Below, one piece after another: positions 1 through 64,000 of a DNA stretch of 64,000 nt (within the stretch, counting starts at the first letter, position 1; each line of letters begins with the position of its first letter). The notes beneath the pieces were generated by a model. The model was not told where the DNA came from. It made no database searches and worked only from the letters and a program-made list of their open reading frames with translations. The position numbers were made by a program, and so were the translations under genes. Source of the stretch: Ruminococcus sp. (GTDB lineage Bacteria > Bacillota > Clostridia > Oscillospirales > Ruminococcaceae); NCBI RefSeq assembly GCF_017549005.1, contig NZ_JAFYYT010000035.1, forward strand, positions 1 to 64,000, in the 5' to 3' direction.

Positions 1-171
1 CTGATACTCCCAGTTCTTCTTCTCCTTCAGAAAGGTTCTCCTGAGAAGTCCGTACTTGCCGATCTCTTTCTGTTCTTCCGTCGTCATATCCGGCAGATAA
101 GTCTGTGTTGCTTCGTCCAGACGGTACTGTATCCCGTTCTCTGTCATGGTTTTCGGTAATGCTTTGCTCAT
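1..171 (-). CDS. TnpV-like transposon protein, N-terminus (partial)
   Basis: A second minus-strand frame starts with ATG at 171, nine bases after a good AGGAG site, and is open to the window edge (57 codons). It begins MSKALPKTMTENGIQY and contains QTYLPDM and IGKYGLLRRTFLKE. That pattern (YLP...IGKYG..RR.FLKE) is characteristic of TnpV, a small accessory protein of uncertain role found on Clostridiales transposons. It overlaps the helicase-like frame completely in another phase. Either TnpV marks an insertion that truncates the helicase gene, or one of the two frames is open by chance. Confidence 0.55.
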   Translation of the reverse strand, partial: MSKALPKTMTENGIQYRLDEATQTYLPDMTTEEQKEIGKYGLLRRTFLKEKKNWEYQ

Positions 172-919
172 AATTCTTACTCCTTTCGACTTTGAGCGTT
201 TGCTCGATATTTCTTAACATCTGTTCCGAGATACTGCTGACAGCATCTCCAAGAACAGTCATTGCCCTTATACTTTTGAATTCATATATTCCTCTGAAAT
301 CATCAAGATTTATAAAAGCCTCTGCGTCATATCCACATCTTGTAAGAACGGCATACGAAACACTGGCTTTCAGCAGCATTTCAAATCTATACTGTATATT
401 CAGGTCATCAAGCCCGTTGAGGAAAGTGTTATCTCTTTCTTCCAAAATACCGGGAAGAAACTCGGCAGAACGGAGCTTTACAAGTTCATTTGCCTTGTCC
501 TTTACGGCTCTGCCAAGCGATTCCGCCGTTGGCGAAAGCTGCCTGATGACCGACTCCTCGTTTCTATCGGTTACTTTCCAGAAGAAAGGCGTTCTTGAGC
601 GTTCGTCTTTAGCTACAGTATCAGCGAAATCAAATACATATCGGAGTCTGGCTTTGCCGTTATCTTCGGCTATAAGGGCAATGCCTTTGCTGCCGCGTTT
701 TATATATCTGTTTGTGATATCTTCCCGTCCCCAGGTATCATACTCTGCACAGGCAACAGCGTCAGGTCGCTGAGCATGAATAAGGATCTGGTCTTTGAAA
801 CTGTATTTGTAAAGCCGTGAAGCTGTTTCAAGGAAGGAAGTATACTCATATATATCCTTCCAAAGCGCTGAAATACGTTCTTTCAGCAGTTCCTGTACGT
901 TTTGAAGTTTTGCAGGCAT
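1..919 (-). CDS. N-terminal part of large ICE helicase/methylase-like protein (partial)
   Basis: The minus-strand frame opens at 919 behind an AGGAG site and stays open to the left edge, about 306 codons. The protein begins MPAKLQNVQELLKERI and contains KYSFKDQILIHAQRPDA and YIKRGSKGIALI. These are typical of the N-terminus of the very large SNF2-helicase/N6-adenine-methylase proteins of Clostridiales ICEs, usually more than 2000 residues. No catalytic domain lies inside the window. A consensus promoter sits directly upstream (936-964). From about 171 leftwards a TnpV-like frame overlaps it, so the gene may be interrupted there; the last ~57 codons of this frame are Asp/Arg/Glu-rich and low in complexity, which also fits the family's usual linker. 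The family assignment is from memory of the N-terminal motif. Confidence 0.7.
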   Translation of the reverse strand, partial: MPAKLQNVQELLKERISALWKDIYEYTSFLETASRLYKYSFKDQILIHAQRPDAVACAEYDTWGREDITNRYIKRGSKGIALIAEDNGKARLRYVFDFADTVAKDERSRTPFFWKVTDRNEESVIRQLSPTAESLGRAVKDKANELVKLRSAEFLPGILEERDNTFLNGLDDLNIQYRFEMLLKASVSYAVLTRCGYDAEAFINLDDFRGIYEFKSIRAMTVLGDAVSSISEQMLRNIEQTLKVERSKNYEQSITENHDRERDTVPSGRSNTDLSAGYDDGRTERDRQVRTSQENLSEGEEELGVS

Positions 920-935
920 TTCATTCTCCTTTCAC

Positions 936-964
936 ATGATACCACATTAAAGTGGCAAAGTCAA
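936..964 (-). promoter_or_regulatory. Promoter of the helicase-like gene
   Basis: On the minus strand TTGACT (959-964) is followed after 17 bases by TATCAT (936-941). The inferred start lies only about 10 bases before the 919 start codon region's ribosome site, giving a very short leader. Confidence 0.6.
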
Positions 965-1065
965 TAGTTTTTTAAAGTTTTTCTGCTGCCGTCTGTCAAT
1001 TTCAATTATTGAATCAAATTTCTTGATTACCTCGGCTTTTCCTATGTATACATTAAAAACTTCAC

Positions 1066-1094
1066 TTGACATTGCAGAAATAATATGATATAAT
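1066..1094 (+). promoter_or_regulatory. Consensus promoter of the DUF1413 pair
   Basis: TTGACA (1066-1071), a 17-base spacer, then TATAAT (1089-1094): both hexamers are perfect. It drives the two plus-strand genes at 1158 and 1515, opposite to the surrounding conjugation genes, so this pair is an independent transcription unit inside the element. Confidence 0.75.
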
Positions 1095-1157
1095 GTCTTC
1101 AGATTCTGATTAGCTCATAGAATAATTTACGAGTAAACATGAAAGGTGGTTTTTTTC

Positions 1158-1514
1158 ATGTCAAAAAACATTACAATTACGCTTACCGATGCAGAATATG
1201 AAACAGCATTAGTAAGTGCTTCAGATCTTGGTTTGGATTTAGCTCAATATGTAAAGAGATATCCAATTGGCGAAGATGAGTTTAATATTAGATATGGATT
1301 TCTAATAACTCAGGCTAAATCACAACCTATAGGAATTCCATTTACGGTTATGTCTTTATTTCCTGATTGGCATGAGATTCCAAGAGGAGTGAGACTGTCC
1401 CTTGGAAGATGTTTTTATCATCTTATAAAACGTGATACCGCTGAACTTCACCATATAAAAGATGCTGGTAAAAACTCATCAAATATTCAGTTATACGTTA
1501 GGGAGGAGAAATAA
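1158..1514 (+). CDS. RHH-like N-terminus plus DUF1413 domain protein
   Basis: 118 residues, starting at the ATG nine bases after AAAGGTGG; an upstream GTG at 1146 is less likely. Residues 3-35 (ITITLTDAEYETALVSASDL and on to QYVKRY) look like a ribbon-helix-helix DNA-binding unit. Residues ~60-115 match the DUF1413 pattern: PFTVMSLFPDW, RGVRLSLGRCFYH, GKNSSNIQLYV. The function of DUF1413 is not known. The gene ends flush against the next gene, which carries a second, shorter DUF1413-like module. An antitoxin-like or autoregulatory role is possible from the RHH fold but is inference. Confidence 0.6.
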   Translation: MSKNITITLTDAEYETALVSASDLGLDLAQYVKRYPIGEDEFNIRYGFLITQAKSQPIGIPFTVMSLFPDWHEIPRGVRLSLGRCFYHLIKRDTAELHHIKDAGKNSSNIQLYVREEK

Positions 1515-1739
1515 ATGAAGATAACACTAAATGCAAACGAAACTAATGACTATAATATAATTCTGAATCAAATACCAACCATTCCAAAAGGAACCCATTT
1601 GTACTTCCGTGATTTTTTTACAGGGAGAACAGCTTCGCAAAGAGTCGCTATAAAGCTCCGTGAAGAAGTTGTAAGCGGTAGACTAACAGGAATAAAATTA
1701 GTTGGAACTAAATCAAGCCAAGGATATATTATAATTTGA
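1515..1739 (+). CDS. Small DUF1413-like protein
   Basis: 74 residues, ATG directly after the TAA of the upstream gene; GGGAGGAG just before that stop is its ribosome site. Residues ~22-74 (GTHLYFRDFF, ASQRVAIKLREEVVSGRL, GTKSSQGYIII) align by eye with the DUF1413 part of the preceding protein: aromatic-rich strand, conserved R..LG/LR..F/V helix, GKxSS near the end. It is probably a paralogous partner, co-translated with the first protein. No function can be assigned from sequence. Confidence 0.5.
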   Translation: MKITLNANETNDYNIILNQIPTIPKGTHLYFRDFFTGRTASQRVAIKLREEVVSGRLTGIKLVGTKSSQGYIII

Positions 1740-1751
1740 AAATTTTATGTA

Positions 1752-1771
1752 ACGCCCTGAAACAGGGCGCG
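1752..1771. terminator. Short hairpin between convergent genes
   Basis: GCCCTG-aaa-CAGGGC lies between the stop of the DUF1413 pair (1739) and the stop of the minus-strand gene ending at 1776. The stem is only six pairs and there is no clear U-tract, so a weak bidirectional terminator is the best reading. Confidence 0.35.
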
Positions 1772-1775
1772 AAGA

Positions 1776-1985
1776 TTATGCCTCAAATGCTTCATCAAAG
1801 CTGATATCATTGTATTCTGCGTCTGTCATAGCTTCAAGCGTGAAAAGAAGCCTTTCTCCGATCTTTCTGACGTCATCATCGGCGATATACGGCGTAGCTT
1901 CAACAATGTTACTGATAGTATCCTTACGGTCAATTCCTCTGAGGATACAGAGGAAATTGAGTTCTTCAACAGTAAAATCCTTCAT
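1776..1985 (-). CDS. Transposon-transfer assisting family protein
   Basis: 69 residues, MKDFTVEELNFLCILRGIDR at the start and EAMTDAEYNDISFDEAFEA at the end. The FTVEExN.LCI opening and the acidic EAMTDAEY.....D tail match the small 'transposon-transfer assisting' proteins found between topoisomerase/ArdC genes and the large helicase in Clostridiales ICEs. The start overlaps the stop of the ArdC-like gene by four bases (ATGA), showing translational coupling. The biochemical role is unknown. Confidence 0.65.
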   Translation of the reverse strand: MKDFTVEELNFLCILRGIDRKDTISNIVEATPYIADDDVRKIGERLLFTLEAMTDAEYNDISFDEAFEA

Positions 1986-4327
1986 CGTTCCATACCTTTC
2001 TCTTTATTGGCTGTTTTGTTTTCAGGCTGTTTTGTGCTCATTGCATCACGCAGATAGCTTCTTATTGAACGCTTTGCCTCTGCTTTTTTTTCAGGCTTTT
2101 CCTTTATCTCAGGTTTCTGAGGAGTATTGTTTATGATACCGTCGAATGAATTATCATTCTGCTCAACAGTATCCTCAATAGCTTTCAGAGGATTTTCACG
2201 CCCTATCTGTCCGAAATGCGATAGTTCCTTGAATCCTGTGGTATCAACAAAATGAGCTGTTATCTGTCCTTCTTTCTTTACGGCGATAACGTCACTTACG
2301 CTGAGAGAATGACCTTCATAATCTTTGGGATGATCATTATTGAATTTACCGAATACAGATTCAAGGAAAGCAGGCATATTTTCGACTTTGGACAAGTCTT
2401 CGTTATAGCAGTAAACCAGGTTATAGTTATCCCTGTCTATCTCTTTTCCCATCTTTTCAAGGTAATCGAGTCCCGCAAAGGAGATATCACGATTTTCAGG
2501 AGTTCGTTTCAGCTGATAGATAGCGACTGTATCGTTACTGCTGTTCATAAGCATAGCTTCTTTTTCAGGATCACCCTTTAAAATTCTTTCATCTACAGAA
2601 TTGAATCTGCTGCTTTTATCCAGCTCTCTCTGAACGTCCTCGGCTACAGCTTCATTGACTGAGTTTTCAAGTTCAAGCTGCTTTTCCATTATTTTCCCGG
2701 CTAACATATTTACCAGCCCTGAGTGCTCATTTGTCTGATAATAGATAAGACTTGGTTTTATTTTATCAGGAAGTGGCGAAATAACGTCATTTGCCCATTT
2801 CTGAACCTTTTCATCAAATCGTTTGTCCCAATCTGATGACGCTATTCTCGAAGCAACAAGCAGCGAAATACGATCAAGCGGATACTCTTTCATTACCTGT
2901 TTCAAGGCTGCGTCTGCGTCAAATGTGCCGCCTAAGCCATTTTCATAAAGGTGATAGTTGTCATTTATCGCCTTTTTTATGCTCTCACGGCAGCTTTGAT
3001 TTTCGTTGCCGTTCTGACGGAAAAGCCCAATCTCGCCTGAATCTCTGGCTTCCTGTGCTGTTTTAAGGTATACGGGAATAGAAAAATGATCTGTTTCTGT
3101 AGGTCTGTCCTCATTCTCAGGCAATTTCTCAGCCACCCTGTTTTTGCCTATCGCCGTAAGAGCTTCCTTGTATGCAGGAATATCAGATTTTGAGATAGTA
3201 AGTGTGGTTTTATCATCATTGATCCTGCCGCTGAATTTTATTCCTTTTTCTTCGAGTATCTTTGCAACAGAAAGAGCCTTGTCCGTTGACAGCTTCATAT
3301 AGTTTTTATCGGGAATATCCTTGAACAGCGTATTGCCTATGATATTCAGCTTTTCATCGTTCTTAGGGCGGCTTTCTGTCTTTACAGGCTCCTGAGTCTT
3401 GTCCTGTATCTGTTCCTTCTGCCGCCCCAGCAGGATATCTTCCACCTTGTTTATGATATCATTTGCCGTTGCTCTGATAGTTTCAAGTGAAGCCTTGAGC
3501 TCGGGAACTTCCTTTCCCGAACCCCATGAAGCAACATAGGCAAAGCTGTAATCTGACGTATCTATGCCGAAATGCTGACAAACAGTATATGCGATACTTT
3601 CAGCTTCGACTTCCTCGGTATTCCTGTCTTTGGGCTTATCCAGGTCCGATTTCGTCATTTTATGATTATGCAGGATAGAGTGAGCTATCTCATGAACGGC
3701 GGTCTTTACAGTCTGAGTTTCAGACATTCCTTCATTGATGGCAATAACATTGCGTTCCTTGTCAAAATAGCCTTTTGCTCCGTCTTTGATATCTTCAAAG
3801 CTGACAGGGACAGGAGCTATGGCTTTCAGCGCCTCAAAGAACTTTTCATAATCTTTTACATCGCCCTTAAGCTCGTCAACTCCAAGTGTAGGCAGCTCCT
3901 TTCCGCTTGTCTGAGAAACGTCGAACACGGATACGACCTTGAATGCAGGAATCCTTATCTCGACTTCTTCAGTAATTGGCTTTCCGTCATTATCAAGCAC
4001 AGGGAGCTGAGTGTCCTTGTCGATTTTTGTTTGCTCTTTCTTAATGGTGTACGGGGCAGGAGCAAGTATCTGGATTCCTTTCTCTCCCTTGTTCACATTA
4101 CGCTTGAATTTGTTCTTCCACGAATTAAAGCCGGCTACAAGAGTTGCCTCAGGCTTCTGCATGGCGATAAGCATTGTATTGTTGAAGCTGTAATTATGAA
4201 ACTTGGACATAGTATTCAGATATTCCTTGAATTTCTCGCCCTCGAACAGCTCCTTTATGCCTTTTTCAAGTTTATCGGTTATTTTCTTTGTACGCTCCTG
4301 CGCAGATACATTTTCGATATCGGGCAT
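1982..4327 (-). CDS. ArdC-like antirestriction protein with metallopeptidase motif and YodL/LPD-type tail
   Basis: 781 residues. Residues 1-95 (KFHNYSFNNTMLIAMQKP, FNSWKNKFKRNVNKGEKGIQ) match the ArdC N-terminal ssDNA-binding domain, which protects incoming single-stranded DNA. HEIAH at 212-216 is the zinc site of an ImmA/IrrE-like metallopeptidase (VKTAVHEIAHSILHNH), with a downstream acidic residue in EEVEAESIAYTVCQHFGID. The C-terminal half, with SIPVYLKTAQEARDSGE, LYENGLGG and YNEDLSKVENMP, resembles the YodL/LPD domains carried by ICE proteins. It overlaps topB by one base (TGATG) at its start and the next gene by four at its end, so it sits in a tightly coupled operon. An upstream AAAGGAGG supports the start. 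Antirestriction is the family role; activity here is inferred. Confidence 0.75.
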   Translation of the reverse strand: MPDIENVSAQERTKKITDKLEKGIKELFEGEKFKEYLNTMSKFHNYSFNNTMLIAMQKPEATLVAGFNSWKNKFKRNVNKGEKGIQILAPAPYTIKKEQTKIDKDTQLPVLDNDGKPITEEVEIRIPAFKVVSVFDVSQTSGKELPTLGVDELKGDVKDYEKFFEALKAIAPVPVSFEDIKDGAKGYFDKERNVIAINEGMSETQTVKTAVHEIAHSILHNHKMTKSDLDKPKDRNTEEVEAESIAYTVCQHFGIDTSDYSFAYVASWGSGKEVPELKASLETIRATANDIINKVEDILLGRQKEQIQDKTQEPVKTESRPKNDEKLNIIGNTLFKDIPDKNYMKLSTDKALSVAKILEEKGIKFSGRINDDKTTLTISKSDIPAYKEALTAIGKNRVAEKLPENEDRPTETDHFSIPVYLKTAQEARDSGEIGLFRQNGNENQSCRESIKKAINDNYHLYENGLGGTFDADAALKQVMKEYPLDRISLLVASRIASSDWDKRFDEKVQKWANDVISPLPDKIKPSLIYYQTNEHSGLVNMLAGKIMEKQLELENSVNEAVAEDVQRELDKSSRFNSVDERILKGDPEKEAMLMNSSNDTVAIYQLKRTPENRDISFAGLDYLEKMGKEIDRDNYNLVYCYNEDLSKVENMPAFLESVFGKFNNDHPKDYEGHSLSVSDVIAVKKEGQITAHFVDTTGFKELSHFGQIGRENPLKAIEDTVEQNDNSFDGIINNTPQKPEIKEKPEKKAEAKRSIRSYLRDAMSTKQPENKTANKEKGMER

Positions 4328-6423
4328 CAGGCATTACCTCCTTTTCTTACTTTTCTCGGTGCAAACTTCAATTTGAAGTTGACATAATCTCCTGTATCAT
4401 CAAGACATACAACAGCGTCATAATTCCTGCGTGATTTCGGGGAATACAGACCGCTGATAGCAACCTTTCCGTTTTTAAGGAGAGCTTCAACTATTTCTCT
4501 TGTGAGCTTTTTCCTCGATGTTTCAAAGAAACGGTTATTCTTCCAGATAACGAATCCGCAGTTCCTGTCTTCACATGAATATGCTTTTGGTGTGATAACA
4601 ACATTCTTTCCGCATCTCGGACAGATACCTACTACCTCTCCGCCGCTTTCATGCGGAGATACCTTGCTTTCATCAATATCTGACTTGCCTGCGGCAATAA
4701 TATCGTCTATCAGTTTCTCAATATCAGCCATGAACTGCTGAGAAGTGTATCGTCCCTGAGCTACAAGAGCAAGCTTGTTTTCCCAATCCGCAGTCATTTT
4801 TGCCGATTTTACGATATCGGGCATTACAGATATGAGGTCGTTTCCGTTGTCGGTGACAACAAGGTTTCTTTTATCACGCTTTATAAAGCCTGATTTTGTG
4901 AGCTTTTCAATTACGCCTGCTCTTGTTGCAGGTGTTCCCAGCCCTGAACGCTCAACTTCCTCTGTAATTTCCTCTGTTCCTGCATGTTCCATTGCTGAAA
5001 GGAGCGTATCCTCTGTAAAATGCTTTGGCGGCTGCGTATAATGCTCAGTTATTTCAGCAGCGGTATCGTTAAAGCACTGTCCCTCGGCAAGTGAGATAAC
5101 AGTATCTTCAGGTTCATCATCGTCCCTGCATTTCTGATACTTCCTGAAAGCTTCATCTATTCCTTTGAACCCTTTTATAACAGAATACCTGCCTTTGGCG
5201 GTAAAAGAATAACCGCTACAGTTAATGGTTCCTGTAACGGTCTCGTAGATATATGGTTCTGACATAGCACAGAGCATACGGTTGGCTATAAGGAAAAGGA
5301 TTTTTCGCTCTCCTTCGGGAACTGAGTCCAGATCGACATTATCAAGTTCGGAGGTCAGGATAATTGCTGTATGGTCCGTGACTTTCTTGTTGTTCAATAC
5401 TCTGTGAACATCAGGGGTTAACGTAATATTCTCAAAATGAGGAAGCCGTCTTAGAATAATATCCGTGATGTTTCGCGCAGTATCTCCCATATCCTCAGTG
5501 AGATAACAGCTGTCTGTTCTTGGATAGGTGCAAAGCTTCATTTCATACAGTGACTGTGTGTAGTCAAGCGTCTGCTGAGCAGTAAATCCGTAGAGGCGAT
5601 TCGCTTCTCGCTGTAACGACGTCAGGTCGTAGAGCTTAGGTGGATTTACCGTCTTTCGTTCAGACTTTATTGAAGCGACCTGCGCCTGTTTACCGTCACA
5701 TTCACGCCTTATCCTATCAGCCTCATCATGAGCCTTTATCTTTTCCATTACTGCATCAAGTCCGTCTGCTCTGAGGTGGACATTAAAATACTTCTCCTTC
5801 TGAAAGTTCGATATCTTGCCCTCGCGTTCGCAAATCATGGCAAGAGTAGGCGTCTGCACTCTTCCGACGTTGAGAGTTCTGTTGTACAGGCGAGAGAAAA
5901 GGCGTGATGAATTGATACCTACTATCCAGTCAGCCTTTGCGCGGCAGAGTGCTGAATCATAGAGGTTTTCATAATCCTTTCCGTCCTTGAGATCGGCAAA
6001 TCCCTCTGAAATAGCCTTTTCTTCCATTGAAGATATCCACAGGCGTTTAATGGGCTTTCGGCAGCCTGCCTTGTTGTAAACAAGACGGAAAATGAGTTCA
6101 CCTTCACGCCCTGCATCACAGGCGTTTATGACCTCTGTTATCCTGTCATCATTCATAAGGGAACGCAGGACGCTGAACTGCTCATCCTTATCGTGTGATA
6201 CATTAAAAATCCAGTTTTCAGGGATAATAGGCAGATCATCAATGTTCCACTGCTTGTACTTTTCGTCATAGCTGTCTGCATTGGCAAGTCCGACCAGGTG
6301 TCCGACGCACCATGAAACGATATACCCGTTTCCTTCGACATACCCGTTCTGCTTCTCGGTAACACCGAGGACTTTTGCAAGTGCCATGCCGACACCTGGC
6401 TTTTCTGCGATCACTAACTTCAT
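4327..6423 (-). CDS. topB: DNA topoisomerase III (ICE type)
   Basis: 698 residues, the usual length for plasmid and ICE type IA topoisomerases. The Toprim domain has E7 in KLVIAEKPG and the acidic triad in ACDAGREGELIF (102-112). NVGRVQTPTLAMICERE (185-201) is a family signature, and LCTYPRTDS contains the catalytic Tyr300. The C-terminus has a CPRCG...SCEDRNC zinc ribbon near residues 610-635. The enzyme relaxes and decatenates DNA through a single-strand phosphotyrosine break; in ICEs it probably works on the single-stranded transfer or replication intermediate. It starts behind AAAGGAATGATTCA and overlaps the ArdC-like gene by one base. Confidence 0.93.
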   Translation of the reverse strand: MKLVIAEKPGVGMALAKVLGVTEKQNGYVEGNGYIVSWCVGHLVGLANADSYDEKYKQWNIDDLPIIPENWIFNVSHDKDEQFSVLRSLMNDDRITEVINACDAGREGELIFRLVYNKAGCRKPIKRLWISSMEEKAISEGFADLKDGKDYENLYDSALCRAKADWIVGINSSRLFSRLYNRTLNVGRVQTPTLAMICEREGKISNFQKEKYFNVHLRADGLDAVMEKIKAHDEADRIRRECDGKQAQVASIKSERKTVNPPKLYDLTSLQREANRLYGFTAQQTLDYTQSLYEMKLCTYPRTDSCYLTEDMGDTARNITDIILRRLPHFENITLTPDVHRVLNNKKVTDHTAIILTSELDNVDLDSVPEGERKILFLIANRMLCAMSEPYIYETVTGTINCSGYSFTAKGRYSVIKGFKGIDEAFRKYQKCRDDDEPEDTVISLAEGQCFNDTAAEITEHYTQPPKHFTEDTLLSAMEHAGTEEITEEVERSGLGTPATRAGVIEKLTKSGFIKRDKRNLVVTDNGNDLISVMPDIVKSAKMTADWENKLALVAQGRYTSQQFMADIEKLIDDIIAAGKSDIDESKVSPHESGGEVVGICPRCGKNVVITPKAYSCEDRNCGFVIWKNNRFFETSRKKLTREIVEALLKNGKVAISGLYSPKSRRNYDAVVCLDDTGDYVNFKLKFAPRKVRKGGNA

Positions 6424-6453
6424 TGAATCATTCCTTTCGTAAATTAATAGAGC

Positions 6454-7194
6454 TTAATTGTTATCATTTTCTGTTTCGCCGTTATCGATATCATCCTCCT
6501 CATCATCGGAATCACGCTTCTTGTCATTATTCGATGAAGTACCCCTGAGCTTGAAGAAGTAGAATGCTGCTCCGCCTAAAAGGGCGAGTATACCAATAGC
6601 AGGGACAAGAAGGTTGGTGTTTGCCGCACTTGCTGTTTTTGCAGTTTCTGTTGTCTGTGAGCTATCTGGTTCATTATCTCCGTTTTCAGTGCCTGTTGGC
6701 GTTTCATCATCAACGTCGGTTATCGCTGTTTCAGCCTTTTTCTTGCTTCCGTCCTTATCTTCGTTCGGGAACTTGTCGGTAAAAGCCATAAGGTCATATT
6801 CATCAACAAGATTCATAAAGTAAACATTGCCTCTACCTTCATTATCCTTGTCTACAACGATATAGAACGTGTTGCCGTTCTTGCTCTGTATAGTGAGGAA
6901 CTGGCGGTTTACATCTTCATTGAGCACATCTTCAAGCAGTGTACCGTTACCCGAGGGAAGAGATTTTTCAACTTCTTTATTATCCTTTGTTGAAATATCG
7001 GTTATTACAGCTGTAGTTTCTGTATCTGATGAAACGGGGAGAGTGCTTTCCAAAACTGTAATTTCTGAAGATATTACAGAAGTGGTTTCAGTAGTTTCTG
7101 TTACTTCAACGGCAAAAGCAGTTGTAAGCGATGATAGAGCTAAAATGCTGCTGAGAGCAGCGACAGAGCCTATAAGCTTTGGTATCTTATTCAT
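6454..7194 (-). CDS. DUF4366 (CD1107-family) membrane-anchored ICE protein
   Basis: 246 residues from the ATG at 7194, which has the best spacing to AAAGGACAG; ATGs at 7212 and 7200 are alternatives. It has a signal peptide (KLIGSVAALSSILALSSL.., ending near AFA), a Thr/Glu/Ser-rich linker, a conserved core FLTIQSKNGNTFYIVVDKD and GNVYFMNLVDEYDLM (~residues 100-140), a second low-complexity linker, a transmembrane helix near 198-215 and an acidic cytoplasmic tail. This layout is that of the DUF4366/CD1107 proteins always found with VirB4-type conjugation genes. A surface role in mating is plausible but not demonstrated. Its start overlaps the DUF4315 gene end by eight bases. Confidence 0.75.
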   Translation of the reverse strand: MNKIPKLIGSVAALSSILALSSLTTAFAVEVTETTETTSVISSEITVLESTLPVSSDTETTAVITDISTKDNKEVEKSLPSGNGTLLEDVLNEDVNRQFLTIQSKNGNTFYIVVDKDNEGRGNVYFMNLVDEYDLMAFTDKFPNEDKDGSKKKAETAITDVDDETPTGTENGDNEPDSSQTTETAKTASAANTNLLVPAIGILALLGGAAFYFFKLRGTSSNNDKKRDSDDEEDDIDNGETENDNN

Positions 7195-7465
7195 CTTCAT
7201 CTGTCCTTTCATTATTTATTAATTCATCTGAATCAGTTTGCAGTGCATTTGCAGGCATTATCGCTGCAAGCTTCTTTTTCAGATCATCTCCGTTCAGATT
7301 GAATATACCGACGATTTGCAGTATACGCTGATTTTCGAGCTTTTCAATATGCGCCATAACAGCTTTCTCCTTCTCGATGATATCAGCTTTTCTGTCTCTG
7401 ATGACCGAAAGTTCATTGTATGCTTTTTCAAGCTGTTGTTCGGTTTTTTCTAATCCAACTGACAT
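7187..7465 (-). CDS. DUF4315 family ICE protein
   Basis: 92 residues, largely helical. Residues 1-48 form a charged coiled-coil-like segment (KTEQQLEKAYNELSVIRDRK, EKEKAVMAHIEKLENQRI) followed by a conserved GIFNLNGDDLKKKLAAIMP. This is the DUF4315 pattern of Clostridiales conjugative elements. The start is preceded by AGAAAGGAT. It lies between the CD1108-type gene (18 bases upstream) and the DUF4366 gene, in the same operon. Function unknown. Confidence 0.75.
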   Translation of the reverse strand: MSVGLEKTEQQLEKAYNELSVIRDRKADIIEKEKAVMAHIEKLENQRILQIVGIFNLNGDDLKKKLAAIMPANALQTDSDELINNERTDEDE

Positions 7466-7483
7466 AGGTTGATCCTTTCTGTC

Positions 7484-8437
7484 TTAAAATAGATCGGGTT
7501 TGTTTCCTTTGGTTTGCATCATAGCAAGATACAGGTCATAAACTCCCGCATCTTTAAGCTCCTGGATAACTACTTCTTCGATACTCCTTGATATCAGGCG
7601 AACATTCAGGATAAAGTAGTCATATTCCACTGTCACCTCCGTTTCGTTTCCATCAGCGTCTGTTTCTATGTGAGTTTCTGACCTTACTTCATGAACAGAC
7701 TCAATATCAAGCTGATACATTGAATCATAGACCTTGTTTATCATCTCCTGTATCTCTGTGTCATACTTGAAGTTTACCTTCATTGCACTCAGATATGACA
7801 GAAGCTGATAAGGATCGTGTCCTATATCATCAATGTAGTAGTTATACTCGTTCCAGTCGATATAGTAGTCGGGAATATGATCAATATATTCTCTCAGCTC
7901 ATTTTCGCGGTTATTTAGCTGTTCGTTACAGGCAATAAGATCTTCGTCACTGGTCATATATGATGTTGCGATATATGCCGTTCCGCTATCTACAAACGAT
8001 GAACTGCAAGACGTCGCCAGTGTTGTGAACAGCATAAACACTATAAGGAACAGTATAATAATGAGGATTCCCCATTTACTGGAAGAAACAGCCTGTATTA
8101 CCTTTTTGCCAGCCTTTTCGGCAGCATCTTTGACAGTGGCAGCGGCTTTTCGTTTCTTCTCGGCATTTTTGACCTGTTGTTTCTGATGAGCTTTTTTCAT
8201 CGCTTCTTTTACAGCAGATTTTCTTTGAGCCTGAGAAATAGTATCAGAAGAATTCTTTTTTTCATTGAGCTTGCTATTAGGATTTCCTTCCTTGAATTTT
8301 AGTTTAGATTCCTTTTGATCCTGATGTTCTTTAAGCTTAATTACAGCCTTTTTTATGGCTTTCTTACTACTTTTCAAAAGAGCTTTCGTTTCTTCCTCGG
8401 AAAGTTCTTCATTTCCATTAAATTCAGAATCTATCAT
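7484..8437 (-). CDS. CD1108-family ICE protein, membrane part only
   Basis: 317 residues from the ATG at 8437 behind AAAAGGAGG; a frame extension to 8530 crosses an opposing promoter and lacks a ribosome site. Residues 1-120 are very Lys-rich (cytoplasmic), then a transmembrane helix near 123-145 (WGILIIILFLIVFMLFTTLA), then an extracellular domain with DIGHDPYQLLSYLSAM and a C-terminus ending QTKGNKPDLF. In the CD1108 family this point is normally the linker to an NlpC/P60 (C40) peptidoglycan hydrolase domain. Here the frame stops exactly there, with the next gene 18 bases on, so the hydrolase half is missing. Either the hydrolase is supplied elsewhere or the element uses a shortened form. 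Confidence 0.7.
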   Translation of the reverse strand: MIDSEFNGNEELSEEETKALLKSSKKAIKKAVIKLKEHQDQKESKLKFKEGNPNSKLNEKKNSSDTISQAQRKSAVKEAMKKAHQKQQVKNAEKKRKAAATVKDAAEKAGKKVIQAVSSSKWGILIIILFLIVFMLFTTLATSCSSSFVDSGTAYIATSYMTSDEDLIACNEQLNNRENELREYIDHIPDYYIDWNEYNYYIDDIGHDPYQLLSYLSAMKVNFKYDTEIQEMINKVYDSMYQLDIESVHEVRSETHIETDADGNETEVTVEYDYFILNVRLISRSIEEVVIQELKDAGVYDLYLAMMQTKGNKPDLF

Positions 8438-8473
8438 AGGTTTACCTCCTTTTAAAAAATGTTTATAAAAGAC

Positions 8474-8502
8474 TTGACAAGTTGAGACAATCGTGATAAA
8501 AT
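8474..8502 (+). promoter_or_regulatory. Promoter of the 145-residue membrane protein gene
   Basis: TTGACA (8474-8479), 17 bases, TAAAAT (8497-8502) on the plus strand. It lies about 65 bases before the ATG at 8568 and points against the conjugation operon. Confidence 0.7.
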
Positions 8503-8567
8503 AAGGTCTCAATAGGAAATAATTTTCCATTTAAGCAATATTATCTATCAGAAGGAGATGACGGTAT

Positions 8568-9005
8568 ATGATAGGATTTTGTATTGGAATTATTCTGACC
8601 ATTTTTATTTTAGTTTTAGATATTGTTCTGTTATGCTCTTATGCGTTTCTGGCTAAGATAACAATGATTAATAGCTTTGTTATCGGAATTGCAGGCGGAA
8701 TAGCACTTTATCTTTGCAACAGAGCTTTCAATGTTTCATTTTTCAGCTCACAGATAAATCCTGTTGTATGCCTTATAGTTGCTGTTGTTCTCTTTATTGC
8801 TGCATTTTTTCTGCAAAAGACCAAACCCGGTTTCTGGATATTTGCAGTGATATTCTCCATTCTGTGGTCTTTTATCGCTGCTCTTACTGTACATATACTT
8901 ATTACAGAAAACATGATCGCTTTCTGGGCTGTATTCGCAGTATCGTTCATTATGAATATAAGTTCACATATCAGATCGAGAGGCGCTGAATTCAAATTAG
9001 CATGA
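8568..9005 (+). CDS. Small polytopic membrane protein of unknown family
   Basis: 145 residues behind AGAAGGAGATGACG. It is almost entirely hydrophobic, with four or five predicted membrane segments (about 3-30, 33-52, 62-84, 88-112, 114-132) and a short basic tail SHIRSRGAEFKLA. I recognise no family. It has its own promoter (8474-8502) and intrinsic terminator (9017-9042), and runs against the conjugation genes. That isolation suggests accessory cargo such as entry exclusion or immunity, but nothing in the sequence proves this. Confidence 0.6.
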   Translation: MIGFCIGIILTIFILVLDIVLLCSYAFLAKITMINSFVIGIAGGIALYLCNRAFNVSFFSSQINPVVCLIVAVVLFIAAFFLQKTKPGFWIFAVIFSILWSFIAALTVHILITENMIAFWAVFAVSFIMNISSHIRSRGAEFKLA

Positions 9006-9016
9006 TAAATATGTAA

Positions 9017-9042
9017 GCCGTATCAATGAGATACGGCTTTTT
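9017..9042 (+). terminator. Intrinsic terminator
   Basis: GCCGTATC-aatga-GATACGGC followed by TTTTTG: an eight-pair perfect stem with U-tract, 12 bases after the membrane protein stop. Confidence 0.85.
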
Positions 9043-9044
9043 GT

Positions 9045-9128
9045 TTACCAGCAATGCTTCTCATGGAATAACCACATTGCGGTTACGCCTATGATTCCGC
9101 CAACAACGCAGCTAATAAACCACTTCAT
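9045..9128 (-). CDS. 27-residue membrane peptide (DUF3789-like)
   Basis: The minus strand has GGAGGTGAACTGAT then ATG at 9128, giving MKWFISCVVGGIIGVTAMWL and FHEKHCW to a stop at 9045. A single hydrophobic segment with GGIIGV recalls the very short DUF3789 proteins of phages and ICEs. It begins one base after the VirB4 gene stop, so it would be translated from the same message. The strong ribosome site is the main support. Confidence 0.45.
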   Translation of the reverse strand: MKWFISCVVGGIIGVTAMWLFHEKHCW

Positions 9129-9129
9129 A

Positions 9130-11526
9130 TCAGTTCACCTCCGTTTCTTCCAGTCTCGTTGTCATTATCTTGTAGAGCATAGTATCCTTCGGGAATTTGT
9201 CAACGAACGGAATAATAACATTGCCGTAGAAGATAAGACCTTCTCCCGGACCTGAGTTTGTAACGTATGAAAGCTGATGCGGAGAAATATTCAGGTGTTT
9301 AGCAAGGATCTGTCTATCGCCCGCAGCCTGATTCAGCATATAGATGAAGTCTGAGTTTTCAAATATATTCTCAACTTCACGGCTTGAAAGCAGGTCCTTC
9401 ACATTCTGCGTAAGACCTGTCGGGATACCGCCCCATTTTCTGAATCGTTTCCATATTTCTACGGAGTAAGCAGCGGTCTGTTCTTCCTTGAGAAGAAGGT
9501 GAAACTCGTCGATATAATAGCGGGTTGACTTGTGTTCTGCACGGTTTACTGTAACACGATTCCATACACAATCCTGAACGACGAGCATTCCCAGCTTTTT
9601 AAGCTGTTTTCCGAGCTCCTTTATATCAAAGCAGATAAGACGGTTGTTCATATCGACATTTGTACGATGATTGAAGATGTTGAGTGAGCCGGTAACGTAC
9701 ATTTCAAGTGCAGTAGCTATTCGTATAGCCTCAGGTTCGGGCTGACTTAGGATAAGGTTGTAAAGGTCCTGAAGAACAGGCATTTCTGCTGTTTCAGGAT
9801 TTGCAAGGTATTCCCTGTAAACAAGACGGACGCAGCGGTCAATAATAGTCTTTTCTATAGGCTCAAGACCGCTTTTGCCTCCGACGATCAGTTCGCACAT
9901 TGAAAGTACAAAATCAGATTTAAGTGCAAGAGGGTTCTCATCTTCTGAATAATTAAGATTGATGTCCAGAGGATTGATATATTGCGTCGAATTTGGAGAT
10001 ATTCGTATTACCTGACCGTTCAGCCTGTTTACAAGAGGGAAGTATTCAGCTTCAGGATCACAAATAATAATGTCATCTTTAGTTGTCAGAAAGGCATTTG
10101 CTATCTCTCTCTTGGCAGAGAACGACTTGCCAGTTCCAGGAGTACCGAGAACAATACCGTTTGGATTTTTGAGCTGCTTACGGTCACACAGTATCATGTT
10201 GTTTGAAAGAGCGTTTAACCCGTAATACAGGGCTTCTCCGTCCTGAAACAGCTCCTGTGTGGTAAACGGAACAAAGATTGCTGTGCTGGATGTGGTCAGT
10301 CCGCGCTTTATCTCAATATCATTGATACCGATAGGTACGCAAGCCATAATACCGTCTTCCTGCTGATAATCAAGGCGTTTGAGCTGACAGTTGTACTTCT
10401 GAGCGATACCCTGTTCCTGAAAAATGATATTATCAAGCTTCCTTTTTGTATCTGCGGTATTCATAATGAGGATAGTGACCATGAAAAGGCGTTCGTTTCG
10501 GTTCTGGAGATCATTAAGAAGCGCTTTCGCATCCTTTCCGAATGTGTTTATATCGGAAGGCATGATATCAATGTCGTATCCGTTGCGGAAAGCCTTTTTC
10601 TGCTCTTCCATCTTCATCTTATCAAGGTCTGTTATCTTTCGTTTGACTGTTTTTATGGCTTTGTTCTGGTCGATTGACTGGAAGTGGATTGACAGAGTAA
10701 TACTGTGATCGACATTCAGGAAATCCGCAAGCATTTTATCCGACATTTCACTTGCCATTATCTGGATAAACGATACAGCTCCCGTCTTATCGCTCATTCT
10801 GAAACTGTTTCCTTTGGAGAAATCAAAGGAAGAAGGAGCTATGAAGTCCTTTACAGATAGTCCTGATTGTGGGAGCAGCTCCCATGAAAATCTGAATTTT
10901 TCCCTGCCGTCGGGATTGAAGCAGCGATGAAGTATGGCAAGGCGTTCTGCACCATTAAGAGGCTGTGCCAGTACTCCCATAGTTTTGAAGTTGCTGATAA
11001 TATCAGCTTCTATACGCTCCAGTTTCGATTTGGCTTCTCTGAGATTATCAGCTTCGATACCGAATGTTATGAATTTTGTCCTTACAAGACCGTTATTACC
11101 CTTTGCAAGCTGATTTTTCAGCATTTCGGAGTATTCACCTCTGATGTCATCAAAGCCGTCGCCCTGGGGAGCAAGTTCTATCATCTTTTCAAATTCTTCA
11201 AGGTCAGATAACTGATTCAGGAAAGACAACTGGACATTTATTGAGCAGTCAAAGTAATTGAGAAATTCGCAGTAACCGTCAAATATCGCAGTTTTATCTT
11301 CGTTCTGAGCAAGCTGATAGTTGATATCGAAGAACTGTATCGTCTTTGTATAATGGTTGTCATCGGTACGGCATATACCGTCCTTGTACATCTGCTGAAA
11401 CCTGATAGACTGCTGTGCGGTTACGGGGATTTTTCCATTACCGTCGGGACGAGCCCTTTTTACGGCAGCTCCTACCATTTTTTTCTGTTTTCCTGTTAGT
11501 TTTGTTTTTATTATAGACAATGTCAT
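9130..11526 (-). CDS. VirB4-like conjugal transfer ATPase (CD1110 type)
   Basis: 798 residues. The Walker A motif is GTPGTGKSF at 461-469, with LIICFDIKEL and STRYYIDEFHLLL (Walker B-like) in the C-terminal RecA-like domain, and QAAGDRQILAKHLNIS near the end. The N-terminal ~400 residues are the usual VirB4 membrane-associated domain. VirB4 ATPases energise assembly and substrate movement of the type IV secretion channel at the inner membrane. The start at 11526 has a strong AAAGGAGG site and lies inside the end of the PrgI gene (89-base overlap), so the two are translationally linked. Confidence 0.92.
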   Translation of the reverse strand: MTLSIIKTKLTGKQKKMVGAAVKRARPDGNGKIPVTAQQSIRFQQMYKDGICRTDDNHYTKTIQFFDINYQLAQNEDKTAIFDGYCEFLNYFDCSINVQLSFLNQLSDLEEFEKMIELAPQGDGFDDIRGEYSEMLKNQLAKGNNGLVRTKFITFGIEADNLREAKSKLERIEADIISNFKTMGVLAQPLNGAERLAILHRCFNPDGREKFRFSWELLPQSGLSVKDFIAPSSFDFSKGNSFRMSDKTGAVSFIQIMASEMSDKMLADFLNVDHSITLSIHFQSIDQNKAIKTVKRKITDLDKMKMEEQKKAFRNGYDIDIMPSDINTFGKDAKALLNDLQNRNERLFMVTILIMNTADTKRKLDNIIFQEQGIAQKYNCQLKRLDYQQEDGIMACVPIGINDIEIKRGLTTSSTAIFVPFTTQELFQDGEALYYGLNALSNNMILCDRKQLKNPNGIVLGTPGTGKSFSAKREIANAFLTTKDDIIICDPEAEYFPLVNRLNGQVIRISPNSTQYINPLDINLNYSEDENPLALKSDFVLSMCELIVGGKSGLEPIEKTIIDRCVRLVYREYLANPETAEMPVLQDLYNLILSQPEPEAIRIATALEMYVTGSLNIFNHRTNVDMNNRLICFDIKELGKQLKKLGMLVVQDCVWNRVTVNRAEHKSTRYYIDEFHLLLKEEQTAAYSVEIWKRFRKWGGIPTGLTQNVKDLLSSREVENIFENSDFIYMLNQAAGDRQILAKHLNISPHQLSYVTNSGPGEGLIFYGNVIIPFVDKFPKDTMLYKIMTTRLEETEVN

Positions 11527-11872
11527 TTACCTCCTTTTCAAGATCATACTGTCTCTGTGCGTATTCGTAGATGTTTTCTGTTCTGTAAGGTCGCTTCTTA
11601 GGTCGTATGAACCGTGATGTTATGAAGATCTTTGCAACTTTTTCAAATGGCATACCGTTCTTTTCATACATAGCCATGAGGAAAAAAGGCATGGCTATGA
11701 TGATAAGAAGGAGCATTGCAAGAGTGTTGCCTATATGGCTTCTGGTGAGGAAATATACAGGGACGGCAGTAGCCGTCGCTGTACTGAACCATATAAGCTG
11801 CCTTTTTGTTAGGTTGAATACGACTTTTGTCTTGACCTTGTTCAAATCCTTAGGAACCTGTACATAAGGCAT
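11438..11872 (-). CDS. PrgI family conjugation protein
   Basis: 144 residues. MPYVQVPKDLNKVKTKVVFN then two adjacent transmembrane helices (about 25-45 and 50-70) followed by PFEKVAKIFI and RFIRPKKRPYRTEN are the PrgI (VirB3-like) signature. It sits just before virB4, as usual; VirB3/PrgI and VirB4 function as a pair in the membrane channel. The last ~29 residues (Lys/Arg-rich) are encoded in the overlap with virB4. The start is behind GGGAGGACTTTATAA. Confidence 0.85.
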   Translation of the reverse strand: MPYVQVPKDLNKVKTKVVFNLTKRQLIWFSTATATAVPVYFLTRSHIGNTLAMLLLIIIAMPFFLMAMYEKNGMPFEKVAKIFITSRFIRPKKRPYRTENIYEYAQRQYDLEKEVNDIVYNKNKTNRKTEKNGRSCRKKGSSRR

Positions 11873-12011
11873 TTATAAAGTCCTCCCTTATCTGCTGATA
11901 TGCCGGACTATCTTTCGGGATATCATCGGCAAAGTGATAGATAAAGTCTGAAAGCGCTTCTTCTATATCTGAGCGCAGCTTCATAATTTTTTTCTGAAAA
12001 TTATCATTCAT
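11850..12011 (-). CDS. 53-residue conserved-looking ICE protein
   Basis: A short frame from ATG at 12011, behind GGAGGCGGAAAT, reads MNDNFQKKIMKLRSDIEEAL, SDFIYHFADDIPKDSPAYQQ and IREDFINALCTGS. It is acidic and helical, fills the gap between the TrbL-like gene and prgI and overlaps the prgI start by 23 bases. Position, ribosome site and coding-like composition support it. I do not recognise a family. Confidence 0.55.
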   Translation of the reverse strand: MNDNFQKKIMKLRSDIEEALSDFIYHFADDIPKDSPAYQQIREDFINALCTGS

Positions 12012-12022
12012 ATTTCCGCCTC

Positions 12023-12892
12023 CTATCGTGCGTTGAATATTGATTTCGAGATCGAGGACGTTTTGAACAGCGTCAGGCATAATACGATAGAATATCCGCC
12101 TATTCGCATCAGCATACCGTGAAGGTCCTTTACCGTAGTAATATCCTTTACGAGAGCCGAATAAATGCCTACAAGCACCATTATGAAAAACGCCTGAAAT
12201 GCCAGCGCCACAAGGCTTCTGATATAGTTTGTACCGATATTGCCCCATTCACGGTTCGTCATAGTTGCGAACGGGATAGGCGCAACAGAGCAGTACATAT
12301 AGATCTCGATCATTCTGTTTGTGAGAACTACTGTAACAAGGATAGCTATTGCCTTGACAGCAAGACCGACTACCGCCGCTTCAAGCATAAGAACGATAAG
12401 CGAACCTGTATCCATTTTGTCGAGAGAAGACCTGAAATCCAGGTATATCTCGTTTACATCAACGTATGTGTCGTTTGCAATTGAGGCAGCCGATTTATTA
12501 ACTATCCATTGCCCGACATCAAATATCGCCATTGTGATCTCAAATGTGTGAGACAGGAGCATTACCGCTACACAAGCCTTGAAGCAGAACTTGAAGAAGA
12601 TAAAGGTCTCAACATCATGCATATTGTTTTTTTCGGTTATTGTTGTAATAAGTTCATAGCATAGAACAGCAGTGATTATAAGGCCGGCTATCGGGATGAT
12701 AACATTGTTTGACAGATTCTGTATCATAGAGAATATGCTTTTATTCCACTCGGCAGGAGTAAGAGCTACGTCTTTACTGACATTAGCGACAGAAGCGTTT
12801 GCGTCATCAAATATTCCTATGAACATTCCGCCGCACGCATCTACAAAGAAATCGTGTATTGCGTCGCCAATAGCATCTATAATTTTGTCCAT
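12023..12892 (-). CDS. TrbL/VirB6-like membrane protein (CD0415/CD1112 type)
   Basis: 289 residues with an amphipathic N-terminus (MDKIIDAIGDAIHDFFVDAC) and about six membrane segments. MFIGIFDDANASVANVSKDV, MIQNLSNNVIIPIAGLIITA and NREWGNIGTNYIRSLVALAF are typical of the CD1112 family. The family forms the polytopic core of the Gram-positive mating channel, like VirB6/TrbL. It lies between Maff2 and PrgI in the canonical order. The start is behind AGAAAGGTGG. Confidence 0.83.
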   Translation of the reverse strand: MDKIIDAIGDAIHDFFVDACGGMFIGIFDDANASVANVSKDVALTPAEWNKSIFSMIQNLSNNVIIPIAGLIITAVLCYELITTITEKNNMHDVETFIFFKFCFKACVAVMLLSHTFEITMAIFDVGQWIVNKSAASIANDTYVDVNEIYLDFRSSLDKMDTGSLIVLMLEAAVVGLAVKAIAILVTVVLTNRMIEIYMYCSVAPIPFATMTNREWGNIGTNYIRSLVALAFQAFFIMVLVGIYSALVKDITTVKDLHGMLMRIGGYSIVLCLTLFKTSSISKSIFNAR

Positions 12893-12926
12893 TACATACC
12901 ACCTTTCTGTCTTTTATTTATAGAGC

Positions 12927-12957
12927 AGAAGTCTGCCTTTCGGCAGACCTCCGCGGA
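12927..12957 (-). other. GAAA-capped hairpin between Maff2 and TrbL genes
   Basis: On the minus strand GCGGAGGTCTGCC-GAAA-GGCAGACTTCTGC makes a long stem with two mismatches and a GNRA-type loop. No U-tract follows, so it is more likely an mRNA processing or stability element than a terminator. Confidence 0.4.
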
Positions 12958-12971
12958 GTTCAAAAAGGACC

Positions 12972-13187
12972 TTAACCGAAAAGTCCCTTGAGAAGAGGAA
13001 CAAGTGTTGTTCCGATAAGGGCAACACCGCCGCCGGCCATGAGCTGCTTCATACCCTGAGACTTGGCACCGGGGTTATCGTTTCCGTAACCTTCAAGAAG
13101 ATTGACAACTCCCCAGATACCAAGACCTGCACCGAGAGCTATAACGAGTGTCTGAAGAACGCCTACTGCTGAAGTAAAAAATTCCAT
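12972..13187 (-). CDS. Maff2 family mobile element protein
   Basis: 71 residues: MEFFTSAVGVLQTLVIALGA, a GLGIWGVVNLLEGYGNDNPG stretch, and GMKQLMAGGGVALIGTTLVP. Two hydrophobic segments around a Gly/Asn-rich loop with the conserved GNDNPGAKSQGMKQLMAGG motif identify Maff2. Size and topology resemble VirB2-type pilin-like subunits, though that role is inference. It lies downstream of an intrinsic terminator after virD4. Confidence 0.88.
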   Translation of the reverse strand: MEFFTSAVGVLQTLVIALGAGLGIWGVVNLLEGYGNDNPGAKSQGMKQLMAGGGVALIGTTLVPLLKGLFG

Positions 13188-13224
13188 AATAAAAATTTCC
13201 TTTCATAATTAAAGATTTCGGGCA

Positions 13225-13251
13225 TAAAAAAACCAGCGTGGTTACGCTGGT
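13225..13251 (-). terminator. Intrinsic terminator after virD4
   Basis: On the minus strand ACCAGCGT-aacc-ACGCTGGT is followed by TTTTTTT. It begins only three bases after the virD4 stop and separates pcfB-virD4 from the Maff2-TrbL-PrgI-VirB4 block, so it would act as a terminator or partial attenuator inside the transfer module. Confidence 0.85.
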
Positions 13252-13253
13252 CC

Positions 13254-15017
13254 TTATGCGTTTACGGTTCCACAGTCATATACCTCGACTGTGTCTGTGC
13301 TTTTGATCTTTAGCTTATGAGACAGGTACTTCTCGATATCGAAAAAGTTTTTTTCATCAGCGTCATACGTTAGAGCGTATTTTGGATGCTTCGTATAATC
13401 GTATTTGTTACTCAGAAAAGGTCTGACACCTCTAAGCTGCAAAATACACTTGTTTCCGTCCATAACGCTGAGTTCATCCATGCTCATAAGCTCTTTTCCC
13501 GTTTTCTGATAATTCAGAGAGTGGGAAGTCTCTTTGCCTCTGCTTTCGCCTGTATTGTAGAGGTCAATTGTCTCCTTTCCAAGTATTTCGGAAAGTTCTT
13601 TCAGTGTGGTCTTTTCCTTGCCTCCGAGAAACAGTGTTGTATCGCAGTTGCCAACGATAGTATCAGCATTATCCTTGTATATGGCTTTCAGTTGACTCTG
13701 AGCCTGGAGTATAACACAGGCTGATATCTCACGGCTTCGTATTGTTGCGATGAGCTTCTCAAACTTCGGTATCTGACCGATATTACTGAATTCGTCAAGA
13801 ATACAGCGGACATGAACAGGCAGGCGTCCGCCATGTTTGTCATCTGCTTTATCACAGAGAAGATTGAAAAGCTGAGTGTACATTATGGCTACGATGAAGT
13901 TAAAAGTATCATCCGTATCGGAGATTATGACAAAAAGTGCCGTCTTTTCATCGCCTAACGTATCGAGCTCAAGCTCGTCATATTCTGTGAGTTCACGCAG
14001 TTCCCTGATATCAAAAGGAGCAAGTCTTGCTCCGCAGGAGATAAGGATACTTTTGGCTGTTTTGCCGGCTGCAAGCTTATACTTTTTGTACTGCCGTACA
14101 GCAAAGTGCTCCGGATTCTCAGCTTCCAATTCATCAAAGAGGCGATCTATAGGGTTTTTGAATGATTCATCATCCTCTCTTGTCGCTGATGCATTGATCA
14201 TTTCTATCAGGGTGTTCAGATTTTTTTCATCCTCAGGACCTTCGTACCAGATATACCCGATAAGTGCCGAATAATACAGTCTTTCTGCCTTGATCCAGAA
14301 ATCTTCGCCGCTCTGCGCTCCTTCTCCCTTTGTATTGGCTATTATGGTGTTTACCAGTTTCAGGATATCTTTTTCTGAACGAATATACGCCAATGGGTTA
14401 TAGTGCATGGATTTTGCGAAGTTGATAGTATTCAGGATCTTTATTCTGTACCCTCCTTTCAGTAAGGCATTTCCGACTTCATTTACAACTGTACCTTTCG
14501 GATCGGTCACTACATAGCTGCTGTGCATCTGAAGAAGGTTTGGTTTTACGAAAAAACGGGTTTTACCGCTTCCTGAACCGCCGATAACAAGAACATTCTT
14601 GTTCCTTGCGTACTTTGGTCCTGATTTTGGACGGTTATCCATAGTCAGCCTTTCGGTCTCAGTCAGAATGATGTTGTCCTTAAAATCTTCTGCCATATAC
14701 GGCTTGATATCTTCTGCTGTACCCCAACGGGCTGAACCATATTCTACGCCTTTACGGTATTTCTTTGCATTTTTGCCTTTTATCCAGACAATTGCTTTAA
14801 TAAGAACTGCTCCCGCAGTTCCGATAAGCAGATCAACAGGTCTGAAACTTGGCAGCGGAACAGAGAATACACTTCCGAAATTGTTCATAGCCTCTATGAA
14901 CTTCTCCCCGAATGAAGAACCCGAAGCAGAGGTAAATACCTGAGAAGCTTTGTTGAAAAAGAAACCTACTCCTAAAAATGGAACTATCTTAAGAAATTTC
15001 TGCTTATTGAACTTCAT
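13254..15017 (-). CDS. VirD4-like conjugal coupling ATPase (CD1115 type)
   Basis: 587 residues. Two N-terminal membrane segments (about 10-30 and 60-80) are followed by VEYGSARWGTAEDIKPYM, the Walker A motif GGSGSGKTR (146-154), YVVTDPKGTV, VRCILDEFSNIGQIPKFEKL (Walker B) and ILQAQSQLKAIY. This is the type IV coupling protein, which recruits the relaxase-DNA complex to the mating channel. Its start overlaps the pcfB stop by one base (TGATG); PcfB and coupling protein usually act together. Confidence 0.92.
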   Translation of the reverse strand: MKFNKQKFLKIVPFLGVGFFFNKASQVFTSASGSSFGEKFIEAMNNFGSVFSVPLPSFRPVDLLIGTAGAVLIKAIVWIKGKNAKKYRKGVEYGSARWGTAEDIKPYMAEDFKDNIILTETERLTMDNRPKSGPKYARNKNVLVIGGSGSGKTRFFVKPNLLQMHSSYVVTDPKGTVVNEVGNALLKGGYRIKILNTINFAKSMHYNPLAYIRSEKDILKLVNTIIANTKGEGAQSGEDFWIKAERLYYSALIGYIWYEGPEDEKNLNTLIEMINASATREDDESFKNPIDRLFDELEAENPEHFAVRQYKKYKLAAGKTAKSILISCGARLAPFDIRELRELTEYDELELDTLGDEKTALFVIISDTDDTFNFIVAIMYTQLFNLLCDKADDKHGGRLPVHVRCILDEFSNIGQIPKFEKLIATIRSREISACVILQAQSQLKAIYKDNADTIVGNCDTTLFLGGKEKTTLKELSEILGKETIDLYNTGESRGKETSHSLNYQKTGKELMSMDELSVMDGNKCILQLRGVRPFLSNKYDYTKHPKYALTYDADEKNFFDIEKYLSHKLKIKSTDTVEVYDCGTVNA

Positions 15018-15499
15018 CAGAGTTCCACTTCCCTCGTTCTTGTCTTTTCCCTTTTGAGTTCCTTGTTCTTTGGAGGAGTAAGCTCATTCAGCCGAGTTTT
15101 TATTGACTGCTTTTCTTCCTGCTCTTTCTTCTGTTCACGGATATTCAGGAAATCCTTGAAAGCTTTAGTCAGTATCTCACTGTCCTTCGCACGGAAAAAA
15201 AGGATATATTTTGGTGGTTCTACTGATTTGTCCTTTTTCAAGGAATAATCTATGCCATATTTTCGGGCGGTCTTTTCAAAAGCCTTGATATTCTGGTCGT
15301 TTATCTCGATATTTGTGACCGAAGCATTATCATTTCCTCTGATAAGCTGCTTTAAGGACTGTTTCCCGCGAATTACTTGAGGATTTCGATTTTTTTGTAA
15401 TTCAAGAAGCTTTTTCAACACTTTAACAAGAACGTTTGTAGTTACTTTGGTTGATCTGAATGACAAAGCAACAATTTTTTCGTTATTATAATCCTGCAT
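15017..15499 (-). CDS. PcfB family conjugation protein
   Basis: 160 residues. NEKIVALSFRSTKVTTNVLV, GKQSLKQLIRGNDNASVTNI, KAFEKTARKYGIDYSLKKDK and PPKYILFFRAKDSEILTKAF are PcfB signatures. PcfB proteins accompany the VirD4 coupling protein in Gram-positive conjugation. The C-terminal third is a charged helix rich in Lys and Glu. It has an AAGGAGGCAGTC ribosome site and overlaps virD4 by one base. Confidence 0.88.
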   Translation of the reverse strand: MQDYNNEKIVALSFRSTKVTTNVLVKVLKKLLELQKNRNPQVIRGKQSLKQLIRGNDNASVTNIEINDQNIKAFEKTARKYGIDYSLKKDKSVEPPKYILFFRAKDSEILTKAFKDFLNIREQKKEQEEKQSIKTRLNELTPPKNKELKREKTRTREVEL

Positions 15500-15525
15500 G
15501 ACTGCCTCCTTTCTTCATCAGGTAC

Positions 15526-15565
15526 AAAAAAAGCAGCTAAGTACAAATACTTAACTGCTTTTTCT
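15526..15565. terminator. Intrinsic terminator upstream of pcfB
   Basis: AGCAGTTAAGTA-tttg-TACTTAGCTGCT on the minus strand, followed by TTTTTTT, with A-rich sequence on the other side. It ends the message from the DUF6017 gene before pcfB. Confidence 0.85.
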
Positions 15566-15570
15566 TGTGT

Positions 15571-16380
15571 TTATTCTGTTCCGTACAGGTCGTGATTGAC
15601 CTCTGCCGCATAGTAACTGTTGATAGTTGAGGGAGCGTTGTAAAGAGCTGTACGAAGATATGCCTTGATGTTTCTGATTTTTGTGGTATTGTTGTCAAGG
15701 CAGGAAAGAACATATTCGATATGAGAGGAGTCGATTTTCAACAATCGGCTTCTTACAAGTTCAGTTGGAACAGCTTCCTTGTCGATTATCATTGACTTAG
15801 ATGATGAACATATACATTCCAGCATGATCTCAACTATTTCATCAAGCCTTGAACTGTCAACCTGTTCTCTGAGTATCTCATAATCGATATTTTCATAAAT
15901 GATTTCCCTGTAAATTCTCATCTTATCCATCATATCCAGCTGATTGATAGATAAGATATCAGGTAAGTCTTTATTTGATCGTTCTTTATTTGATTTCTCT
16001 TTACTTAATTGTCCCGAATTATCCCAACCAGGTTTTACCTGTCCGGAAAAATTCCTGTCAGGTGAATCAATGATAGGTCTGGAATTAAGAGGTTTCTGAA
16101 AAAAAGTATACTGCATCTGACCGTATCTACCATTACGGTTTCTTTCACGGTATCTGCTGAGATATCCGGCAGCTTCAAGCTCCTTTAAAATAGAGGAGAT
16201 CGTATCCGAACATTCAAGGCAGATAGACGATAGCCCTTCAATTGTCATATCCCAGTCGGGAGGAAGCGAAAGGACCAGAGCCTGAAGTCCTTTTGCCTTC
16301 AGGGAGAGCCTTTTGTCCCTCATCAATTCATTGGATATTACGGTAAAACCGCCTTTCAGCTCAACTTTACAGTACGCCAT
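15571..16380 (-). CDS. DUF6017-type helix-turn-helix / replication initiator-like protein
   Basis: 269 residues. The N-terminal ~90 residues form a winged-helix domain (KGGFTVISNELMRDKRLSLK, AKGLQALVLSLPPDWDMTIE, LKELEAAGYLSR) like the RepA/DnaD-type initiators of ICEs and plasmids. A Ser/Asn/Lys-rich linker (~110-140) follows. The C-terminal part (ILSINQLDMMDKMRIYREII, YENIDYEILR, IRNIKAYLRTALYNAPSTIN) matches DUF6017. It probably controls element replication or maintenance; this is inference. The start codon overlaps the stop of the short upstream ORF (TGATG), so the two are coupled. Confidence 0.78.
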   Translation of the reverse strand: MAYCKVELKGGFTVISNELMRDKRLSLKAKGLQALVLSLPPDWDMTIEGLSSICLECSDTISSILKELEAAGYLSRYRERNRNGRYGQMQYTFFQKPLNSRPIIDSPDRNFSGQVKPGWDNSGQLSKEKSNKERSNKDLPDILSINQLDMMDKMRIYREIIYENIDYEILREQVDSSRLDEIVEIMLECICSSSKSMIIDKEAVPTELVRSRLLKIDSSHIEYVLSCLDNNTTKIRNIKAYLRTALYNAPSTINSYYAAEVNHDLYGTE

Positions 16381-16607
16381 CAGATGCCACCAGCTTCTAT
16401 TTTTGAAAAATCAAAAGAAATTTTCAAAATACTATTGACAACTGACTCATTTTGTGCTTGGGGGAGACAAAAATATTTTTCAAAAAACCTCTTGACAAAC
16501 TCCTTGTTTTGTGCATTGTAGCCCTCCAAAGAAATTTCAGGAAAAGTATTGACAACTCCTGAATTTTGTGATATGGGAGAACTTCTGCACCTTACTGTTG
16601 TGATCAT
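16380..16607 (-). CDS. Short repeat-built leader ORF coupled to the DUF6017 gene
   Basis: 75 residues from ATG at 16607, nine bases after GGAAGG. After MITTVRCRSSPI the protein consists of three ~19-residue repeats: SQNSGVVNTFPEISLEGYN, AQNKEFVKRFFEKYFCLPQ, AQNESVVNSILKISFDFSK. At DNA level the copies are ~57 bases apart and share a TTGACAA(C/A)...TTTTGTG core. The stop overlaps the next start by one base. It could be a true small protein, a leader peptide, or a chance frame over three regulatory repeats. Confidence 0.45.
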   Translation of the reverse strand: MITTVRCRSSPISQNSGVVNTFPEISLEGYNAQNKEFVKRFFEKYFCLPQAQNESVVNSILKISFDFSKIEAGGI

Positions 16608-16640
16608 GACATGACACCTTCCTTTCGTTTTATTCATAAC

Positions 16641-16697
16641 AACAAAAAAGCCCCGTAACGGCAGTGTATTGAACACCGCAGATACGAGGCTTTAATT
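16641..16697. terminator. Hairpin with U-tract ahead of the ICE rep operon
   Basis: On the minus strand AGCCtCGTA...GGTGTTC-aatac...TTACGgGGCT folds into an interrupted stem followed by TTTTTTG. It lies just upstream of the 16607 start, where it could act as a leader attenuator for the coupled ORF-DUF6017 message. Confidence 0.5.
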
Positions 16698-16930
16698 ATT
16701 TTTCAGTGTTTATCCTACTTCAAGACAGAACACCATTTTGATATCTCGCCACTGATTTTTCCGTAAATAGCTTCCATGAGCCTTTTTATAGGCTTTCGCC
16801 ATTTCAAAGGTTATCGGAAACTCCCATGAAATCGTGACTTTAGAACTACTACTTAGAAGCGATAGCAGCCTGTGCTGGAATAAGGGTAGCTTTCATGATC
16901 GTTCATAATCCCACCAACACCAATTTTCCC
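16698..16930. other. Intergenic stretch between ICE rep operon and array end
   Basis: No convincing gene. The only short frame with a coding look is a 15-codon minus-strand ORF at about 16850-16895 (MKATLIPAQAAIASK). An interrupted inverted repeat AGCC...GGCT lies near 16778-16793. A weak leftward promoter-like pair (TTGAAG, 17 bases, AATAAT) overlaps 16695-16725. The stretch separates the conjugation module from the oldest end of the CRISPR array. Confidence 0.4.
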
Positions 16931-16953
16931 ATTCAATTCACATGGAGCGCGAC
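16931..16953 (-). repeat. Degenerate terminal CRISPR repeat
   Basis: Plus-strand ATTCAATTCACATGGAGCGCGAC keeps both ends of the repeat but has lost about nine internal bases including the palindrome. It sits one spacer length (34 bases) beyond the last intact repeat, as expected for the oldest repeat. Confidence 0.8.
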
Positions 16954-19900
16954 CATTGATGTTCTGTAAATTGTTAAGCCACGGATAATTTCAACTCACA
17001 CGCCCACGTGGGGCGCGACATTACAGGGAGACAGCTCGGGAAATCGTAATCAAGATTTCAACTCACACGCCCACGTGGGGCGCGACCTTCCCAATTTGTT
17101 TGAAATGTAGACTCATTAATATTTCAACTCACACGCCCACGTGGGGCGCGACTGGAGACTGAAGCCAGGTGCAGACCGTCTTCACAGATTTCAACTCACA
17201 CGCCCACGTGGGGCGCGACGCAATTATCTGTTGAGTAAGCCTTCTCAATAATAATTTCAACTCACACGCCCACGTGGGGCGCGACTTCTTTGCATTATTC
17301 CATTTGGACATGTCTGAGACATTTCAACTCACACGCCCACGTGGGGCGCGACAACATCGTACCAACATGACACGCTGTAAACGAAAAATTTCAACTCACA
17401 CGCCCACGTGGGGCGCGACAAGAATCTGTTAATATATTCTCCGATGAATATCATTTCAACTCACACGCCCACGTGGGGCGCGACTATGGATCATCACGAC
17501 CATTTTTAACCTTCCATGATTTCAACTCACACGCCCACGTGGGGCGCGACGATCGATAAGTACAACATTAAGATGGCAAATCTTAATTTCAACTCACACG
17601 CCCACGTGGGGCGCGACCGTAATATGCAGTGAATACTTCAGCAGCTGATTTAATATTTCAACTCACACGCCCACGTGGGGCGCGACTTAAATCGCGTTAT
17701 ATTTCCATCAAATGTATATGATTTCAACTCACACGCCCACGTGGGGCGCGACGTACAAAACCCCTGACTTCAACCGATATTTCTATATTTCAACTCACAC
17801 GCCCACGTGGGGCGCGACACTTACGACAGCACAGCCGACAGACTGGAATCTAAATTTCAACTCACACGCCCACGTGGGGCGCGACCGGCTTCTGTCAAGC
17901 TGCTTCTGAAGCACGTCAATTTCAACTCACACGCCCACGTGGTGCGCGACCTGAGAATTGACAGAATAGTATCTCAGAAGCTTGCATTTCAACTCACACG
18001 CCCACGTGGGGCGCGACCAAAACAAAACAGTCACCGAGTAGACAACAAAGTAATTTCAACTCACACGCCCACGTGGGGCGCGACTTTATCATGATCTGCA
18101 CATGATACACGAATGCAAAATTTCAACTCACACGCCCACGTGGGGCGCGACGACAATTGTGAATAATGTTGCACAATTCTTAGGTATTTCAACTCACACG
18201 CCCACGTGGGACGCGACGCGCATTTTACTTGTGCTGCTATAAAGACGGGCTGAATTTCAACTCACACGCCCACGTGGGGCGCGACCACCTCTTTATGTTC
18301 ATAGTATCTGTATCATAAGCTGAATTTCAACTCACACGCCCACGTGGGGCGCGACGTTAGGATTTTGTGTAATTTTTGAAAGCTTTGAATTTCAACTCAC
18401 ACGCCCACGTGGGGCGCGACACTCTGGATGGACTGCATATAACAAAATGCTACAATTTCAACTCACACGCCCACGTGGGGCGCGACCGCTCGACGCCGTA
18501 TATAATATCATTTACGGAAAGAATTTCAACTCACACGCCCACGTGGGGCGCGACTGATATGCCGCTCTTGACGTTAAGCCGCAGATACATTTCAACTCAC
18601 ACGCCCACGTGGGGCGCGACCGTACAAATATTGATGGTACATATGGCACATCCGATTTCAACTCACACGCCCACGTGGGGCGCGACCTATCTGACGTTTG
18701 AAGAAAGCATATTCATGAGCATTTCAACTCACACGCCCACGTGGGGCGCGACTCACACCGGTTGCAGCCGGCACTTGTACCGTAAATTTCAACTCACACG
18801 CCCACGTGGGGCGCGACAATCATACTTTGAATACGTTCCTAATGGAATCAATATTTCAACTCACACGCCCACGTGGGGCGCGACATCTTCCATGACGCGC
18901 TGCACCCCCGTATATAAAATTTCAACTCACACGCCCACGTGGGGCGCGACATGATAATGTCAAGCACATCGTGATAAGCTGCTGCATTTCAACTCACACG
19001 CCCACGTGGGGCGCGACTCAGATCTATGAAATTTTAAATGACATTATGAATATTTCAACTCACACGCCCACGTGGGGCGCGACGTTAAGCTGCCGGTTGC
19101 TCCGCCGACGGTGAGAGAATTTCAACTCACACGCCCACGTGGGGCGCGACAGGCTTCTGTTGTTGTCTCGGAGCCACTATGGGATTTCAACTCACACGCC
19201 CACGTGGGGCGCGACTTGGAACTGACCGACAAACAAGTGCAACATGTCATTTCAACTCACACGCCCACGTGGGGCGCGACTCATACTCCTTTCAATATAA
19301 CCATACTTGCAGAATTTCAACTCACACGCCCACGTGGGGCGCGACGTCATACTGCCCGTTAACGGGTTGCTTGCAATAACATTTCAACTCACACGCCCAC
19401 GTGGGGCGCGACTATATCGGTGCCAAACATTGCATTGATACGCTTCATTTCAACTCACACGCCCACGTGGGGCGCGACCGCATATGTCAGGGGCTTAAAA
19501 GCAAGGATTCAATTTCAACTCACACGCCCACGTGGGGCGCGACCAGATCGGCAGCGCTACAGGTCCTGTTCTTACAATTTCAACTCACACGCCCACGTGG
19601 GGCGCGACGTATGATAGATATCATGTTCTTGCATTCCTGTCTATTTCAACTCACACGCCCACGTGGGGCGCGACCATTGACGCGCTTCAAGCCCTCTTGG
19701 ATAGTTACATTTCAACTCACACGCCCACGTGGGGCGCGACCTTAAGAGGCTTGAACGAATAAAAGCTTGTATCATTTCAACTCACACGCCCACGTGGGGC
19801 GCGACGTTTACGTTTAATCTCGTTAATCCTGGAAGCATTGAATTTCAACTCACACGCCCACGTGGGGCGCGACTTTTTATTTTCATATTCGGCGCGCGCG

Positions 19901-21326
19901 TCAGCCGTATTTCAACTCACACGCCCACGTGGGGCGCGACGATAATCTTACTACGGAATATAAAGAAATATCTTTATTTCAACTCACACGCCCACGTGGG
20001 GCGCGACCGTTTCCGCTGTGTTAATAGCGTAACAACGACAAATTTCAACTCACACGCCCACGTGGGGCGCGACTGCACTGGTACGAAACACAAACCGACG
20101 CCTGGAATTTCAACTCACACGCCCACGTGGGGCGCGACTTCAAGAACGAGCAAATATGCTCTCATAAATTCATTTCAACTCACACGCCCACGTGGGGCGC
20201 GACCTTTCATGTTTGCAAAGTATGCTGACGATCTGACAATTTCAACTCACACGCCCACGTGGGGCGCGACTCGCACTCTTATTCTACCTTTTCTATCAGT
20301 AGCATTTCAACTCACACGCCCACGTGGGGCGCGACATTTTAAAGTCAATATCAGTTAAAACGGCTCGGAATTTCAACTCACACGCCCACGTGGGGCGCGA
20401 CGCAATGTACTTGATAACATTCTGATATAGTCGCATTTCAACTCACACGCCCACGTGGGGCGCGACCCGCAGCCGACAGCCTTTTTCCGATGACAACTTT
20501 TCATTTCAACTCACACGCCCACGTGGGGCGCGACGAAAGTCCTCGAGCTCGTCAAACGTCCGGCCGTATTTCAACTCACACGCCCACGTGGGGCGCGACG
20601 CGTTATGCCAAATCAGGAAGCTGCAACAGGTTCATTTCAACTCACACGCCCACGTGGGGCGCGACCATCTTCAGCCCTCATTTCTTCGAGTGCTGCTGAA
20701 TTTCAACTCACACGCCCACGTGGGGCGCGACCGACTGAAGTATTATCGTTAGTTTCCGATAAGTCAATTTCAACTCACACGCCCACGTGGGGCGCGACAT
20801 AAACGTTATAAATCTTGTGGCTGATCTTATCATTTCAACTCACACGCCCACGTGGGGCGCGACCGTGGCTGCTGGGCGAGCAACAAGCATCTGGCTATTT
20901 CAACTCACACGCCCACGTGGGGCGCGACCGCATTTTATCTTGCCTATATAACATCTGCTCTGATTTCAACTCACACGCCCACGTGGGGCGCGACCGGCTC
21001 TGGTTCGTTCACGCTTCCACAAATAGCATTTCAACTCACACGCCCACGTGGGGCGCGACGTTAGTCATTAAAACGCTGAATCCTTCATCAAGATTTCAAC
21101 TCACACGCCCACGTGGGGCGCGACACGACCTTATAAAAAAGGCAGACGACATACTCAATATTTCAACTCACACGCCCACGTGGGGCGCGACCAGCCGTGA
21201 CCGAGAATGATATCAGCCTGATTACATATTTCAACTCACACGCCCACGTGGGGCGCGACGTAGCTCTAATTCCATTGTTCTGTGCTACCTCTCTATTTCA
21301 ACTCACACGCCCACGTGGGGCGCGAC
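16931..21326 (-). CRISPR. Type I-C CRISPR array, 66 full repeats plus one degenerate
   Basis: The 32-base repeat on the minus strand starts GTCGCGCCCCACGTGGGCG and ends TGTGAGTTGAAAT, the I-C repeat style with an internal palindrome (CGCCCCACGTGGGCG) for the crRNA hairpin. Full copies run from 16988-17019 to 21295-21326, about one per 66-67 bases; spacers are 33-38 bases. The distal end carries a shortened, mutated copy (16931-16953), giving 66 spacers. Two internal repeats have single changes: GGTGCG in the copy at 17919 and GGGACG in the copy at 18186. Cas2 and the leader lie at the right end, so transcription runs leftwards and the newest spacers are near 21.3 kb. All open frames seen across the array are repeat artefacts. 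Confidence 0.98.
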
Positions 21327-21474
21327 TCTATATATTGTGTATAAAGAGCCGCACAGCCACTGTGAGCGGACATTTATAAGCAAAATCGTACTATTTTGTT
21401 CATATTTCATTCATAAGCATTGTCTTTAGGCAGGCGAACCTGCCGCGTTTTTAATATTATAATGGGTTCGCTTT
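21327..21474 (-). promoter_or_regulatory. CRISPR leader
   Basis: The 148 bases between the cas2 stop and the first repeat are AT-rich and non-coding. On the minus strand they hold a TATAAT (21456-21461) and end TACACAATATATAGA at the repeat, where adaptation machinery would act. No other gene separates cas2 from the array. Confidence 0.75.
21429..21452 (+). terminator. Rightward hairpin-U-tract inside the leader
   Basis: GGCAGG-cgaa-CCTGCC followed by GCG and TTTTT reads as an intrinsic terminator on the plus strand. It would block antisense transcription leaving the array towards cas2, or pair as a structural element of the leader. Confidence 0.5.
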
Positions 21475-21765
21475 TCAAATTATAAGAACACCTTCGGGAT
21501 CATATGTCGACTTTGAACCATAATGTTCAACTCGACGTTTCCAGTTATTTCCGAGATAATAAAATCGGATACTGTCATGAGCTTCATCAATAAGCTTTAA
21601 AAGGCTGTCTTTAACTTTCAGAAAAGTACCATAATCAACATCTATCTCAAACACTGAATTCTGTACTCTCTGCCCGTAATTCTGACATTCTTTTGCAACT
21701 TTTCTCAGTCTGCTTTTTCCCTTTGCATCAGTTGTAGATACGTCATAGCTAACTATAACCATCAT
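21475..21765 (-). CDS. cas2: CRISPR-associated endonuclease Cas2
   Basis: 96 residues, MMVIVSYDVSTTDAKGKSRL at the start; the beta1 strand VIVSYDVST carries the conserved Asp of Cas2. NYGQRVQNSVFEIDVDYGTF and IRFYYLGNNWKRRVEHYG complete the ferredoxin-like fold. The family dimer bridges two Cas1 dimers during spacer integration. ATG at 21765 follows AGGTGATCAAT; a GTG at 21774 directly after the cas1 stop is an alternative. Confidence 0.95.
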   Translation of the reverse strand: MMVIVSYDVSTTDAKGKSRLRKVAKECQNYGQRVQNSVFEIDVDYGTFLKVKDSLLKLIDEAHDSIRFYYLGNNWKRRVEHYGSKSTYDPEGVLII

Positions 21766-21774
21766 ATTGATCAC

Positions 21775-22797
21775 CTACTTCATAAGGAAACATGGGTATT
21801 CTTCTATTTCTCCTCTGATATATTTTGCAAGCAGCGAACTCTGGATAAACGGAAGAATTCCAAGCGGTATTTTTTCTCCAAGATATGGATGTGTTATTGT
21901 ACTTCTCTTTTTTTCCTGCCATGCAGAAAGAACCTTTTTCTTTCCGTCCTTAGAGAGATATACCGCACCGCTTTCCTGTCTGTCAAAATCATAAATGTTC
22001 AGTTTTTTCAAATTGATAAGCGTAAGGACTAATCTTTCAGCTATACAGCGTGTTTCCTCAACAAGGTCACATGACAAACTGCTTCTGCCTGATTTTAATG
22101 CATGATAAAAGCCATAACAGCTGTCAAGTCCCACACTTTCAAGAGCAGAAGTATATGAGCTTGTCATTATAGTATATAAAAACGAAAGAACAGCGTTCAC
22201 AGGATCAAGAGGCGGACGTTTGGTTCTTCCCGTTACCGCAAAATCTTCTTTCTGACTAAGTATAAGCTTATCAAAAATATTGAAATATGACTTTGCACAG
22301 CTTCCCTCAAGTCCCATTATGGTTTCCGTATCATTCAGCTCGTAAACGTGCTCCATGCCGCTTTCAAGATATTCAATACATCTGCTCAGTTCACCATCAG
22401 CATCGAGCTTAGGGTTGTCTTTCATGGAGCGCTTTATAAGATATCTTGTATTTGAAAGCTTTGCGGCAACAGTATTCTGAGGAAGCAAAATATCAGGCTT
22501 GGCAAAACGCTCAAACTGAGACTTTCTAAGGAAAATATTTCCTTTTGTTTTACCTTGTACTCTGGCGAGAAAATGTCCTTGTGGTGAGATAAAGCTGATA
22601 TTAATGCCCAGATCGGCACACTTTCCCATTAAGGCAGGCGAACACCCAAGATAGTTGAAGCAGTAGATATCTTCAAGATTAGAAAAAGGCAGTCTGAACT
22701 TTTCTTTATCCTCGCATTTGCAGAGAATGTTTTCGCCGTCAAGGGTAAGCCAAGCAGTCTCATCAAGAATATAAAGTGAATTCAACAATTTTTTCAT
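21775..22797 (-). CDS. cas1: CRISPR-associated integrase Cas1 (type I-C)
   Basis: 340 residues. MKKLLNSLYILDETAWLTLD opens the N-terminal beta domain; the C-terminal helical domain has IMGLEGSCAKSYF (metal-binding Glu), SFLYTIMTSSYTSALESVGL, GFYHALKSGRSSLSCDLVEE (His and acidic ligands). These are the standard Cas1 active-site blocks for integration of new spacers. It overlaps cas4 by four bases and abuts cas2. Full length for I-C Cas1. Confidence 0.96.
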   Translation of the reverse strand: MKKLLNSLYILDETAWLTLDGENILCKCEDKEKFRLPFSNLEDIYCFNYLGCSPALMGKCADLGINISFISPQGHFLARVQGKTKGNIFLRKSQFERFAKPDILLPQNTVAAKLSNTRYLIKRSMKDNPKLDADGELSRCIEYLESGMEHVYELNDTETIMGLEGSCAKSYFNIFDKLILSQKEDFAVTGRTKRPPLDPVNAVLSFLYTIMTSSYTSALESVGLDSCYGFYHALKSGRSSLSCDLVEETRCIAERLVLTLINLKKLNIYDFDRQESGAVYLSKDGKKKVLSAWQEKKRSTITHPYLGEKIPLGILPFIQSSLLAKYIRGEIEEYPCFLMK

Positions 22798-23468
22798 TGG
22801 ATATCAGTTCCTTTCTGAGACATGACTATATCCCTGACACTGTACTTTTTTTCTTTCGGAAAACAGATATCTGCCATTGAACATCCAGAGCATTTCTGCC
22901 CCTTTTTTCGTACAGGCATTTTCTTTTCTTCAAGAAGCTTCCTCATTTCGGAAAGCAGCTGTCTGAGCATAGCATCGTATTTTTTATACTCCGTATCAAA
23001 CGGAAGCTTAACACGCTTTCGCGTATCAGAGTAATAGATATAAGCTTCACTGTCACATTTCCATATTTGATCCGCACATATTTTCTGCGCAAACACCTGT
23101 ATTGCGTCAGTTTCATTGAAATCATCACTCTTGGGAGCTTTCGGTTTATATTCTATGATTCGCACCTGAAAATACCCGTCATGCCCATTAAGCACAGTTC
23201 CGGAATTACTGCGAACAAATTCTATGCAGTCGGTAATACCGAAAATATCATATTCCTCCGCATCATTGTAGACAGAAATTCCGCTGCGAACTATCTTTTG
23301 ACTGTCAGAATATGAATGACTACCGTCATGAACGTGCTGATGCTGTAGATTTGCCTTGACCACAAATGCATTCTCAGACCAGTCATCATTCAACTCAAGA
23401 AGTGCAAATCTTCTCGGACAATACATATAATGCTGAATACAACGGATATTAATAGTATGATCGTTCAT
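22794..23468 (-). CDS. cas4: CRISPR-associated exonuclease Cas4
   Basis: 224 residues. MYCPRRFALLE supplies the first Cys (C17), IIEYKPKAPK the PD-(D/E)xK lysine, and KKGQKCSGCSMADICFP the last three cysteines of the iron-sulfur cluster. In type I-C, Cas4 trims prespacers and selects the PAM together with Cas1. It overlaps cas7 and cas1 by four bases each. Confidence 0.95.
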   Translation of the reverse strand: MNDHTINIRCIQHYMYCPRRFALLELNDDWSENAFVVKANLQHQHVHDGSHSYSDSQKIVRSGISVYNDAEEYDIFGITDCIEFVRSNSGTVLNGHDGYFQVRIIEYKPKAPKSDDFNETDAIQVFAQKICADQIWKCDSEAYIYYSDTRKRVKLPFDTEYKKYDAMLRQLLSEMRKLLEEKKMPVRKKGQKCSGCSMADICFPKEKKYSVRDIVMSQKGTDIQ

Positions 23469-24337
23469 ATCTTTTCGATCAGTTCAACGCCCGTAGGCAT
23501 ATCCTTATCAACTGTAATATCATAATCATCAAATTTTCTTGGCGGTTCAATTCCTGCCTTTCTTTCAATCTTGATCTTATCGAAGAGAATATGTGCCGGA
23601 GCATTTCCTATAGCAGATTCGTGCTTGAAAATATACAGTTTTCTGAGACACATTTTACCTCTTGCAGCACTTCTGTCATTTTCAAACATATTGATTATCG
23701 CTGTCCACAGCAGTTCAAGATCTTCATCTGAAAAACCAGTGACTTTTTGTGCGAGCATTGCAGAAATATAGCCCTCTGCACGATAAAGTCCATAAGAAAT
23801 AAAACTCTTTTTACCCATTTCACTCTGCTTTTTCTCATTAAAATCCTTATCCGTTGTAACTGCCTGACGTGTAACCGTTATATCCTGAACATAAACAGGA
23901 TCGATACTCTTTGCAAAATTAATCTGTACAGGACCTCTTACTATTCCGCAAGGATCATCACCGGTACTCATAACAGCACCGAAAGTACGAACATCATAAT
24001 AGTTTGCGCAGATGTATTCCTGAGCTTTTTTTACATCATCTGTTTTCTTGCCTTTTTGACCTTTATCCAAGCCTAATGCATCATATGCTTCAGTAAATTT
24101 TGAGTTAAGTGAGCGATCGGCCTTTACGAGAATATTATAACCGCCTTCACCTTCCTTGTACAGCTCAACAAAATTCCTTATCTTGCGTTTAAGACATACA
24201 TCTGTAACGATACCATATGATGTTTCTGGATCAGTTCTCGGCATATTGCCTGCATCGGGATCTCCGTTGGGATTACCGTTCTCAACATCAAAAAGCATAA
24301 CGAATTCATATCTGTTCTTAATTGCATTGTTTTCCAT
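23465..24337 (-). CDS. cas7: Cas7 (Csd2), type I-C Cascade backbone
   Basis: 290 residues from ATG at 24337, behind AAGGATGGTCAATT; an in-frame ATG six codons earlier lacks spacing. FVMLFDVENGNPNGDPDAGN and DVCLKRKIRNFVELY are the Csd2 signatures; GPVQINFAKSIDPVYVQDIT and GLYRAEGYISAMLAQKVTGF follow. Multiple copies coat the crRNA spacer. It starts 14 bases after the cas8c stop. Confidence 0.95.
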   Translation of the reverse strand: MENNAIKNRYEFVMLFDVENGNPNGDPDAGNMPRTDPETSYGIVTDVCLKRKIRNFVELYKEGEGGYNILVKADRSLNSKFTEAYDALGLDKGQKGKKTDDVKKAQEYICANYYDVRTFGAVMSTGDDPCGIVRGPVQINFAKSIDPVYVQDITVTRQAVTTDKDFNEKKQSEMGKKSFISYGLYRAEGYISAMLAQKVTGFSDEDLELLWTAIINMFENDRSAARGKMCLRKLYIFKHESAIGNAPAHILFDKIKIERKAGIEPPRKFDDYDITVDKDMPTGVELIEKI

Positions 24338-24351
24338 AATTGACCATCCTT

Positions 24352-24714
24352 TCATTTACCTTCATTAGAAGTATATAATTTCTTGTTCATTTGATAATAA
24401 CCTACGATAAAACGTCCCTGATCATCGAGATTAAGTGTCGCAGGAAACTCGCCGTCAAGACTATTCATGATATTACCTATCATTTTATTGTAATATACCT
24501 CAGCACCATCGCTCAACTTTCTCAAATGGTTCTGTGATAGCTTTGCAAGCTTGGGAAATACACTTGCAGGTCTTGAACAAGCTGAAGCAAAGTATGAATC
24601 CTTGATAGTGCGATTAAGATTTCCTCCCGAAGAATCCTGCTGTATCTTTTCTAATACCGCAAAAAGTCCGCCGCAGAGATAAGCAGGATTGTTGTTTTCT
24701 TCATTCCATGCCAT
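24352..24714 (-). CDS. cas11c: Cas11c small subunit from internal start within cas8c
   Basis: In frame with cas8c, ATG at 24714 follows AAAAAGGAGGAAATAATC, a near-ideal Shine-Dalgarno (24721-24729). Translation from here gives 120 residues beginning MAWNEENNNPAYLCGGLFAV and sharing the cas8c C-terminus. In type I-C systems the Cas11c small subunit is known to be made by internal translation of cas8c, as a ~122-residue C-terminal product. Size, position and ribosome site all agree. It would form the minor filament of Cascade. Not yet shown for this strain. Confidence 0.8.
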   Translation of the reverse strand: MAWNEENNNPAYLCGGLFAVLEKIQQDSSGGNLNRTIKDSYFASACSRPASVFPKLAKLSQNHLRKLSDGAEVYYNKMIGNIMNSLDGEFPATLNLDDQGRFIVGYYQMNKKLYTSNEGK

Positions 24715-26139
24715 GATTATTTCCTCCTTTTTGTTTTTTCTGTTAAGACAGGCTTTTATTATGCCTGCTCGTGTGTCATTGAGCTTGATAAAATGATTTT
24801 TATCGTCATCACTGTCCGTTTTCACACGCCTTATAACCGTCGACAACAATGCATCGGGATATTTTGTGCTATTGAGTGCAGCAAGCATTATAGCCGACAT
24901 TAAAGGCGGTGGTACTTTATCGTTTGTCGATTTAGGCGATATCAATTCTCTTGTAATACTGCCAAAATACACGGGACGTGTGTTGCTTTCATTTATCATA
25001 ATATCACGCTGATGCTTCAAAAGATTACCAAGCACATCTCCAAAATTACCTTTATATATAAATTTCTGACATATCCTTGATGAATTCGGAGTCAAACCTG
25101 CAATATAAAACGTGACACTTTTGTCTATTGAAATATCAGTAGTAAAGCCTTTTCTTGCTTGTGCCATTAATGAAGCAATATCTTCTTCTGCTTTTTTGTC
25201 TTTAGTGTTACCAAAAAATGACGAGAAAATATCACATTCTGCTGTATCGTCATTTTTTACAGCGAACCATATAATCACCATATCTCCTAAAAGACAATAG
25301 TGTTTTTTATCTGACAGCAGCTTATTGAAAATAGCTGTATATTTTTTCATTGTCTTTTCAGAAACATTGCTATTATACGACTGGGTTTTGCCGTAGGATT
25401 CAAATGCAGTGTCGTTCATACATACGAGCTGACAGCCTGACGCCTGTCCGCCAGGAAACTTCATAATTTTATCATGAAGTCTTGCCTGAACTGCTTTTTC
25501 ACCTGAAATACCACATATTGATTGTACCTCGTCATCTTTGCTTTCATTTTTTTCAGAAAAACCTTTTAAGTATTTACTGATATATTCTTCATCCTTTTCA
25601 AGGTAATTGGACTCATTTTCAATTGAAAAGCCAAAATATGACCCCTTATATCCCTTTCCCAGCTCTTTCAGCAAAGGATTCTCAACGCCGCCTTCAGGAG
25701 TCCATTTTTCGACGAATTTTCTGTATGCACTACAAGCTGGAGATTCAATTCCTTCCAAAAACGCAAGTTCATGTTCAACAAATGCAGCATGAGATTTTCT
25801 TGCTTTATTTGTTTTGTCATCAGGAGTAAAAGAATCATTATCATAATTCAGACCAAAAATATACAACGGGCGATGCTCAATGTAATTTGATTCTATTCCT
25901 GGTTTCTGAGTCCTTACAGGAAGGATTGCTTTTCTCGGTACCTCAACAGTTTTATCGTTGCCTTTTTTATCCTTGATCGTCTTTTTCTCTTTAAACGGAA
26001 TTATATCCTTTAAATCACCAGCCTCGGAAATGATTATACGGTAATGTATCTCTTGTTCCGCAAAACCATCGGGGATTTTCTTTGAATCATCATTTGATGA
26101 TTGCTTATCAGCATAATCACACAGTGCTTTTATCAGCAT
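24352..26139 (-). CDS. cas8c: Cas8c (Csd1), type I-C Cascade large subunit
   Basis: 595 residues. MLIKALCDYADKQ at the start, FGLNYDNDSFTPDDKTNKAR, LGDMVIIWFAVKNDD and FYIAGLTPNSSRICQKFIYK are Csd1 features; the C-terminal ~120 residues form the helical small-subunit-like region. The protein recognises the PAM and helps load target DNA. It overlaps cas5 by seven bases and has a GGAGGGGATAAT ribosome site. A second strong ribosome site and start codon lie inside the gene (see Cas11c). Confidence 0.95.
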   Translation of the reverse strand: MLIKALCDYADKQSSNDDSKKIPDGFAEQEIHYRIIISEAGDLKDIIPFKEKKTIKDKKGNDKTVEVPRKAILPVRTQKPGIESNYIEHRPLYIFGLNYDNDSFTPDDKTNKARKSHAAFVEHELAFLEGIESPACSAYRKFVEKWTPEGGVENPLLKELGKGYKGSYFGFSIENESNYLEKDEEYISKYLKGFSEKNESKDDEVQSICGISGEKAVQARLHDKIMKFPGGQASGCQLVCMNDTAFESYGKTQSYNSNVSEKTMKKYTAIFNKLLSDKKHYCLLGDMVIIWFAVKNDDTAECDIFSSFFGNTKDKKAEEDIASLMAQARKGFTTDISIDKSVTFYIAGLTPNSSRICQKFIYKGNFGDVLGNLLKHQRDIMINESNTRPVYFGSITRELISPKSTNDKVPPPLMSAIMLAALNSTKYPDALLSTVIRRVKTDSDDDKNHFIKLNDTRAGIIKACLNRKNKKEEIIMAWNEENNNPAYLCGGLFAVLEKIQQDSSGGNLNRTIKDSYFASACSRPASVFPKLAKLSQNHLRKLSDGAEVYYNKMIGNIMNSLDGEFPATLNLDDQGRFIVGYYQMNKKLYTSNEGK

Positions 26140-26852
26140 ATTATCCCCTCCCTGTATTTTGAAACATCAATAACTCCGTCTATCATATGAGGACGGTAAT
26201 ACATCGGATCTGCTTTGTCGGAAAATTTGGGTTCATCCCAATTATTGTTTATAGGTTTACCACAGTCAGCAAACTTTACACCGTATAGCATAAAACCGAG
26301 ATCAATATCACCTTTCAGTGAAGTATCTACTTGCGACAAATCAAAATCATCAACAAGTTCTATTCTGCTTACGGAAAACTCCCTGCAGCCAAGGCACGGC
26401 TGTCTGAAGCATTGACCATTGCGCAGTCGTCGAAGCATAATATTATAGTGCTTCTCTTCACTTTCATCTTCATGATCAGACCTTAGTCCTGTAAGCTCGA
26501 AATGGAACTCAACACCATACTTTACGTCTTTAAGCAGCATACCTGCACGTTGACTTCTTGCCTCAGAAGCATATATCTCAGGACTACCATTACCATTCAT
26601 CTGTGATAAAACCGATCTTTGAGGAATCTTGGTTTTTATTTCATTCCTTCTTACGTTAATGAATTTTATAGGATTGAAAACTATTATCCTGTCCACAACA
26701 ATACGAATAGCAGGCTTCCAGTAGACTGATTTTATCAGTCCTTCCATAGCTGAGACCGTCGGAACATCATAACTCACACGCTCCACTTTCATTTCGGGAC
26801 GAGTAAATAGCGCATAATCGCCCTCAACCATTATTTTAAAACCATAACTCAA
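26133..26852 (-). CDS. cas5c: Cas5c (Cas5d), type I-C crRNA-processing subunit
   Basis: 239 residues. GFKIMVEGDYALFTRPEMKV, VERVSYDVPTVSAMEGLIKS and YWKPAIRIVVDRIIVFNPIK are Cas5 I-C hallmarks; in this subtype Cas5 replaces Cas6 and cuts the pre-crRNA. The start appears to be TTG at 26852, six bases after GGGGAGG; the first ATG (residue 8) would cut the first beta strand. The gene starts 17 bases after cas3. Confidence 0.94.
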   Translation of the reverse strand: MSYGFKIMVEGDYALFTRPEMKVERVSYDVPTVSAMEGLIKSVYWKPAIRIVVDRIIVFNPIKFINVRRNEIKTKIPQRSVLSQMNGNGSPEIYASEARSQRAGMLLKDVKYGVEFHFELTGLRSDHEDESEEKHYNIMLRRLRNGQCFRQPCLGCREFSVSRIELVDDFDLSQVDTSLKGDIDLGFMLYGVKFADCGKPINNNWDEPKFSDKADPMYYRPHMIDGVIDVSKYREGIIC

Positions 26853-26869
26853 ATTGACCTCCCCTTTCT

Positions 26870-29047
26870 TTAATAAATGTAATCCGGCTGATAATTGATA
26901 TCAAGTCCTGTTTCATTTTTATAATAATCATTATTTGAAAGTACATATACACCATATCCTGTGTCATGTATCAATCCTGATTTCAGCGCATTATCAAACT
27001 CTCCATGTAATTTAAGCGACACAGAAAAACGCTGTAGCTTCCTTCGGACATCTTTACCACCAAATCTAATTTGAGCTAAAAGATCTGATGTTTCATCACA
27101 GTTATTTATGACAATACTTATCGTTTCGTCCTTAATAAGCTCAAAGCTTTCTGCATATGTCCTGAATGGTATTCTGTCAAATCCGCTACATTTCTTAGCA
27201 ATAGTATTCTCTTCTATGACATCATCAGAAAAACTAAAAAGTCTATTGTAATACTCTTTTATACATTCTTCGGATGAGATATCATTCCTTTTGTCAAGCA
27301 TATCTTTTACTATACTGGAACGAACTTTCATATCATCTTGAGGTTTCTCATCAGTCTCAAAAATAAAAACATCTCCGTGATCCATGTTACCATCACGGTT
27401 GCATCTTCCACCCGACTGCAAAATGCTGTCAAGTCCTGCAAGCTGTCGGAATACCGCCTGAAAATCAAAATCAACTCCAGCTTCAACAAGCGAAGTAGAT
27501 ACAACTGTTATTTTAGGAGCAGTATCCGGATGTTCACGCAGATTTATTAAATCTTCGCGTATATGCTCTATTGTTTCGGAACGATGCTGAGGCGTCATAT
27601 ATGTTGATAGATGATACTTCCTGCCTGATAATAACTGATAGGTATTTCTGGCTGTTTTTCTGCTATTAACAATAATCAAGCTTGAACCATACCTCATAGC
27701 TTTTTCAGCAATTCTTTCCATGTCAGTCATTCCGATATTAGAATATATACATTTCTGAAAGAAACTAAAGTCTTTCTTATCAGTAATCAGCTCTTTAAAA
27801 GAATTATCACCAATGTAACGTTTAAACATCTCGGTATAATCAGGCATTGTTGCCGAAAGAAAAATACATTCGCTGTTCAGATATTTTGTAATATATCCTA
27901 TGGCTCTCAGACATGGCTGTAAATACTCTTTTGGAAGCATATGCACTTCATCGAATACTATCACAGAATCGGCAATATTGTGCAGTTTTCTAAGCGATGA
28001 AACTTTATAATGATACAACGACTGAAAAAACTGGACACTTGTAGTTATAATAACAGGAGCATCCCAGTTTTCTGTAGAACGCTTAAGCTTTTCAAGCGTA
28101 GAATCATTTTCTGTATCATAGCAGTAATTTGAATGATGCTGAACTATATCTGTATATTTACCAAACATTTTTTCAAATATCTCAGCTGTCTGCTCGATAA
28201 TGCTGGTATATGGGATAACATAAATTATACGTTTCTTTTTATGCTCAACAAGCTTTTTCAGAGCTATTTTCATACTACAAAGAGTTTTTCCACTACCAGT
28301 TGGCATATCAAGAATATTTATTCGCGAATCATTCAGACAATTTTCAAAAGCTTGATCCTGTAATGACTTCCTTGCTTTTTTCAACTGAGTATCTAACGTG
28401 AAAGAATTGAGTTTCTTATCAATTATTTCAAGCATTTCTCCAAAATCAGATTTAAGCCCTCTTTCTATATCAGGCGAATAAAAAATCTCTGTATCAATAT
28501 AGTCTGCGTCAGTAAGGCAAGAAAAAAGATAACGAGTGAAAAAAGCGTATGTCTCAATCAATTCAGTCGTGTCTTTAGATTTGTGAAGAATTGCTGTAAG
28601 CTCTGAATAATCAGGCAGTTCAAGCTTTACTTCGTCCTTGTATGAACTGTAATCAGCTGTACCTTTATATTTTTCCATGCGTTTAAGTTTGGCATGAAGA
28701 GTACTGTCCGTGTCCGCATTATCAGCAGCTGTACCACCGTCAGGCAATCCTGTATGATGTCCTGCAATACAGTATTGAAGCAAATATGTCATTTGTTCAT
28801 CTACTTCATTTTTTACAAGTTTTCCTATTTCTATAGCACCGCAGGCAGAATGTTCATATTTTATAGTACTTCCTTTAAGTCTTTTCTGAAAATCTTCCGC
28901 ATACTTACCGAGATCATGCGCAATACCTGCTTTATATGCATAATCACGCATAAGCTCAACTGAATTTGAGGCTGCTTTTTCTGCTACGCCTATAAGATGC
29001 TCTTTTATTGTTTGATTTCGATTATCTATTGAATGAGCATTTTTCAT
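26870..29047 (-). CDS. cas3: Cas3 HD nuclease-helicase (type I-C)
   Basis: 725 residues from ATG at 29047, behind CAGGAGTGATAAA; upstream in-frame codons lie within the promoter. The HD domain has GIAHDLGKYAEDF (H44, D45) and AGHHTGLPDGG (95-105). The helicase has Walker A MPTGSGKT (248-255), FDEVHML (365-371) and VSTSLVEAGVDFDFQAVFRQ with SGGRCNRDG (motif VI). Cas3 is recruited to Cascade-bound DNA and degrades it processively. First gene of the cas operon. All catalytic motifs look intact. Confidence 0.96.
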   Translation of the reverse strand: MKNAHSIDNRNQTIKEHLIGVAEKAASNSVELMRDYAYKAGIAHDLGKYAEDFQKRLKGSTIKYEHSACGAIEIGKLVKNEVDEQMTYLLQYCIAGHHTGLPDGGTAADNADTDSTLHAKLKRMEKYKGTADYSSYKDEVKLELPDYSELTAILHKSKDTTELIETYAFFTRYLFSCLTDADYIDTEIFYSPDIERGLKSDFGEMLEIIDKKLNSFTLDTQLKKARKSLQDQAFENCLNDSRINILDMPTGSGKTLCSMKIALKKLVEHKKKRIIYVIPYTSIIEQTAEIFEKMFGKYTDIVQHHSNYCYDTENDSTLEKLKRSTENWDAPVIITTSVQFFQSLYHYKVSSLRKLHNIADSVIVFDEVHMLPKEYLQPCLRAIGYITKYLNSECIFLSATMPDYTEMFKRYIGDNSFKELITDKKDFSFFQKCIYSNIGMTDMERIAEKAMRYGSSLIIVNSRKTARNTYQLLSGRKYHLSTYMTPQHRSETIEHIREDLINLREHPDTAPKITVVSTSLVEAGVDFDFQAVFRQLAGLDSILQSGGRCNRDGNMDHGDVFIFETDEKPQDDMKVRSSIVKDMLDKRNDISSEECIKEYYNRLFSFSDDVIEENTIAKKCSGFDRIPFRTYAESFELIKDETISIVINNCDETSDLLAQIRFGGKDVRRKLQRFSVSLKLHGEFDNALKSGLIHDTGYGVYVLSNNDYYKNETGLDINYQPDYIY

Positions 29048-29089
29048 TTTATCACTCCTGAACAATATATCTGCAATATTACATAAAAC

Positions 29090-29118
29090 ATTATAACATT
29101 TTTGATAAGTTATGTCAA
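29090..29118 (-). promoter_or_regulatory. cas operon promoter
   Basis: Minus strand TTGACA (29113-29118), 17 bases, TATAAT (29090-29095): both boxes are perfect consensus. The leader to the cas3 start is about 35 bases. Such a strong promoter suggests constitutive expression of the interference and adaptation genes. Confidence 0.85.
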
Positions 29119-29443
29119 TAAAAAACAGACTAAGATATTCTATTTCTTTCAAACTCCAGTTTAAGTAAATATATCAAATTTACAAAATCACATATAATAC
29201 CGCCTTAAAAGTGGTACGTTTGAGAGTGACATCATGCAAAAGAACAACAAATTCGACGCTAATTTTTATTATTATTAGCACGGAAAGGTACGCTGCTTTA
29301 GATTTTTGTTATTTATTTGTTACTTATTGTGGTAAAAAATCACTAAAAATCAGTAAAAATGAAATTAAACGAATTGCTCTGAAACAACGCAATACAGGCG
29401 ATTACTCGAAATAGCACAAATTACAAAAAGTGCTTTGGCTCTC
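29119..29443. other. AT-rich intergenic stretch right of the cas operon
   Basis: No convincing gene. A 67-codon plus-strand frame (29211-29414) has poor composition and no ribosome site; its last third (KISKNEIKRIALKQRNTGDY) is Lys/Arg-rich. The stretch lies between the cas promoter and the tRNA-like sequence, where an ICE end would be expected to hold recombinase-binding sites. Confidence 0.4.
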
Positions 29444-29463
29444 TTCAATTCCCCTCGCTTCCA
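29444..29463 (+). other. tRNA 3'-end-like sequence, candidate attachment site
   Basis: TTCAATT (T-loop), CCCCT (T-stem 3' strand), CGCTTCC (acceptor 3' strand) and A (discriminator) appear in correct order and spacing for the last 20 bases of a tRNA before CCA. The bases to the left do not pair to complete a T-stem, so no whole tRNA is present. An intrinsic terminator follows at once. This is what remains at the distal junction when an element integrates into the 3' end of a tRNA gene. Needs the matching left end to confirm. Confidence 0.4.
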
Positions 29464-29475
29464 GCATCTGATCTA

Positions 29476-29516
29476 TCCCGATATACCATAAATATTATGA
29501 TATATCGGGATTTTTT
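29476..29516 (+). terminator. Intrinsic terminator after the tRNA-like end
   Basis: TCCCGATATA...TATATCGGGA with TTTTTTG on the plus strand: a ten-pair perfect stem. No complete plus-strand gene ends before it, so it appears orphaned, as a tRNA gene's terminator would be after ICE insertion. Confidence 0.8.
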
Positions 29517-29525
29517 GTTTATCCG

Positions 29526-29548
29526 CAAGGTATAAGGTTTATACCTTG
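29526..29548. repeat. Inverted repeat
   Basis: CAAGGTATAA-ggt-TTATACCTTG, a perfect ten-pair palindromic hairpin between two terminators. No U-tract follows on either strand. Confidence 0.55.
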
Positions 29549-29584
29549 TGTCTGGAATTTTAGCAAGGAACATTTTTCAAAATG

Positions 29585-29620
29585 AAAACAGACATGATCT
29601 TTATCGATCATGTCTGTTTT
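29585..29620 (-). terminator. Intrinsic terminator of the secreted protease-like gene
   Basis: AAAACAGACATGATC and its exact complement around a six-base loop form a 15-pair stem, with T-rich 3' flank on both strands. It lies about 60 bases beyond the stop at 29678. Confidence 0.75.
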
Positions 29621-29677
29621 AGTTTACTATTTATGTGGAATGGTTATCAGTCTGTCTGCTGACTGTTTATTATAGTT

Positions 29678-31288
29678 TCACTTTATTTCTGTCTCAAACG
29701 AGCCGTTATTGTCAGTATCGACTGCAACTCCGATAGTATTCTCGTCCTTTTCAAACAGGAATACCTTAGTATACTCAGTTGAGAATGTTACGTCAGTCCT
29801 TACATCGTCATTGTATGCAAATGCTTTGACATCATTTAAATTTGAAGCCTCAAGCACATAACCGTTATCTTCCTTAGTAAGAGTTGCGTCGTCTACGCCG
29901 CTGCCCTTAACTGAAAAACTATACCAGTCTGTTACCTTTTCTCCGTCATTAAGAACTATCTTGAGATCATAATCCGTGTTTTTACCGCTTACAGAAACTG
30001 AATCCGCCGGTGAGAACTTTGCCTCTGATCCTGAAGAAGCATTTGCCTTGAGCAAGCTGTTTTCATATGACATTGAAAGATCGAGCTCCTCGGGAGTCTG
30101 CACATTAAGTACATAGCTTGAAGAAGAATCGTTCAGTGCAAACATGATCGAGCTGTTCTTAAAGTCATAATCCGCCAGTGACGGAACAAGCTTGATATCA
30201 TCATCAGATGATGTGGAATTAGCGCAGTATACATTCTTGTCAGATTCCTTGACCAGCTTGTAGTTGCCCTTTATCTGAGCTGACTGAAGAGTAGCGATAT
30301 ATCTGCTGAATGTAGGCTCGTCAGAACCGTCAATATATCCGTGATAATTGATAAGATCAATATCATCTGTTACTAATCCTAAATAGTCATCATAATCCGA
30401 GCTGAGTTCATATACAGGAATAGTCCATGAACCGTCTGTTGTGCTGAAATACAGGCAGAAGTCCTCATCGTAGTCTACGCTGTTATTATCGTATATAAGG
30501 ATCTTTCCGTTATACTTCTTGCCGTTCTTGACATAAGTTCCGTACTCAACATCGTATGCAACAACAGCGTGACCTGCAAGGTACATTCTGTTGAAGTATC
30601 CGTAGAAGCATAACAATGTAGGAGAACCGTCCTCAAGGCACTTAATGAGCTTAAGGAGCTTTACGGGCTCAAGTCCGCTTACTGCAAGAGCCATTCTCTG
30701 ATTAGTATGGTCTGTAAACTGAAGTGCAAAATAGTAATTGATGAGCGACTTAACATCGTTTGTAGGAGGACCTGCAATATCATGCAGTGAAGCAGCGTCG
30801 CTCTGCCATTTGTCAGGCTGCATAACTCCGCGGCTTGCAAGTACGGAAGTAGTTGCCATTCCATAACATGAACCTGCCCAGGGAGCATACTTTACATTGT
30901 TGATTATACGTTCCTTTTCTGTATTTTTTAAACCGTCCATGAGCTTGTTCCAATACTCACTGCCCATGAAGTATGTATCACCGAAGTTCTCGGAAGAATT
31001 GCTGAACGACCAGTTATCAGCTCCGTCAACAAACTTTTCCTGGGGTTCGTTCTTTATCATACGACGTATAAGGTCATTGATCTTTCCGATAACGCTCTTC
31101 AGGTAAGAGCTTTCCAGATAGCTGTTCAGATTTGTTCCTGTTCCAACGTCCTGTAACCAATCGCTGAGAATGCTGTCGCCGTAGCCGAATGCATTTGCCT
31201 TCAGGCTGTTTTCAGGAACTCCCCCAATAGATTGTGCGGCAACAATAGTCAGAGCCATTGCTGCACTGATGATTTTCTTTTTTTTCAT
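29678..31288 (-). CDS. Secreted papain/C39-like cysteine protease-like protein
   Basis: 536 residues with a signal peptide (KKKKIISAAMALTIVAAQSI, cleavage likely near KANA). WAGSCYGMATTSVLASRGV (~residues 137-155), AGHAVVAYDVEYG (~237-250) and KILIYDNNS (~262-270) form the Cys-His-Asn order of papain-fold peptidases. A C-terminal region (~370-536) is beta-rich with Ser/Asp repeats and resembles an adhesion-like domain. No dockerin or sortase signal is seen. Proteolytic activity is inferred from motif order only. It is the first gene right of the candidate ICE boundary, with its own terminator. Confidence 0.55.
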   Translation of the reverse strand: MKKKKIISAAMALTIVAAQSIGGVPENSLKANAFGYGDSILSDWLQDVGTGTNLNSYLESSYLKSVIGKINDLIRRMIKNEPQEKFVDGADNWSFSNSSENFGDTYFMGSEYWNKLMDGLKNTEKERIINNVKYAPWAGSCYGMATTSVLASRGVMQPDKWQSDAASLHDIAGPPTNDVKSLINYYFALQFTDHTNQRMALAVSGLEPVKLLKLIKCLEDGSPTLLCFYGYFNRMYLAGHAVVAYDVEYGTYVKNGKKYNGKILIYDNNSVDYDEDFCLYFSTTDGSWTIPVYELSSDYDDYLGLVTDDIDLINYHGYIDGSDEPTFSRYIATLQSAQIKGNYKLVKESDKNVYCANSTSSDDDIKLVPSLADYDFKNSSIMFALNDSSSSYVLNVQTPEELDLSMSYENSLLKANASSGSEAKFSPADSVSVSGKNTDYDLKIVLNDGEKVTDWYSFSVKGSGVDDATLTKEDNGYVLEASNLNDVKAFAYNDDVRTDVTFSTEYTKVFLFEKDENTIGVAVDTDNNGSFETEIK

Positions 31289-31843
31289 ACCAATACTCCT
31301 TTTATAAATATTATTAAAGCTGAAAAGAATATAATTCTTGAGCTTTTTTAACGTTGATCCTGCATTTCTTTCTATATATTATGCATTGATTTTTTTGATA
31401 CTTTTCTGATATTCACCGCCTCAAAGTAAAAACATTCACCATATATGATTATTGTTTTATATTATTGTTAAATGAGATTGTTTTTGAAATGGTATTTGAA
31501 AAGTAAATAATATAAATACATTATATATATTATCACATTTTAAAAAGAAAGTCAATGAACAAAAAGAAAAAAACTTCAGAAAAATATGTGTAATCGGAAG
31601 ATTGCAGAACAATCATAATAGCAATATATCATAAATCTTTGATATCATATTTTGGAATACTGTTTTTCAGTTGAATACATAGTGGAGCTCCCGATATGTA
31701 TCAAAATGCATATGGGGAGCTCTTTGTGATATAGCAGTTATCACCAAAATGTCAAAATAATGATTATTGTGAAAAAATTATGATGTAATTTGTTTTAAAT
31801 AACATATCATATTCGTTTTGTCCACCTAATCCTCATAATAACA
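31289..31843. other. AT-rich intergenic region
   Basis: About 550 bases without a gene between two divergent genes. It contains the upstream region of the protease-like gene and a hairpin GAGCTCCCgATATG...CATATgGGGAGCTC at 31685-31712 followed by TTTG, which reads as a weak rightward terminator with no gene before it. No ORF or repeat family was recognised. Confidence 0.4.
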
Positions 31844-31844
31844 G

Positions 31845-31873
31845 TTGAATAAATTCTGAACAAATGGTAAAAT
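31845..31873 (+). promoter_or_regulatory. Promoter of the GH43-CE1 gene
   Basis: TTGAAT (31845-31850), 17 bases, TAAAAT (31868-31873). The leader is about 130 bases and contains an inverted repeat GCTCAA-N11-TTGAGC (31916-31938) that could bind a regulator. Confidence 0.55.
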
Positions 31874-32011
31874 GAACAAGGAATAGTGTTGAAACAGGCA
31901 ACAATATGTCAAAACGCTCAAAACGATATAGATTGAGCATGATAATTCATTTTGTGTTAACAGGGGATATGTTAGGCAAACAATACGAAAATGGATTCAG
32001 GAGGTATTAAA

Positions 32012-35000
32012 ATGAGATTTGGCAAAAAGTCAAAGGCAGCTGCGGCACTATTGCTTGCGGCAGCTGTTGTCATGCCGTCTGTTACCGGAGTTTTAGGTGC
32101 TCCGCAGACAGAGGCATCGGCAGCATCAACGGTTTCAAACCCTATAATATGGGCGGATGTACCTGATGACGACGTTATCAGAGTAGGCGACACATATTAT
32201 ATGGTAAGCACCACAATGTTTTTCAGTCCGGGAGCTCCCATTATGAAGTCGAACGATCTCGTTTCGTGGGAGATATGCAACTACGTTTTTGACACCTATG
32301 CAAACGGTGACGTTCAGAACCTTAAAAACGGCAAGCATGACTATTCTCACGGACAGTGGGCAACAAGCCTGCGCTATAACGAGAAGAACAACAAGTATTA
32401 TGCTTTCTTCGGAAGCTACGGCTCCAACAAGTCCTACATCTGCTCTACTGACGATATCGAGCATGGCGAGTGGTCGCGCGTTGAGCTGAATGGTATGTAC
32501 CACGACGCTTCTATCCTCTTCGATGATGACGGCAGGAACTACCTGGTTTACGGCGCAGGCGGTACCTGTAACATCAAGGAGTTCAATTCCGATATGACGG
32601 GCTGGAAGCAGGGCGGCCTTGAAAAGCAGCTGTTCAAGACAAATTTCGACAACCTCGCAGGCGAGGGCTGGCACATTCATAAGATAAACGGATACTATTA
32701 TATACTCGGTATCGCATGGCCGTCAGGTCACGGACGTCTTGAGTTCTGCTATCGTTCCAAGAGCCTCACAGGCAGCTGGGAGAACAAGACGCTCCTCGAT
32801 TCGGGACTCGGCTCCTACGGAAGCGGCTGTGCACAGGGCGGTATAGTTGATACTCCCGACGGTAAGTGGTACGGACTCCTCTTCCAGGACCACGGTTCTG
32901 TCGGACGTATTCCCGTACTCGTTCCCGTAACATGGCAGAACGACTGGCCGATGATGGGCGTTAACGGACGAGCTCCACTTACTCTTGACATCGGCTCGGG
33001 CAAGGGCACTGACCTTGCAGGCGATGACAGCTTCGATTACAGCTCCAACGACCTCGCTCTCGAGTGGCAGTGGAACCACAATCCCGATAACACCGCATGG
33101 TCGGTTACGGAGCGCGAGGGCTGGCTCAGACTCAAGAACAAGAACATGGCTTCAAATCTGCTGAATGCGCGTAATACCCTTACCATGCGTACAGAGGGAC
33201 CTGCCTGCAGCAGCTACATAAAGCTTGACGCTTCAAACATGAAGCCCGGCGACTATGCAGGACTTTCGGCGTTCCAGCTCATGTACGGCTGTATCGGCGT
33301 CCGCGTGGACGACAGCGGCTCAAAGAAGGTATATATGTCCGTCAACGGCGGAAACGATATAGGAAACAGCTCCAACAAGATAATTGCGGAGCAGAATATG
33401 AACGGCGACGAGGTATACCTCAAGGTAGACTTCAAGTTCGCAAACGTAGGCTCTGACGGAAGCTCCTCAAACAACATCGACAAGGCTAATTTCTACTATT
33501 CATACGATGGTATGAACTGGACGAAGCTTGGCCAGGAGCTCTCTATGTCCTATGACCTCAAGCTCTTCACAGGCTACAGAAGCGGTATCTACAGCTATCC
33601 TACAAAGACCACAGGCGGCTACGCTGACATCGACTTCTTCGAGTATGACCGTCAGACCTGGAACGGCTGCAACGGCAGCAAGGTACTCAGCGGTACGCCC
33701 GTTGTAATAGAGCCCGACGAGAACGGCTATTACTTCCATAATACTTTTGAGAGCGGCACGGAATCATGGACGGGAAGAGGTTCCGCAAAGGTAGCGGCTG
33801 ACAAGACCGAGGCTTATCAGGGCAGCGGCTCCCTTGCCTGCACAGGCAGAGAAGCAAGCTGGAACGGCGCTTCAAGGAACCTTTCATCGGCAGTTTTCAA
33901 GGCAGGACAGGAGTACAGCTTCAGTACGGTAGTAAAGTATACTGAAGGACCTGCGTCGCAGAAATTCTACCTCACTCTCCAGTACGAGGACGGCACAGAC
34001 GAGGTCAAGTACGACAAGATAGCCATAGTTGACGATGTACCCAAGGGCGAGTGGGTACAGCTTGCAAATTCAAGCTATAAGATACCCGATAATGCAACAA
34101 ATATGCAGATGTACGTGGAGACTGATTCCGATGATTACAGCTTCTACGTTGACGAATCCATAGGCGGAGTTTCAGGTACGACAATAGGCGGTCCAAAGCC
34201 TGTGAAAACCATACTCGGCGACCTCAACGGCGACGAGAGGGTTGACAGCTTTGACGTGGCAGCAGCGAGAAAGGCTGTTGTAAGTCAGAAATTTGCGGAC
34301 AGCAGAGCCGAAAAGGCTGCCGATGTTGACAAGAACGGCAAGTTTGAGGCTGCCGACCTTGTACAGATCCAGAAGTTTGTACTGGGAAAGATCAGTGAGT
34401 TCACAAAGTCCGAGGCTTCTCAGACAGACGATAACGACTCGGGCAATAATAAGACTGCTGCCTATACTATGGAAGCGTACACCAAGCTTATCGAAGCAAA
34501 GGTGGCAAATAAAGAGCCTGATTCCTCACATCAGGAAAAATCGGGAGTGAAATACGGCACTATAAAGAGCGGTACTTACTACTCGACTACCTGCAAGCGC
34601 AACAAGCCGTACAATATACTTCTTCCCGCCAATTATGATGAGAGCAAAAAGTATCCTGTCCTTTATGTAATGCACGGCTACTGGGAAAACCAGGACAGAA
34701 TGATAATCAAGGGCAACGGCACTATGTATACCCGTCAGATAATAGGCAATGCTATTGCTGAGGGCGAAGCAGAGGATATGATAGTTGTGTTCCCTTACAT
34801 CTACTCCAGTGCAACGCAGGCTGACTGTTCAGCAATGGACGACGCAAACAATGCAGCGTATGACAATTTTATAAATGACCTCACAAAGGATCTTATGCCT
34901 TATATCGAAAAGACATACAGTGTCAGGACGGGCAGAGAGAATACTGCGATAACAGGCTTCTCAATGGGCGGACGCGAATCGCTCCTCATAGGTATGCAGC

Positions 35001-35272
35001 GCCCCGACCTGTTCAGCTATATCGGAGCTATCTGTCCTGCCCCCGGCGTTACAGGCGACTTCAAGTGGAAGAATGGAGAAGAGCCGCATCTCGTATTCCT
35101 CACAGCAGGAAGCAACGACGAGGTTGTATACTCAACGCCGAACGGATATCATGAGAGCTTCACGAAAAACGGAGTCCCTCACGTATGGCACTACGTAAAC
35201 GGCGGATATCACGGCGACAACTCCATTCATGCACATCTTTACAACTTTGTGCGTGCGGTTTTCAAGGCATAG
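32012..35272 (+). CDS. Cellulosomal GH43-CBM22-dockerin-CE1 xylan-degrading enzyme
   Basis: 1086 residues from ATG at 32012 behind CAGGAGGTATTAAA. Signal peptide to ~37. GH43 (~40-330): catalytic base region WADVPDDDVIRVGDTYYMVS, modulator HDASILFDDDG, acid in EGWHIHKINGYYY. A beta-sandwich module follows (~340-545), then CBM22 (~570-720, NTFESGTESWTGRGSAKV), dockerin (~735-800, LGDLNGDERVDSFDVAAAR plus AADVDKNGKFEAADLVQIQK), and a C-terminal CE1 esterase (~825-1086) with GFSMGG, AGSNDE and GGYHGD as Ser, Asp, His. It should remove arabinose or xylose and feruloyl/acetyl groups from arabinoxylan while docked on a cellulosome. The dockerin is internal rather than terminal. Domain identities are solid; exact substrate is inferred. 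Confidence 0.92.
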   Translation: MRFGKKSKAAAALLLAAAVVMPSVTGVLGAPQTEASAASTVSNPIIWADVPDDDVIRVGDTYYMVSTTMFFSPGAPIMKSNDLVSWEICNYVFDTYANGDVQNLKNGKHDYSHGQWATSLRYNEKNNKYYAFFGSYGSNKSYICSTDDIEHGEWSRVELNGMYHDASILFDDDGRNYLVYGAGGTCNIKEFNSDMTGWKQGGLEKQLFKTNFDNLAGEGWHIHKINGYYYILGIAWPSGHGRLEFCYRSKSLTGSWENKTLLDSGLGSYGSGCAQGGIVDTPDGKWYGLLFQDHGSVGRIPVLVPVTWQNDWPMMGVNGRAPLTLDIGSGKGTDLAGDDSFDYSSNDLALEWQWNHNPDNTAWSVTEREGWLRLKNKNMASNLLNARNTLTMRTEGPACSSYIKLDASNMKPGDYAGLSAFQLMYGCIGVRVDDSGSKKVYMSVNGGNDIGNSSNKIIAEQNMNGDEVYLKVDFKFANVGSDGSSSNNIDKANFYYSYDGMNWTKLGQELSMSYDLKLFTGYRSGIYSYPTKTTGGYADIDFFEYDRQTWNGCNGSKVLSGTPVVIEPDENGYYFHNTFESGTESWTGRGSAKVAADKTEAYQGSGSLACTGREASWNGASRNLSSAVFKAGQEYSFSTVVKYTEGPASQKFYLTLQYEDGTDEVKYDKIAIVDDVPKGEWVQLANSSYKIPDNATNMQMYVETDSDDYSFYVDESIGGVSGTTIGGPKPVKTILGDLNGDERVDSFDVAAARKAVVSQKFADSRAEKAADVDKNGKFEAADLVQIQKFVLGKISEFTKSEASQTDDNDSGNNKTAAYTMEAYTKLIEAKVANKEPDSSHQEKSGVKYGTIKSGTYYSTTCKRNKPYNILLPANYDESKKYPVLYVMHGYWENQDRMIIKGNGTMYTRQIIGNAIAEGEAEDMIVVFPYIYSSATQADCSAMDDANNAAYDNFINDLTKDLMPYIEKTYSVRTGRENTAITGFSMGGRESLLIGMQRPDLFSYIGAICPAPGVTGDFKWKNGEEPHLVFLTAGSNDEVVYSTPNGYHESFTKNGVPHVWHYVNGGYHGDNSIHAHLYNFVRAVFKA

Positions 35273-35309
35273 TTTTAGACTTCAAGAGATTGACTTCCTT
35301 TTAAGAGAA

Positions 35310-35342
35310 ACACCGCAGCTTTCGTAAAAAAGTTGCGGTGTT
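35310..35342. terminator. Bidirectional terminator between convergent genes
   Basis: CACCGCAgCTT...AAgtTGCGGTG with short T-runs on both strands, lying between the GH43-CE1 stop (35272) and the MATE stop (35349). Confidence 0.65.
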
Positions 35343-35348
35343 CTGCGT

Positions 35349-36746
35349 TTATATATCGTTTACGATGTTTTTTACCCACACATTGCTGCGGACCATGAAA
35401 TATCCTATGGCGACCTTTACCACTTCGGAGAAGGTGACTATCGCAAATACTATGCGTATGTCAAGGTCTGTGCAGTAGGAGAGAACCGCGGCAAGCGGTA
35501 TCATCAGGAACCAGGTGAAGCCGAAGTCGAACAGGAAGGTTATACCTGTTTTTCCGCCGCTCCTCAGGGTGAAATAGCAGGCGTTGGTGTAGCTCCACAG
35601 TGGCATTGCAAGAGCCTGTATGACTATCATGTAAGCGGCGAGACTGCGGACAGTGTCCTCGGTGTTGTATATTTTCGGGAAAAACGGCGCCAGAGGCAGT
35701 GTTGCGAGCCCTACCGCAGCAGCTGCAATAACTGCGAAGAAAAGCAGCTTGTTGTCCAGGTCACGGGCTTCCCCGAGCTTGTTTGCTCCGAGCCTTGCAC
35801 CAACGATTATTGCTATGCAGGCTCCCATCTGGATATATACTGAGCCGAAAAGGTTTGTAATGGTACTGGAAATGTTTCTCGCAGCCACAACCTCGGTGCT
35901 CCTTACGGAATAGCACTGCATAACTACGGACATACCCAGCGACCACAAAAACTCGTTGACCAGCATGGGGATACCTTTTCTGGTGATGTCCGCCATGAGC
36001 CGCGCAGGAATGCGGAAGCCGCGGAATAGTCCGATAATGTACCTGTTCCTGCCGGTATGGGAATGAGTCCATACGATGACCACAAGAGCCTCAAAGGTCT
36101 TTGCGATGACAGTAGCCCATGCAGCGCCTCTGACGCCCATTTCGGGCATACCGAGCTTTCCGAATATCAGGCAGTAGTCAAGGAGTACGTTGATACCCAC
36201 AGCCGACATAGCCGCAGCCATAGGAGCTTTGGTGTTTCCGCACTCACGGGCAGCGCTGGAATAAGCCTGTCCTATGCCGAAGGGTATGAAGCCGAGTATC
36301 ATTATCCTGAGGTAGTCAGTTCCGCTTTCAAGTATAGCGGCCGCCTGAGCGGCTTCGCTCTCCTTGCTTATGAAAAGCGATATGAGCGGAGAACCGAACA
36401 TCAGACAGATGACGGAGGCTATAACGATTATCAGTGCACAGACGAGGAGCCTGAACCTGAATGTGTATTTCTGTCCCTCATGGTCGCCCTTACCGAAGAA
36501 CTGCGCTCCGAAAATGCTCGGACCTGCAACAGCTCCGAAAATTGTGACATTGAAGACGAAAACGAACTGATTTATGATAGAAACGCCGCTCATCGGCTCT
36601 GTACCAAGTCGGCCCACCATGATATTGTCGATAAGACTGACGAGGTTTGTAACTGCCATTTGCAGTATCATCGGCACGACCATTGACATTACCATTTTGT
36701 AAAAGCCTTTGTCTCCGATGAATTTTTTCCTGAAATCCTTTAACAT
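35349..36746 (-). CDS. MATE family efflux transporter
   Basis: 465 residues with about 12 membrane segments. GFYKMVMSMVVPMILQMAVT, NLVSLIDNIMVGRLGTEPMS and GAVAGPSIFGAQFFGKGD are the N-terminal MATE signature, repeated in the second half (LVNEFLWSLGMSVVMQCYSV). The family exports cationic drugs or metabolites using Na+ or H+. It is monocistronic, with its own promoter. Substrate unknown. Confidence 0.92.
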   Translation of the reverse strand: MLKDFRKKFIGDKGFYKMVMSMVVPMILQMAVTNLVSLIDNIMVGRLGTEPMSGVSIINQFVFVFNVTIFGAVAGPSIFGAQFFGKGDHEGQKYTFRFRLLVCALIIVIASVICLMFGSPLISLFISKESEAAQAAAILESGTDYLRIMILGFIPFGIGQAYSSAARECGNTKAPMAAAMSAVGINVLLDYCLIFGKLGMPEMGVRGAAWATVIAKTFEALVVIVWTHSHTGRNRYIIGLFRGFRIPARLMADITRKGIPMLVNEFLWSLGMSVVMQCYSVRSTEVVAARNISSTITNLFGSVYIQMGACIAIIVGARLGANKLGEARDLDNKLLFFAVIAAAAVGLATLPLAPFFPKIYNTEDTVRSLAAYMIVIQALAMPLWSYTNACYFTLRSGGKTGITFLFDFGFTWFLMIPLAAVLSYCTDLDIRIVFAIVTFSEVVKVAIGYFMVRSNVWVKNIVNDI

Positions 36747-36772
36747 AAGTATCCTCCCGTTGAATAGTGCTT

Positions 36773-36801
36773 ATTATAACACAGGTTCGGGAAAAAATCA
36801 A
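36773..36801 (-). promoter_or_regulatory. MATE gene promoter
   Basis: Minus strand TTGATT (36796-36801), 17 bases, TATAAT (36773-36778), followed by CGGGAGG before the start at 36746. Confidence 0.7.
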
Positions 36802-36866
36802 GACACGGAAGTGGGCATTTTACCAAAAAGTACATAATATTTGTATTATAGCACAGTTTGATGTGA

Positions 36867-36872
36867 TATAAT
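36867..36872 (+). promoter_or_regulatory. -10 box upstream of the beta-helix dockerin gene
   Basis: GTGATATAATC gives a TG-less TATAAT about 125 bases before the start at 36998. No good -35 is visible at the proper distance, so an activator-dependent promoter is possible. Confidence 0.35.
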
Positions 36873-36997
36873 CAACATATAGAAGAAAAATATGGTTATC
36901 CTATACAATTGAAGTGATAACATAGCAGGGGAATTAAAATTTAATATGCCATGTCCCAACAGAAAACAGGGGACGGGTGTAGAAGGAGGAATTACTT

Positions 36998-39865
36998 ATG
37001 AGTATCCGAAAAAGAGGGACAGCCCTCGCCATAAGTATGGTGACGGCGATCTCTGCACTGAACATGGGAACGCTCATAGGAAGCGCCAACGCCGAGGACG
37101 GCGTACAGGCAGTTTTCTATGTGTCTCCCGACGGCAGCGACAGCGGTGACGGCACCGTGGGCTCACCGTTTGCGACCATTGAAAAGGCACGCGACGAGGT
37201 TAGAAAGATAAACGGCAGCATGACAGGCGATATCATCGTTTATCTCCGCGGCGGCGACTACCGTATCACGAAGCCTGTGGAGTTCGACACAAGGGACTCG
37301 GGCAATGGCGGTCATACCGTAAGGTATGAGGCTTACAATGGCGAGACGCCTGTTATCAACGGCGCTCAGAAGGTCACCGGCTGGAAGAAGTTCAATGACA
37401 AGCTCTGGTCTGCCCCACTGGACAGGGATATAAAGCTCCGCAACCTTTATGTCAACGACCGACGTGCAAACATGGGCAGCGTGCAGGTGCAGGCAAAAGG
37501 CGGCTACGGCGATTATTACATCACGGCGGGACAGGCTGACTGGGCATGGGACTCGGGAAAAAAGAGCGACGGAATCGTTTACGACGCAGGCTCAATGCCG
37601 CGTATCACCTCGAATTTCGACGACCTTGAGGTCGTTAACGGTACGACATGGAATGAAAATATAGTCTGCTCCCGTGATATAAAGTACGACGGCGGAAGTA
37701 TGATACTTCTCATGCAGCAGCCCTACGGCGCCATAGCTCAGACTCCCGGCTGGGGCGCAGGCTTTACGACCGGCGGAACTCACACAATTTACAATGCCTT
37801 TTCATTTGTTGACAGCGAAGGCGAGTTCTTCTTCGACAAGACCGATAAGGTACTGTATTACTACCCGAGGAACGGCGAGGATATGACTTCAGCAGACGTT
37901 GAAGCTCCTGTTGCGGACTGTCTCATCAAGATAGCAGGAAAGTCCACGAGCGACAGAGTTGAGAATATCGCTTTCAGCGGCATAACCTTTGCGAATACCG
38001 ACTATCAGCTGACTGACGTTGCAGGTTCTCACGGCAAGACCACCTGTCAGGCAGCGCAGTGCTACACGGCTTTTGCCGATTCAAACTGGCACAGCAAGAA
38101 TTACGAAATGGTAGATACTCTCCCTGCGGCTGTACATATAACCAGCAGTGACAACATCAGGCTCACAGGCAATGTTGTCAAGCATACGGGCGCTGACGGT
38201 ATCTCCATGACAAACGACGTTATAAATTCAGAGGTCAGCGGAAACTTCGTTACCGATATCACATCAAGCGGTATCACAGTAGGTCACCCTCAGCATATCT
38301 ACATCGGCGACGGTGACGGCAGGAACCGTGAGAAGTTCCCGAAAGGCGTTGAGGGAGTGTGCAAAAACGACCTCATCACACAGAATCTCCTTTACGATAT
38401 CAGCGTAGTACACGGCTTCGGCGGCTGTGCGGCTATAACCGCATATTTTGTTGACTCCGTAAAGATACTGAGCAATACCATTGAAAAGACTGCTTATAAC
38501 GGAATACATCTCGGCTGGGGCTGGAGCAATTTCAAGGACAGCACCACCTGCCGTGACAATCAGATATGCTATAACAGAGTTATCAACTCTCTGAACCGTC
38601 TCCACGACAGCGGCGGAATCTATACCATCGGTCAGATGCCCGGCACTGTCATCAATGAGAACTATGTTCAGGGTATTCCCGCAGGCGGCTTCGGAGCTCC
38701 AACATACGGACTCCATAACGATGAGGGAACGACTTACATTGAGGAAAACGACAACGTCCTCGAAATAAGCCCGAATGTTACTTATACCATAAACTGTGAG
38801 GAATACGGCGACAAGCACCACCTCACCATCAAGCGCACCTATGCTACAGTCAATAAAATGGGCAAGAATCCGCCGTACAGCGATATCGACACTCCTATCG
38901 TAGTTCCTGACAACGTGTGGCCATTCCGGCAGTATAAGATATGTCTCAATTCGGGAATATCCGACGATTACCGCGGACTTATGCCTTCATGGCTCAAATC
39001 CGCAGCGGACTATGTATTTCCTGCAAGCTGCGAGACAACCTGCGGCAGCAAGCTTCCTGTAAGAAGGACCGACGGCACAGTATGGATAGCTCCTGACGGA
39101 ACGACCACGTTCAAAGCAGGGGATGACATGACAAGGTCGGGCGGAAGCAAGGGGTCAATAAAGACTCCTTCAAAGGAGGGAGAATACAGGATATACGTCC
39201 TCGACGCAAGCGGCAAGGTGCTTAGCAAGTCCTCACATCTTCTCCGTCTCAGCGGTACAGGCAGCGCAGAGGCAGACGACGTTATACAGGCTGAGGACTG
39301 CGCTTTCAAGTCAGGCGTCGAGACCGAGACCTGCTCTGAGGGCGGACTTGACGTAGCCTTCATCGAAAACGGCGATTACATCGGCTTCAGCGACGTTGAC
39401 CTTACAGGCGCAAAGGATATCGACTTCCGGCTTGCTTCAAACGGTGCGCAGGCAGCACTGGAGGTACGTCTTGACGCTCCCGACGGAAAGCTCATAGGCA
39501 GTATCGACGTCAAGGGCACAGGCGACTGGCAGAAGTGGTCGACTCAGACCTGCGCTATCAGTGAGACTTCGGGCAGACATGATGTTTATCTTGTATTCAC
39601 AGGCGAAGAGGGCTATCTCTTCAACGTTAACTGGTGGAAGCCAAACACACCAGCTGCAGCGGTTATCCCCGGCGACCTCAACGGCGACGGAGCTGTTGAT
39701 ATCTACGACCTTGCACAAATGCGGAAGGCAGCTCTGGAAGGCGACGCCGAGCGCTTTGCGGCAGCCGATATAAACGGCGACGAGAGTATCGACGGCGAGG
39801 ATCTCACGCTCCTCAAGAAGTTCATCATGGGCGAGATAAAGTCCTTTGACTCAGTTTTATCATAA
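36998..39865 (+). CDS. Secreted right-handed beta-helix (GH141-like)-CBM6-dockerin protein
   Basis: 955 residues behind AGAAGGAGGAATTACTT. Signal peptide to ~31 (cleavage near SANA-ED). FYVSPDGSDSGDGTVGSPFA, TIEKARDEVRKING and IIVYLRGGDYRITKPVEF open a parallel beta-helix (~38-700) of the GH141-like type, with many short beta turns (NIRLTGNVVKHTGADGISM). A CBM6 (~760-880: IQAEDCAFKSGVE, FIENGDYIGFSDVDL) and a C-terminal dockerin (~888-950: GDLNGDGAVDIYDLAQMRKA, AADINGDESIDGEDLTLLKK) follow. Probably a cellulosomal hemicellulase or pectin/fucoside hydrolase; the GH141 label rests on the N-terminal motif and should be tested. Confidence 0.82.
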   Translation: MSIRKRGTALAISMVTAISALNMGTLIGSANAEDGVQAVFYVSPDGSDSGDGTVGSPFATIEKARDEVRKINGSMTGDIIVYLRGGDYRITKPVEFDTRDSGNGGHTVRYEAYNGETPVINGAQKVTGWKKFNDKLWSAPLDRDIKLRNLYVNDRRANMGSVQVQAKGGYGDYYITAGQADWAWDSGKKSDGIVYDAGSMPRITSNFDDLEVVNGTTWNENIVCSRDIKYDGGSMILLMQQPYGAIAQTPGWGAGFTTGGTHTIYNAFSFVDSEGEFFFDKTDKVLYYYPRNGEDMTSADVEAPVADCLIKIAGKSTSDRVENIAFSGITFANTDYQLTDVAGSHGKTTCQAAQCYTAFADSNWHSKNYEMVDTLPAAVHITSSDNIRLTGNVVKHTGADGISMTNDVINSEVSGNFVTDITSSGITVGHPQHIYIGDGDGRNREKFPKGVEGVCKNDLITQNLLYDISVVHGFGGCAAITAYFVDSVKILSNTIEKTAYNGIHLGWGWSNFKDSTTCRDNQICYNRVINSLNRLHDSGGIYTIGQMPGTVINENYVQGIPAGGFGAPTYGLHNDEGTTYIEENDNVLEISPNVTYTINCEEYGDKHHLTIKRTYATVNKMGKNPPYSDIDTPIVVPDNVWPFRQYKICLNSGISDDYRGLMPSWLKSAADYVFPASCETTCGSKLPVRRTDGTVWIAPDGTTTFKAGDDMTRSGGSKGSIKTPSKEGEYRIYVLDASGKVLSKSSHLLRLSGTGSAEADDVIQAEDCAFKSGVETETCSEGGLDVAFIENGDYIGFSDVDLTGAKDIDFRLASNGAQAALEVRLDAPDGKLIGSIDVKGTGDWQKWSTQTCAISETSGRHDVYLVFTGEEGYLFNVNWWKPNTPAAAVIPGDLNGDGAVDIYDLAQMRKAALEGDAERFAAADINGDESIDGEDLTLLKKFIMGEIKSFDSVLS

Positions 39866-39867
39866 AA

Positions 39868-39909
39868 ATCCAGTCCGAAAGCGGTCAGAACGACTGCTTT
39901 CGGACTGTT
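39868..39909. terminator. Bidirectional intrinsic terminator
   Basis: CAGTCCGAAAGC and GCTTTCGGACTG form a 12-pair perfect stem followed by TTTTC, between the convergent dockerin protein and nitroreductase genes. Confidence 0.85.
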
Positions 39910-39910
39910 T

Positions 39911-40498
39911 TCATCTGTATTCGGCAGTTTCATCAAGGCTTTTCCGTGGCCTCGGTGCAGGAGCTTCATCTGCATAGCCGAGAGCGACTGCGCCGATAAG
40001 CAGATCGGTGGTTCCGATGAAGTCTGCAAGCTCATTATACGCATAACAGGTGTTTGCTATCCATAAGGTACCGAGTCCGAGCTCTGTTGCTTTGAGGAGC
40101 ATATTTTCGATAGCCGCTCCTATGGATAAGCTGTCGCATATTTCGGTGATACGGGCAAAAGTGTCGATATCCGCGAAAGGAGAGGAGCCGTTTGTGTTCA
40201 AAACCATTATTACTGTCGGAGCTTCTCTCATTATCCTCAGCGTATTGAAAGCGTCTGACAGCAAATATTCCGAGTTCGGCATATTTGAGAGCTCTGCCTT
40301 TGTTTTTATCAGACCCTTTTCCATTGCGTTCAGAAGCTCGTCTTTGGAGCCGGCACTGTAAACGATGAATTTCCAGGGCTGTCTGTTCTTAGCTGACGGA
40401 GCGAGCACAGCAGCGCTGAGTATTTCATTGATAAGCTTTTTGTCAACAGGTTTTGAGATGTATTTTCTGATGCTTCTTCTTTCTTTAATGCAGTCCAT
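39911..40498 (-). CDS. Nitroreductase family protein
   Basis: 195 residues. IKERRSIRKYISKPVDKKLI, LAPSAKNRQPWKFIVYSAGS and AATELGLGTLWIANTC-type blocks (KATELGLGTLWIANTCYAYN) are the FMN-binding nitroreductase pattern. Members reduce nitro groups or quinones with NAD(P)H, or act in flavin metabolism. The C-terminus GYADEAPAPRPRKSLDE is usual for this family. It is monocistronic and has its own consensus promoter. Confidence 0.9.
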   Translation of the reverse strand: MDCIKERRSIRKYISKPVDKKLINEILSAAVLAPSAKNRQPWKFIVYSAGSKDELLNAMEKGLIKTKAELSNMPNSEYLLSDAFNTLRIMREAPTVIMVLNTNGSSPFADIDTFARITEICDSLSIGAAIENMLLKATELGLGTLWIANTCYAYNELADFIGTTDLLIGAVALGYADEAPAPRPRKSLDETAEYR

Positions 40499-40533
40499 TG
40501 TCTTCTCCCTGATAGTTTGATTTTATATTTATC

Positions 40534-40562
40534 ATTATACATTAATTCATTTTCTGTGTCAA
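40534..40562 (-). promoter_or_regulatory. Nitroreductase promoter
   Basis: Minus strand TTGACA (40557-40562), 17 bases, TATAAT (40534-40539), perfect consensus. Confidence 0.8.
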
Positions 40563-40587
40563 TACTTGGAAAACAGGAGTTTTTTTG

Positions 40588-40616
40588 TTGACGTTGGGCG
40601 AAAAAAGTGGTATAAT
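40588..40616 (+). promoter_or_regulatory. Promoter of the SLC13-like permease gene
   Basis: TTGACG (40588-40593), 17 bases, TATAAT (40611-40616). The predicted start of transcription near 40622 almost coincides with an upstream ATG at 40625, which favours translation from the ATG at 40649 instead. Confidence 0.75.
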
Positions 40617-40648
40617 CATTAGGCATGAAAAATTGGAAGGACGGTTTT

Positions 40649-41761
40649 ATGGAGAAGATCCGGAAGTTTATAAAAGCGCAGCCTGTAATGGTGATATCAT
40701 TTATCCTTGCGGTAATAACGATGTTCATCGTACCGCCTGACAGGGAGTACGCAGGCTACTGCAACAGAACGGTGCTCATCGAGCTTTTCGCGCTCATGGC
40801 GGCTGTAGCAGGTCTGCGGAGCATAGGCATATTTGACAAAGCAACGCGGCTGATACTGCAAAAGGCAGGAACAGTACGCAGGCTCGGAGCAGTGATGATA
40901 CTCATTTGTTTTTTCAGCGCAATGCTGGTCACGAACGACGTTGCACTGATAACATTCGTTCCGCTGACGCTGCTGATATATGGCAGTATCAATGACGAAA
41001 AGAGCCTGATACTTACCGTAGTGCTTGAATCGGCGGCGGCAAACCTGGGAAGCATGATGACTCCCGTGGGAAATCCGCAGAATCTCTTCCTTTACGATAA
41101 ATACGGACTTACGGCGATGACATTCCTGAAAACCATGCTGCCAGTTGGAACACTCGGACTTGCGGCTGTACTGGGGCTTACACTGCTTCTGCCGAAGGAG
41201 AAGTGCAAAGTTCCCGAGCCAAAGGAAGAAAGGATACCCATATTCAAGGCGTCGGTATATACGGTACTTTTTCTGCTGTGCATAGCGGCGGTATTCAGAC
41301 TTGTTCCCGACTGGGTCTGCCTGATAGCTGCAATTGCTGCGGCGGCCATATGCGACGTGAAGCTGCTTCTTAAAGTGGACTACATACTTCTTGCCACATT
41401 CGTGTGCTTTTTCGTCTTTGTGGGAAATATCGCACGTATCGGCGCAGTAAGCGATTTCTTCTCCAATATCCTGACCGGTAAGGAGCTGATAGTAGCTGCT
41501 CTGCTCTCACAGCTGATAAGCAATGTACCTGCAGCGGTAATGCTTGCGGAATTTACTGAAAAGGGAACGGCGCTCCTTCTCGGAGTTGATATCGGCGGCT
41601 TCGGAACGATAATAGCTTCTATGGCGAGTCTTATCGCATTTCAGATATACAGAGGTTCAAAGGGCGCGAAATCGGGAAAATATATGGTCGTATTCACAGC
41701 TGTGAATGTTTCGCTTCTTGTATTGCTTCTCGGATTTCAGCTTATAATAATGAAAATATGA
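40649..41761 (+). CDS. SLC13/ArsB-NhaD-type membrane permease
   Basis: 370 residues from ATG at 40649 behind GGAAGGACGG, with about ten membrane segments. MVTNDVALITFVPLTLLIYG-like (AMLVTNDVALITFVPLTLLI) and ANLGSMMTPVGNPQNLFLYD carry the NP-Q-N signature of the ion transporter superfamily (ArsB, NhaD, citrate/SLC13). A matching SQLISNVPAAVMLAEF occurs in the second half, giving the internal two-fold repeat. It is shorter than typical 420-residue members. Substrate may be an anion or Na+/H+; sequence does not decide. Monocistronic. Confidence 0.82.
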   Translation: MEKIRKFIKAQPVMVISFILAVITMFIVPPDREYAGYCNRTVLIELFALMAAVAGLRSIGIFDKATRLILQKAGTVRRLGAVMILICFFSAMLVTNDVALITFVPLTLLIYGSINDEKSLILTVVLESAAANLGSMMTPVGNPQNLFLYDKYGLTAMTFLKTMLPVGTLGLAAVLGLTLLLPKEKCKVPEPKEERIPIFKASVYTVLFLLCIAAVFRLVPDWVCLIAAIAAAAICDVKLLLKVDYILLATFVCFFVFVGNIARIGAVSDFFSNILTGKELIVAALLSQLISNVPAAVMLAEFTEKGTALLLGVDIGGFGTIIASMASLIAFQIYRGSKGAKSGKYMVVFTAVNVSLLVLLLGFQLIIMKI

Positions 41762-41767
41762 CGAAAA

Positions 41768-41798
41768 GGCAGCGTTTGAAAAACGCTGCCTTTTTTTT
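41768..41798 (+). terminator. Intrinsic terminator
   Basis: GGCAGCGTTT-gaaa-AACGCTGCC then TTTTTTTT, seven bases after the permease stop. Confidence 0.95.
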
Positions 41799-41808
41799 AT
41801 TTCAGGGC

Positions 41809-41849
41809 TTGACAAAAATGTTGATAGTGTGTATAATGTGTATATACAC
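41809..41849 (+). promoter_or_regulatory. Upstream M13-ABC operon promoter with palindromic operator
   Basis: TTGACA (41809-41814), 17 bases, TATAAT (41832-41837), directly followed by the perfect palindrome GTGTATATACAC (41838-41849) at the start of transcription. The palindrome resembles operators of YtrA-type GntR repressors, which usually control ABC exporters. No such regulator gene is in the window. Confidence 0.7.
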
Positions 41850-41865
41850 TTTTGGCGTGAAATAA

Positions 41866-41894
41866 TTGACAATTATATTCCGCAGGTGTATAAT
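41866..41894 (+). promoter_or_regulatory. Second M13-ABC operon promoter
   Basis: TTGACA (41866-41871), 17 bases, TATAAT (41889-41894). It is a second perfect consensus promoter 57 bases below the first, giving tandem initiation before the same operon. Confidence 0.75.
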
Positions 41895-41947
41895 AAAAAC
41901 TGCATCATTAAATTATTATATGCTGCAATAATTATTGGAGGGTGAAT

Positions 41948-43993
41948 ATGCAGAAACATTTGAGACTTGTCTCGCTTCTTCTTGCAGGAATGCTGACGCT
42001 TAACGCAGCCGGCTGTTCGGTTTCCGAAAACAGCGGCAAGAGCAGAGTTTCCGGGCTTGAAGAGAGCGAGGACAAAAAGGATGAGTCTGCCGACGACGAA
42101 AAGTCGGACAAGAAAAAGACCAAGGAAGATCTGAGACCGCAGGACAATTTCTATGATTATGTGAACTTCGATACGCTCAATGAGCTTGAGATACCCTATG
42201 GAGAAAGCGGAGTATCGGGCTTCGGCGAGAAGGAATCAAATGATGTCCTGGAGGATTTTATCAAGGAGATAGTCAATTCCGATGAAAAGTATGCCGACGG
42301 AAGCAACAGGAAGATAATCCGCGACTTTTTCAACCAGTACATGGATTATCAGGAGACCAGTGCCGTCGATGACGAAATAATGGGCAACTGCAGGAGGATA
42401 CTTGCAGCTGAGGATACAGACGAGCTTTTCAAGATATGGGGCGAGCTGCACCGTGAATACGGACTGGACTCCGTATTCCAGTTCCAGATAGGCAGAGACT
42501 ACCGCGACGGTTCAAAGCATTGTATCAGTATCTCTCCGGTGAATACGTTCTTTGATACAGAACTTAAAGACATAAAGGAGCTGTCATCAAACTGCGAATC
42601 CGCCAACATCATTGCAAGGGATATGCTCAGGGTAATGGGGGACGATTACGAAACTGCCAATGAAAAGGCAAAGCAGATGGTATACCTCGGCATCAATATC
42701 GCAAACGCCACAAATACCGACGATATTGACCAGTTCAAGCTCCTGCTGGAGACCGAAAAGACAAGCTTTGAGGAATTTGACAGCATCGTAAGCAACCTTG
42801 ATACTTCTGCAATAGAGCTCTTCGTCGGCGACGGAGTTGAAAACGCTACAGACGGTATCTACATCTACGACAAGGAGCAGCTCAGGGCTATAAACGACCT
42901 TATCACCGAGGAGAACCTCGAAAAGTGGAAGACCTATGTATTCGCGCTGTATCTCTATAATAACGGCGATCTCATACGCGAAAGCAACGATATCCTCGGC
43001 GATTACAATCCGATCAGCAAGGAAGCAAAGGACAAAATTGCAATAGGTATCGTACAGATGTTCCTTCAGGATCAGCTCAGCGAGGAGTATGCGGAGCGTT
43101 TCTACACTCCCGAGCTGGACAAGGCCATGAACAAGATGTTCGATAAGATAATCGGAAGCTACGACGAGCTCATCAGGAAAGCGGACTGGCTCACATCGGG
43201 CACAAGGGACGCACTTTTAAAGAAGCTCCACAATATCCATCTTATAACAGCTCCCAAACCGAGTGAAAAGACTAAGAAGGACACCGATATCATCGGCAGC
43301 AACTTTGTTGAAAGCTGTAAGAAGATAAACATAAGAGCAAACGAAAAATCAATAGAAACTCTCAGACGCAAGGTGGACCGCGACGACGTTGATATGTCCG
43401 CAATGACTGTAAACGCCCAGTATCTGCCCTGCAACTCCATAAACGTAACTGTGGCCATCATGCAGAAGCCGATGTTCGACCCCAAGGCTTCCGACGCTGA
43501 GAACCTCGGCAGACTTGGCACGGTAATGGCACATGAGATAGGTCACGCCTTCGACTCCAACTGTATCAAGTTCAATCCCGAGGGAATACTCGACCCCGAC
43601 TGGATAAACGAGACAGACAGAAAGGTGCTGGAGGAGCGCGCAGACAAGCTTGCTGATTATTACAGCAAATTCACAGTTATGGAAGTTTACCACGTAAAGG
43701 GTGAAAAGACCAACGGCGAGAACTATGCCGACCTCGGCGCTCTGGAGTGCGTAACCAATATCATCGACGATAAGGAGCAGCTCAAGGTGCTTTTCGAGAA
43801 CTACGCACAGATATGGTGCTCGCTTATGGTGGATACGGACGGTATATTGGCACTGAACTATGATGAACACAGTCCAGGAAGCGTCCGCGTAAATGCTGTG
43901 CTTGCCTCAAACGAGAAATTCATTGAGGTCTATGACGTCAAAGAGGGTGACGGGATGTACTTCCCCCCTGAGGAAAGGGTAAGCAGGTGGTAA
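41948..43993 (+). CDS. M13 family (neprilysin-like) metallopeptidase lipoprotein
   Basis: 681 residues from ATG at 41948 behind TTGGAGGGTGAAT. The N-terminus MQKHLRLVSLLLAGMLTLNA-AGC ends in a lipobox-like Cys (C23), then a Lys/Asp/Glu-rich linker. PQDNFYDYVNFDTLNELEIP opens the M13 domain. The zinc site is AHEIGHAFDSN (H529, E530, H533) with GENYADLGALE (E591, D595). NAQYLPCNSINVTVAIMQKP corresponds to the substrate-binding NAxY motif. The C-terminus lacks the usual CxxW end. It should cleave small peptides at the cell surface. It stands four bases before the FtsX gene, suggesting joint work with the ABC exporter. Confidence 0.93.
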   Translation: MQKHLRLVSLLLAGMLTLNAAGCSVSENSGKSRVSGLEESEDKKDESADDEKSDKKKTKEDLRPQDNFYDYVNFDTLNELEIPYGESGVSGFGEKESNDVLEDFIKEIVNSDEKYADGSNRKIIRDFFNQYMDYQETSAVDDEIMGNCRRILAAEDTDELFKIWGELHREYGLDSVFQFQIGRDYRDGSKHCISISPVNTFFDTELKDIKELSSNCESANIIARDMLRVMGDDYETANEKAKQMVYLGINIANATNTDDIDQFKLLLETEKTSFEEFDSIVSNLDTSAIELFVGDGVENATDGIYIYDKEQLRAINDLITEENLEKWKTYVFALYLYNNGDLIRESNDILGDYNPISKEAKDKIAIGIVQMFLQDQLSEEYAERFYTPELDKAMNKMFDKIIGSYDELIRKADWLTSGTRDALLKKLHNIHLITAPKPSEKTKKDTDIIGSNFVESCKKINIRANEKSIETLRRKVDRDDVDMSAMTVNAQYLPCNSINVTVAIMQKPMFDPKASDAENLGRLGTVMAHEIGHAFDSNCIKFNPEGILDPDWINETDRKVLEERADKLADYYSKFTVMEVYHVKGEKTNGENYADLGALECVTNIIDDKEQLKVLFENYAQIWCSLMVDTDGILALNYDEHSPGSVRVNAVLASNEKFIEVYDVKEGDGMYFPPEERVSRW

Positions 43994-43996
43994 GCC

Positions 43997-46450
43997 ATGA
44001 GACTGATATTAAAACACACATTTAAGAATATGCTCGCACACAAATTCAAGACATTTCTCCTTATCATTTGTGTGGCGGTATGCAGCTTCACAGCCATGCT
44101 CAGCTTTGATATGAGCGGCTCTCTGAACACGATAATAAGAGGTCTTTACTCCTCCATGATGGGAACAACAGACCTCAATGTGAGCACAAAGTCACCTGTA
44201 GGCGATGATTTCGCAGAAGGACTTCCCGACAGCAACGTGCTCCCCATAGCTGTAATGCAGTCGTCATTCGACAGACATATCGACTTTGACATTTCCTATG
44301 TCAACCGTTCGACTCTTCCCGTATTCGGCTTTGAAGAGGAAGCGGCAAAGAATATGAGGCTTCTCCGCGACGGAGTTGAGCTCGGCAATAAAAAAGCATA
44401 TATTTCCGATAGTTTTGCAAAGGAATTTGAGTTCAAGGAAGGGGACACCATAACCCTTCACGGCGACCGTGACAAGGCTGTTGACTTCACAGTTGCAGGT
44501 CTTGAAAAGAAACAGGGCATCTTCACAAACGGCGAGCTCATAGTTATCAGTTTTGATGATATGAAGGAGCTCACCCTCAGCGGCGATATCGAAATAACCC
44601 AGCTTTTGGTGGACGTTAAGGACGACAGCCGTATAGGCGAAGCTGAAAAGGCAATAAAGAACAAGTACCCCACAGCAAAGGTGGAAAACCTGCTTGAGAG
44701 CAAGGAGCTTCAGGACCAGATAAAGAGCATAACAAGGCTCTTCCTCATACTCTTTGCAGTATGTATGCTCCTTGTTATCTTCGTTACTATCTCCGTTTCC
44801 GAGCGTATGATAGTTGACAAGATGTCGGTAGTCGGAACGTTCAGAAGTCTCGGCGTATCGTCGAAGATGACCACATTTGCGCTTCTTCTTGAAAACAGCA
44901 TTTACGGACTTATCGGCGCACTTATCGGTGTAGGCGTCTACGTACTCGTAAAGAAGCCGATGTTCGATACAGTATTCGTATTCGGCGGACCTGACGCTAT
45001 CAAGCCTGTTATCCCGTCGCCGAAGCCGTATGTATACATAGGCGTTATTTTAGTTGCGATACTCATCGAGTGCCTCTGCCCTATAAAGGAAACGGTAAAG
45101 GCTATAAAAACGCCTATCCGCGACATCATTTTCAACACAAAGGATACGGAATACCGTCCGAGCAGGATATTCACAATGATCGGACTTATACTTCTCGCAG
45201 TATCCGTGGTGACATTCTTCTTCAAGGACAGCTTTGTACTCAGCATGGTATGCTTTGTAAGCTTTATCGCAGCGGCAGCAATGCTGTTCAACTATGTTGA
45301 GCGCTTCATCGCAAAGCTCCTCACAGGGATATTTGCGAAAACAGGCAAGCCTATCGCACATCTTGCTTCTATAGAGGCAGGCTCCAAGAAGAGCTCTGTA
45401 GGAAGCTCGGTGCTTTGCCTTACAGCGGCAGCCCTTGCGATAGTACTTTACATATTCACAAATTCGCTTGTTTCCGTTTACGACCACGGTCTCTTCGACA
45501 GTGACGTTATCGTGCAGATAAATGGTTGCAAGCCTGAGATAATTTCATACGTTGATGACCTTGACGGAGTTGAGAGAACAGTATTCCACTATATGACCAC
45601 TGACAAGATAAAGCTTGACGACCACAAGCTTGACGCCAACATCTTCGGTCTGTCAAAGGTAGACGAGATGATAAAGACGGTTGATCTCTCAAAGGACGGA
45701 GCAGCCGATGACGAGATACTTGTTGACACCATACTCATGAAGAAGTACGGCTACAGCATGGGCGACGAGATCAACATTACCTTCCTGTACGACGGATATC
45801 TTCCCATGGAAAGGACTCTTAAGATCGGCGGAACAGTAGATTTTGACTACTTCAACGGTCAGGGAAGCTCTTTAGTAATAAGCGAAAAGACCTACAAGGA
45901 GATATACAATGATTTCCCGCTGTTCATGCTTGTAAAGGGAAACGACGCAAAGGCTGTAAAGAAGACGATACAGGATCACTCCGCAGATTATGTGAGCATT
46001 GTTTATACAAGACAGGAATATGATATGACAATGGCGATATCAAAGGCAGGCATAAAGGGCGTCCTCAACCTTCTTATACTTATCGGCGTAGCTCTCACAT
46101 TCATAGGAGTAGTGAGCAACCAGCTCATAGGACTCGAGGGCAGAAAGCGCGAATGCGCGGTAATGACGTCTGTTGCAATGCCGAGAAGCAAGCTTTCCAA
46201 AATGTTCCTTATTGAGAATCTCATATCAGCAGGCGCAGCGCTGTTGTTCGCAGTACCTGTGGGAGTATTCATGTCCGTAGTATTCAGGCGTATGCTCATG
46301 GCTATCGGACAGGCAGGACCTAACATAGTGCCTGTAGGCAAGTGCGTGATATATGCGATATTCCTCTATGCGATATTCACACTGGTATCGCTGTTCCCGA
46401 TACGTGCAGTCAAGAAGATGGACCTCGTATCGCAGCTGAAATATGAATAA
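43997..46450 (+). CDS. FtsX-like ABC transporter permease
   Basis: 817 residues with an N-terminal membrane helix (HKFKTFLLIICVAVCSFTAM), a large extracellular MacB-like domain (~45-240), three helices of a first FtsX domain (~248-370), additional central helices (~390-480), a second periplasmic-type domain and a final FtsX domain (~685-810). This duplicated layout belongs to MacB/BceB-like exporters. It overlaps the ATPase ORF region at its end and follows the M13 peptidase gene by three bases, so the three genes form one operon. Likely peptide or lipid substrate; antimicrobial peptide handling is possible but unproved. Confidence 0.88.
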   Translation: MRLILKHTFKNMLAHKFKTFLLIICVAVCSFTAMLSFDMSGSLNTIIRGLYSSMMGTTDLNVSTKSPVGDDFAEGLPDSNVLPIAVMQSSFDRHIDFDISYVNRSTLPVFGFEEEAAKNMRLLRDGVELGNKKAYISDSFAKEFEFKEGDTITLHGDRDKAVDFTVAGLEKKQGIFTNGELIVISFDDMKELTLSGDIEITQLLVDVKDDSRIGEAEKAIKNKYPTAKVENLLESKELQDQIKSITRLFLILFAVCMLLVIFVTISVSERMIVDKMSVVGTFRSLGVSSKMTTFALLLENSIYGLIGALIGVGVYVLVKKPMFDTVFVFGGPDAIKPVIPSPKPYVYIGVILVAILIECLCPIKETVKAIKTPIRDIIFNTKDTEYRPSRIFTMIGLILLAVSVVTFFFKDSFVLSMVCFVSFIAAAAMLFNYVERFIAKLLTGIFAKTGKPIAHLASIEAGSKKSSVGSSVLCLTAAALAIVLYIFTNSLVSVYDHGLFDSDVIVQINGCKPEIISYVDDLDGVERTVFHYMTTDKIKLDDHKLDANIFGLSKVDEMIKTVDLSKDGAADDEILVDTILMKKYGYSMGDEINITFLYDGYLPMERTLKIGGTVDFDYFNGQGSSLVISEKTYKEIYNDFPLFMLVKGNDAKAVKKTIQDHSADYVSIVYTRQEYDMTMAISKAGIKGVLNLLILIGVALTFIGVVSNQLIGLEGRKRECAVMTSVAMPRSKLSKMFLIENLISAGAALLFAVPVGVFMSVVFRRMLMAIGQAGPNIVPVGKCVIYAIFLYAIFTLVSLFPIRAVKKMDLVSQLKYE

Positions 46451-46463
46451 AGGAGAAAGAACA

Positions 46464-47192
46464 ATGGCTAATGTAATAGAAGTAAGCAATGTATACAAGG
46501 CTTTCGGTAAGGGCGAGGGCATGACAAAGGTGCTTTCGGGTGCTTCACTGAATGTTGAAAAGGGCGAGTTCGTATCTCTCATGGGTGCTTCGGGAAGCGG
46601 TAAATCAACGCTTCTCTACCTCATAGGCGGACTTGACAGATACTTTAACGGCAACATAAACGTATGCGGACAGGACATCGGAAAGATGAAGGAAAAGGAC
46701 CTTTCCAAGCTGAGACTTGACAAGATAGGTTTTATCTTCCAGTTCTACAATCTTGTGCAGAACCTCAACGTTGAGGACAATATACTTCTTCCTTCGAGCG
46801 TAAAGGGTAAGAGCAAGGCAGAAATGAAGGAAAAGCTCGACGAGATACTCCGCATAACAGGACTTACCGAAAAGCGCAAGGCAAAGCCCTCCGAGCTTTC
46901 GGGCGGTCAGCAGCAGAGAGTTGCCATAGCAAGAGCGGTTATCGGCGACCCTGAGATAATCCTTGCAGACGAGCCCACAGGTAACCTTGACTCCAATGCA
47001 GGTGGAGAGATAATGAAGCTCTTTTCGGACATCAACAAGCATAAGGGAATAACTATTCTTCAGGTAACACACTCGCACAAGTGCGCTTCCTACGGAGACA
47101 GGATAGTAGAGCTCGTAAACGGCCGCACAGATTCAGCTGCCGAGGCAGCTGAGCAGCCCGAAGCTGAAAATACAACTGAAACAGCTGAATAA
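46464..47192 (+). CDS. ABC transporter ATP-binding protein (MacB/LolD type)
   Basis: 242 residues from ATG at 46464, behind AAGGAGAAAGAACA; an in-frame ATG at 46443 overlaps the permease end and lacks a site. Walker A GASGSGKST, Q-loop [17 protein letters not shown], signature [14 protein letters not shown], Walker B IILADEPTGNLD and H-loop QVTHSHKC are complete. The C-terminus is Ala/Glu-rich (SAAEAAEQPEAENTTE). It is the energy subunit for the adjacent FtsX permease. Confidence 0.94.
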   Translation: MANVIEVSNVYKAFGKGEGMTKVLSGASLNVEKGEFVSLMGASGSGKSTLLYLIGGLDRYFNGNINVCGQDIGKMKEKDLSKLRLDKIGFIFQFYNLVQNLNVEDNILLPSSVKGKSKAEMKEKLDEILRITGLTEKRKAKPSELSGGQQQRVAIARAVIGDPEIILADEPTGNLDSNAGGEIMKLFSDINKHKGITILQVTHSHKCASYGDRIVELVNGRTDSAAEAAEQPEAENTTETAE

Positions 47193-47202
47193 ACAGCTGA
47201 AA

Positions 47203-47249
47203 AATGCCCGGAAGTTCTATGCGTATCACACATAGAACTTCCGGGCATT
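47203..47249. terminator. Long bidirectional intrinsic terminator
   Basis: AATGCCCGGAAGTTCTATG and its exact reverse complement around a nine-base loop form a 19-pair perfect stem between the convergent ATPase and TetR genes. T-runs on the flanks are short. Confidence 0.85.
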
Positions 47250-47264
47250 GATATTTACTGGATA

Positions 47265-47816
47265 TCAGTTGTAATTCTTGAAATAAAGTCCGCCGAAGAG
47301 GCTGAACATTAGCTTTTCGAGGAATTTCACATCAGCTTTCTGATCGGTGAGGATATAGTTCTTGGCGATACTGTTCATACCGCTGGCGATGAAGTCCACG
47401 ATAAAAACGCGGCTCTCGTCGGAAACATCACTGATAAAGTACTTGCATTCCATGAGCGAGCGGTACTGCACATCGTAAAGGAAGTGTATCATATCGTTTT
47501 TCACAAGGAGGGATATAATATGCTTCTTATCGACGATATATCTGCTGTAGCCCTCGCAGAAGCCGCGGAAGACTGCGGAACGGCATGAAGCGGGGTTCTT
47601 TTCGGGCAGAAAGCAGCAGTTATGGCTGAGTTCGTACATGATAACGTTTTCCTTCGTCCCGAAAAGGGAGTAGAAAGTCTGTCTCGAGACCTGAGCTTCG
47701 CGGCAGAGGTCGCTTATGCTTATGTCGCTGAATGGAGTATTTTCAAGAAGCCTGAGTAAAGCGTCGGAGATGAGCTTCTGAGACAGGAGCGCAGATTTGT
47801 TGCTGCCTTGGTACAT
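47265..47816 (-). CDS. TetR/AcrR family transcriptional regulator
   Basis: 183 residues from ATG at 47816, behind GCGAGGTATT. The N-terminal HTH is LENTPFSDISISDLCREAQV then SRQTFYSLFGTKENVIMYEL, the TetR pattern. The ligand domain is not assignable by eye. It is transcribed divergently from the DUF1858 gene from a promoter that shares its -10 region with the opposite promoter, so it probably represses itself and its neighbour; it may alternatively act on the convergent M13-ABC operon. Confidence 0.9.
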   Translation of the reverse strand: MYQGSNKSALLSQKLISDALLRLLENTPFSDISISDLCREAQVSRQTFYSLFGTKENVIMYELSHNCCFLPEKNPASCRSAVFRGFCEGYSRYIVDKKHIISLLVKNDMIHFLYDVQYRSLMECKYFISDVSDESRVFIVDFIASGMNSIAKNYILTDQKADVKFLEKLMFSLFGGLYFKNYN

Positions 47817-47856
47817 GGACAAAATACCTCGCTTTGTAAAAGTTTAGATAAGAACA

Positions 47857-47912
47857 TTGACAAACGTAAATGACTATGATAATATTATATCAGCGGAGCT
47901 GACATTTGTCAA
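47857..47912. promoter_or_regulatory. Overlapping divergent promoters, TetR and DUF1858 genes
   Basis: Plus strand: TTGACA (47857-47862), 17 bases, TAATAT (47880-47885). Minus strand: TTGACA (47907-47912), 17 bases, TATAAT (47884-47889). The -10 boxes overlap and the outer -35 boxes form an inverted repeat TTGACAAA...TTTGTCAA, so RNA polymerase can occupy only one direction at a time. Confidence 0.75.
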
Positions 47913-47943
47913 GTTCCATAAAGCATAAAATGGAGGAAAAAAT

Positions 47944-48144
47944 ATGGCACAGGTAACAAAGGAAACAAAGATAGGAGAGCTTCTCCAGCTTGACAAGGAC
48001 GTATCACCGATACTTTTCAGCATCGGAATGCACTGTCTCGGATGTCCTGCATCTCAGGGCGAGACGATCGAAGAGGCAGCAATGGTACACGGCGTAAACG
48101 CTGACGAGCTTGTAAACGCTATCAATCAGAAGCTTGCTGAATAA
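47944..48144 (+). CDS. DUF1858 domain protein
   Basis: 66 residues. VTKETKIGELLQLDKDVSPI, LFSIGMHCLGCPASQGETIE and AMVHGVNADELVNAINQKL match DUF1858 throughout, including the CxxC pair in HCLGCPA. Such proteins often accompany or are fused to hybrid-cluster proteins and disulfide/iron-sulfur chemistry; their own function is not known. It is followed by an intrinsic terminator and controlled from the shared promoter region. Confidence 0.92.
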   Translation: MAQVTKETKIGELLQLDKDVSPILFSIGMHCLGCPASQGETIEEAAMVHGVNADELVNAINQKLAE

Positions 48145-48153
48145 AGAATACGA

Positions 48154-48196
48154 AAAAGCCATGAAGGAGCAGCCGCTTCCTCATGGCTTCTTTTTT
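48154..48196 (+). terminator. Intrinsic terminator after the DUF1858 gene
   Basis: AAGCCATGA...TCATGGCTT with an interior GGAGCAGCCGCTTCC part and TTTTTT tail. It overlaps by two bases the stop region of the convergent GT-C gene. Confidence 0.85.
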
Positions 48197-50093
48197 ATAC
48201 GATATTATGATCGAAAACAAAGAGAGTATATGTTATTTCGTTTACAACGGTCTCAGCCTGACGAACAGGCTCGTGATCCAGGAAGAAGGTCGAAGATGAC
48301 AGCTTGTTCAGCTCATCGCTGCCTAAAAGCAGGAAGTACTCCTTCTGCAGCGGATCGTCGTTGTACCACTTTTTGGATGACTGATAAGCGCGCCGTCTTG
48401 CGCCGTTCTCATCAACATAGATATCTCGGACCTTAATTTTCTCGCCTGTGATGACTGTGATAGAGTTAGCGTTCCAGAATGTGGAATAGCCCTTTGTCAC
48501 GCCCTCTGATTCGAGGAAGTCAGCAAGCCGATACTGAAGATTATTCTTGTAGGCGTCCTTTTTGATCTCAGTGACATTTGCACAGCTGAGGATTCCAGCG
48601 GCTATAACAGGTATCATGAGCAGTACTGATATCCTTGACATATCAGAAACTTCCGAAACAGCACGGCATACGAATAGTATGCTGACTATTATTGCAGTAC
48701 CGAGCATAGGGATTATGCGCCACTCAGCAGCTGCGAGGATACCGAAGATGAAGCCCGTGAGTACGACAGCCGAAACAGCCCAGTGTATCCATATCCATAT
48801 CCTTAGCATTCTTCCTCTGCGGTCATTGCCGTACTTTTTGTAGCAGCAGGTCGCGATAATTGGAACGACAGCCAAGACAATGGAGGACATGATGTAGATG
48901 AGGTTGTAAATGCCCTTTTCGTCCGTGAACATCACATCGGGGAGATTATCAACGCCGAGCAGCTTCATCCAGCCCAGCGGCAGAGAGTGAAGATGGTCTA
49001 TCCAGGTATTCATGTCCGAAAATTCGGTATTTGCGTCCTGATAGCCTGCCACGAGCTTTCCGACGCACTGATTGTTGATGATAACGCCCACAACAGCCAT
49101 TACCAGGAACATGACCACTCTGAACAGAACAGTCAGGCTTTTTGTGCCGAAAAGCTTCTGCCTGCTGTTGAGGAACTGTTCTGCAAATATCGCACCTGTC
49201 AGCGGGATAGTGAAAAGCGTGAGCCCCGTTACTCCGTCCATACCTGTCAGCAGCATGAAAGCGCAGAGCAGAGAGAAAACGATGAACTTCCATATCTTCT
49301 TGGACTTTGTGCTTTCGCCTTTTTTCTTCAGAGACTTCACATTGCTGTCAAGAGCCATTATGCGGAAGTACATGAACGTACCGACAGCCAGGAAGAATAT
49401 TCCCAGGGAGTAATAAATGGTATGTCCCCAGAATATCTCGCGCATTTTCTCAGTTGAGAGGGTCAGTGCAAGGAACAGGGAAGTTCCCGTAAGAGCGGCA
49501 GGCAGACTGCCTGTGACCTCTCTCATCATCAGCACCAGGAACAGCGTGAGCAGCACAAAGAAGCACGTCATGCCGATTATGTGAGTTTTTATGCTGAGTC
49601 CGAAAAAATGTATCAGCGGAGTCATGATAGTGCTTGTGCCGAAAGGGAGAAAGCAGGCATATTTGAAGTCCTGATCGTAGAGATGACCGCTTTCCACAGT
49701 AGCGTTTGCCCACATGATAGTGTCTGTGCAGTCAGCGTGAAATTCCGCTTTTGAAGCGGTAGTAACGTAGTAACCCGTTATGATGAACACGCTCAGGAAT
49801 AAAGCTTCCGTTACCAGCCAAATCACGATCCTGCTGAGTATATCGAAGCGTTTTTTCTTTGATTTCCCGGATTTTTCAACCTTTTTGTCCGCGGAGATGC
49901 TTTCCGTGCTTTTTTCTTCTTCGGGAGCTGCGCTTTCAGCTGCTCCGTTTTCGTTTTCGGCAGCGACCTCCGTAAGATCGACTATCTCCTCGGCAGTTTC
50001 AGCAGTTTCCTCCGTCAGGCTGATGACTTCTTCTGCATTAGCGGCTTCGGGCGGAGCTTTGCTGTATTCATTTATGTTGTTTTCATTATCCAT
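48195..50093 (-). CDS. Large GT-C-like membrane protein with acidic N-terminal tail
   Basis: 632 residues behind ACAGGAGATAAATC. Residues 1-85 are disordered and very rich in Glu, Ala and Lys (SLTEETAETAEEIVDLTEVA). Then come about 11 membrane helices starting near 90. The first extracellular loop has HADCTDTIMWANATVESGHL and YDQDFKYACFLPFG, the acidic loop expected in GT-C glycosyltransferases of the PMT/ArnT class; the C-terminal ~120 residues form an extracellular domain. It stands last in an operon with a flavin oxidoreductase and a GtrA protein, so a role in surface glycan transfer is likely. The GT-C label is inferred from topology. Confidence 0.55.
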   Translation of the reverse strand: MDNENNINEYSKAPPEAANAEEVISLTEETAETAEEIVDLTEVAAENENGAAESAAPEEEKSTESISADKKVEKSGKSKKKRFDILSRIVIWLVTEALFLSVFIITGYYVTTASKAEFHADCTDTIMWANATVESGHLYDQDFKYACFLPFGTSTIMTPLIHFFGLSIKTHIIGMTCFFVLLTLFLVLMMREVTGSLPAALTGTSLFLALTLSTEKMREIFWGHTIYYSLGIFFLAVGTFMYFRIMALDSNVKSLKKKGESTKSKKIWKFIVFSLLCAFMLLTGMDGVTGLTLFTIPLTGAIFAEQFLNSRQKLFGTKSLTVLFRVVMFLVMAVVGVIINNQCVGKLVAGYQDANTEFSDMNTWIDHLHSLPLGWMKLLGVDNLPDVMFTDEKGIYNLIYIMSSIVLAVVPIIATCCYKKYGNDRRGRMLRIWIWIHWAVSAVVLTGFIFGILAAAEWRIIPMLGTAIIVSILFVCRAVSEVSDMSRISVLLMIPVIAAGILSCANVTEIKKDAYKNNLQYRLADFLESEGVTKGYSTFWNANSITVITGEKIKVRDIYVDENGARRRAYQSSKKWYNDDPLQKEYFLLLGSDELNKLSSSTFFLDHEPVRQAETVVNEITYTLFVFDHNIV

Positions 50094-50114
50094 GATTTAT
50101 CTCCTGTAATGTAC

Positions 50115-50136
50115 AGAGCGCAGTAAGCTGCGCTCT
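50115..50136. other. Hairpin between gtrA and GT-C-like gene
   Basis: AGAGCGCAG-taag-CTGCGCTCT, a nine-pair perfect stem. On the operon (minus) strand it is not followed by U residues, so it is more likely an mRNA stability element; read rightwards it has a TTTTA tail. Confidence 0.5.
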
Positions 50137-50137
50137 T

Positions 50138-50620
50138 TTATCGTTCTTCCTTTTTAGTATAGAGCAGTATCTTTCTTGCAAAGAAGTTCCACAAGAATGA
50201 AACGCCTGTAGAAACGATTTTTGCGATTATCTGAAACAGGCTCGTAGTATCGCCCAGCCATATCTCAAAGAGCTTGGTGATACCAACAGTAATGAGCAGT
50301 CCCACCACTCCGATAGCAGCGAAGCTGAGAAATTCCACCACCTTGTTATCGACCTTTGAGGTCTTGAATATCCAGAACGTGCTTATGAGGTAGTTCACGA
50401 TAAGACCGGCGATGAATGAAAGGGCGTTGGCAATGCAGCCGAATTCCTTCTGCTCCTGAAAAGCGAACCTGAACAGGACATATGACAGTGCAAAGTCCAC
50501 CAAAAAAGCAAGTCCGCCCACGAAAAGATATCGGAAGAACTGTATGACAGTATTGTCGGTATTGCCCACAAACAGCTTCTTGAACTGTCTGCTGCGGAGT
50601 ATCTGCCTGATCTCTTCCAT
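50138..50620 (-). CDS. GtrA family membrane protein
   Basis: 160 residues with four membrane segments. FFRYLFVGGLAFLVDFALSY, NALSFIAGLIVNYLISTFWI and KIVSTGVSFLWNFFARKILL are the GtrA pattern. GtrA-type proteins help move polyprenyl-linked sugars across the membrane in cell-surface glycan synthesis. It overlaps the upstream flavoprotein gene by one base and precedes the GT-C-like gene. Confidence 0.9.
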   Translation of the reverse strand: MEEIRQILRSRQFKKLFVGNTDNTVIQFFRYLFVGGLAFLVDFALSYVLFRFAFQEQKEFGCIANALSFIAGLIVNYLISTFWIFKTSKVDNKVVEFLSFAAIGVVGLLITVGITKLFEIWLGDTTSLFQIIAKIVSTGVSFLWNFFARKILLYTKKEER

Positions 50621-52176
50621 TACTTCTTCTCCTCGTGGTATTCCTTTTCCGTATTGACGTTCCAGAGCGCGGACTTGTCCGTGCTTCCGCTCTTTATAGC
50701 CTTTACAGCCTCAAAGGAGGTGACCATGGAGTGGTCGATGTTGTTGTATCTGTGCTGACCGTTTCTGCCTACGCAGTAAAGGTTCGGGATAGTATCGAGG
50801 TAAGCGATGAGCTTGTCCATTTCCTCATATGTGTCGAAATAAGCAGGATAAGCCTTCTTGACCTTTTCCATGTGAGTATCCAGTACCTCGTCCGCACTGT
50901 CTATAAGACCGAGCTTTACCATTTCCTTTACGCAGAAGTCGGAGAACTGTTTTTCTGTCATGTTCCAGAACCTGTCGCCCTCGGAAACGAAGTACTCCAG
51001 TCCCACCCATACGGTGTGCCCCAGATCCTTTACCATATACGGCGACCAGTTGTTATATATCTGAAAACGTCCCATTTTGACGCGCCTGTCCTGAACGTAG
51101 ACCCAGCAGTCGGGAACGATATTGCCCACAGTTCTCATAGTTGTCCTGTTCTTGAGTTTCAGCTTGGGAACGAGGACACCAAGGGTCATATAGTCACGGT
51201 AGGGGAGACCTGCGGCGATGCGTGCAGCTTCCCCGGGAACGTCGTTCATGCCTGCGACAAGGTCTTTCACAGGCATTGAAGAAATAACGCAGTCTCCGCG
51301 GAGCTCTGTTTCCATGCCGTCTTTCACATAGGTAACTCCCGTAAGTGAGTTGTCTGCATTCTTGCGGAGCTTCTTAACGGCAGCCTCCATTATGATGTGA
51401 CCGCCCAACTTCTTGACTTCCTCAGCAGTAACTTCCCACAGCTGTCCGGGACCAAGCTTCGGGTACTTGAATTCCTCGATAAGAGAGGTATTGACCTTGC
51501 GGTTCTTTACCTTGAACAGCTTTCCGAAGAAGTCCTTGATGATACCCACGACAGAGAGCCCCTTTGTACGCTGAGCTCCCCATGAAGCGTCTATTTCGCT
51601 GGGGTGTCTGCCCCACAGGTTCTCGGTGTAGTACTCGAAGAACATGGAATAGAGCTCCTTGCCGAAGCAATTGATGTAGAAGTTTTCAAGATTTGTTTCG
51701 GGGCGCTTGTGCAGAGCAGCTTTAAGGTAGCTTATGCCGACCTTCACAGTAGTGAGAAAGCCGAAATTCTTTATAGTCTCGGGTTTCAGCGAAATGGGAT
51801 AGTCGTAGAACCTGTCATTGAAGAGTATACGCGAGACCCTGTGCCTTTTGAGCATTACGCGGTTTTCCTTCTGAGGGTCGGGACCGCCTTTCTCAACATT
51901 TACGTGTCTTTTGAGATATTTATCGTCAGAGGATGGCGAACCCTGAGTCGGGAGCATATTGCTCCACCACTGATTTACCTCGGGGATCTTAGAAAAAAAG
52001 CGGTGACCGCCCATGTCCATGCGGTTTCCCTTGTAGTTGACAGTTTTTGAGATACCGCCGATAGCGTTTGTCTCCTCGAGAACAGTGACGTCGTACTCGC
52101 CAGAGCCGTCCTTGAGGAGCTCATATGCAGCGGTAAGACCGGCAGGTCCCGCACCGATTATTATGACTTTTTTCAT
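50620..52176 (-). CDS. FAD-dependent amine oxidase/UDP-galactopyranose mutase-like flavoprotein
   Basis: 518 residues. [20 protein letters not shown] is the FAD dinucleotide-binding motif, followed by [20 protein letters not shown] and [19 protein letters not shown], typical of the flavoproteins related to UDP-galactopyranose mutase and protoporphyrinogen oxidase. [20 protein letters not shown] and [20 protein letters not shown] are conserved late blocks. The partnership with GtrA points to sugar-nucleotide or lipid-linked sugar modification for the cell surface. Substrate unproved. Confidence 0.85.
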
Positions 52177-52263
52177 GATAAAAGGTCCTTTCCTTGAAGT
52201 ATCATATATATAGACGAAATAAATTCCTGAAATATATCAGTTTATCATTGGATATACTTTATT

Positions 52264-52292
52264 ATTATAGCATAGATGTTGTAAGTAATCAA
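52264..52292 (-). promoter_or_regulatory. Promoter of the flavoprotein-gtrA operon
   Basis: Minus strand TTGATT (52287-52292), 17 bases, TATAAT (52264-52269), about 90 bases before the start at 52176. Confidence 0.7.
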
Positions 52293-52522
52293 GTAAAATA
52301 AGTGAGCAAGTAAACAAGCTGTACACGCATTGGTGCAAAACAGACAAATAAAAACATCTGCAATTGTGCAGGTTTACAAAGTTGAAAAATATTTTTTCCT
52401 TATTAAACGGAAAAACGTTTAATAACCACCGATTTCAGCCCCCTTATGAAAAGCGCTTCGCCAAAGCCATAATAATGAATTGAAAAGGCGCACATAAAGT
52501 GCGCCCTGAAGTCGGTATATTC
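52293..52522. other. Intergenic region with palindrome
   Basis: No gene seen. ATTAAACG-gaaaaa-CGTTTAAT (52402-52423) is a perfect eight-base inverted repeat resembling LacI-type operators but with a six-base gap. It lies between the flavoprotein promoter and the end of thiC. Confidence 0.45.
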
Positions 52523-53836
52523 TTATTTTTCAGTGCAGAACTCGACTTTTTCGCCGTTGAGGATCATATTTGTAGTCCTTACAGCGCACATCTTGCCGCA
52601 CATAGAGCAGGTGTGTCTGTCAGCAGGCGGAGTGCTCTCAAAGTAAGCTCTTGCCTTTTCGCCGTCAACAGCTATCTCGAACATCTTCTCCCAGTCAACA
52701 GCATGACGTGCTTCAGCCATAGCGTTGTCGCGGTCTGTGGCATGAGGTACTCCCTTAGCGATATCAGCAGCGTGAGCAGCTATGCGGCTTGCGATGATAC
52801 CTTCCTTAACGTCGTTTGCGTCGGGCAGTCTGAGGTGTTCCGCAGGAGTTACGTAGCAGAGAAAGTCGGCACCGCTTGCAGCAGCGATAGCGCCGCCTAT
52901 AGCGGAAGTGATATGATCGTAGCCCGGGAAGATATCGGTAACGAGAGGTCCGAGAACGTAGAACGGAGCGTTGTGGCATATACGCTTCTGGAGCTTCATA
53001 TTTGCAGCTATCTCGTTCATTGCCATATGACCGGGACCCTCGACCATTACCTGAACGTCCTTGGCCCATGCTCTTTCCGTAAGAGCTCCAAGCTCTATGA
53101 GCTCAGCTATCTGACCGCCGTCTGTTGCGTCGTCTATACAGCCGGGGCGGAGAGCGTCGCCGAGAGAGATAGTGCAGTCGTATTCGCGGAGGATATCGAG
53201 GACTTCATCGTAATGCTCATAGAACGGGTTCTCGTTGCCTGTCATCATCATCCATGCAAAGAGGAGAGAGCCGCCGCGTGAAACGATGTTCATCTTGCGC
53301 TTGTCTCTGCGGAAAGCCTCAACAGCTCTGCGGTTTATGCCTGCATGGATAGTCATGAAGTCAACGCCCTCCTCAGCATGAGCGCGGACGACTCTGAGGA
53401 AGTCCTCGGCAGTAATTTCAAGGAGGTCCTTTTCAAGGTAGCCGATCGCGTCATACATAGGAACAGTACCTATCATAGCAGGAGACTTCTCGATGAGGGC
53501 TTTTCTGAAAGTATTGGTCTTTCCGTAGTTTGAAAGGTCCATGATAGCCTCTGCACCGAATTTCAGCGCCATATCCACCTTCTGCATTTCGATGTCGTAG
53601 TTCTTTGCGTCGCCCGAGATACCGAGGTTAACGTTGATCTTTGTTCGCATTTTCGTACCGATACCCTCGGGAGAAATGGACTTGTGATTGATATTGCAGG
53701 GAATGCAGACCTCTCCCTTTGCAACGAGAGCGCAGAGCTCCTCTGCACTGATATATTCCTTTTCGGCTATTATCTTCATTTCGGGAGTTATGATACCCTT
53801 TTTAGCCGCTTCCATCTGTGTATGGTAATTTCTCAT
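52523..53836 (-). CDS. thiC: Phosphomethylpyrimidine synthase ThiC
   Basis: 437 residues, the short bacterial/archaeal form. [20 protein letters not shown] at the start, [53 protein letters not shown] and [20 protein letters not shown] are ThiC blocks. The C-terminal [11 protein letters not shown] holds the three cysteines (CxxCxxxC) for the [4Fe-4S] cluster. ThiC makes HMP-phosphate from aminoimidazole ribotide with SAM. It is the last gene of the TPP-controlled operon. Confidence 0.97.
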
Positions 53837-53855
53837 TGTATTATTCTCCTGTTGA

Positions 53856-55052
53856 TTATTCTGTTTTGGTCTTTAGTGATTTTGCATTTACTGCAAATAT
53901 TTTCTCTGCAGCAACGCATATGATAATAGTTACAGCCATATCGGGCAGCGTATTGCCCACGGGGATATCCTTTGTCATAAGGAACCTGTAAAGAGCAAAG
54001 CCCAGTACCCATACGATACAGCTTATTATGTCAAAGCTCTTGTCGGAGCTGTCCTTTTTGAGTATGAAATGGTCTGCTATCTGAACAGCTATCATCGGTG
54101 CGAATACCGAGCCTATGAGATAGAGGAAGTTTGTTATATCCTCCATAGGGAATAGTATAGCTCCTGTTGTACCGATTACGGCAGCTGCAACAGCAACCCA
54201 TTTGCCCCTGAGCTTTGTCAGTACCGACTCGCCGGAGATACCTGCCGAGTAAGCGTCAAGGAATGTAGTTGTAACTGTTGAGAATACCACGATAAGAAGA
54301 CCTGCTATGCCAAGACCGGCCTTTACCATTATCTGAGCGATATCGGTTTCGGCAGTGAAAATAGCAGCGCCCATGCCGATAGCGTACATCCAGCAGCTGA
54401 TGATGCCGTAAACTACAGCGCTTGCAGCTGTTGCAGCCACGGGCTTTTCGGCTTCTCTTGTGTAGTCGCTGATAAGGGGCAGCCATGAAAGTGGCATTGC
54501 CACGGAGAGCTCGACAGCAGCGCCGAAGCTCATGCTCTCCTCAGAGACAGGCAGCTCGCTGCCGTCAAAGAAGATGACCTTGCAGAGTATCAGTGTGAGT
54601 ATGAAAAGCGCAGCCATAGCCACAGTGTTTATCCTGCTGAGGTTCTTGATGCCGATCATTATCCAGAGGATAATGAGTCCGCCGATAACGAGGCACCATA
54701 TCCATTTTCCTGCGTCAAAGATACTGCTTGCAGCAAGTGCGCCGTCGTATATCATTATAGCGGTCCAGCCGACCAGCTGGAGCACGTTGAGTATCGAAAA
54801 GAAGATACCGCCCTTGCTGCCGAAGCTCATCTTTACGGTCTCCATAGCGCTTCGGCGCGTCCTGCCGCCGATAAGACCTGCAAGGAAAAGCATGGTGCAG
54901 CCGATGATATGACCGGTTATTACAGCGAGGAGTCCCTTGCCGAAGCCAAGAGGTGCAAAGTATGTACCTGTGATTATCTCGGCAATGGAAACGCCTGCAC
55001 CGAACCATATAAGTCCATTTTCATAAACTGAAGTGCGTTTCTTTTCCATCAT
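53856..55052 (-). CDS. cytX: CytX-type HMP/thiamine precursor transporter
   Basis: 398 residues, about 12 membrane segments, of the nucleobase:cation symporter-1 family. [40 protein letters not shown] and [20 protein letters not shown] are the CytX pattern. Members of this group next to thiD/thiC are predicted to import hydroxymethylpyrimidine. It overlaps the thiD end by four bases (ATGA) and precedes thiC by 19 bases. Confidence 0.92.
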
Positions 55053-55855
55053 TCTGCCCCCTTAGCGAACTCTCCGGAGAGAGCGAATGCATGGTTCATA
55101 GGACCGCTGCCTTTTCCGAGGTCGAGCATTGCCGCAAGGGCTCCGGATATGTAGTCCTTTGCGCGTTCCACGGACTTCTCAAGAGTGAAGCCCTTTGCAA
55201 GATTGGAAGCAATAGCGCTTGAAAGTGTGCAGCCTGTTCCGTGAGTGTTGGGATTGTCGATACGCTTTCCGTTGAACCATGTGCAGCTGCCGTTATCCCA
55301 TAGGAGGTCGTTTGCGTCATTGAGACTGTGACCGCCCTTGCAGAGCACGGCGCAGCCGAACTTTCCGCCTATTTTTTCGGCAGCTTTTACCATGTCCTCA
55401 CGTGAAGCTATCTTCATATCCGCAAGGATCTCCGCTTCGGGAATATTGGGAGTAACAACTGCCGCAGCAGGTAGAAGCTCGGACTTCAGAGCCTCGACTG
55501 CATCTTCTGCGATGAGTCTTGCGCCGCTTGTAGCTACCATAACGGGGTCGACAACGATGTTGTCAGCCTTGTACTGTTTAAGCTTTTCCGCGATTATACG
55601 TATAAGCTTTTCGGAGGAGACCATGCCTGTCTTGACTGCGTCGGGACGAATGTCCGCAAACACAGCGTCAAGCTGCATAGCCAGAAATTCAGGCGATACC
55701 TCCATAATACCTGTCACGCCGGTCGTGTTCTGCGCGGTGAGAGCTGTAACAGCGCTCATAGCGTAAACACCATTCATGGTCATTGTTTTAATGTCCGCCT
55801 GAATGCCGGCGCCTCCGCAGGAATCACTGCCTGCGATCGTTAATGCTGTTTTCAT
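55049..55855 (-). CDS. thiD: HMP/HMP-phosphate kinase ThiD
   Basis: 268 residues. ALTIAGSDSCGGAGIQADIK, TMTMNGVYAMSAVTALTAQN, VDPVMVATSGARLIAEDAVE and NTHGTGCTLSSAIASNLAKG are the full set of ThiD motifs, with the catalytic Cys in GTGCTLSS. It phosphorylates HMP twice for thiamine synthesis. AAAGGAGCAACATAT precedes the start. First gene behind the TPP riboswitch. Confidence 0.97.
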   Translation of the reverse strand: MKTALTIAGSDSCGGAGIQADIKTMTMNGVYAMSAVTALTAQNTTGVTGIMEVSPEFLAMQLDAVFADIRPDAVKTGMVSSEKLIRIIAEKLKQYKADNIVVDPVMVATSGARLIAEDAVEALKSELLPAAAVVTPNIPEAEILADMKIASREDMVKAAEKIGGKFGCAVLCKGGHSLNDANDLLWDNGSCTWFNGKRIDNPNTHGTGCTLSSAIASNLAKGFTLEKSVERAKDYISGALAAMLDLGKGSGPMNHAFALSGEFAKGAE

Positions 55856-55967
55856 ATATGTTGCTCCTTTTCAGCAGATTTGGGCTCATGCCCCAGCATT
55901 AATTTTGTATAGCGAGACAAAGTGGTGCCCCCGATGTCACGCTGCAAGCCCTTAGATGTTTGCCTTT

Positions 55968-55990
55968 AGGGAACGCCGTCACCGGCGTTC
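55968..55990. other. Hairpin in the thiD leader
   Basis: GGAACGCCG-tcac-CGGCGTTCC, nine perfect pairs, lies between the riboswitch terminator and thiD. A smaller GGGGC-atga-GCCC stem occurs at about 55886-55897. Neither has a U-tract; they may stabilise the long leader. Confidence 0.45.
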
Positions 55991-56026
55991 CGTTCAGACT
56001 CCACGGCAGGGCATTGAGAAGCTTGC

Positions 56027-56057
56027 AAAAAAAGGTGTGCCCGCAGAGAGACACACC
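56027..56057 (-). terminator. Riboswitch expression-platform terminator
   Basis: Minus strand GGTGTG...CACACC followed by TTTTTTT lies about 20 bases after the TPP aptamer. It fits a transcriptional off-switch: with TPP bound the terminator forms and thiD-cytX-thiC are not made. Confidence 0.8.
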
Positions 56058-56075
56058 TATCTTCCATAAGTATTT

Positions 56076-56150
56076 CCCTACGTTGGCATTATCCAAATCA
56101 GGTAAGGTCGGAGTTTTTAACTCCCTCTCAGCCTGTTCAACAAGCTCCCT
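56076..56150 (-). ncRNA. TPP riboswitch aptamer
   Basis: On the minus strand the conserved blocks appear in order: GGGAGC, ACAGGCTGAGAGGGAG (the thi-box CUGAGA), CTCCGACC, ACCTGATTTGGATAATGCCA and CGTAGGGAA. These are the P2-P5 elements of the THI-box. It precedes a terminator and the thiD-cytX-thiC operon. Confidence 0.97.
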
Positions 56151-56161
56151 TTTTCATATCT

Positions 56162-56189
56162 ATTATACCACTTTTGCCGTAATTGTCAA
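56162..56189 (-). promoter_or_regulatory. Thiamine operon promoter
   Basis: Minus strand TTGACA (56184-56189), 16 bases, TATAAT (56162-56167), just ahead of the TPP aptamer. Confidence 0.75.
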
Positions 56190-56215
56190 GGAGTGGGATT
56201 GTTTACAAAATATAC

Positions 56216-56244
56216 TTGAATGCAGCACCGGGTTTTGGTAAAAT
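56216..56244 (+). promoter_or_regulatory. Promoter of the flavin reductase-rubredoxin gene
   Basis: TTGAAT (56216-56221), 17 bases, TAAAAT (56239-56244), 60 bases before the start at 56304. Confidence 0.6.
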
Positions 56245-56303
56245 TATAGTAAGATGGAGCGGAAAGTGCTTGATCAATTTCGTAATAAACGGAGGTATGC
56301 AAT

Positions 56304-57077
56304 ATGGATAAGAAAGCAATGTACAAAATAAGCTACGGACTTTTCGTTGTTACAGCCAGCAGCGAAGGAAAAGACAACGGCTGTATCACCAATACTCTCG
56401 CACAGGTAACGTCCTCGCCGAATAAGGTGAGCCTTACCGTTGCAAAGACGAATTACACTCACGACCTCATTATGGCTACGGGCAGGTTTACGGCTTCTGT
56501 TATAAGCACTGACGCGGATTTTTCGCTTTTCAGGCGTTTCGGCTTCCAGTCGGGAAGAGATACGGACAAGTTTGCGGACTTTAGCGACTGCAAACGCGCG
56601 GAAAACGGCTGCCTTATAGTAACAAAGGGCACGAATGCTTATATATCCGGCTCTGTATGGCACAGCATAGACCTCGGTACTCATACCATGTTCATAGCAG
56701 AGGTGACTGATATGGAAGTTCTCAGCGACAAGCCTTCTGCGACCTACGAATACTATCAGAGCAATATCAAGCCAAAGCCCGAGGCTGTGGGAACAACTTC
56801 CGACGGGCAGACCATATGGAGATGCGTGATATGCGGCTATGAGTACGTGGGAGAGGAAGTTCCCGACGATTTCATCTGTCCGATATGCAAGCACGGCAAG
56901 GCTGATTTCGAGAAGGTAACAGGCGGCCATGACGCTGTCCCTGTGGGAAAGACCGGGAGCGGCGAGACCATATGGAGATGTACGGTCTGCGGCTATGAAT
57001 ACGTTGGGGAGGAAGTCCCTGCGGATTACGTCTGTCCTATCTGCGGCGTCGGAGCTGATATGTTCGAGAAGCAATGA
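56304..57077 (+). CDS. Flavin reductase fused to two rubredoxin domains
   Basis: 257 residues behind GGAGGTATGCAAT. Residues 1-155 form an FMN-binding flavin reductase domain (KISYGLFVVTASSEGKDNGC, ITNTLAQVTSSPNKVSLTVA). Then two rubredoxins: IWRCVICGYEYVGEEVPDDF with CPICKHG (~172-210) and IWRCTVCGYEYVGEEVPADY with CPICGVG (~222-255). All eight iron-ligand cysteines are present. High-molecular-weight rubredoxins of this kind pass electrons from NAD(P)H to flavo-di-iron oxygen or NO reductases. The two near-identical rubredoxins suggest internal duplication. Oxidative stress defence is the likely role. An EFR1 gene follows 36 bases on. Confidence 0.93.
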   Translation: MDKKAMYKISYGLFVVTASSEGKDNGCITNTLAQVTSSPNKVSLTVAKTNYTHDLIMATGRFTASVISTDADFSLFRRFGFQSGRDTDKFADFSDCKRAENGCLIVTKGTNAYISGSVWHSIDLGTHTMFIAEVTDMEVLSDKPSATYEYYQSNIKPKPEAVGTTSDGQTIWRCVICGYEYVGEEVPDDFICPICKHGKADFEKVTGGHDAVPVGKTGSGETIWRCTVCGYEYVGEEVPADYVCPICGVGADMFEKQ

Positions 57078-57113
57078 CCTTAACAGTGAATACTGATACA
57101 AGGGGGATAATAT

Positions 57114-57866
57114 ATGATAGTTTATTTTTCGGCTACGGGAAACAGCAAATATGCGGCGGAGCGGATAGCCTCCGCGCTTAATGAAAAAGCCGTATCCATA
57201 GAGGACGGCTGCTATGATATTACCCTTGAGGACGGCGAATGCTTCGGTATCGTCACTCCTACCCACTGGTGGGCTCTGCCTGTGCCGATGAGGGAGTTCC
57301 TGCAGAAGCTCAGACTTCACAGACGCGGAAAGCACTATGTTTTCATAGCGTCCACCTACGGAACTACCGTGGGCTGCAGCGGCGAGGAGGCAAGGCATCT
57401 CCTGCGCGACAACGGTATTCGTCTGAGTGCGGTCTACAGCATAAAAATGCCAGATAACTGGACTGTCACCTTTGACCTCAGCAACAAGGAAAAGGTCGCC
57501 CGTCAGAACGAGGCGGCGGAAAAGAACATAAACAAGGTCATCGCAAAGATACTGGACAGGAAAAAAGGCTGCTTCCTTACTATGAGGACTCCCTATGCTT
57601 TCCATAAGTACACGGACAAGGTTTTTGCAAAGGTGAGAATGACAAAAAATCTGTCCGTTGAGGACAGCTGCAACGGCTGCGGTCTGTGCGCTGCGAAGTG
57701 CCCTGTGAAAGCCATTGAGATACGGGACGGAAAGCCTGTATGGGTCAAGGAGCGCTGCGCTCTGTGTTTCCGCTGTCTGCACCATTGTCCTCAGTTCGCA
57801 ATACAGTTCTGGAACGGCGCCACAAAGAAGCACGGGCAGTATACAAATCCGAATGTTAAAGTATGA
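57114..57866 (+). CDS. EFR1 family flavodoxin-ferredoxin protein
   Basis: 250 residues. IVYFSATGNSKYAAERIASA is a flavodoxin-like FMN-binding start; STYGTTVGCSGEEARHLLRD belongs to the same fold. The C-terminus has two [4Fe-4S] motifs, CNGCGLCAAKCP and CALCFRCLHHCP. EFR1 proteins are soluble electron carriers of anaerobes with no settled partner. AAGGGGGATAATAT precedes the start. It is in one operon with the flavin reductase-rubredoxin gene, which suggests electron exchange between the two. Confidence 0.92.
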   Translation: MIVYFSATGNSKYAAERIASALNEKAVSIEDGCYDITLEDGECFGIVTPTHWWALPVPMREFLQKLRLHRRGKHYVFIASTYGTTVGCSGEEARHLLRDNGIRLSAVYSIKMPDNWTVTFDLSNKEKVARQNEAAEKNINKVIAKILDRKKGCFLTMRTPYAFHKYTDKVFAKVRMTKNLSVEDSCNGCGLCAAKCPVKAIEIRDGKPVWVKERCALCFRCLHHCPQFAIQFWNGATKKHGQYTNPNVKV

Positions 57867-57892
57867 AAAAAGGCACTCATTATGAGTGCCTT
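57865..57892. terminator. Terminator hairpin after EFR1 gene
   Basis: AAGGCACTCAT-t-ATGAGTGCCTT: an 11-pair stem. The U-tract is better on the minus strand (from A residues 57865-57871), so it may stop leftward transcription as well as closing the EFR1 operon. Confidence 0.7.
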
Positions 57893-58211
57893 ACGGTCTG
57901 TTAAAAAACTATATCAATTAAGGAGACGCCCTCACTTGCAGGGCGTCTCCTCTTCAAAAACAGTCCGCCGGACTGTTTTTGAATTCACCTTTTGCGGAGC
58001 ACTTTGAGGCTATATGTAGGGCTTTGCCCCACTCCCCACAAGGGCTGTCCCCCTAATCGGGTCCGTCCCCTCTGTCGCGTTGCGACATCTACCCACCCTG
58101 TGGGGAGTCACCCTTGACCTGACCAAAGGGTTGTGAACCCTTTGGAATCCCTTTCGTGGGTAAAGTGCCTTTTCAGCAGATAATTTACTCCTGTGTCGGT
58201 TCAGATAACGT
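57893..58211. repeat. Highly structured intergenic element
   Basis: About 320 bases without a gene but packed with perfect stems: GGAGACGCCC/GGGCGTCTCC (57922-57950), CAAAAACAGTCC/GGACTGTTTTTG (57955-57981), a long-range CTCCCCACA/TGTGGGGAG (58032-58107) enclosing GTCGC-gtt-GCGAC (58074-58086), and CCAAAGGGTT-gtg-AACCCTTTGG (58123-58145). The GC-rich, hairpin-dense makeup differs from its flanks. It may be a dispersed repeat (MITE-like) or a structured RNA. Confidence 0.5.
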
Positions 58212-60809
58212 TTATTTTGAGAGCACAAGCCGCCTGAGGCCTATGATATCAAATACGTTTGTAGCTCCGTCGCCGTTTATATCGGCATTCTGCGGAGCTG
58301 CAAGCTTTTCGTTCTTCAGCAGATAACGCTGATAGTGTACAAGGTCGGCAACTTCTACCGCTCCGTTGTTGTTTACGTCGCCGGTGAGAGTTTCTGCGCC
58401 TGCCTTGCCGTATACCGCCACCTCAGCTATGTTGCAGAGGTAAACGCTGTCCTTGTTCAGCGGACTTGAGGGAGCTCCCTCAGGAACTTCATAGCGGATA
58501 TATCTTGCGGTGGTATTTTCAAACTCTTCCGTGAAGTTCATCCTGTATGCAGGCTTATTTTCGACTGTGTATATCTTCTGCCAGTTGGTACCGTCGGAGG
58601 AAACGCTGAAATATCCGCCTATCATGCGGTATTCGTAGCCCTCGCGCGGACAGTATGCGATATTTCCGACAGTGCAGACACTTCCGAGGTCGAGTATAAA
58701 ATATCCGCCCTCAAGTCCGTCGAAAAATGTGCTCATATCGCCGTCATAAGCCTTTTCAAAGGAGTTGGATTCGTCGTCATGCCACGGGAGAGTTCCTATG
58801 CACTCCTTTATGGGGAGTTTTTCATATCTTGTCTGCGGAGACTGACCGTGAGGAGTTCCGTAAAGCGCTATCTCGGCAATATTCGCGCAGTAATCGCTGT
58901 CGCTGTTGTACTCGTTCTTAGGTGCGCCTGCCGGAACTTCATACCTTACATAACGGGCAGCAGTATCGCCCGAAAGCGCCGTGACATAATGCATACCCGA
59001 GGTGGGCTTGCCCTTTACAGTGTAAATGGTCGTCCAGTTCGTTCCGTCTGCGGAAGCCTTGAAAATGCCGTCCGTCATGCGGTATTCATAGCCTGCACGG
59101 GGAGCATATCCTATTGCCGAGAGGTCATAGAGTCCGCCCAGGTCTGCCTGTACCCAGCCGTTGGAAACGCCGTCAAAGTATGTGGATACGTTGTCGTCAA
59201 AGGCTTTTGTGTAGTTTGTGGAGGTATCGCTCTTCCAAGAATCAGAGCCGCTCAGCATACCCGAGGTAACTGTTATCTTGTCGGTAAGAGCTCCGCCGCC
59301 CTTTACTCCGTCGATTATGAATGTGGTAACGGACTGCTTCGCAAGAGTTGCCGACAGAGCGCCGCCTGATACGTTTATCCTGCCGATATCCTTCCAGTTC
59401 TCGGAATTGCTGGTGCGTACCGCCTGTGCGGAAGTTCCGGCGCTGTCAAAGCCCGAAAGGTCAAATACCATATCCTTGTCTGAGGAGCCGTCGTTTGTTG
59501 CGACGATGACAAGCTTGTTGCTTTTGGTGTCAAGAGCCGCCATGCAGTTGCCGCCGCATTTCAGCATAGTCATTCCCGGACGGATATAGCGTGAGAACTG
59601 TCCCATAGCGTAGTACTTCTTGGTGAGGATTATCCTGTTGCTGTCATGGTCTGCAACGGCAAGTCCCCAGTAGCCGCCCTGAGTGTTTACCATGCCCTTG
59701 TCCTTGTTGCCGTTCATTCCCACTGAGGAGATGTGGTTGTCGATGACCTGCCACAGTATCCACGCGGAGGAATTGAGCTCGTTGCAGTCAAGGGTGATAC
59801 GGTCTGCGAGCCAAAGTGCCGCGCCCATTTCTCCTGCGTTGGTGCCTGCTGTTGAGCCGCCGTCTACCTCGCTCATCCAGAGGTTCCTGTTTGCTTTTAT
59901 GGCAGTATTTTTCAGCTCTGCGCGCTGACTTCCGCCGTAGGTGTGGGTGTCGATACGGCCGATGAGAGCCTTAGTGGTGTCTGACATCTTGTTCCAGGAG
60001 CTTATTGCCGTATCTATTACGGATTCGTCGCAGGCGCTTATGATTATGTCGTTCAGGCCACGCTTTTTCAGCGATTTTGAAAGCTCCTGATATATCTTGT
60101 CCATTGACGAGCCCTGGTCGAAGTGACAGCCCTCCTGTTTTGCGCTGTAGGCGCCCCAGTAGTTGGTGTAGGGCTCGTTCATTGGAGTTATGCTCTGCAC
60201 GTGTATGCCCCAGTCCTTTTCGTAGTGGGCTGTGACCTCGGCAAGATATTCCGCAAAGTCGGTGTATTTGTCGTCGCGGAGATTATTGTTGTTTGAGTCC
60301 TTTGCTCCCGAGCTGCAGCCGCTGTTGGTCATATAGTAAGGGGGAGAGTTGGAGAACATCTCGACTATCATATCGTCCCCTGCGGCTTCGACGCAGCGTT
60401 TCAGCACGTTGCGCTGGTTTGCGTCGGCGCTCCAGTCATAGGTGACTGTGCCGTTATTGTACTTCGTGTAACCAGGCATATTGGAGTCGGTCCTGGTTAT
60501 GTGGGTGTGGGACGGGTCGTCGCCGCCGCCTATGTTGAAACGGGCAATATTCAGCCCGAGTCCGTCGGTGCTGAAAAATGTCTCGGCTGCCTGCTGTGCA
60601 AGGGTGTCGGAATAGCCTATACGGTTTGCCCACCAGCACAGGGAGGTGCCCCAGCCCTCGAACTTGCCGCCGTTGATATCATAGGTATCATATGGCGATA
60701 TGCTGACGATGGAAGCAGCTTCCGCTCCGGCAGGCGGAAAAGCTGTCACTATTGGCGTGAGAAGGAACAGTGAAGCTGCCGCCGATATCATGCGTCTGAA
60801 TAGTTTCAT
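58212..60809 (-). CDS. Cellulosomal GH30-family glycosidase with two discoidin domains and dockerin
   Basis: 865 residues from ATG at 60809 behind GAGAGGAGTATTCAAT; a longer frame upstream lies in the promoter. Signal peptide to ~31 (AGAEA). The GH30 domain (~32-500) has FEGWGTSLCWWANRIG, the acid/base in PMNEPYTNYWG (E212) and the nucleophile in MSEVDGGS (E314), closest to beta-1,6-galactanase-like GH30 enzymes. Two F5/8-type (CBM32-like) domains follow (~530-665 and ~680-800), each with ARYVRYEVP/ARYIRYEVP, then a dockerin (~805-865: GDVNNNGAVEVADLVHYQRY, ADINGDGATNVFDIIGLRRL). It likely trims galactan side chains. Substrate inferred from subfamily look. Confidence 0.88.
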   Translation of the reverse strand: MKLFRRMISAAASLFLLTPIVTAFPPAGAEAASIVSISPYDTYDINGGKFEGWGTSLCWWANRIGYSDTLAQQAAETFFSTDGLGLNIARFNIGGGDDPSHTHITRTDSNMPGYTKYNNGTVTYDWSADANQRNVLKRCVEAAGDDMIVEMFSNSPPYYMTNSGCSSGAKDSNNNNLRDDKYTDFAEYLAEVTAHYEKDWGIHVQSITPMNEPYTNYWGAYSAKQEGCHFDQGSSMDKIYQELSKSLKKRGLNDIIISACDESVIDTAISSWNKMSDTTKALIGRIDTHTYGGSQRAELKNTAIKANRNLWMSEVDGGSTAGTNAGEMGAALWLADRITLDCNELNSSAWILWQVIDNHISSVGMNGNKDKGMVNTQGGYWGLAVADHDSNRIILTKKYYAMGQFSRYIRPGMTMLKCGGNCMAALDTKSNKLVIVATNDGSSDKDMVFDLSGFDSAGTSAQAVRTSNSENWKDIGRINVSGGALSATLAKQSVTTFIIDGVKGGGALTDKITVTSGMLSGSDSWKSDTSTNYTKAFDDNVSTYFDGVSNGWVQADLGGLYDLSAIGYAPRAGYEYRMTDGIFKASADGTNWTTIYTVKGKPTSGMHYVTALSGDTAARYVRYEVPAGAPKNEYNSDSDYCANIAEIALYGTPHGQSPQTRYEKLPIKECIGTLPWHDDESNSFEKAYDGDMSTFFDGLEGGYFILDLGSVCTVGNIAYCPREGYEYRMIGGYFSVSSDGTNWQKIYTVENKPAYRMNFTEEFENTTARYIRYEVPEGAPSSPLNKDSVYLCNIAEVAVYGKAGAETLTGDVNNNGAVEVADLVHYQRYLLKNEKLAAPQNADINGDGATNVFDIIGLRRLVLSK

Positions 60810-60858
60810 ATTGAATACTCCTCTCGGATAGAATAAGCGTAAATAATATGTTACTAAC

Positions 60859-60887
60859 ATTATATCGTATTTTTTGTCTGTTGTAAA
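60859..60887 (-). promoter_or_regulatory. GH30 gene promoter
   Basis: Minus strand TTTACA (60882-60887), 17 bases, TATAAT (60859-60864). Confidence 0.7.
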
Positions 60888-60947
60888 CATAAAAAATGAT
60901 GATTATGATGAAATTATGATGTGATTTTCGGCAAACAAGGTTTTTCC

Positions 60948-60976
60948 TTTACACACAGATACAATTGTGGTATAAT
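60948..60976 (+). promoter_or_regulatory. Promoter of the second ABC exporter operon
   Basis: TTTACA (60948-60953), 17 bases, TATAAT (60971-60976), 70 bases before the ATPase start. Confidence 0.7.
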
Positions 60977-61045
60977 TTAGGAATGGGTTCAGAAATTTAA
61001 GGCAGGGCGCCGCATGATGCGGAGCTGACTGCGGAAAGGAATATT

Positions 61046-61750
61046 ATGAGCGCTTATGTTGAATTTAAAAATGTAAAAAAGACATATAAGACGGGCGAGG
61101 TTGAGATCCACGCCCTTAATGACGCAAGTTTTGAGATAAACAAGGGAGAATTCTGCATCATCGTCGGAGCTTCCGGCGCTGGAAAGACCACTATACTCAA
61201 TATTCTCGGCGGCATGGATACTCTTACCAGCGGCAGCGTTACCCTTGACGGTACGGAGATATCCTCCCTCAGCAAGAGAAAGCTCACCGCTTACAGGCGC
61301 TATGATGTGGGTTTTGTTTTCCAGTTCTACAACCTTGTGCAGAACCTTACGGCTCTTGAGAATGTGGAGCTCGCTTCACAGATATGCCGTGACCCGCTCG
61401 ACGCAAAAAAGGTACTCGATCAGGTGGGACTTTCCGACCGTATAAAGAATTTCCCTGCACAGCTTTCGGGCGGTGAGCAGCAGCGTGTGGCTATCGCCCG
61501 TGCTCTTGCGAAAAATCCGAAGCTCCTCCTCTGCGACGAGCCTACGGGAGCTCTTGACTATGCCACAGGCAAGGCGGTATTGAAGCTATTGCAGGACACC
61601 TGCCGCGAAAAGGGCATGACGGTAGTCGTTATCACTCACAATCAGGCTCTTACTCCTATGGCTGACCGTATCATCACTGTAAAGAACGGTACTGTCTCAG
61701 GCATTCGCACGAATGAAAAGCCCGCGGATATTTCGGAAATAGAGTGGTGA
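61046..61750 (+). CDS. ABC transporter ATP-binding protein
   Basis: 234 residues behind GAAAGGAATATT. Walker [11 protein letters not shown]-loop [16 protein letters not shown], signature [14 protein letters not shown], Walker [13 protein letters not shown] and H-loop VVITHNQAL are complete. MacB/LolD-like class. It is followed after four bases by a large FtsX-type permease, its partner. About half of its residues match the ATPase at 46464 by eye, so the two exporters are paralogous systems. Confidence 0.94.
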
Positions 61751-61754
61751 CGCT

Positions 61755-64000
61755 ATGAGATCGGCTATAAAAAAGACCGCGCTTCGTGAGATACGCGGCT
61801 CATTCGGACGTTTTTTTGCTATTTTAGCCATAATAGCTCTCGGAGTCGGCTTCTTTTCAGGTGTAAGGATCACCACTCCCGCTATGGTGGACACCATAAA
61901 CAGGTTTCTCGATGAGTATCAGCTCTACGATTACAGGCTCATGTCCGCCATCGGCTGGACCGACGAGGATATTGAGGACTTTGCCGCGCGCAGTGACGTG
62001 CGGTGCGCCGAGGGAGCTTATTCCGCGGATTTCTTATCGGCAGGAGATACCCAGTATGTGGTGAGAGCTCACTCTATCACGGACAATGTAAACAAGCTCA
62101 GGCTCATTTCGGGAAGAATGCCCGAAAAGGACAACGAATGCCTTCTGGAAAGGGGCAAATTCAATGTCGGCTCTACCATAACCGTAGCAGGAAGTACTCC
62201 CGAATACATCAGGAAAAGATTCAGGCACGAGGTCTATAATATCGTCGGCTGGGTTGAGTCGCCTATGTATATCAATTTTGAGAGAGGAAACTCCTCCCTC
62301 GGTGACGGCGAGGTAAAGCTATTTGCATATTTCCCTGAGGACGCCTTCGATATGGAGGTATATACCGAGGCTTATGTGCGCTTCGATCAGGACCATACCA
62401 TTTATTCCGACGAGTATGAGGAATATATGGACGGCAGGGAAGAGCAGTGGAAGGATATAGCGCAGTCCCGTGTGGATATCAGGTTCGACAAGGTGTACCG
62501 CGAAGCTGAGGAAAAGCTTCAGAACGGCAGAAAGGAGCTTGAGGACAAGCGTGCCGAGGGCAGGCAGAAGCTTGACGAGGCTAAGAAAAATCTTGACGAC
62601 GGAAAGGCTCAGCTTGACGGGCAGCTTGCTCAGCTCCAGCAGATAAAGGACGTTATGCCCGAGCAGTATGCTTCGGGTATGGAGCAGTACAATGCGGCTT
62701 ATGCCGATTACGAAAAAGGACTTGCGGAGTATGAGAGCTCCGCTGCCGACTACGAAAAGCAGATAAAGGACGCGGAGAAGGAGCTTGAAAAGGGAGAAAA
62801 AGACCTTGCAAAGCAGAAAAATCCCGACGTCTATGTTCTCGGAAGAAATACAAATATAGGCTATGCCTGCTTTGAGAGCGACTCCGAGATCGTCGCGCAG
62901 GTGGCACAGGTCTTTCCTGTGTTCTTTATACTTGTGGCAGCTCTGGTCTGCATGACTACCATGAGCCGCATGGTGGAGGAGCAGCGTACTCAGATAGGCG
63001 GACTTAAAGCCCTTGGCTATTCCGAGGGCTCGGTAATGGGAAAGTATATGTTCTATTCGGGTACGGCGGCTATTCTCGGCTGCGTGCTGGGATACGGTGC
63101 AGGTACCTACCTTTTCCCGAAGATAATCTGGAAGACCTATACCCTTATGTACCTTGATCTTCCCATGAGGTACGTATTCAGCCGCGAGCTCGCTGTGATA
63201 GCTATAGTGGTATCGCTTCTGTGCTCAGTTGGTGTGACCTGGTTCAGCTGCCGCATGGAGCTTTCCGAGATTGCTGCGGCTCTTATGAGACCGAAGGCTC
63301 CGAAGCCGGGTAAGCGCGTATTCCTTGAATACGTGGGATTTATCTGGAAAAGGCTCAAATTCCTTAAAAAGGTCTCGATAAGAAATATTTTCCGCTATAA
63401 AAAGCGCTTGTTCATGATGATCCTCGGCATTGGCGGCTGTATGGCTCTGCTGCTGACGGGATTCGGCATTAAGGACTCCATTGCAGGATTTGCGGATACG
63501 CAGTATGACGAGATACAGGTGGCGGACGCCTCTGCGGTCCTCAGAAAGACCGAGGACGGCGTTCCCGAGGAGCTTACGAAGCTTCTGGACGATAACACAG
63601 AGGATTACGCACTCCTGTATACAGGCTCATGGGATCTCCTTTACGGCAAGAAGGTCAAGAGCGTGACGCTGAATGCTGCCGAGAGCTTTGACGGTATGGA
63701 CAGGTATTTCAGCCTCCATGATATCAGGGGGAATGCTCTTGTTCCTCCTGCAAAGGGCGAGGCTCTGGTCAGCCATAGTATCGCGGAGCGATACGGTATC
63801 AGAAAGGGCAGCATGATGAAGCTCAGAGATGAAAATATGCGGGAACTCAATGTCAGGGTAACGGGCGTATTTGAAAACCATGTATACAATGTGGTATTCA
63901 TGGGCAGGGATACTGTCTGCGAGCAGCTGGGCGAGGACGTTCCGCTCAACTGCGCGTTCCTGAATTTTAAGGAAGGAGCAGACGTCCATGCGGCGCAGGC
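61755..64000 (+). CDS. Large FtsX-like ABC permease (partial, runs off right edge)
   Basis: 748 codons are visible from ATG at 61755, open to the edge. MRSAIKKTALREIRGSFGRF then a membrane helix (FFAILAIIALGVGFFSGVRI), a long extracellular part with a charged coiled coil at ~255-360 (EEKLQNGRKELEDKRAEGRQ; AEKELEKGEKDLAKQKN), an FtsX domain near 388-510, and a second extracellular domain that begins after MMILGIGGCMALLLTGFGI. The coiled coil is typical of the ~1100-residue permeases paired with this ATPase type in Firmicutes. Probably exports peptides or acts in envelope stress. No stop or frameshift is seen in the visible part. Confidence 0.9.
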   Translation, partial: MRSAIKKTALREIRGSFGRFFAILAIIALGVGFFSGVRITTPAMVDTINRFLDEYQLYDYRLMSAIGWTDEDIEDFAARSDVRCAEGAYSADFLSAGDTQYVVRAHSITDNVNKLRLISGRMPEKDNECLLERGKFNVGSTITVAGSTPEYIRKRFRHEVYNIVGWVESPMYINFERGNSSLGDGEVKLFAYFPEDAFDMEVYTEAYVRFDQDHTIYSDEYEEYMDGREEQWKDIAQSRVDIRFDKVYREAEEKLQNGRKELEDKRAEGRQKLDEAKKNLDDGKAQLDGQLAQLQQIKDVMPEQYASGMEQYNAAYADYEKGLAEYESSAADYEKQIKDAEKELEKGEKDLAKQKNPDVYVLGRNTNIGYACFESDSEIVAQVAQVFPVFFILVAALVCMTTMSRMVEEQRTQIGGLKALGYSEGSVMGKYMFYSGTAAILGCVLGYGAGTYLFPKIIWKTYTLMYLDLPMRYVFSRELAVIAIVVSLLCSVGVTWFSCRMELSEIAAALMRPKAPKPGKRVFLEYVGFIWKRLKFLKKVSIRNIFRYKKRLFMMILGIGGCMALLLTGFGIKDSIAGFADTQYDEIQVADASAVLRKTEDGVPEELTKLLDDNTEDYALLYTGSWDLLYGKKVKSVTLNAAESFDGMDRYFSLHDIRGNALVPPAKGEALVSHSIAERYGIRKGSMMKLRDENMRELNVRVTGVFENHVYNVVFMGRDTVCEQLGEDVPLNCAFLNFKEGADVHAAQ

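Follow-up and report, generated by a model that had tools for sequence, protein, structure and literature searches.

Introduction

Genomic islands inserted in ssrA have been described in Dehalococcoides, where the published account reports that they carry CRISPR modules and that their integrases are serine recombinases (McMurdie 2011, PMC3146451). Type I-C systems have been reported in Pseudomonas aeruginosa as being encoded within pKLC102-like conjugative islands (PMC7913775, PMC7092672), and both situations, CRISPR on ssrA islands and type I-C on conjugative islands, are thus already published. A literature search on Ruminococcus, ICE and CRISPR gave no article on the subject, judged by title or start of the abstract, and a search joining pyruvate phosphate dikinase, serine recombinase and integration site found nothing.

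Here, we analyzed a stretch of 64,000 nucleotides (C27:1-64000, referred to as the window) from a draft Ruminococcus genome of 56 contigs and 93.8% completeness, in which a type I-C system lies beside a conjugative transfer module. The reading that we favor, and consider fairly likely, is that the type I-C system occupies the edge of an ssrA island and that an ICE of the ppdK-targeting type, now truncated, inserted beside the CRISPR array.

Results

Type I-C operon, array and spacer targets

The operon cas2-cas1-cas4-cas7-cas8c-cas5c-cas3 occupies 21475-29152 on the minus strand, and the complete set proposed in the initial annotation was confirmed by Pfam, PADLOC and NCBIfam models, with all seven genes within one operon and I-C-specific models matching Cas1, Cas5, Cas7 and Cas8. 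The array is composed of 32-base repeats, and its leader adjoins cas2. The features, with the cas genes assigned by profile models, are as follows:

16931..16953, minus strand: degenerate terminal CRISPR repeat (read by eye from the sequence)
16988..21326, minus strand: CRISPR array, 66 intact 32-base repeats and 65 spacers
21327..21474, minus strand: leader (sequence comparison with relatives)
21475..21774, minus strand: cas2
21775..22797, minus strand: cas1 (Cas1c)
22794..23468, minus strand: cas4
23465..24355, minus strand: cas7 (Csd2)
24352..26139, minus strand: cas8c (Csd1)
26133..26852, minus strand: cas5c
26870..29152, minus strand: cas3

The 66 spacers counted initially are obtained when the degenerate last repeat is included, with 65 spacers between intact repeats and one before the degenerate repeat. 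Parts of the leader are conserved in three relatives (L048, L049 and L050), one of which is masked at its end.

A Cas8c search over 100 of the 125 genus genomes (G120 lies outside these 100) matched 14, our own included, and three others were close, with 67-75% identity; the named relatives of the cas locus are Ruminococcus. At four named related I-C loci, no ICE gene of the window was present in the DNA compared, in which the far side of the array is visible in two loci (L050, whose array is masked, and L051, which is decayed in appearance). Related cas loci free of the conjugation genes, which the initial annotation had named as a counter-indication if found at the same place, were observed where the DNA is visible, and their neighbors differ; in strain YAD2003, for instance, the neighbors are pyrG and a glutamine-synthetase-like gene (named from sequence).

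Scans of viral contigs with six spacer pieces gave matches for two and none for the other four. When all 65 spacers were compared with five virus stretches, 10 matches with at most six mismatches were obtained, from four spacers and in four of the five stretches, which are a non-random sample because the contigs were chosen by the seeds of spacers 5 and 8; the reversed spacers gave no match in the same stretches. The 5′ flank of the matches is consistent, being CTT in nine and CTC in one, which are usual I-C PAMs. The contig L262 is matched by spacers 4, 5, 6 and 8 with 2, 1, 1 and 0 mismatches, respectively, all with CTC or CTT flanks, and spacer 8 is exact in both L262 and L264. The weakest match is that of spacer 5 in L264 (six mismatches), L261 holds a 20-base seed only, and both matches in L260 fall in ORFs of phage tail or head families. 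The spacers that could be placed thus point to phages, and the clustering of leader-side spacers against one phage type suggests recent uptake. Searches of phage and plasmid collections with the whole array returned two records each, judged unconvincing (one phage record had an E value of 2e-5 and 68% identity over 235 bases). No spacer match longer than 16 bases, apart from array copies, was found in the loci compared, ICE DNA included, and no relatives of Cas4 were found in viral contigs. The system would most likely act as an ordinary I-C immune system that cleaves phage DNA and acquires new phage spacers next to the leader.

The right junction is the displaced 3′ end of ssrA

To the right of cas3, the initial annotation had placed the junction of an element integrated into the 3′ end of a tRNA gene. 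The 3′ end of an RNA gene and a real junction are indeed present at this position, but the scar belongs to ssrA (tmRNA). The 20 bases at 29444-29463 match the tmRNA 3′ end at 19 of 20 positions in G120, G094 and G049, and at 18 of 20 in G040, the tmRNA gene having been found in 4 of the 12 stretches of relatives scanned. A tRNA target was rejected because the best tRNA of the own genome differs at 5 of the 20 positions, against one for the tmRNA of the three relatives. By our own estimate, a single target of this kind would be matched by chance in the window, at one mismatch, with a probability of about 7e-6; counting some 60 RNA genes as possible targets raises the figure to about 4e-4. The features of the junction are as follows:

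29282..29456, plus strand: conserved end arm of integrated elements (copies in relatives)
29444..29466, plus strand: displaced 3′ end of ssrA (tmRNA), right junction (comparison with tmRNA of relatives)
29475..29511, plus strand: displaced terminator-like hairpin (folding)
29678..31288, minus strand: protein with no family assignment; a signal sequence, recognized by eye, suggests secretion

The terminator noted initially was borne out, with a strong hairpin and a T run directly after the 20-base match (-18 kcal/mol, z -4.7), while a consensus terminator scan omitted this hairpin and listed two others to the right of it, at 29585 and 29648. The presence of a known structured RNA here was considered and rejected, Rfam giving nothing over threshold and weaker matches that resembled chance. 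The repeat of the ssrA 3′ end at the right border puts the crossover in the T loop, as read from the sequence. The change in GC content claimed for the junction did not hold and was dropped as evidence, the content being flat across it at 0.34-0.38 until about 31 kb and rising near 32 kb. The window becomes syntenic with its three closest relatives from 31,688-31,747 onwards, and the protein at 29678..31288, between the junction and this backbone, has no synteny in relatives.

The left counterpart predicted by the initial annotation was not recovered: with at most two mismatches allowed, no second copy of the 20-base core was found in the own assembly, an outcome that the initial annotation had named as counting against its model, although this assembly is incomplete. 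The own assembly lacks the region that holds ssrA, smpB and the LD-carboxypeptidase gene in relatives, as judged from 40 scored candidates out of 57, and these three genes were also missing from the contig starts compared; the ssrA-side genes of relatives, compared with own stretches that are mostly contig starts, gave a weak paralogue match only. Only one border of the island is visible, with no left junction in the assembled DNA, and no integrase for it was identified in the own genome, in which the left part is unassembled. In the relatives, the orientation of ssrA with respect to the GH43 gene is the reverse, so that an inversion must also be assumed.

The arm, of about 175 bases, carries the displaced ssrA end at its terminus, and in G022 the similarity reaches back to 29215. 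A 528-base arm query matched 16 of the 125 genus genomes, own included (5 of 29 candidates were scored in the own genome), and these copy numbers are lower bounds since the DNA searches scored part of the first-look candidates. Among the 15 aligned copies, which are those in fetched stretches and a subset of all found, seven end in tmRNA or tRNA-like 3′ ends, comprising three with the tmRNA 3′ end (window, G120 C23 and G022), two with a tRNA-Ala 3′ end at one mismatch to an own tRNA (G120 C40 and G067), and two with a Glu-like end at three mismatches (G084 and G071 C28). The right junction was taken as real because of these seven copies. Other sequence follows the remaining eight copies, one of which is partly tmRNA-like. 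ARAGORN found no tRNA or tmRNA gene around the arm copies in most stretches, and one scan of viral contigs with an arm piece gave no match. In G120, about 1.2 kb separates the arm and an exact ssrA 3′ end from genes that neighbor the intact ssrA in G040, the two genomes being 83% identical over 6.65 kb at those genes; a clean empty site was sought in this comparison, and 1.2 kb extra remains. Taken together, the copies indicate that the arm is the end of elements that enter the 3′ ends of RNA genes and sometimes other places.

The arm here could nevertheless be a solo scar, since eight of the 15 copies end elsewhere and ARAGORN was mostly negative. On that reading, the cas genes would be older residents of the chromosome, the arm and ssrA fragment would be what a lost element left behind, and the ICE would sit next to the array, at a secondary site. 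The differing neighbors of related I-C loci agree with it, as do the lack of a strong arm match at those loci, the arm copies that stand between ordinary genes (e.g., in G022), and the distribution of tyrosine integrases, which matched at 11 places in the genome, none on C27 or C45 (the contig that continues the ICE). We regard this reading as the main competitor yet rather unlikely, considering that the arm starts about 130 bases from cas3, that no chromosomal gene lies in the interval from cas to the junction, and that backbone synteny begins only from 31.7 kb.

The conjugative element ends beside the array

The left part of the window holds a transfer module, read away from the array, that contains mating-pair and coupling genes and that we take to be Tn1549/CTn-like:

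8..919, minus strand: very large helicase/methylase-like ICE gene, 5′ part, cut by the contig end
1982..4327, minus strand: ArdC/YodL-domain ICE protein
4327..6423, minus strand: bacterial DNA topoisomerase family protein of the ICE
6454..7212, minus strand: CD1107-like mobile element protein
9130..11526, minus strand: VirB4/TraG-type ATPase
11438..11872, minus strand: PrgI
12023..12892, minus strand: TrbL/VirB6
13254..15017, minus strand: VirD4 coupling protein, CD1115 family
15017..15499, minus strand: DUF3801 ICE protein
15571..16380, minus strand: DUF6017/HTH_36 protein, start of the ICE
16862..16875, minus strand: ICE attachment core GCWCAGGCWGCTAT, boundary of the conjugative element (related ICE loci)

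Homologues of the VirB4/TraG-type ATPase in G042 and G082 have 86% identity. The large gene at 8..919 continues on contig C45, the two contig ends overlapping by 113 exact bases, and C45 holds after it two sigma-factor-like genes, a dockerin protein, IS66 genes and others. Neither a relaxase nor a recombinase was found by Pfam among all 13 C45 ORFs of ≥70 aa (one of them scanned minus the last 21 bases' worth of its coding end) or among the ICE ORFs scanned in the window, so the element looks truncated, though other contigs may carry these genes. The integrase that the initial annotation had expected leftwards is likewise absent from the ICE part of C27 and the 13 C45 ORFs. By contrast, the related contig of G082 carries a MobA-type relaxase and a serine recombinase, which may belong to its ICE.

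The absence of housekeeping genes between the transfer module and the array was verified, as the last ORF of the module ends at 16676 and the array comes next with no gene between. Among seven related ICE loci compared, the G120 fragments apart, homology to the transfer module stops at 16875-16878 in five, whereas G104 stops at 16827 and G088 has no match that far. On the far side of the boundary lies the 3′ end of ppdK (the pyruvate phosphate dikinase gene) in G034, G118 and G042; G082 and G046 have other sequence there, and the core GCWCAGGCWGCTAT is common to all six aligned junctions. The ppdK of the own genome (C41:105992-108619) holds another island, of 25 kb, at whose end a serine recombinase is followed by the same core, and the insertion site of the window ICE differs from ppdK. 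The boundary stands 55 bases from the degenerate CRISPR repeat, outside the array, and therefore the cas locus is, judging from these alignments, outside the conjugative element and not between its att sites, contrary to the initial proposal that a conjugative element carries the CRISPR-Cas system.

A single conjugative element, integrated at the RNA gene and carrying both the transfer module and the cas genes, would fit their adjacency and the real right junction. It would also fit G120, where the contig with the arm bears pieces of an ICE of this family (one 365 bases long and 97% identical), giving two genomes in which the ICE and the ssrA arm occur together. We nevertheless consider it improbable, given that five related loci share the boundary, which lies in ppdK in three, and that no relaxase or recombinase was seen on the window side or on C45; moreover, G120 keeps ICE fragments only, its stretches C23 (whole) and C1:1-33200 having no DNA match to the cas operon. 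That two separate places were wrongly joined near 16,875 during assembly is very improbable, for although the genome is a 56-contig draft and the first ICE gene (DUF6017) has relatives in 54 of the 125 genus genomes, the own genome has a single match to this DUF6017 gene and the break coincides precisely with the att core, in keeping with a real insertion.

Discussion

The two boundaries are best accommodated by an ssrA island with an ICE beside it. The island end would consist of the arm at 29282-29456, the displaced ssrA 3′ end and the terminator, and the cas genes would have entered with the island, which makes a genomic island, rather than the conjugative element, the probable carrier of CRISPR-Cas. 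A separate Tn1549/CTn-type ICE, whose usual target would be the ppdK 3′ end and which was probably moved by a large serine recombinase, may then have inserted with its end beside the array. More speculatively, and with little confidence on our part, the 3′ ends of ssrA and ppdK might serve as exchangeable docking places for defence in Ruminococcus, with a CRISPR-Cas system bracketed by two unrelated kinds of att and movable by ssrA-island machinery or by an aberrantly excising ICE.

The analysis adds no new mechanism. It tells apart two elements that resemble one, locates the true end of the conjugative module, and indicates ssrA and ppdK as gathering sites of defence genes in Ruminococcus.

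Compared with the ssrA islands described in Dehalococcoides, the proposed island here belongs to another phylum and has an arm of about 175 bases, with no left border or integrase found. The module resembles Tn1549/CTn-type ICEs in the same kind of transfer genes and a CD1115-family VirD4, but differs in that the assembled part is without relaxase or recombinase. As in the pKLC102-like islands described in P. aeruginosa, the same subtype adjoins conjugation genes and the matched spacers are mostly against phages; unlike those islands, in which cas is reported within the element, the end of the ICE here excludes the cas genes.

Genes at the element ends in the window's own genome and in related ones

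In the related genome G082, the ICE end, which is the same as that of the window, is directly adjoined by a type IIG restriction-modification gene and likewise by an HKD+SNF2 helicase gene (L114:2449-8884). In another relative, G120, the ssrA 3′ end has type I restriction and methylase genes, accompanied by a KAP-type ATPase gene, at a distance of ~0.4 kb (L199:1285-9172). A 25-kb island is inserted in the ppdK of the genome to which the window belongs (L180 + L171, G000:C41:81108-105992), carrying genes for Wadjet-type JetA, JetC and JetD together with AbiL-like genes, and at its end lies a serine recombinase gene.

Copies of the conserved arm were found several per genome in some genomes (stretches L102, L105, L108 and L109), where, judging from the sequence, they are flanked by genes that appear to encode large secreted proteins or to be polysaccharide-like, and no tRNA was detected in these four arm-bearing stretches.

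Other features of the window and a related cas locus

56058-56161, minus strand, TPP riboswitch

The protein encoded at 29678-31288 of the window has no match in Pfam or NCBIfam, and its relatives occur within the genus at non-syntenic places. The type I-C cas operon of L051, which is related to that of the window, looks decayed; the match to its cas7 is down to 21 residues.
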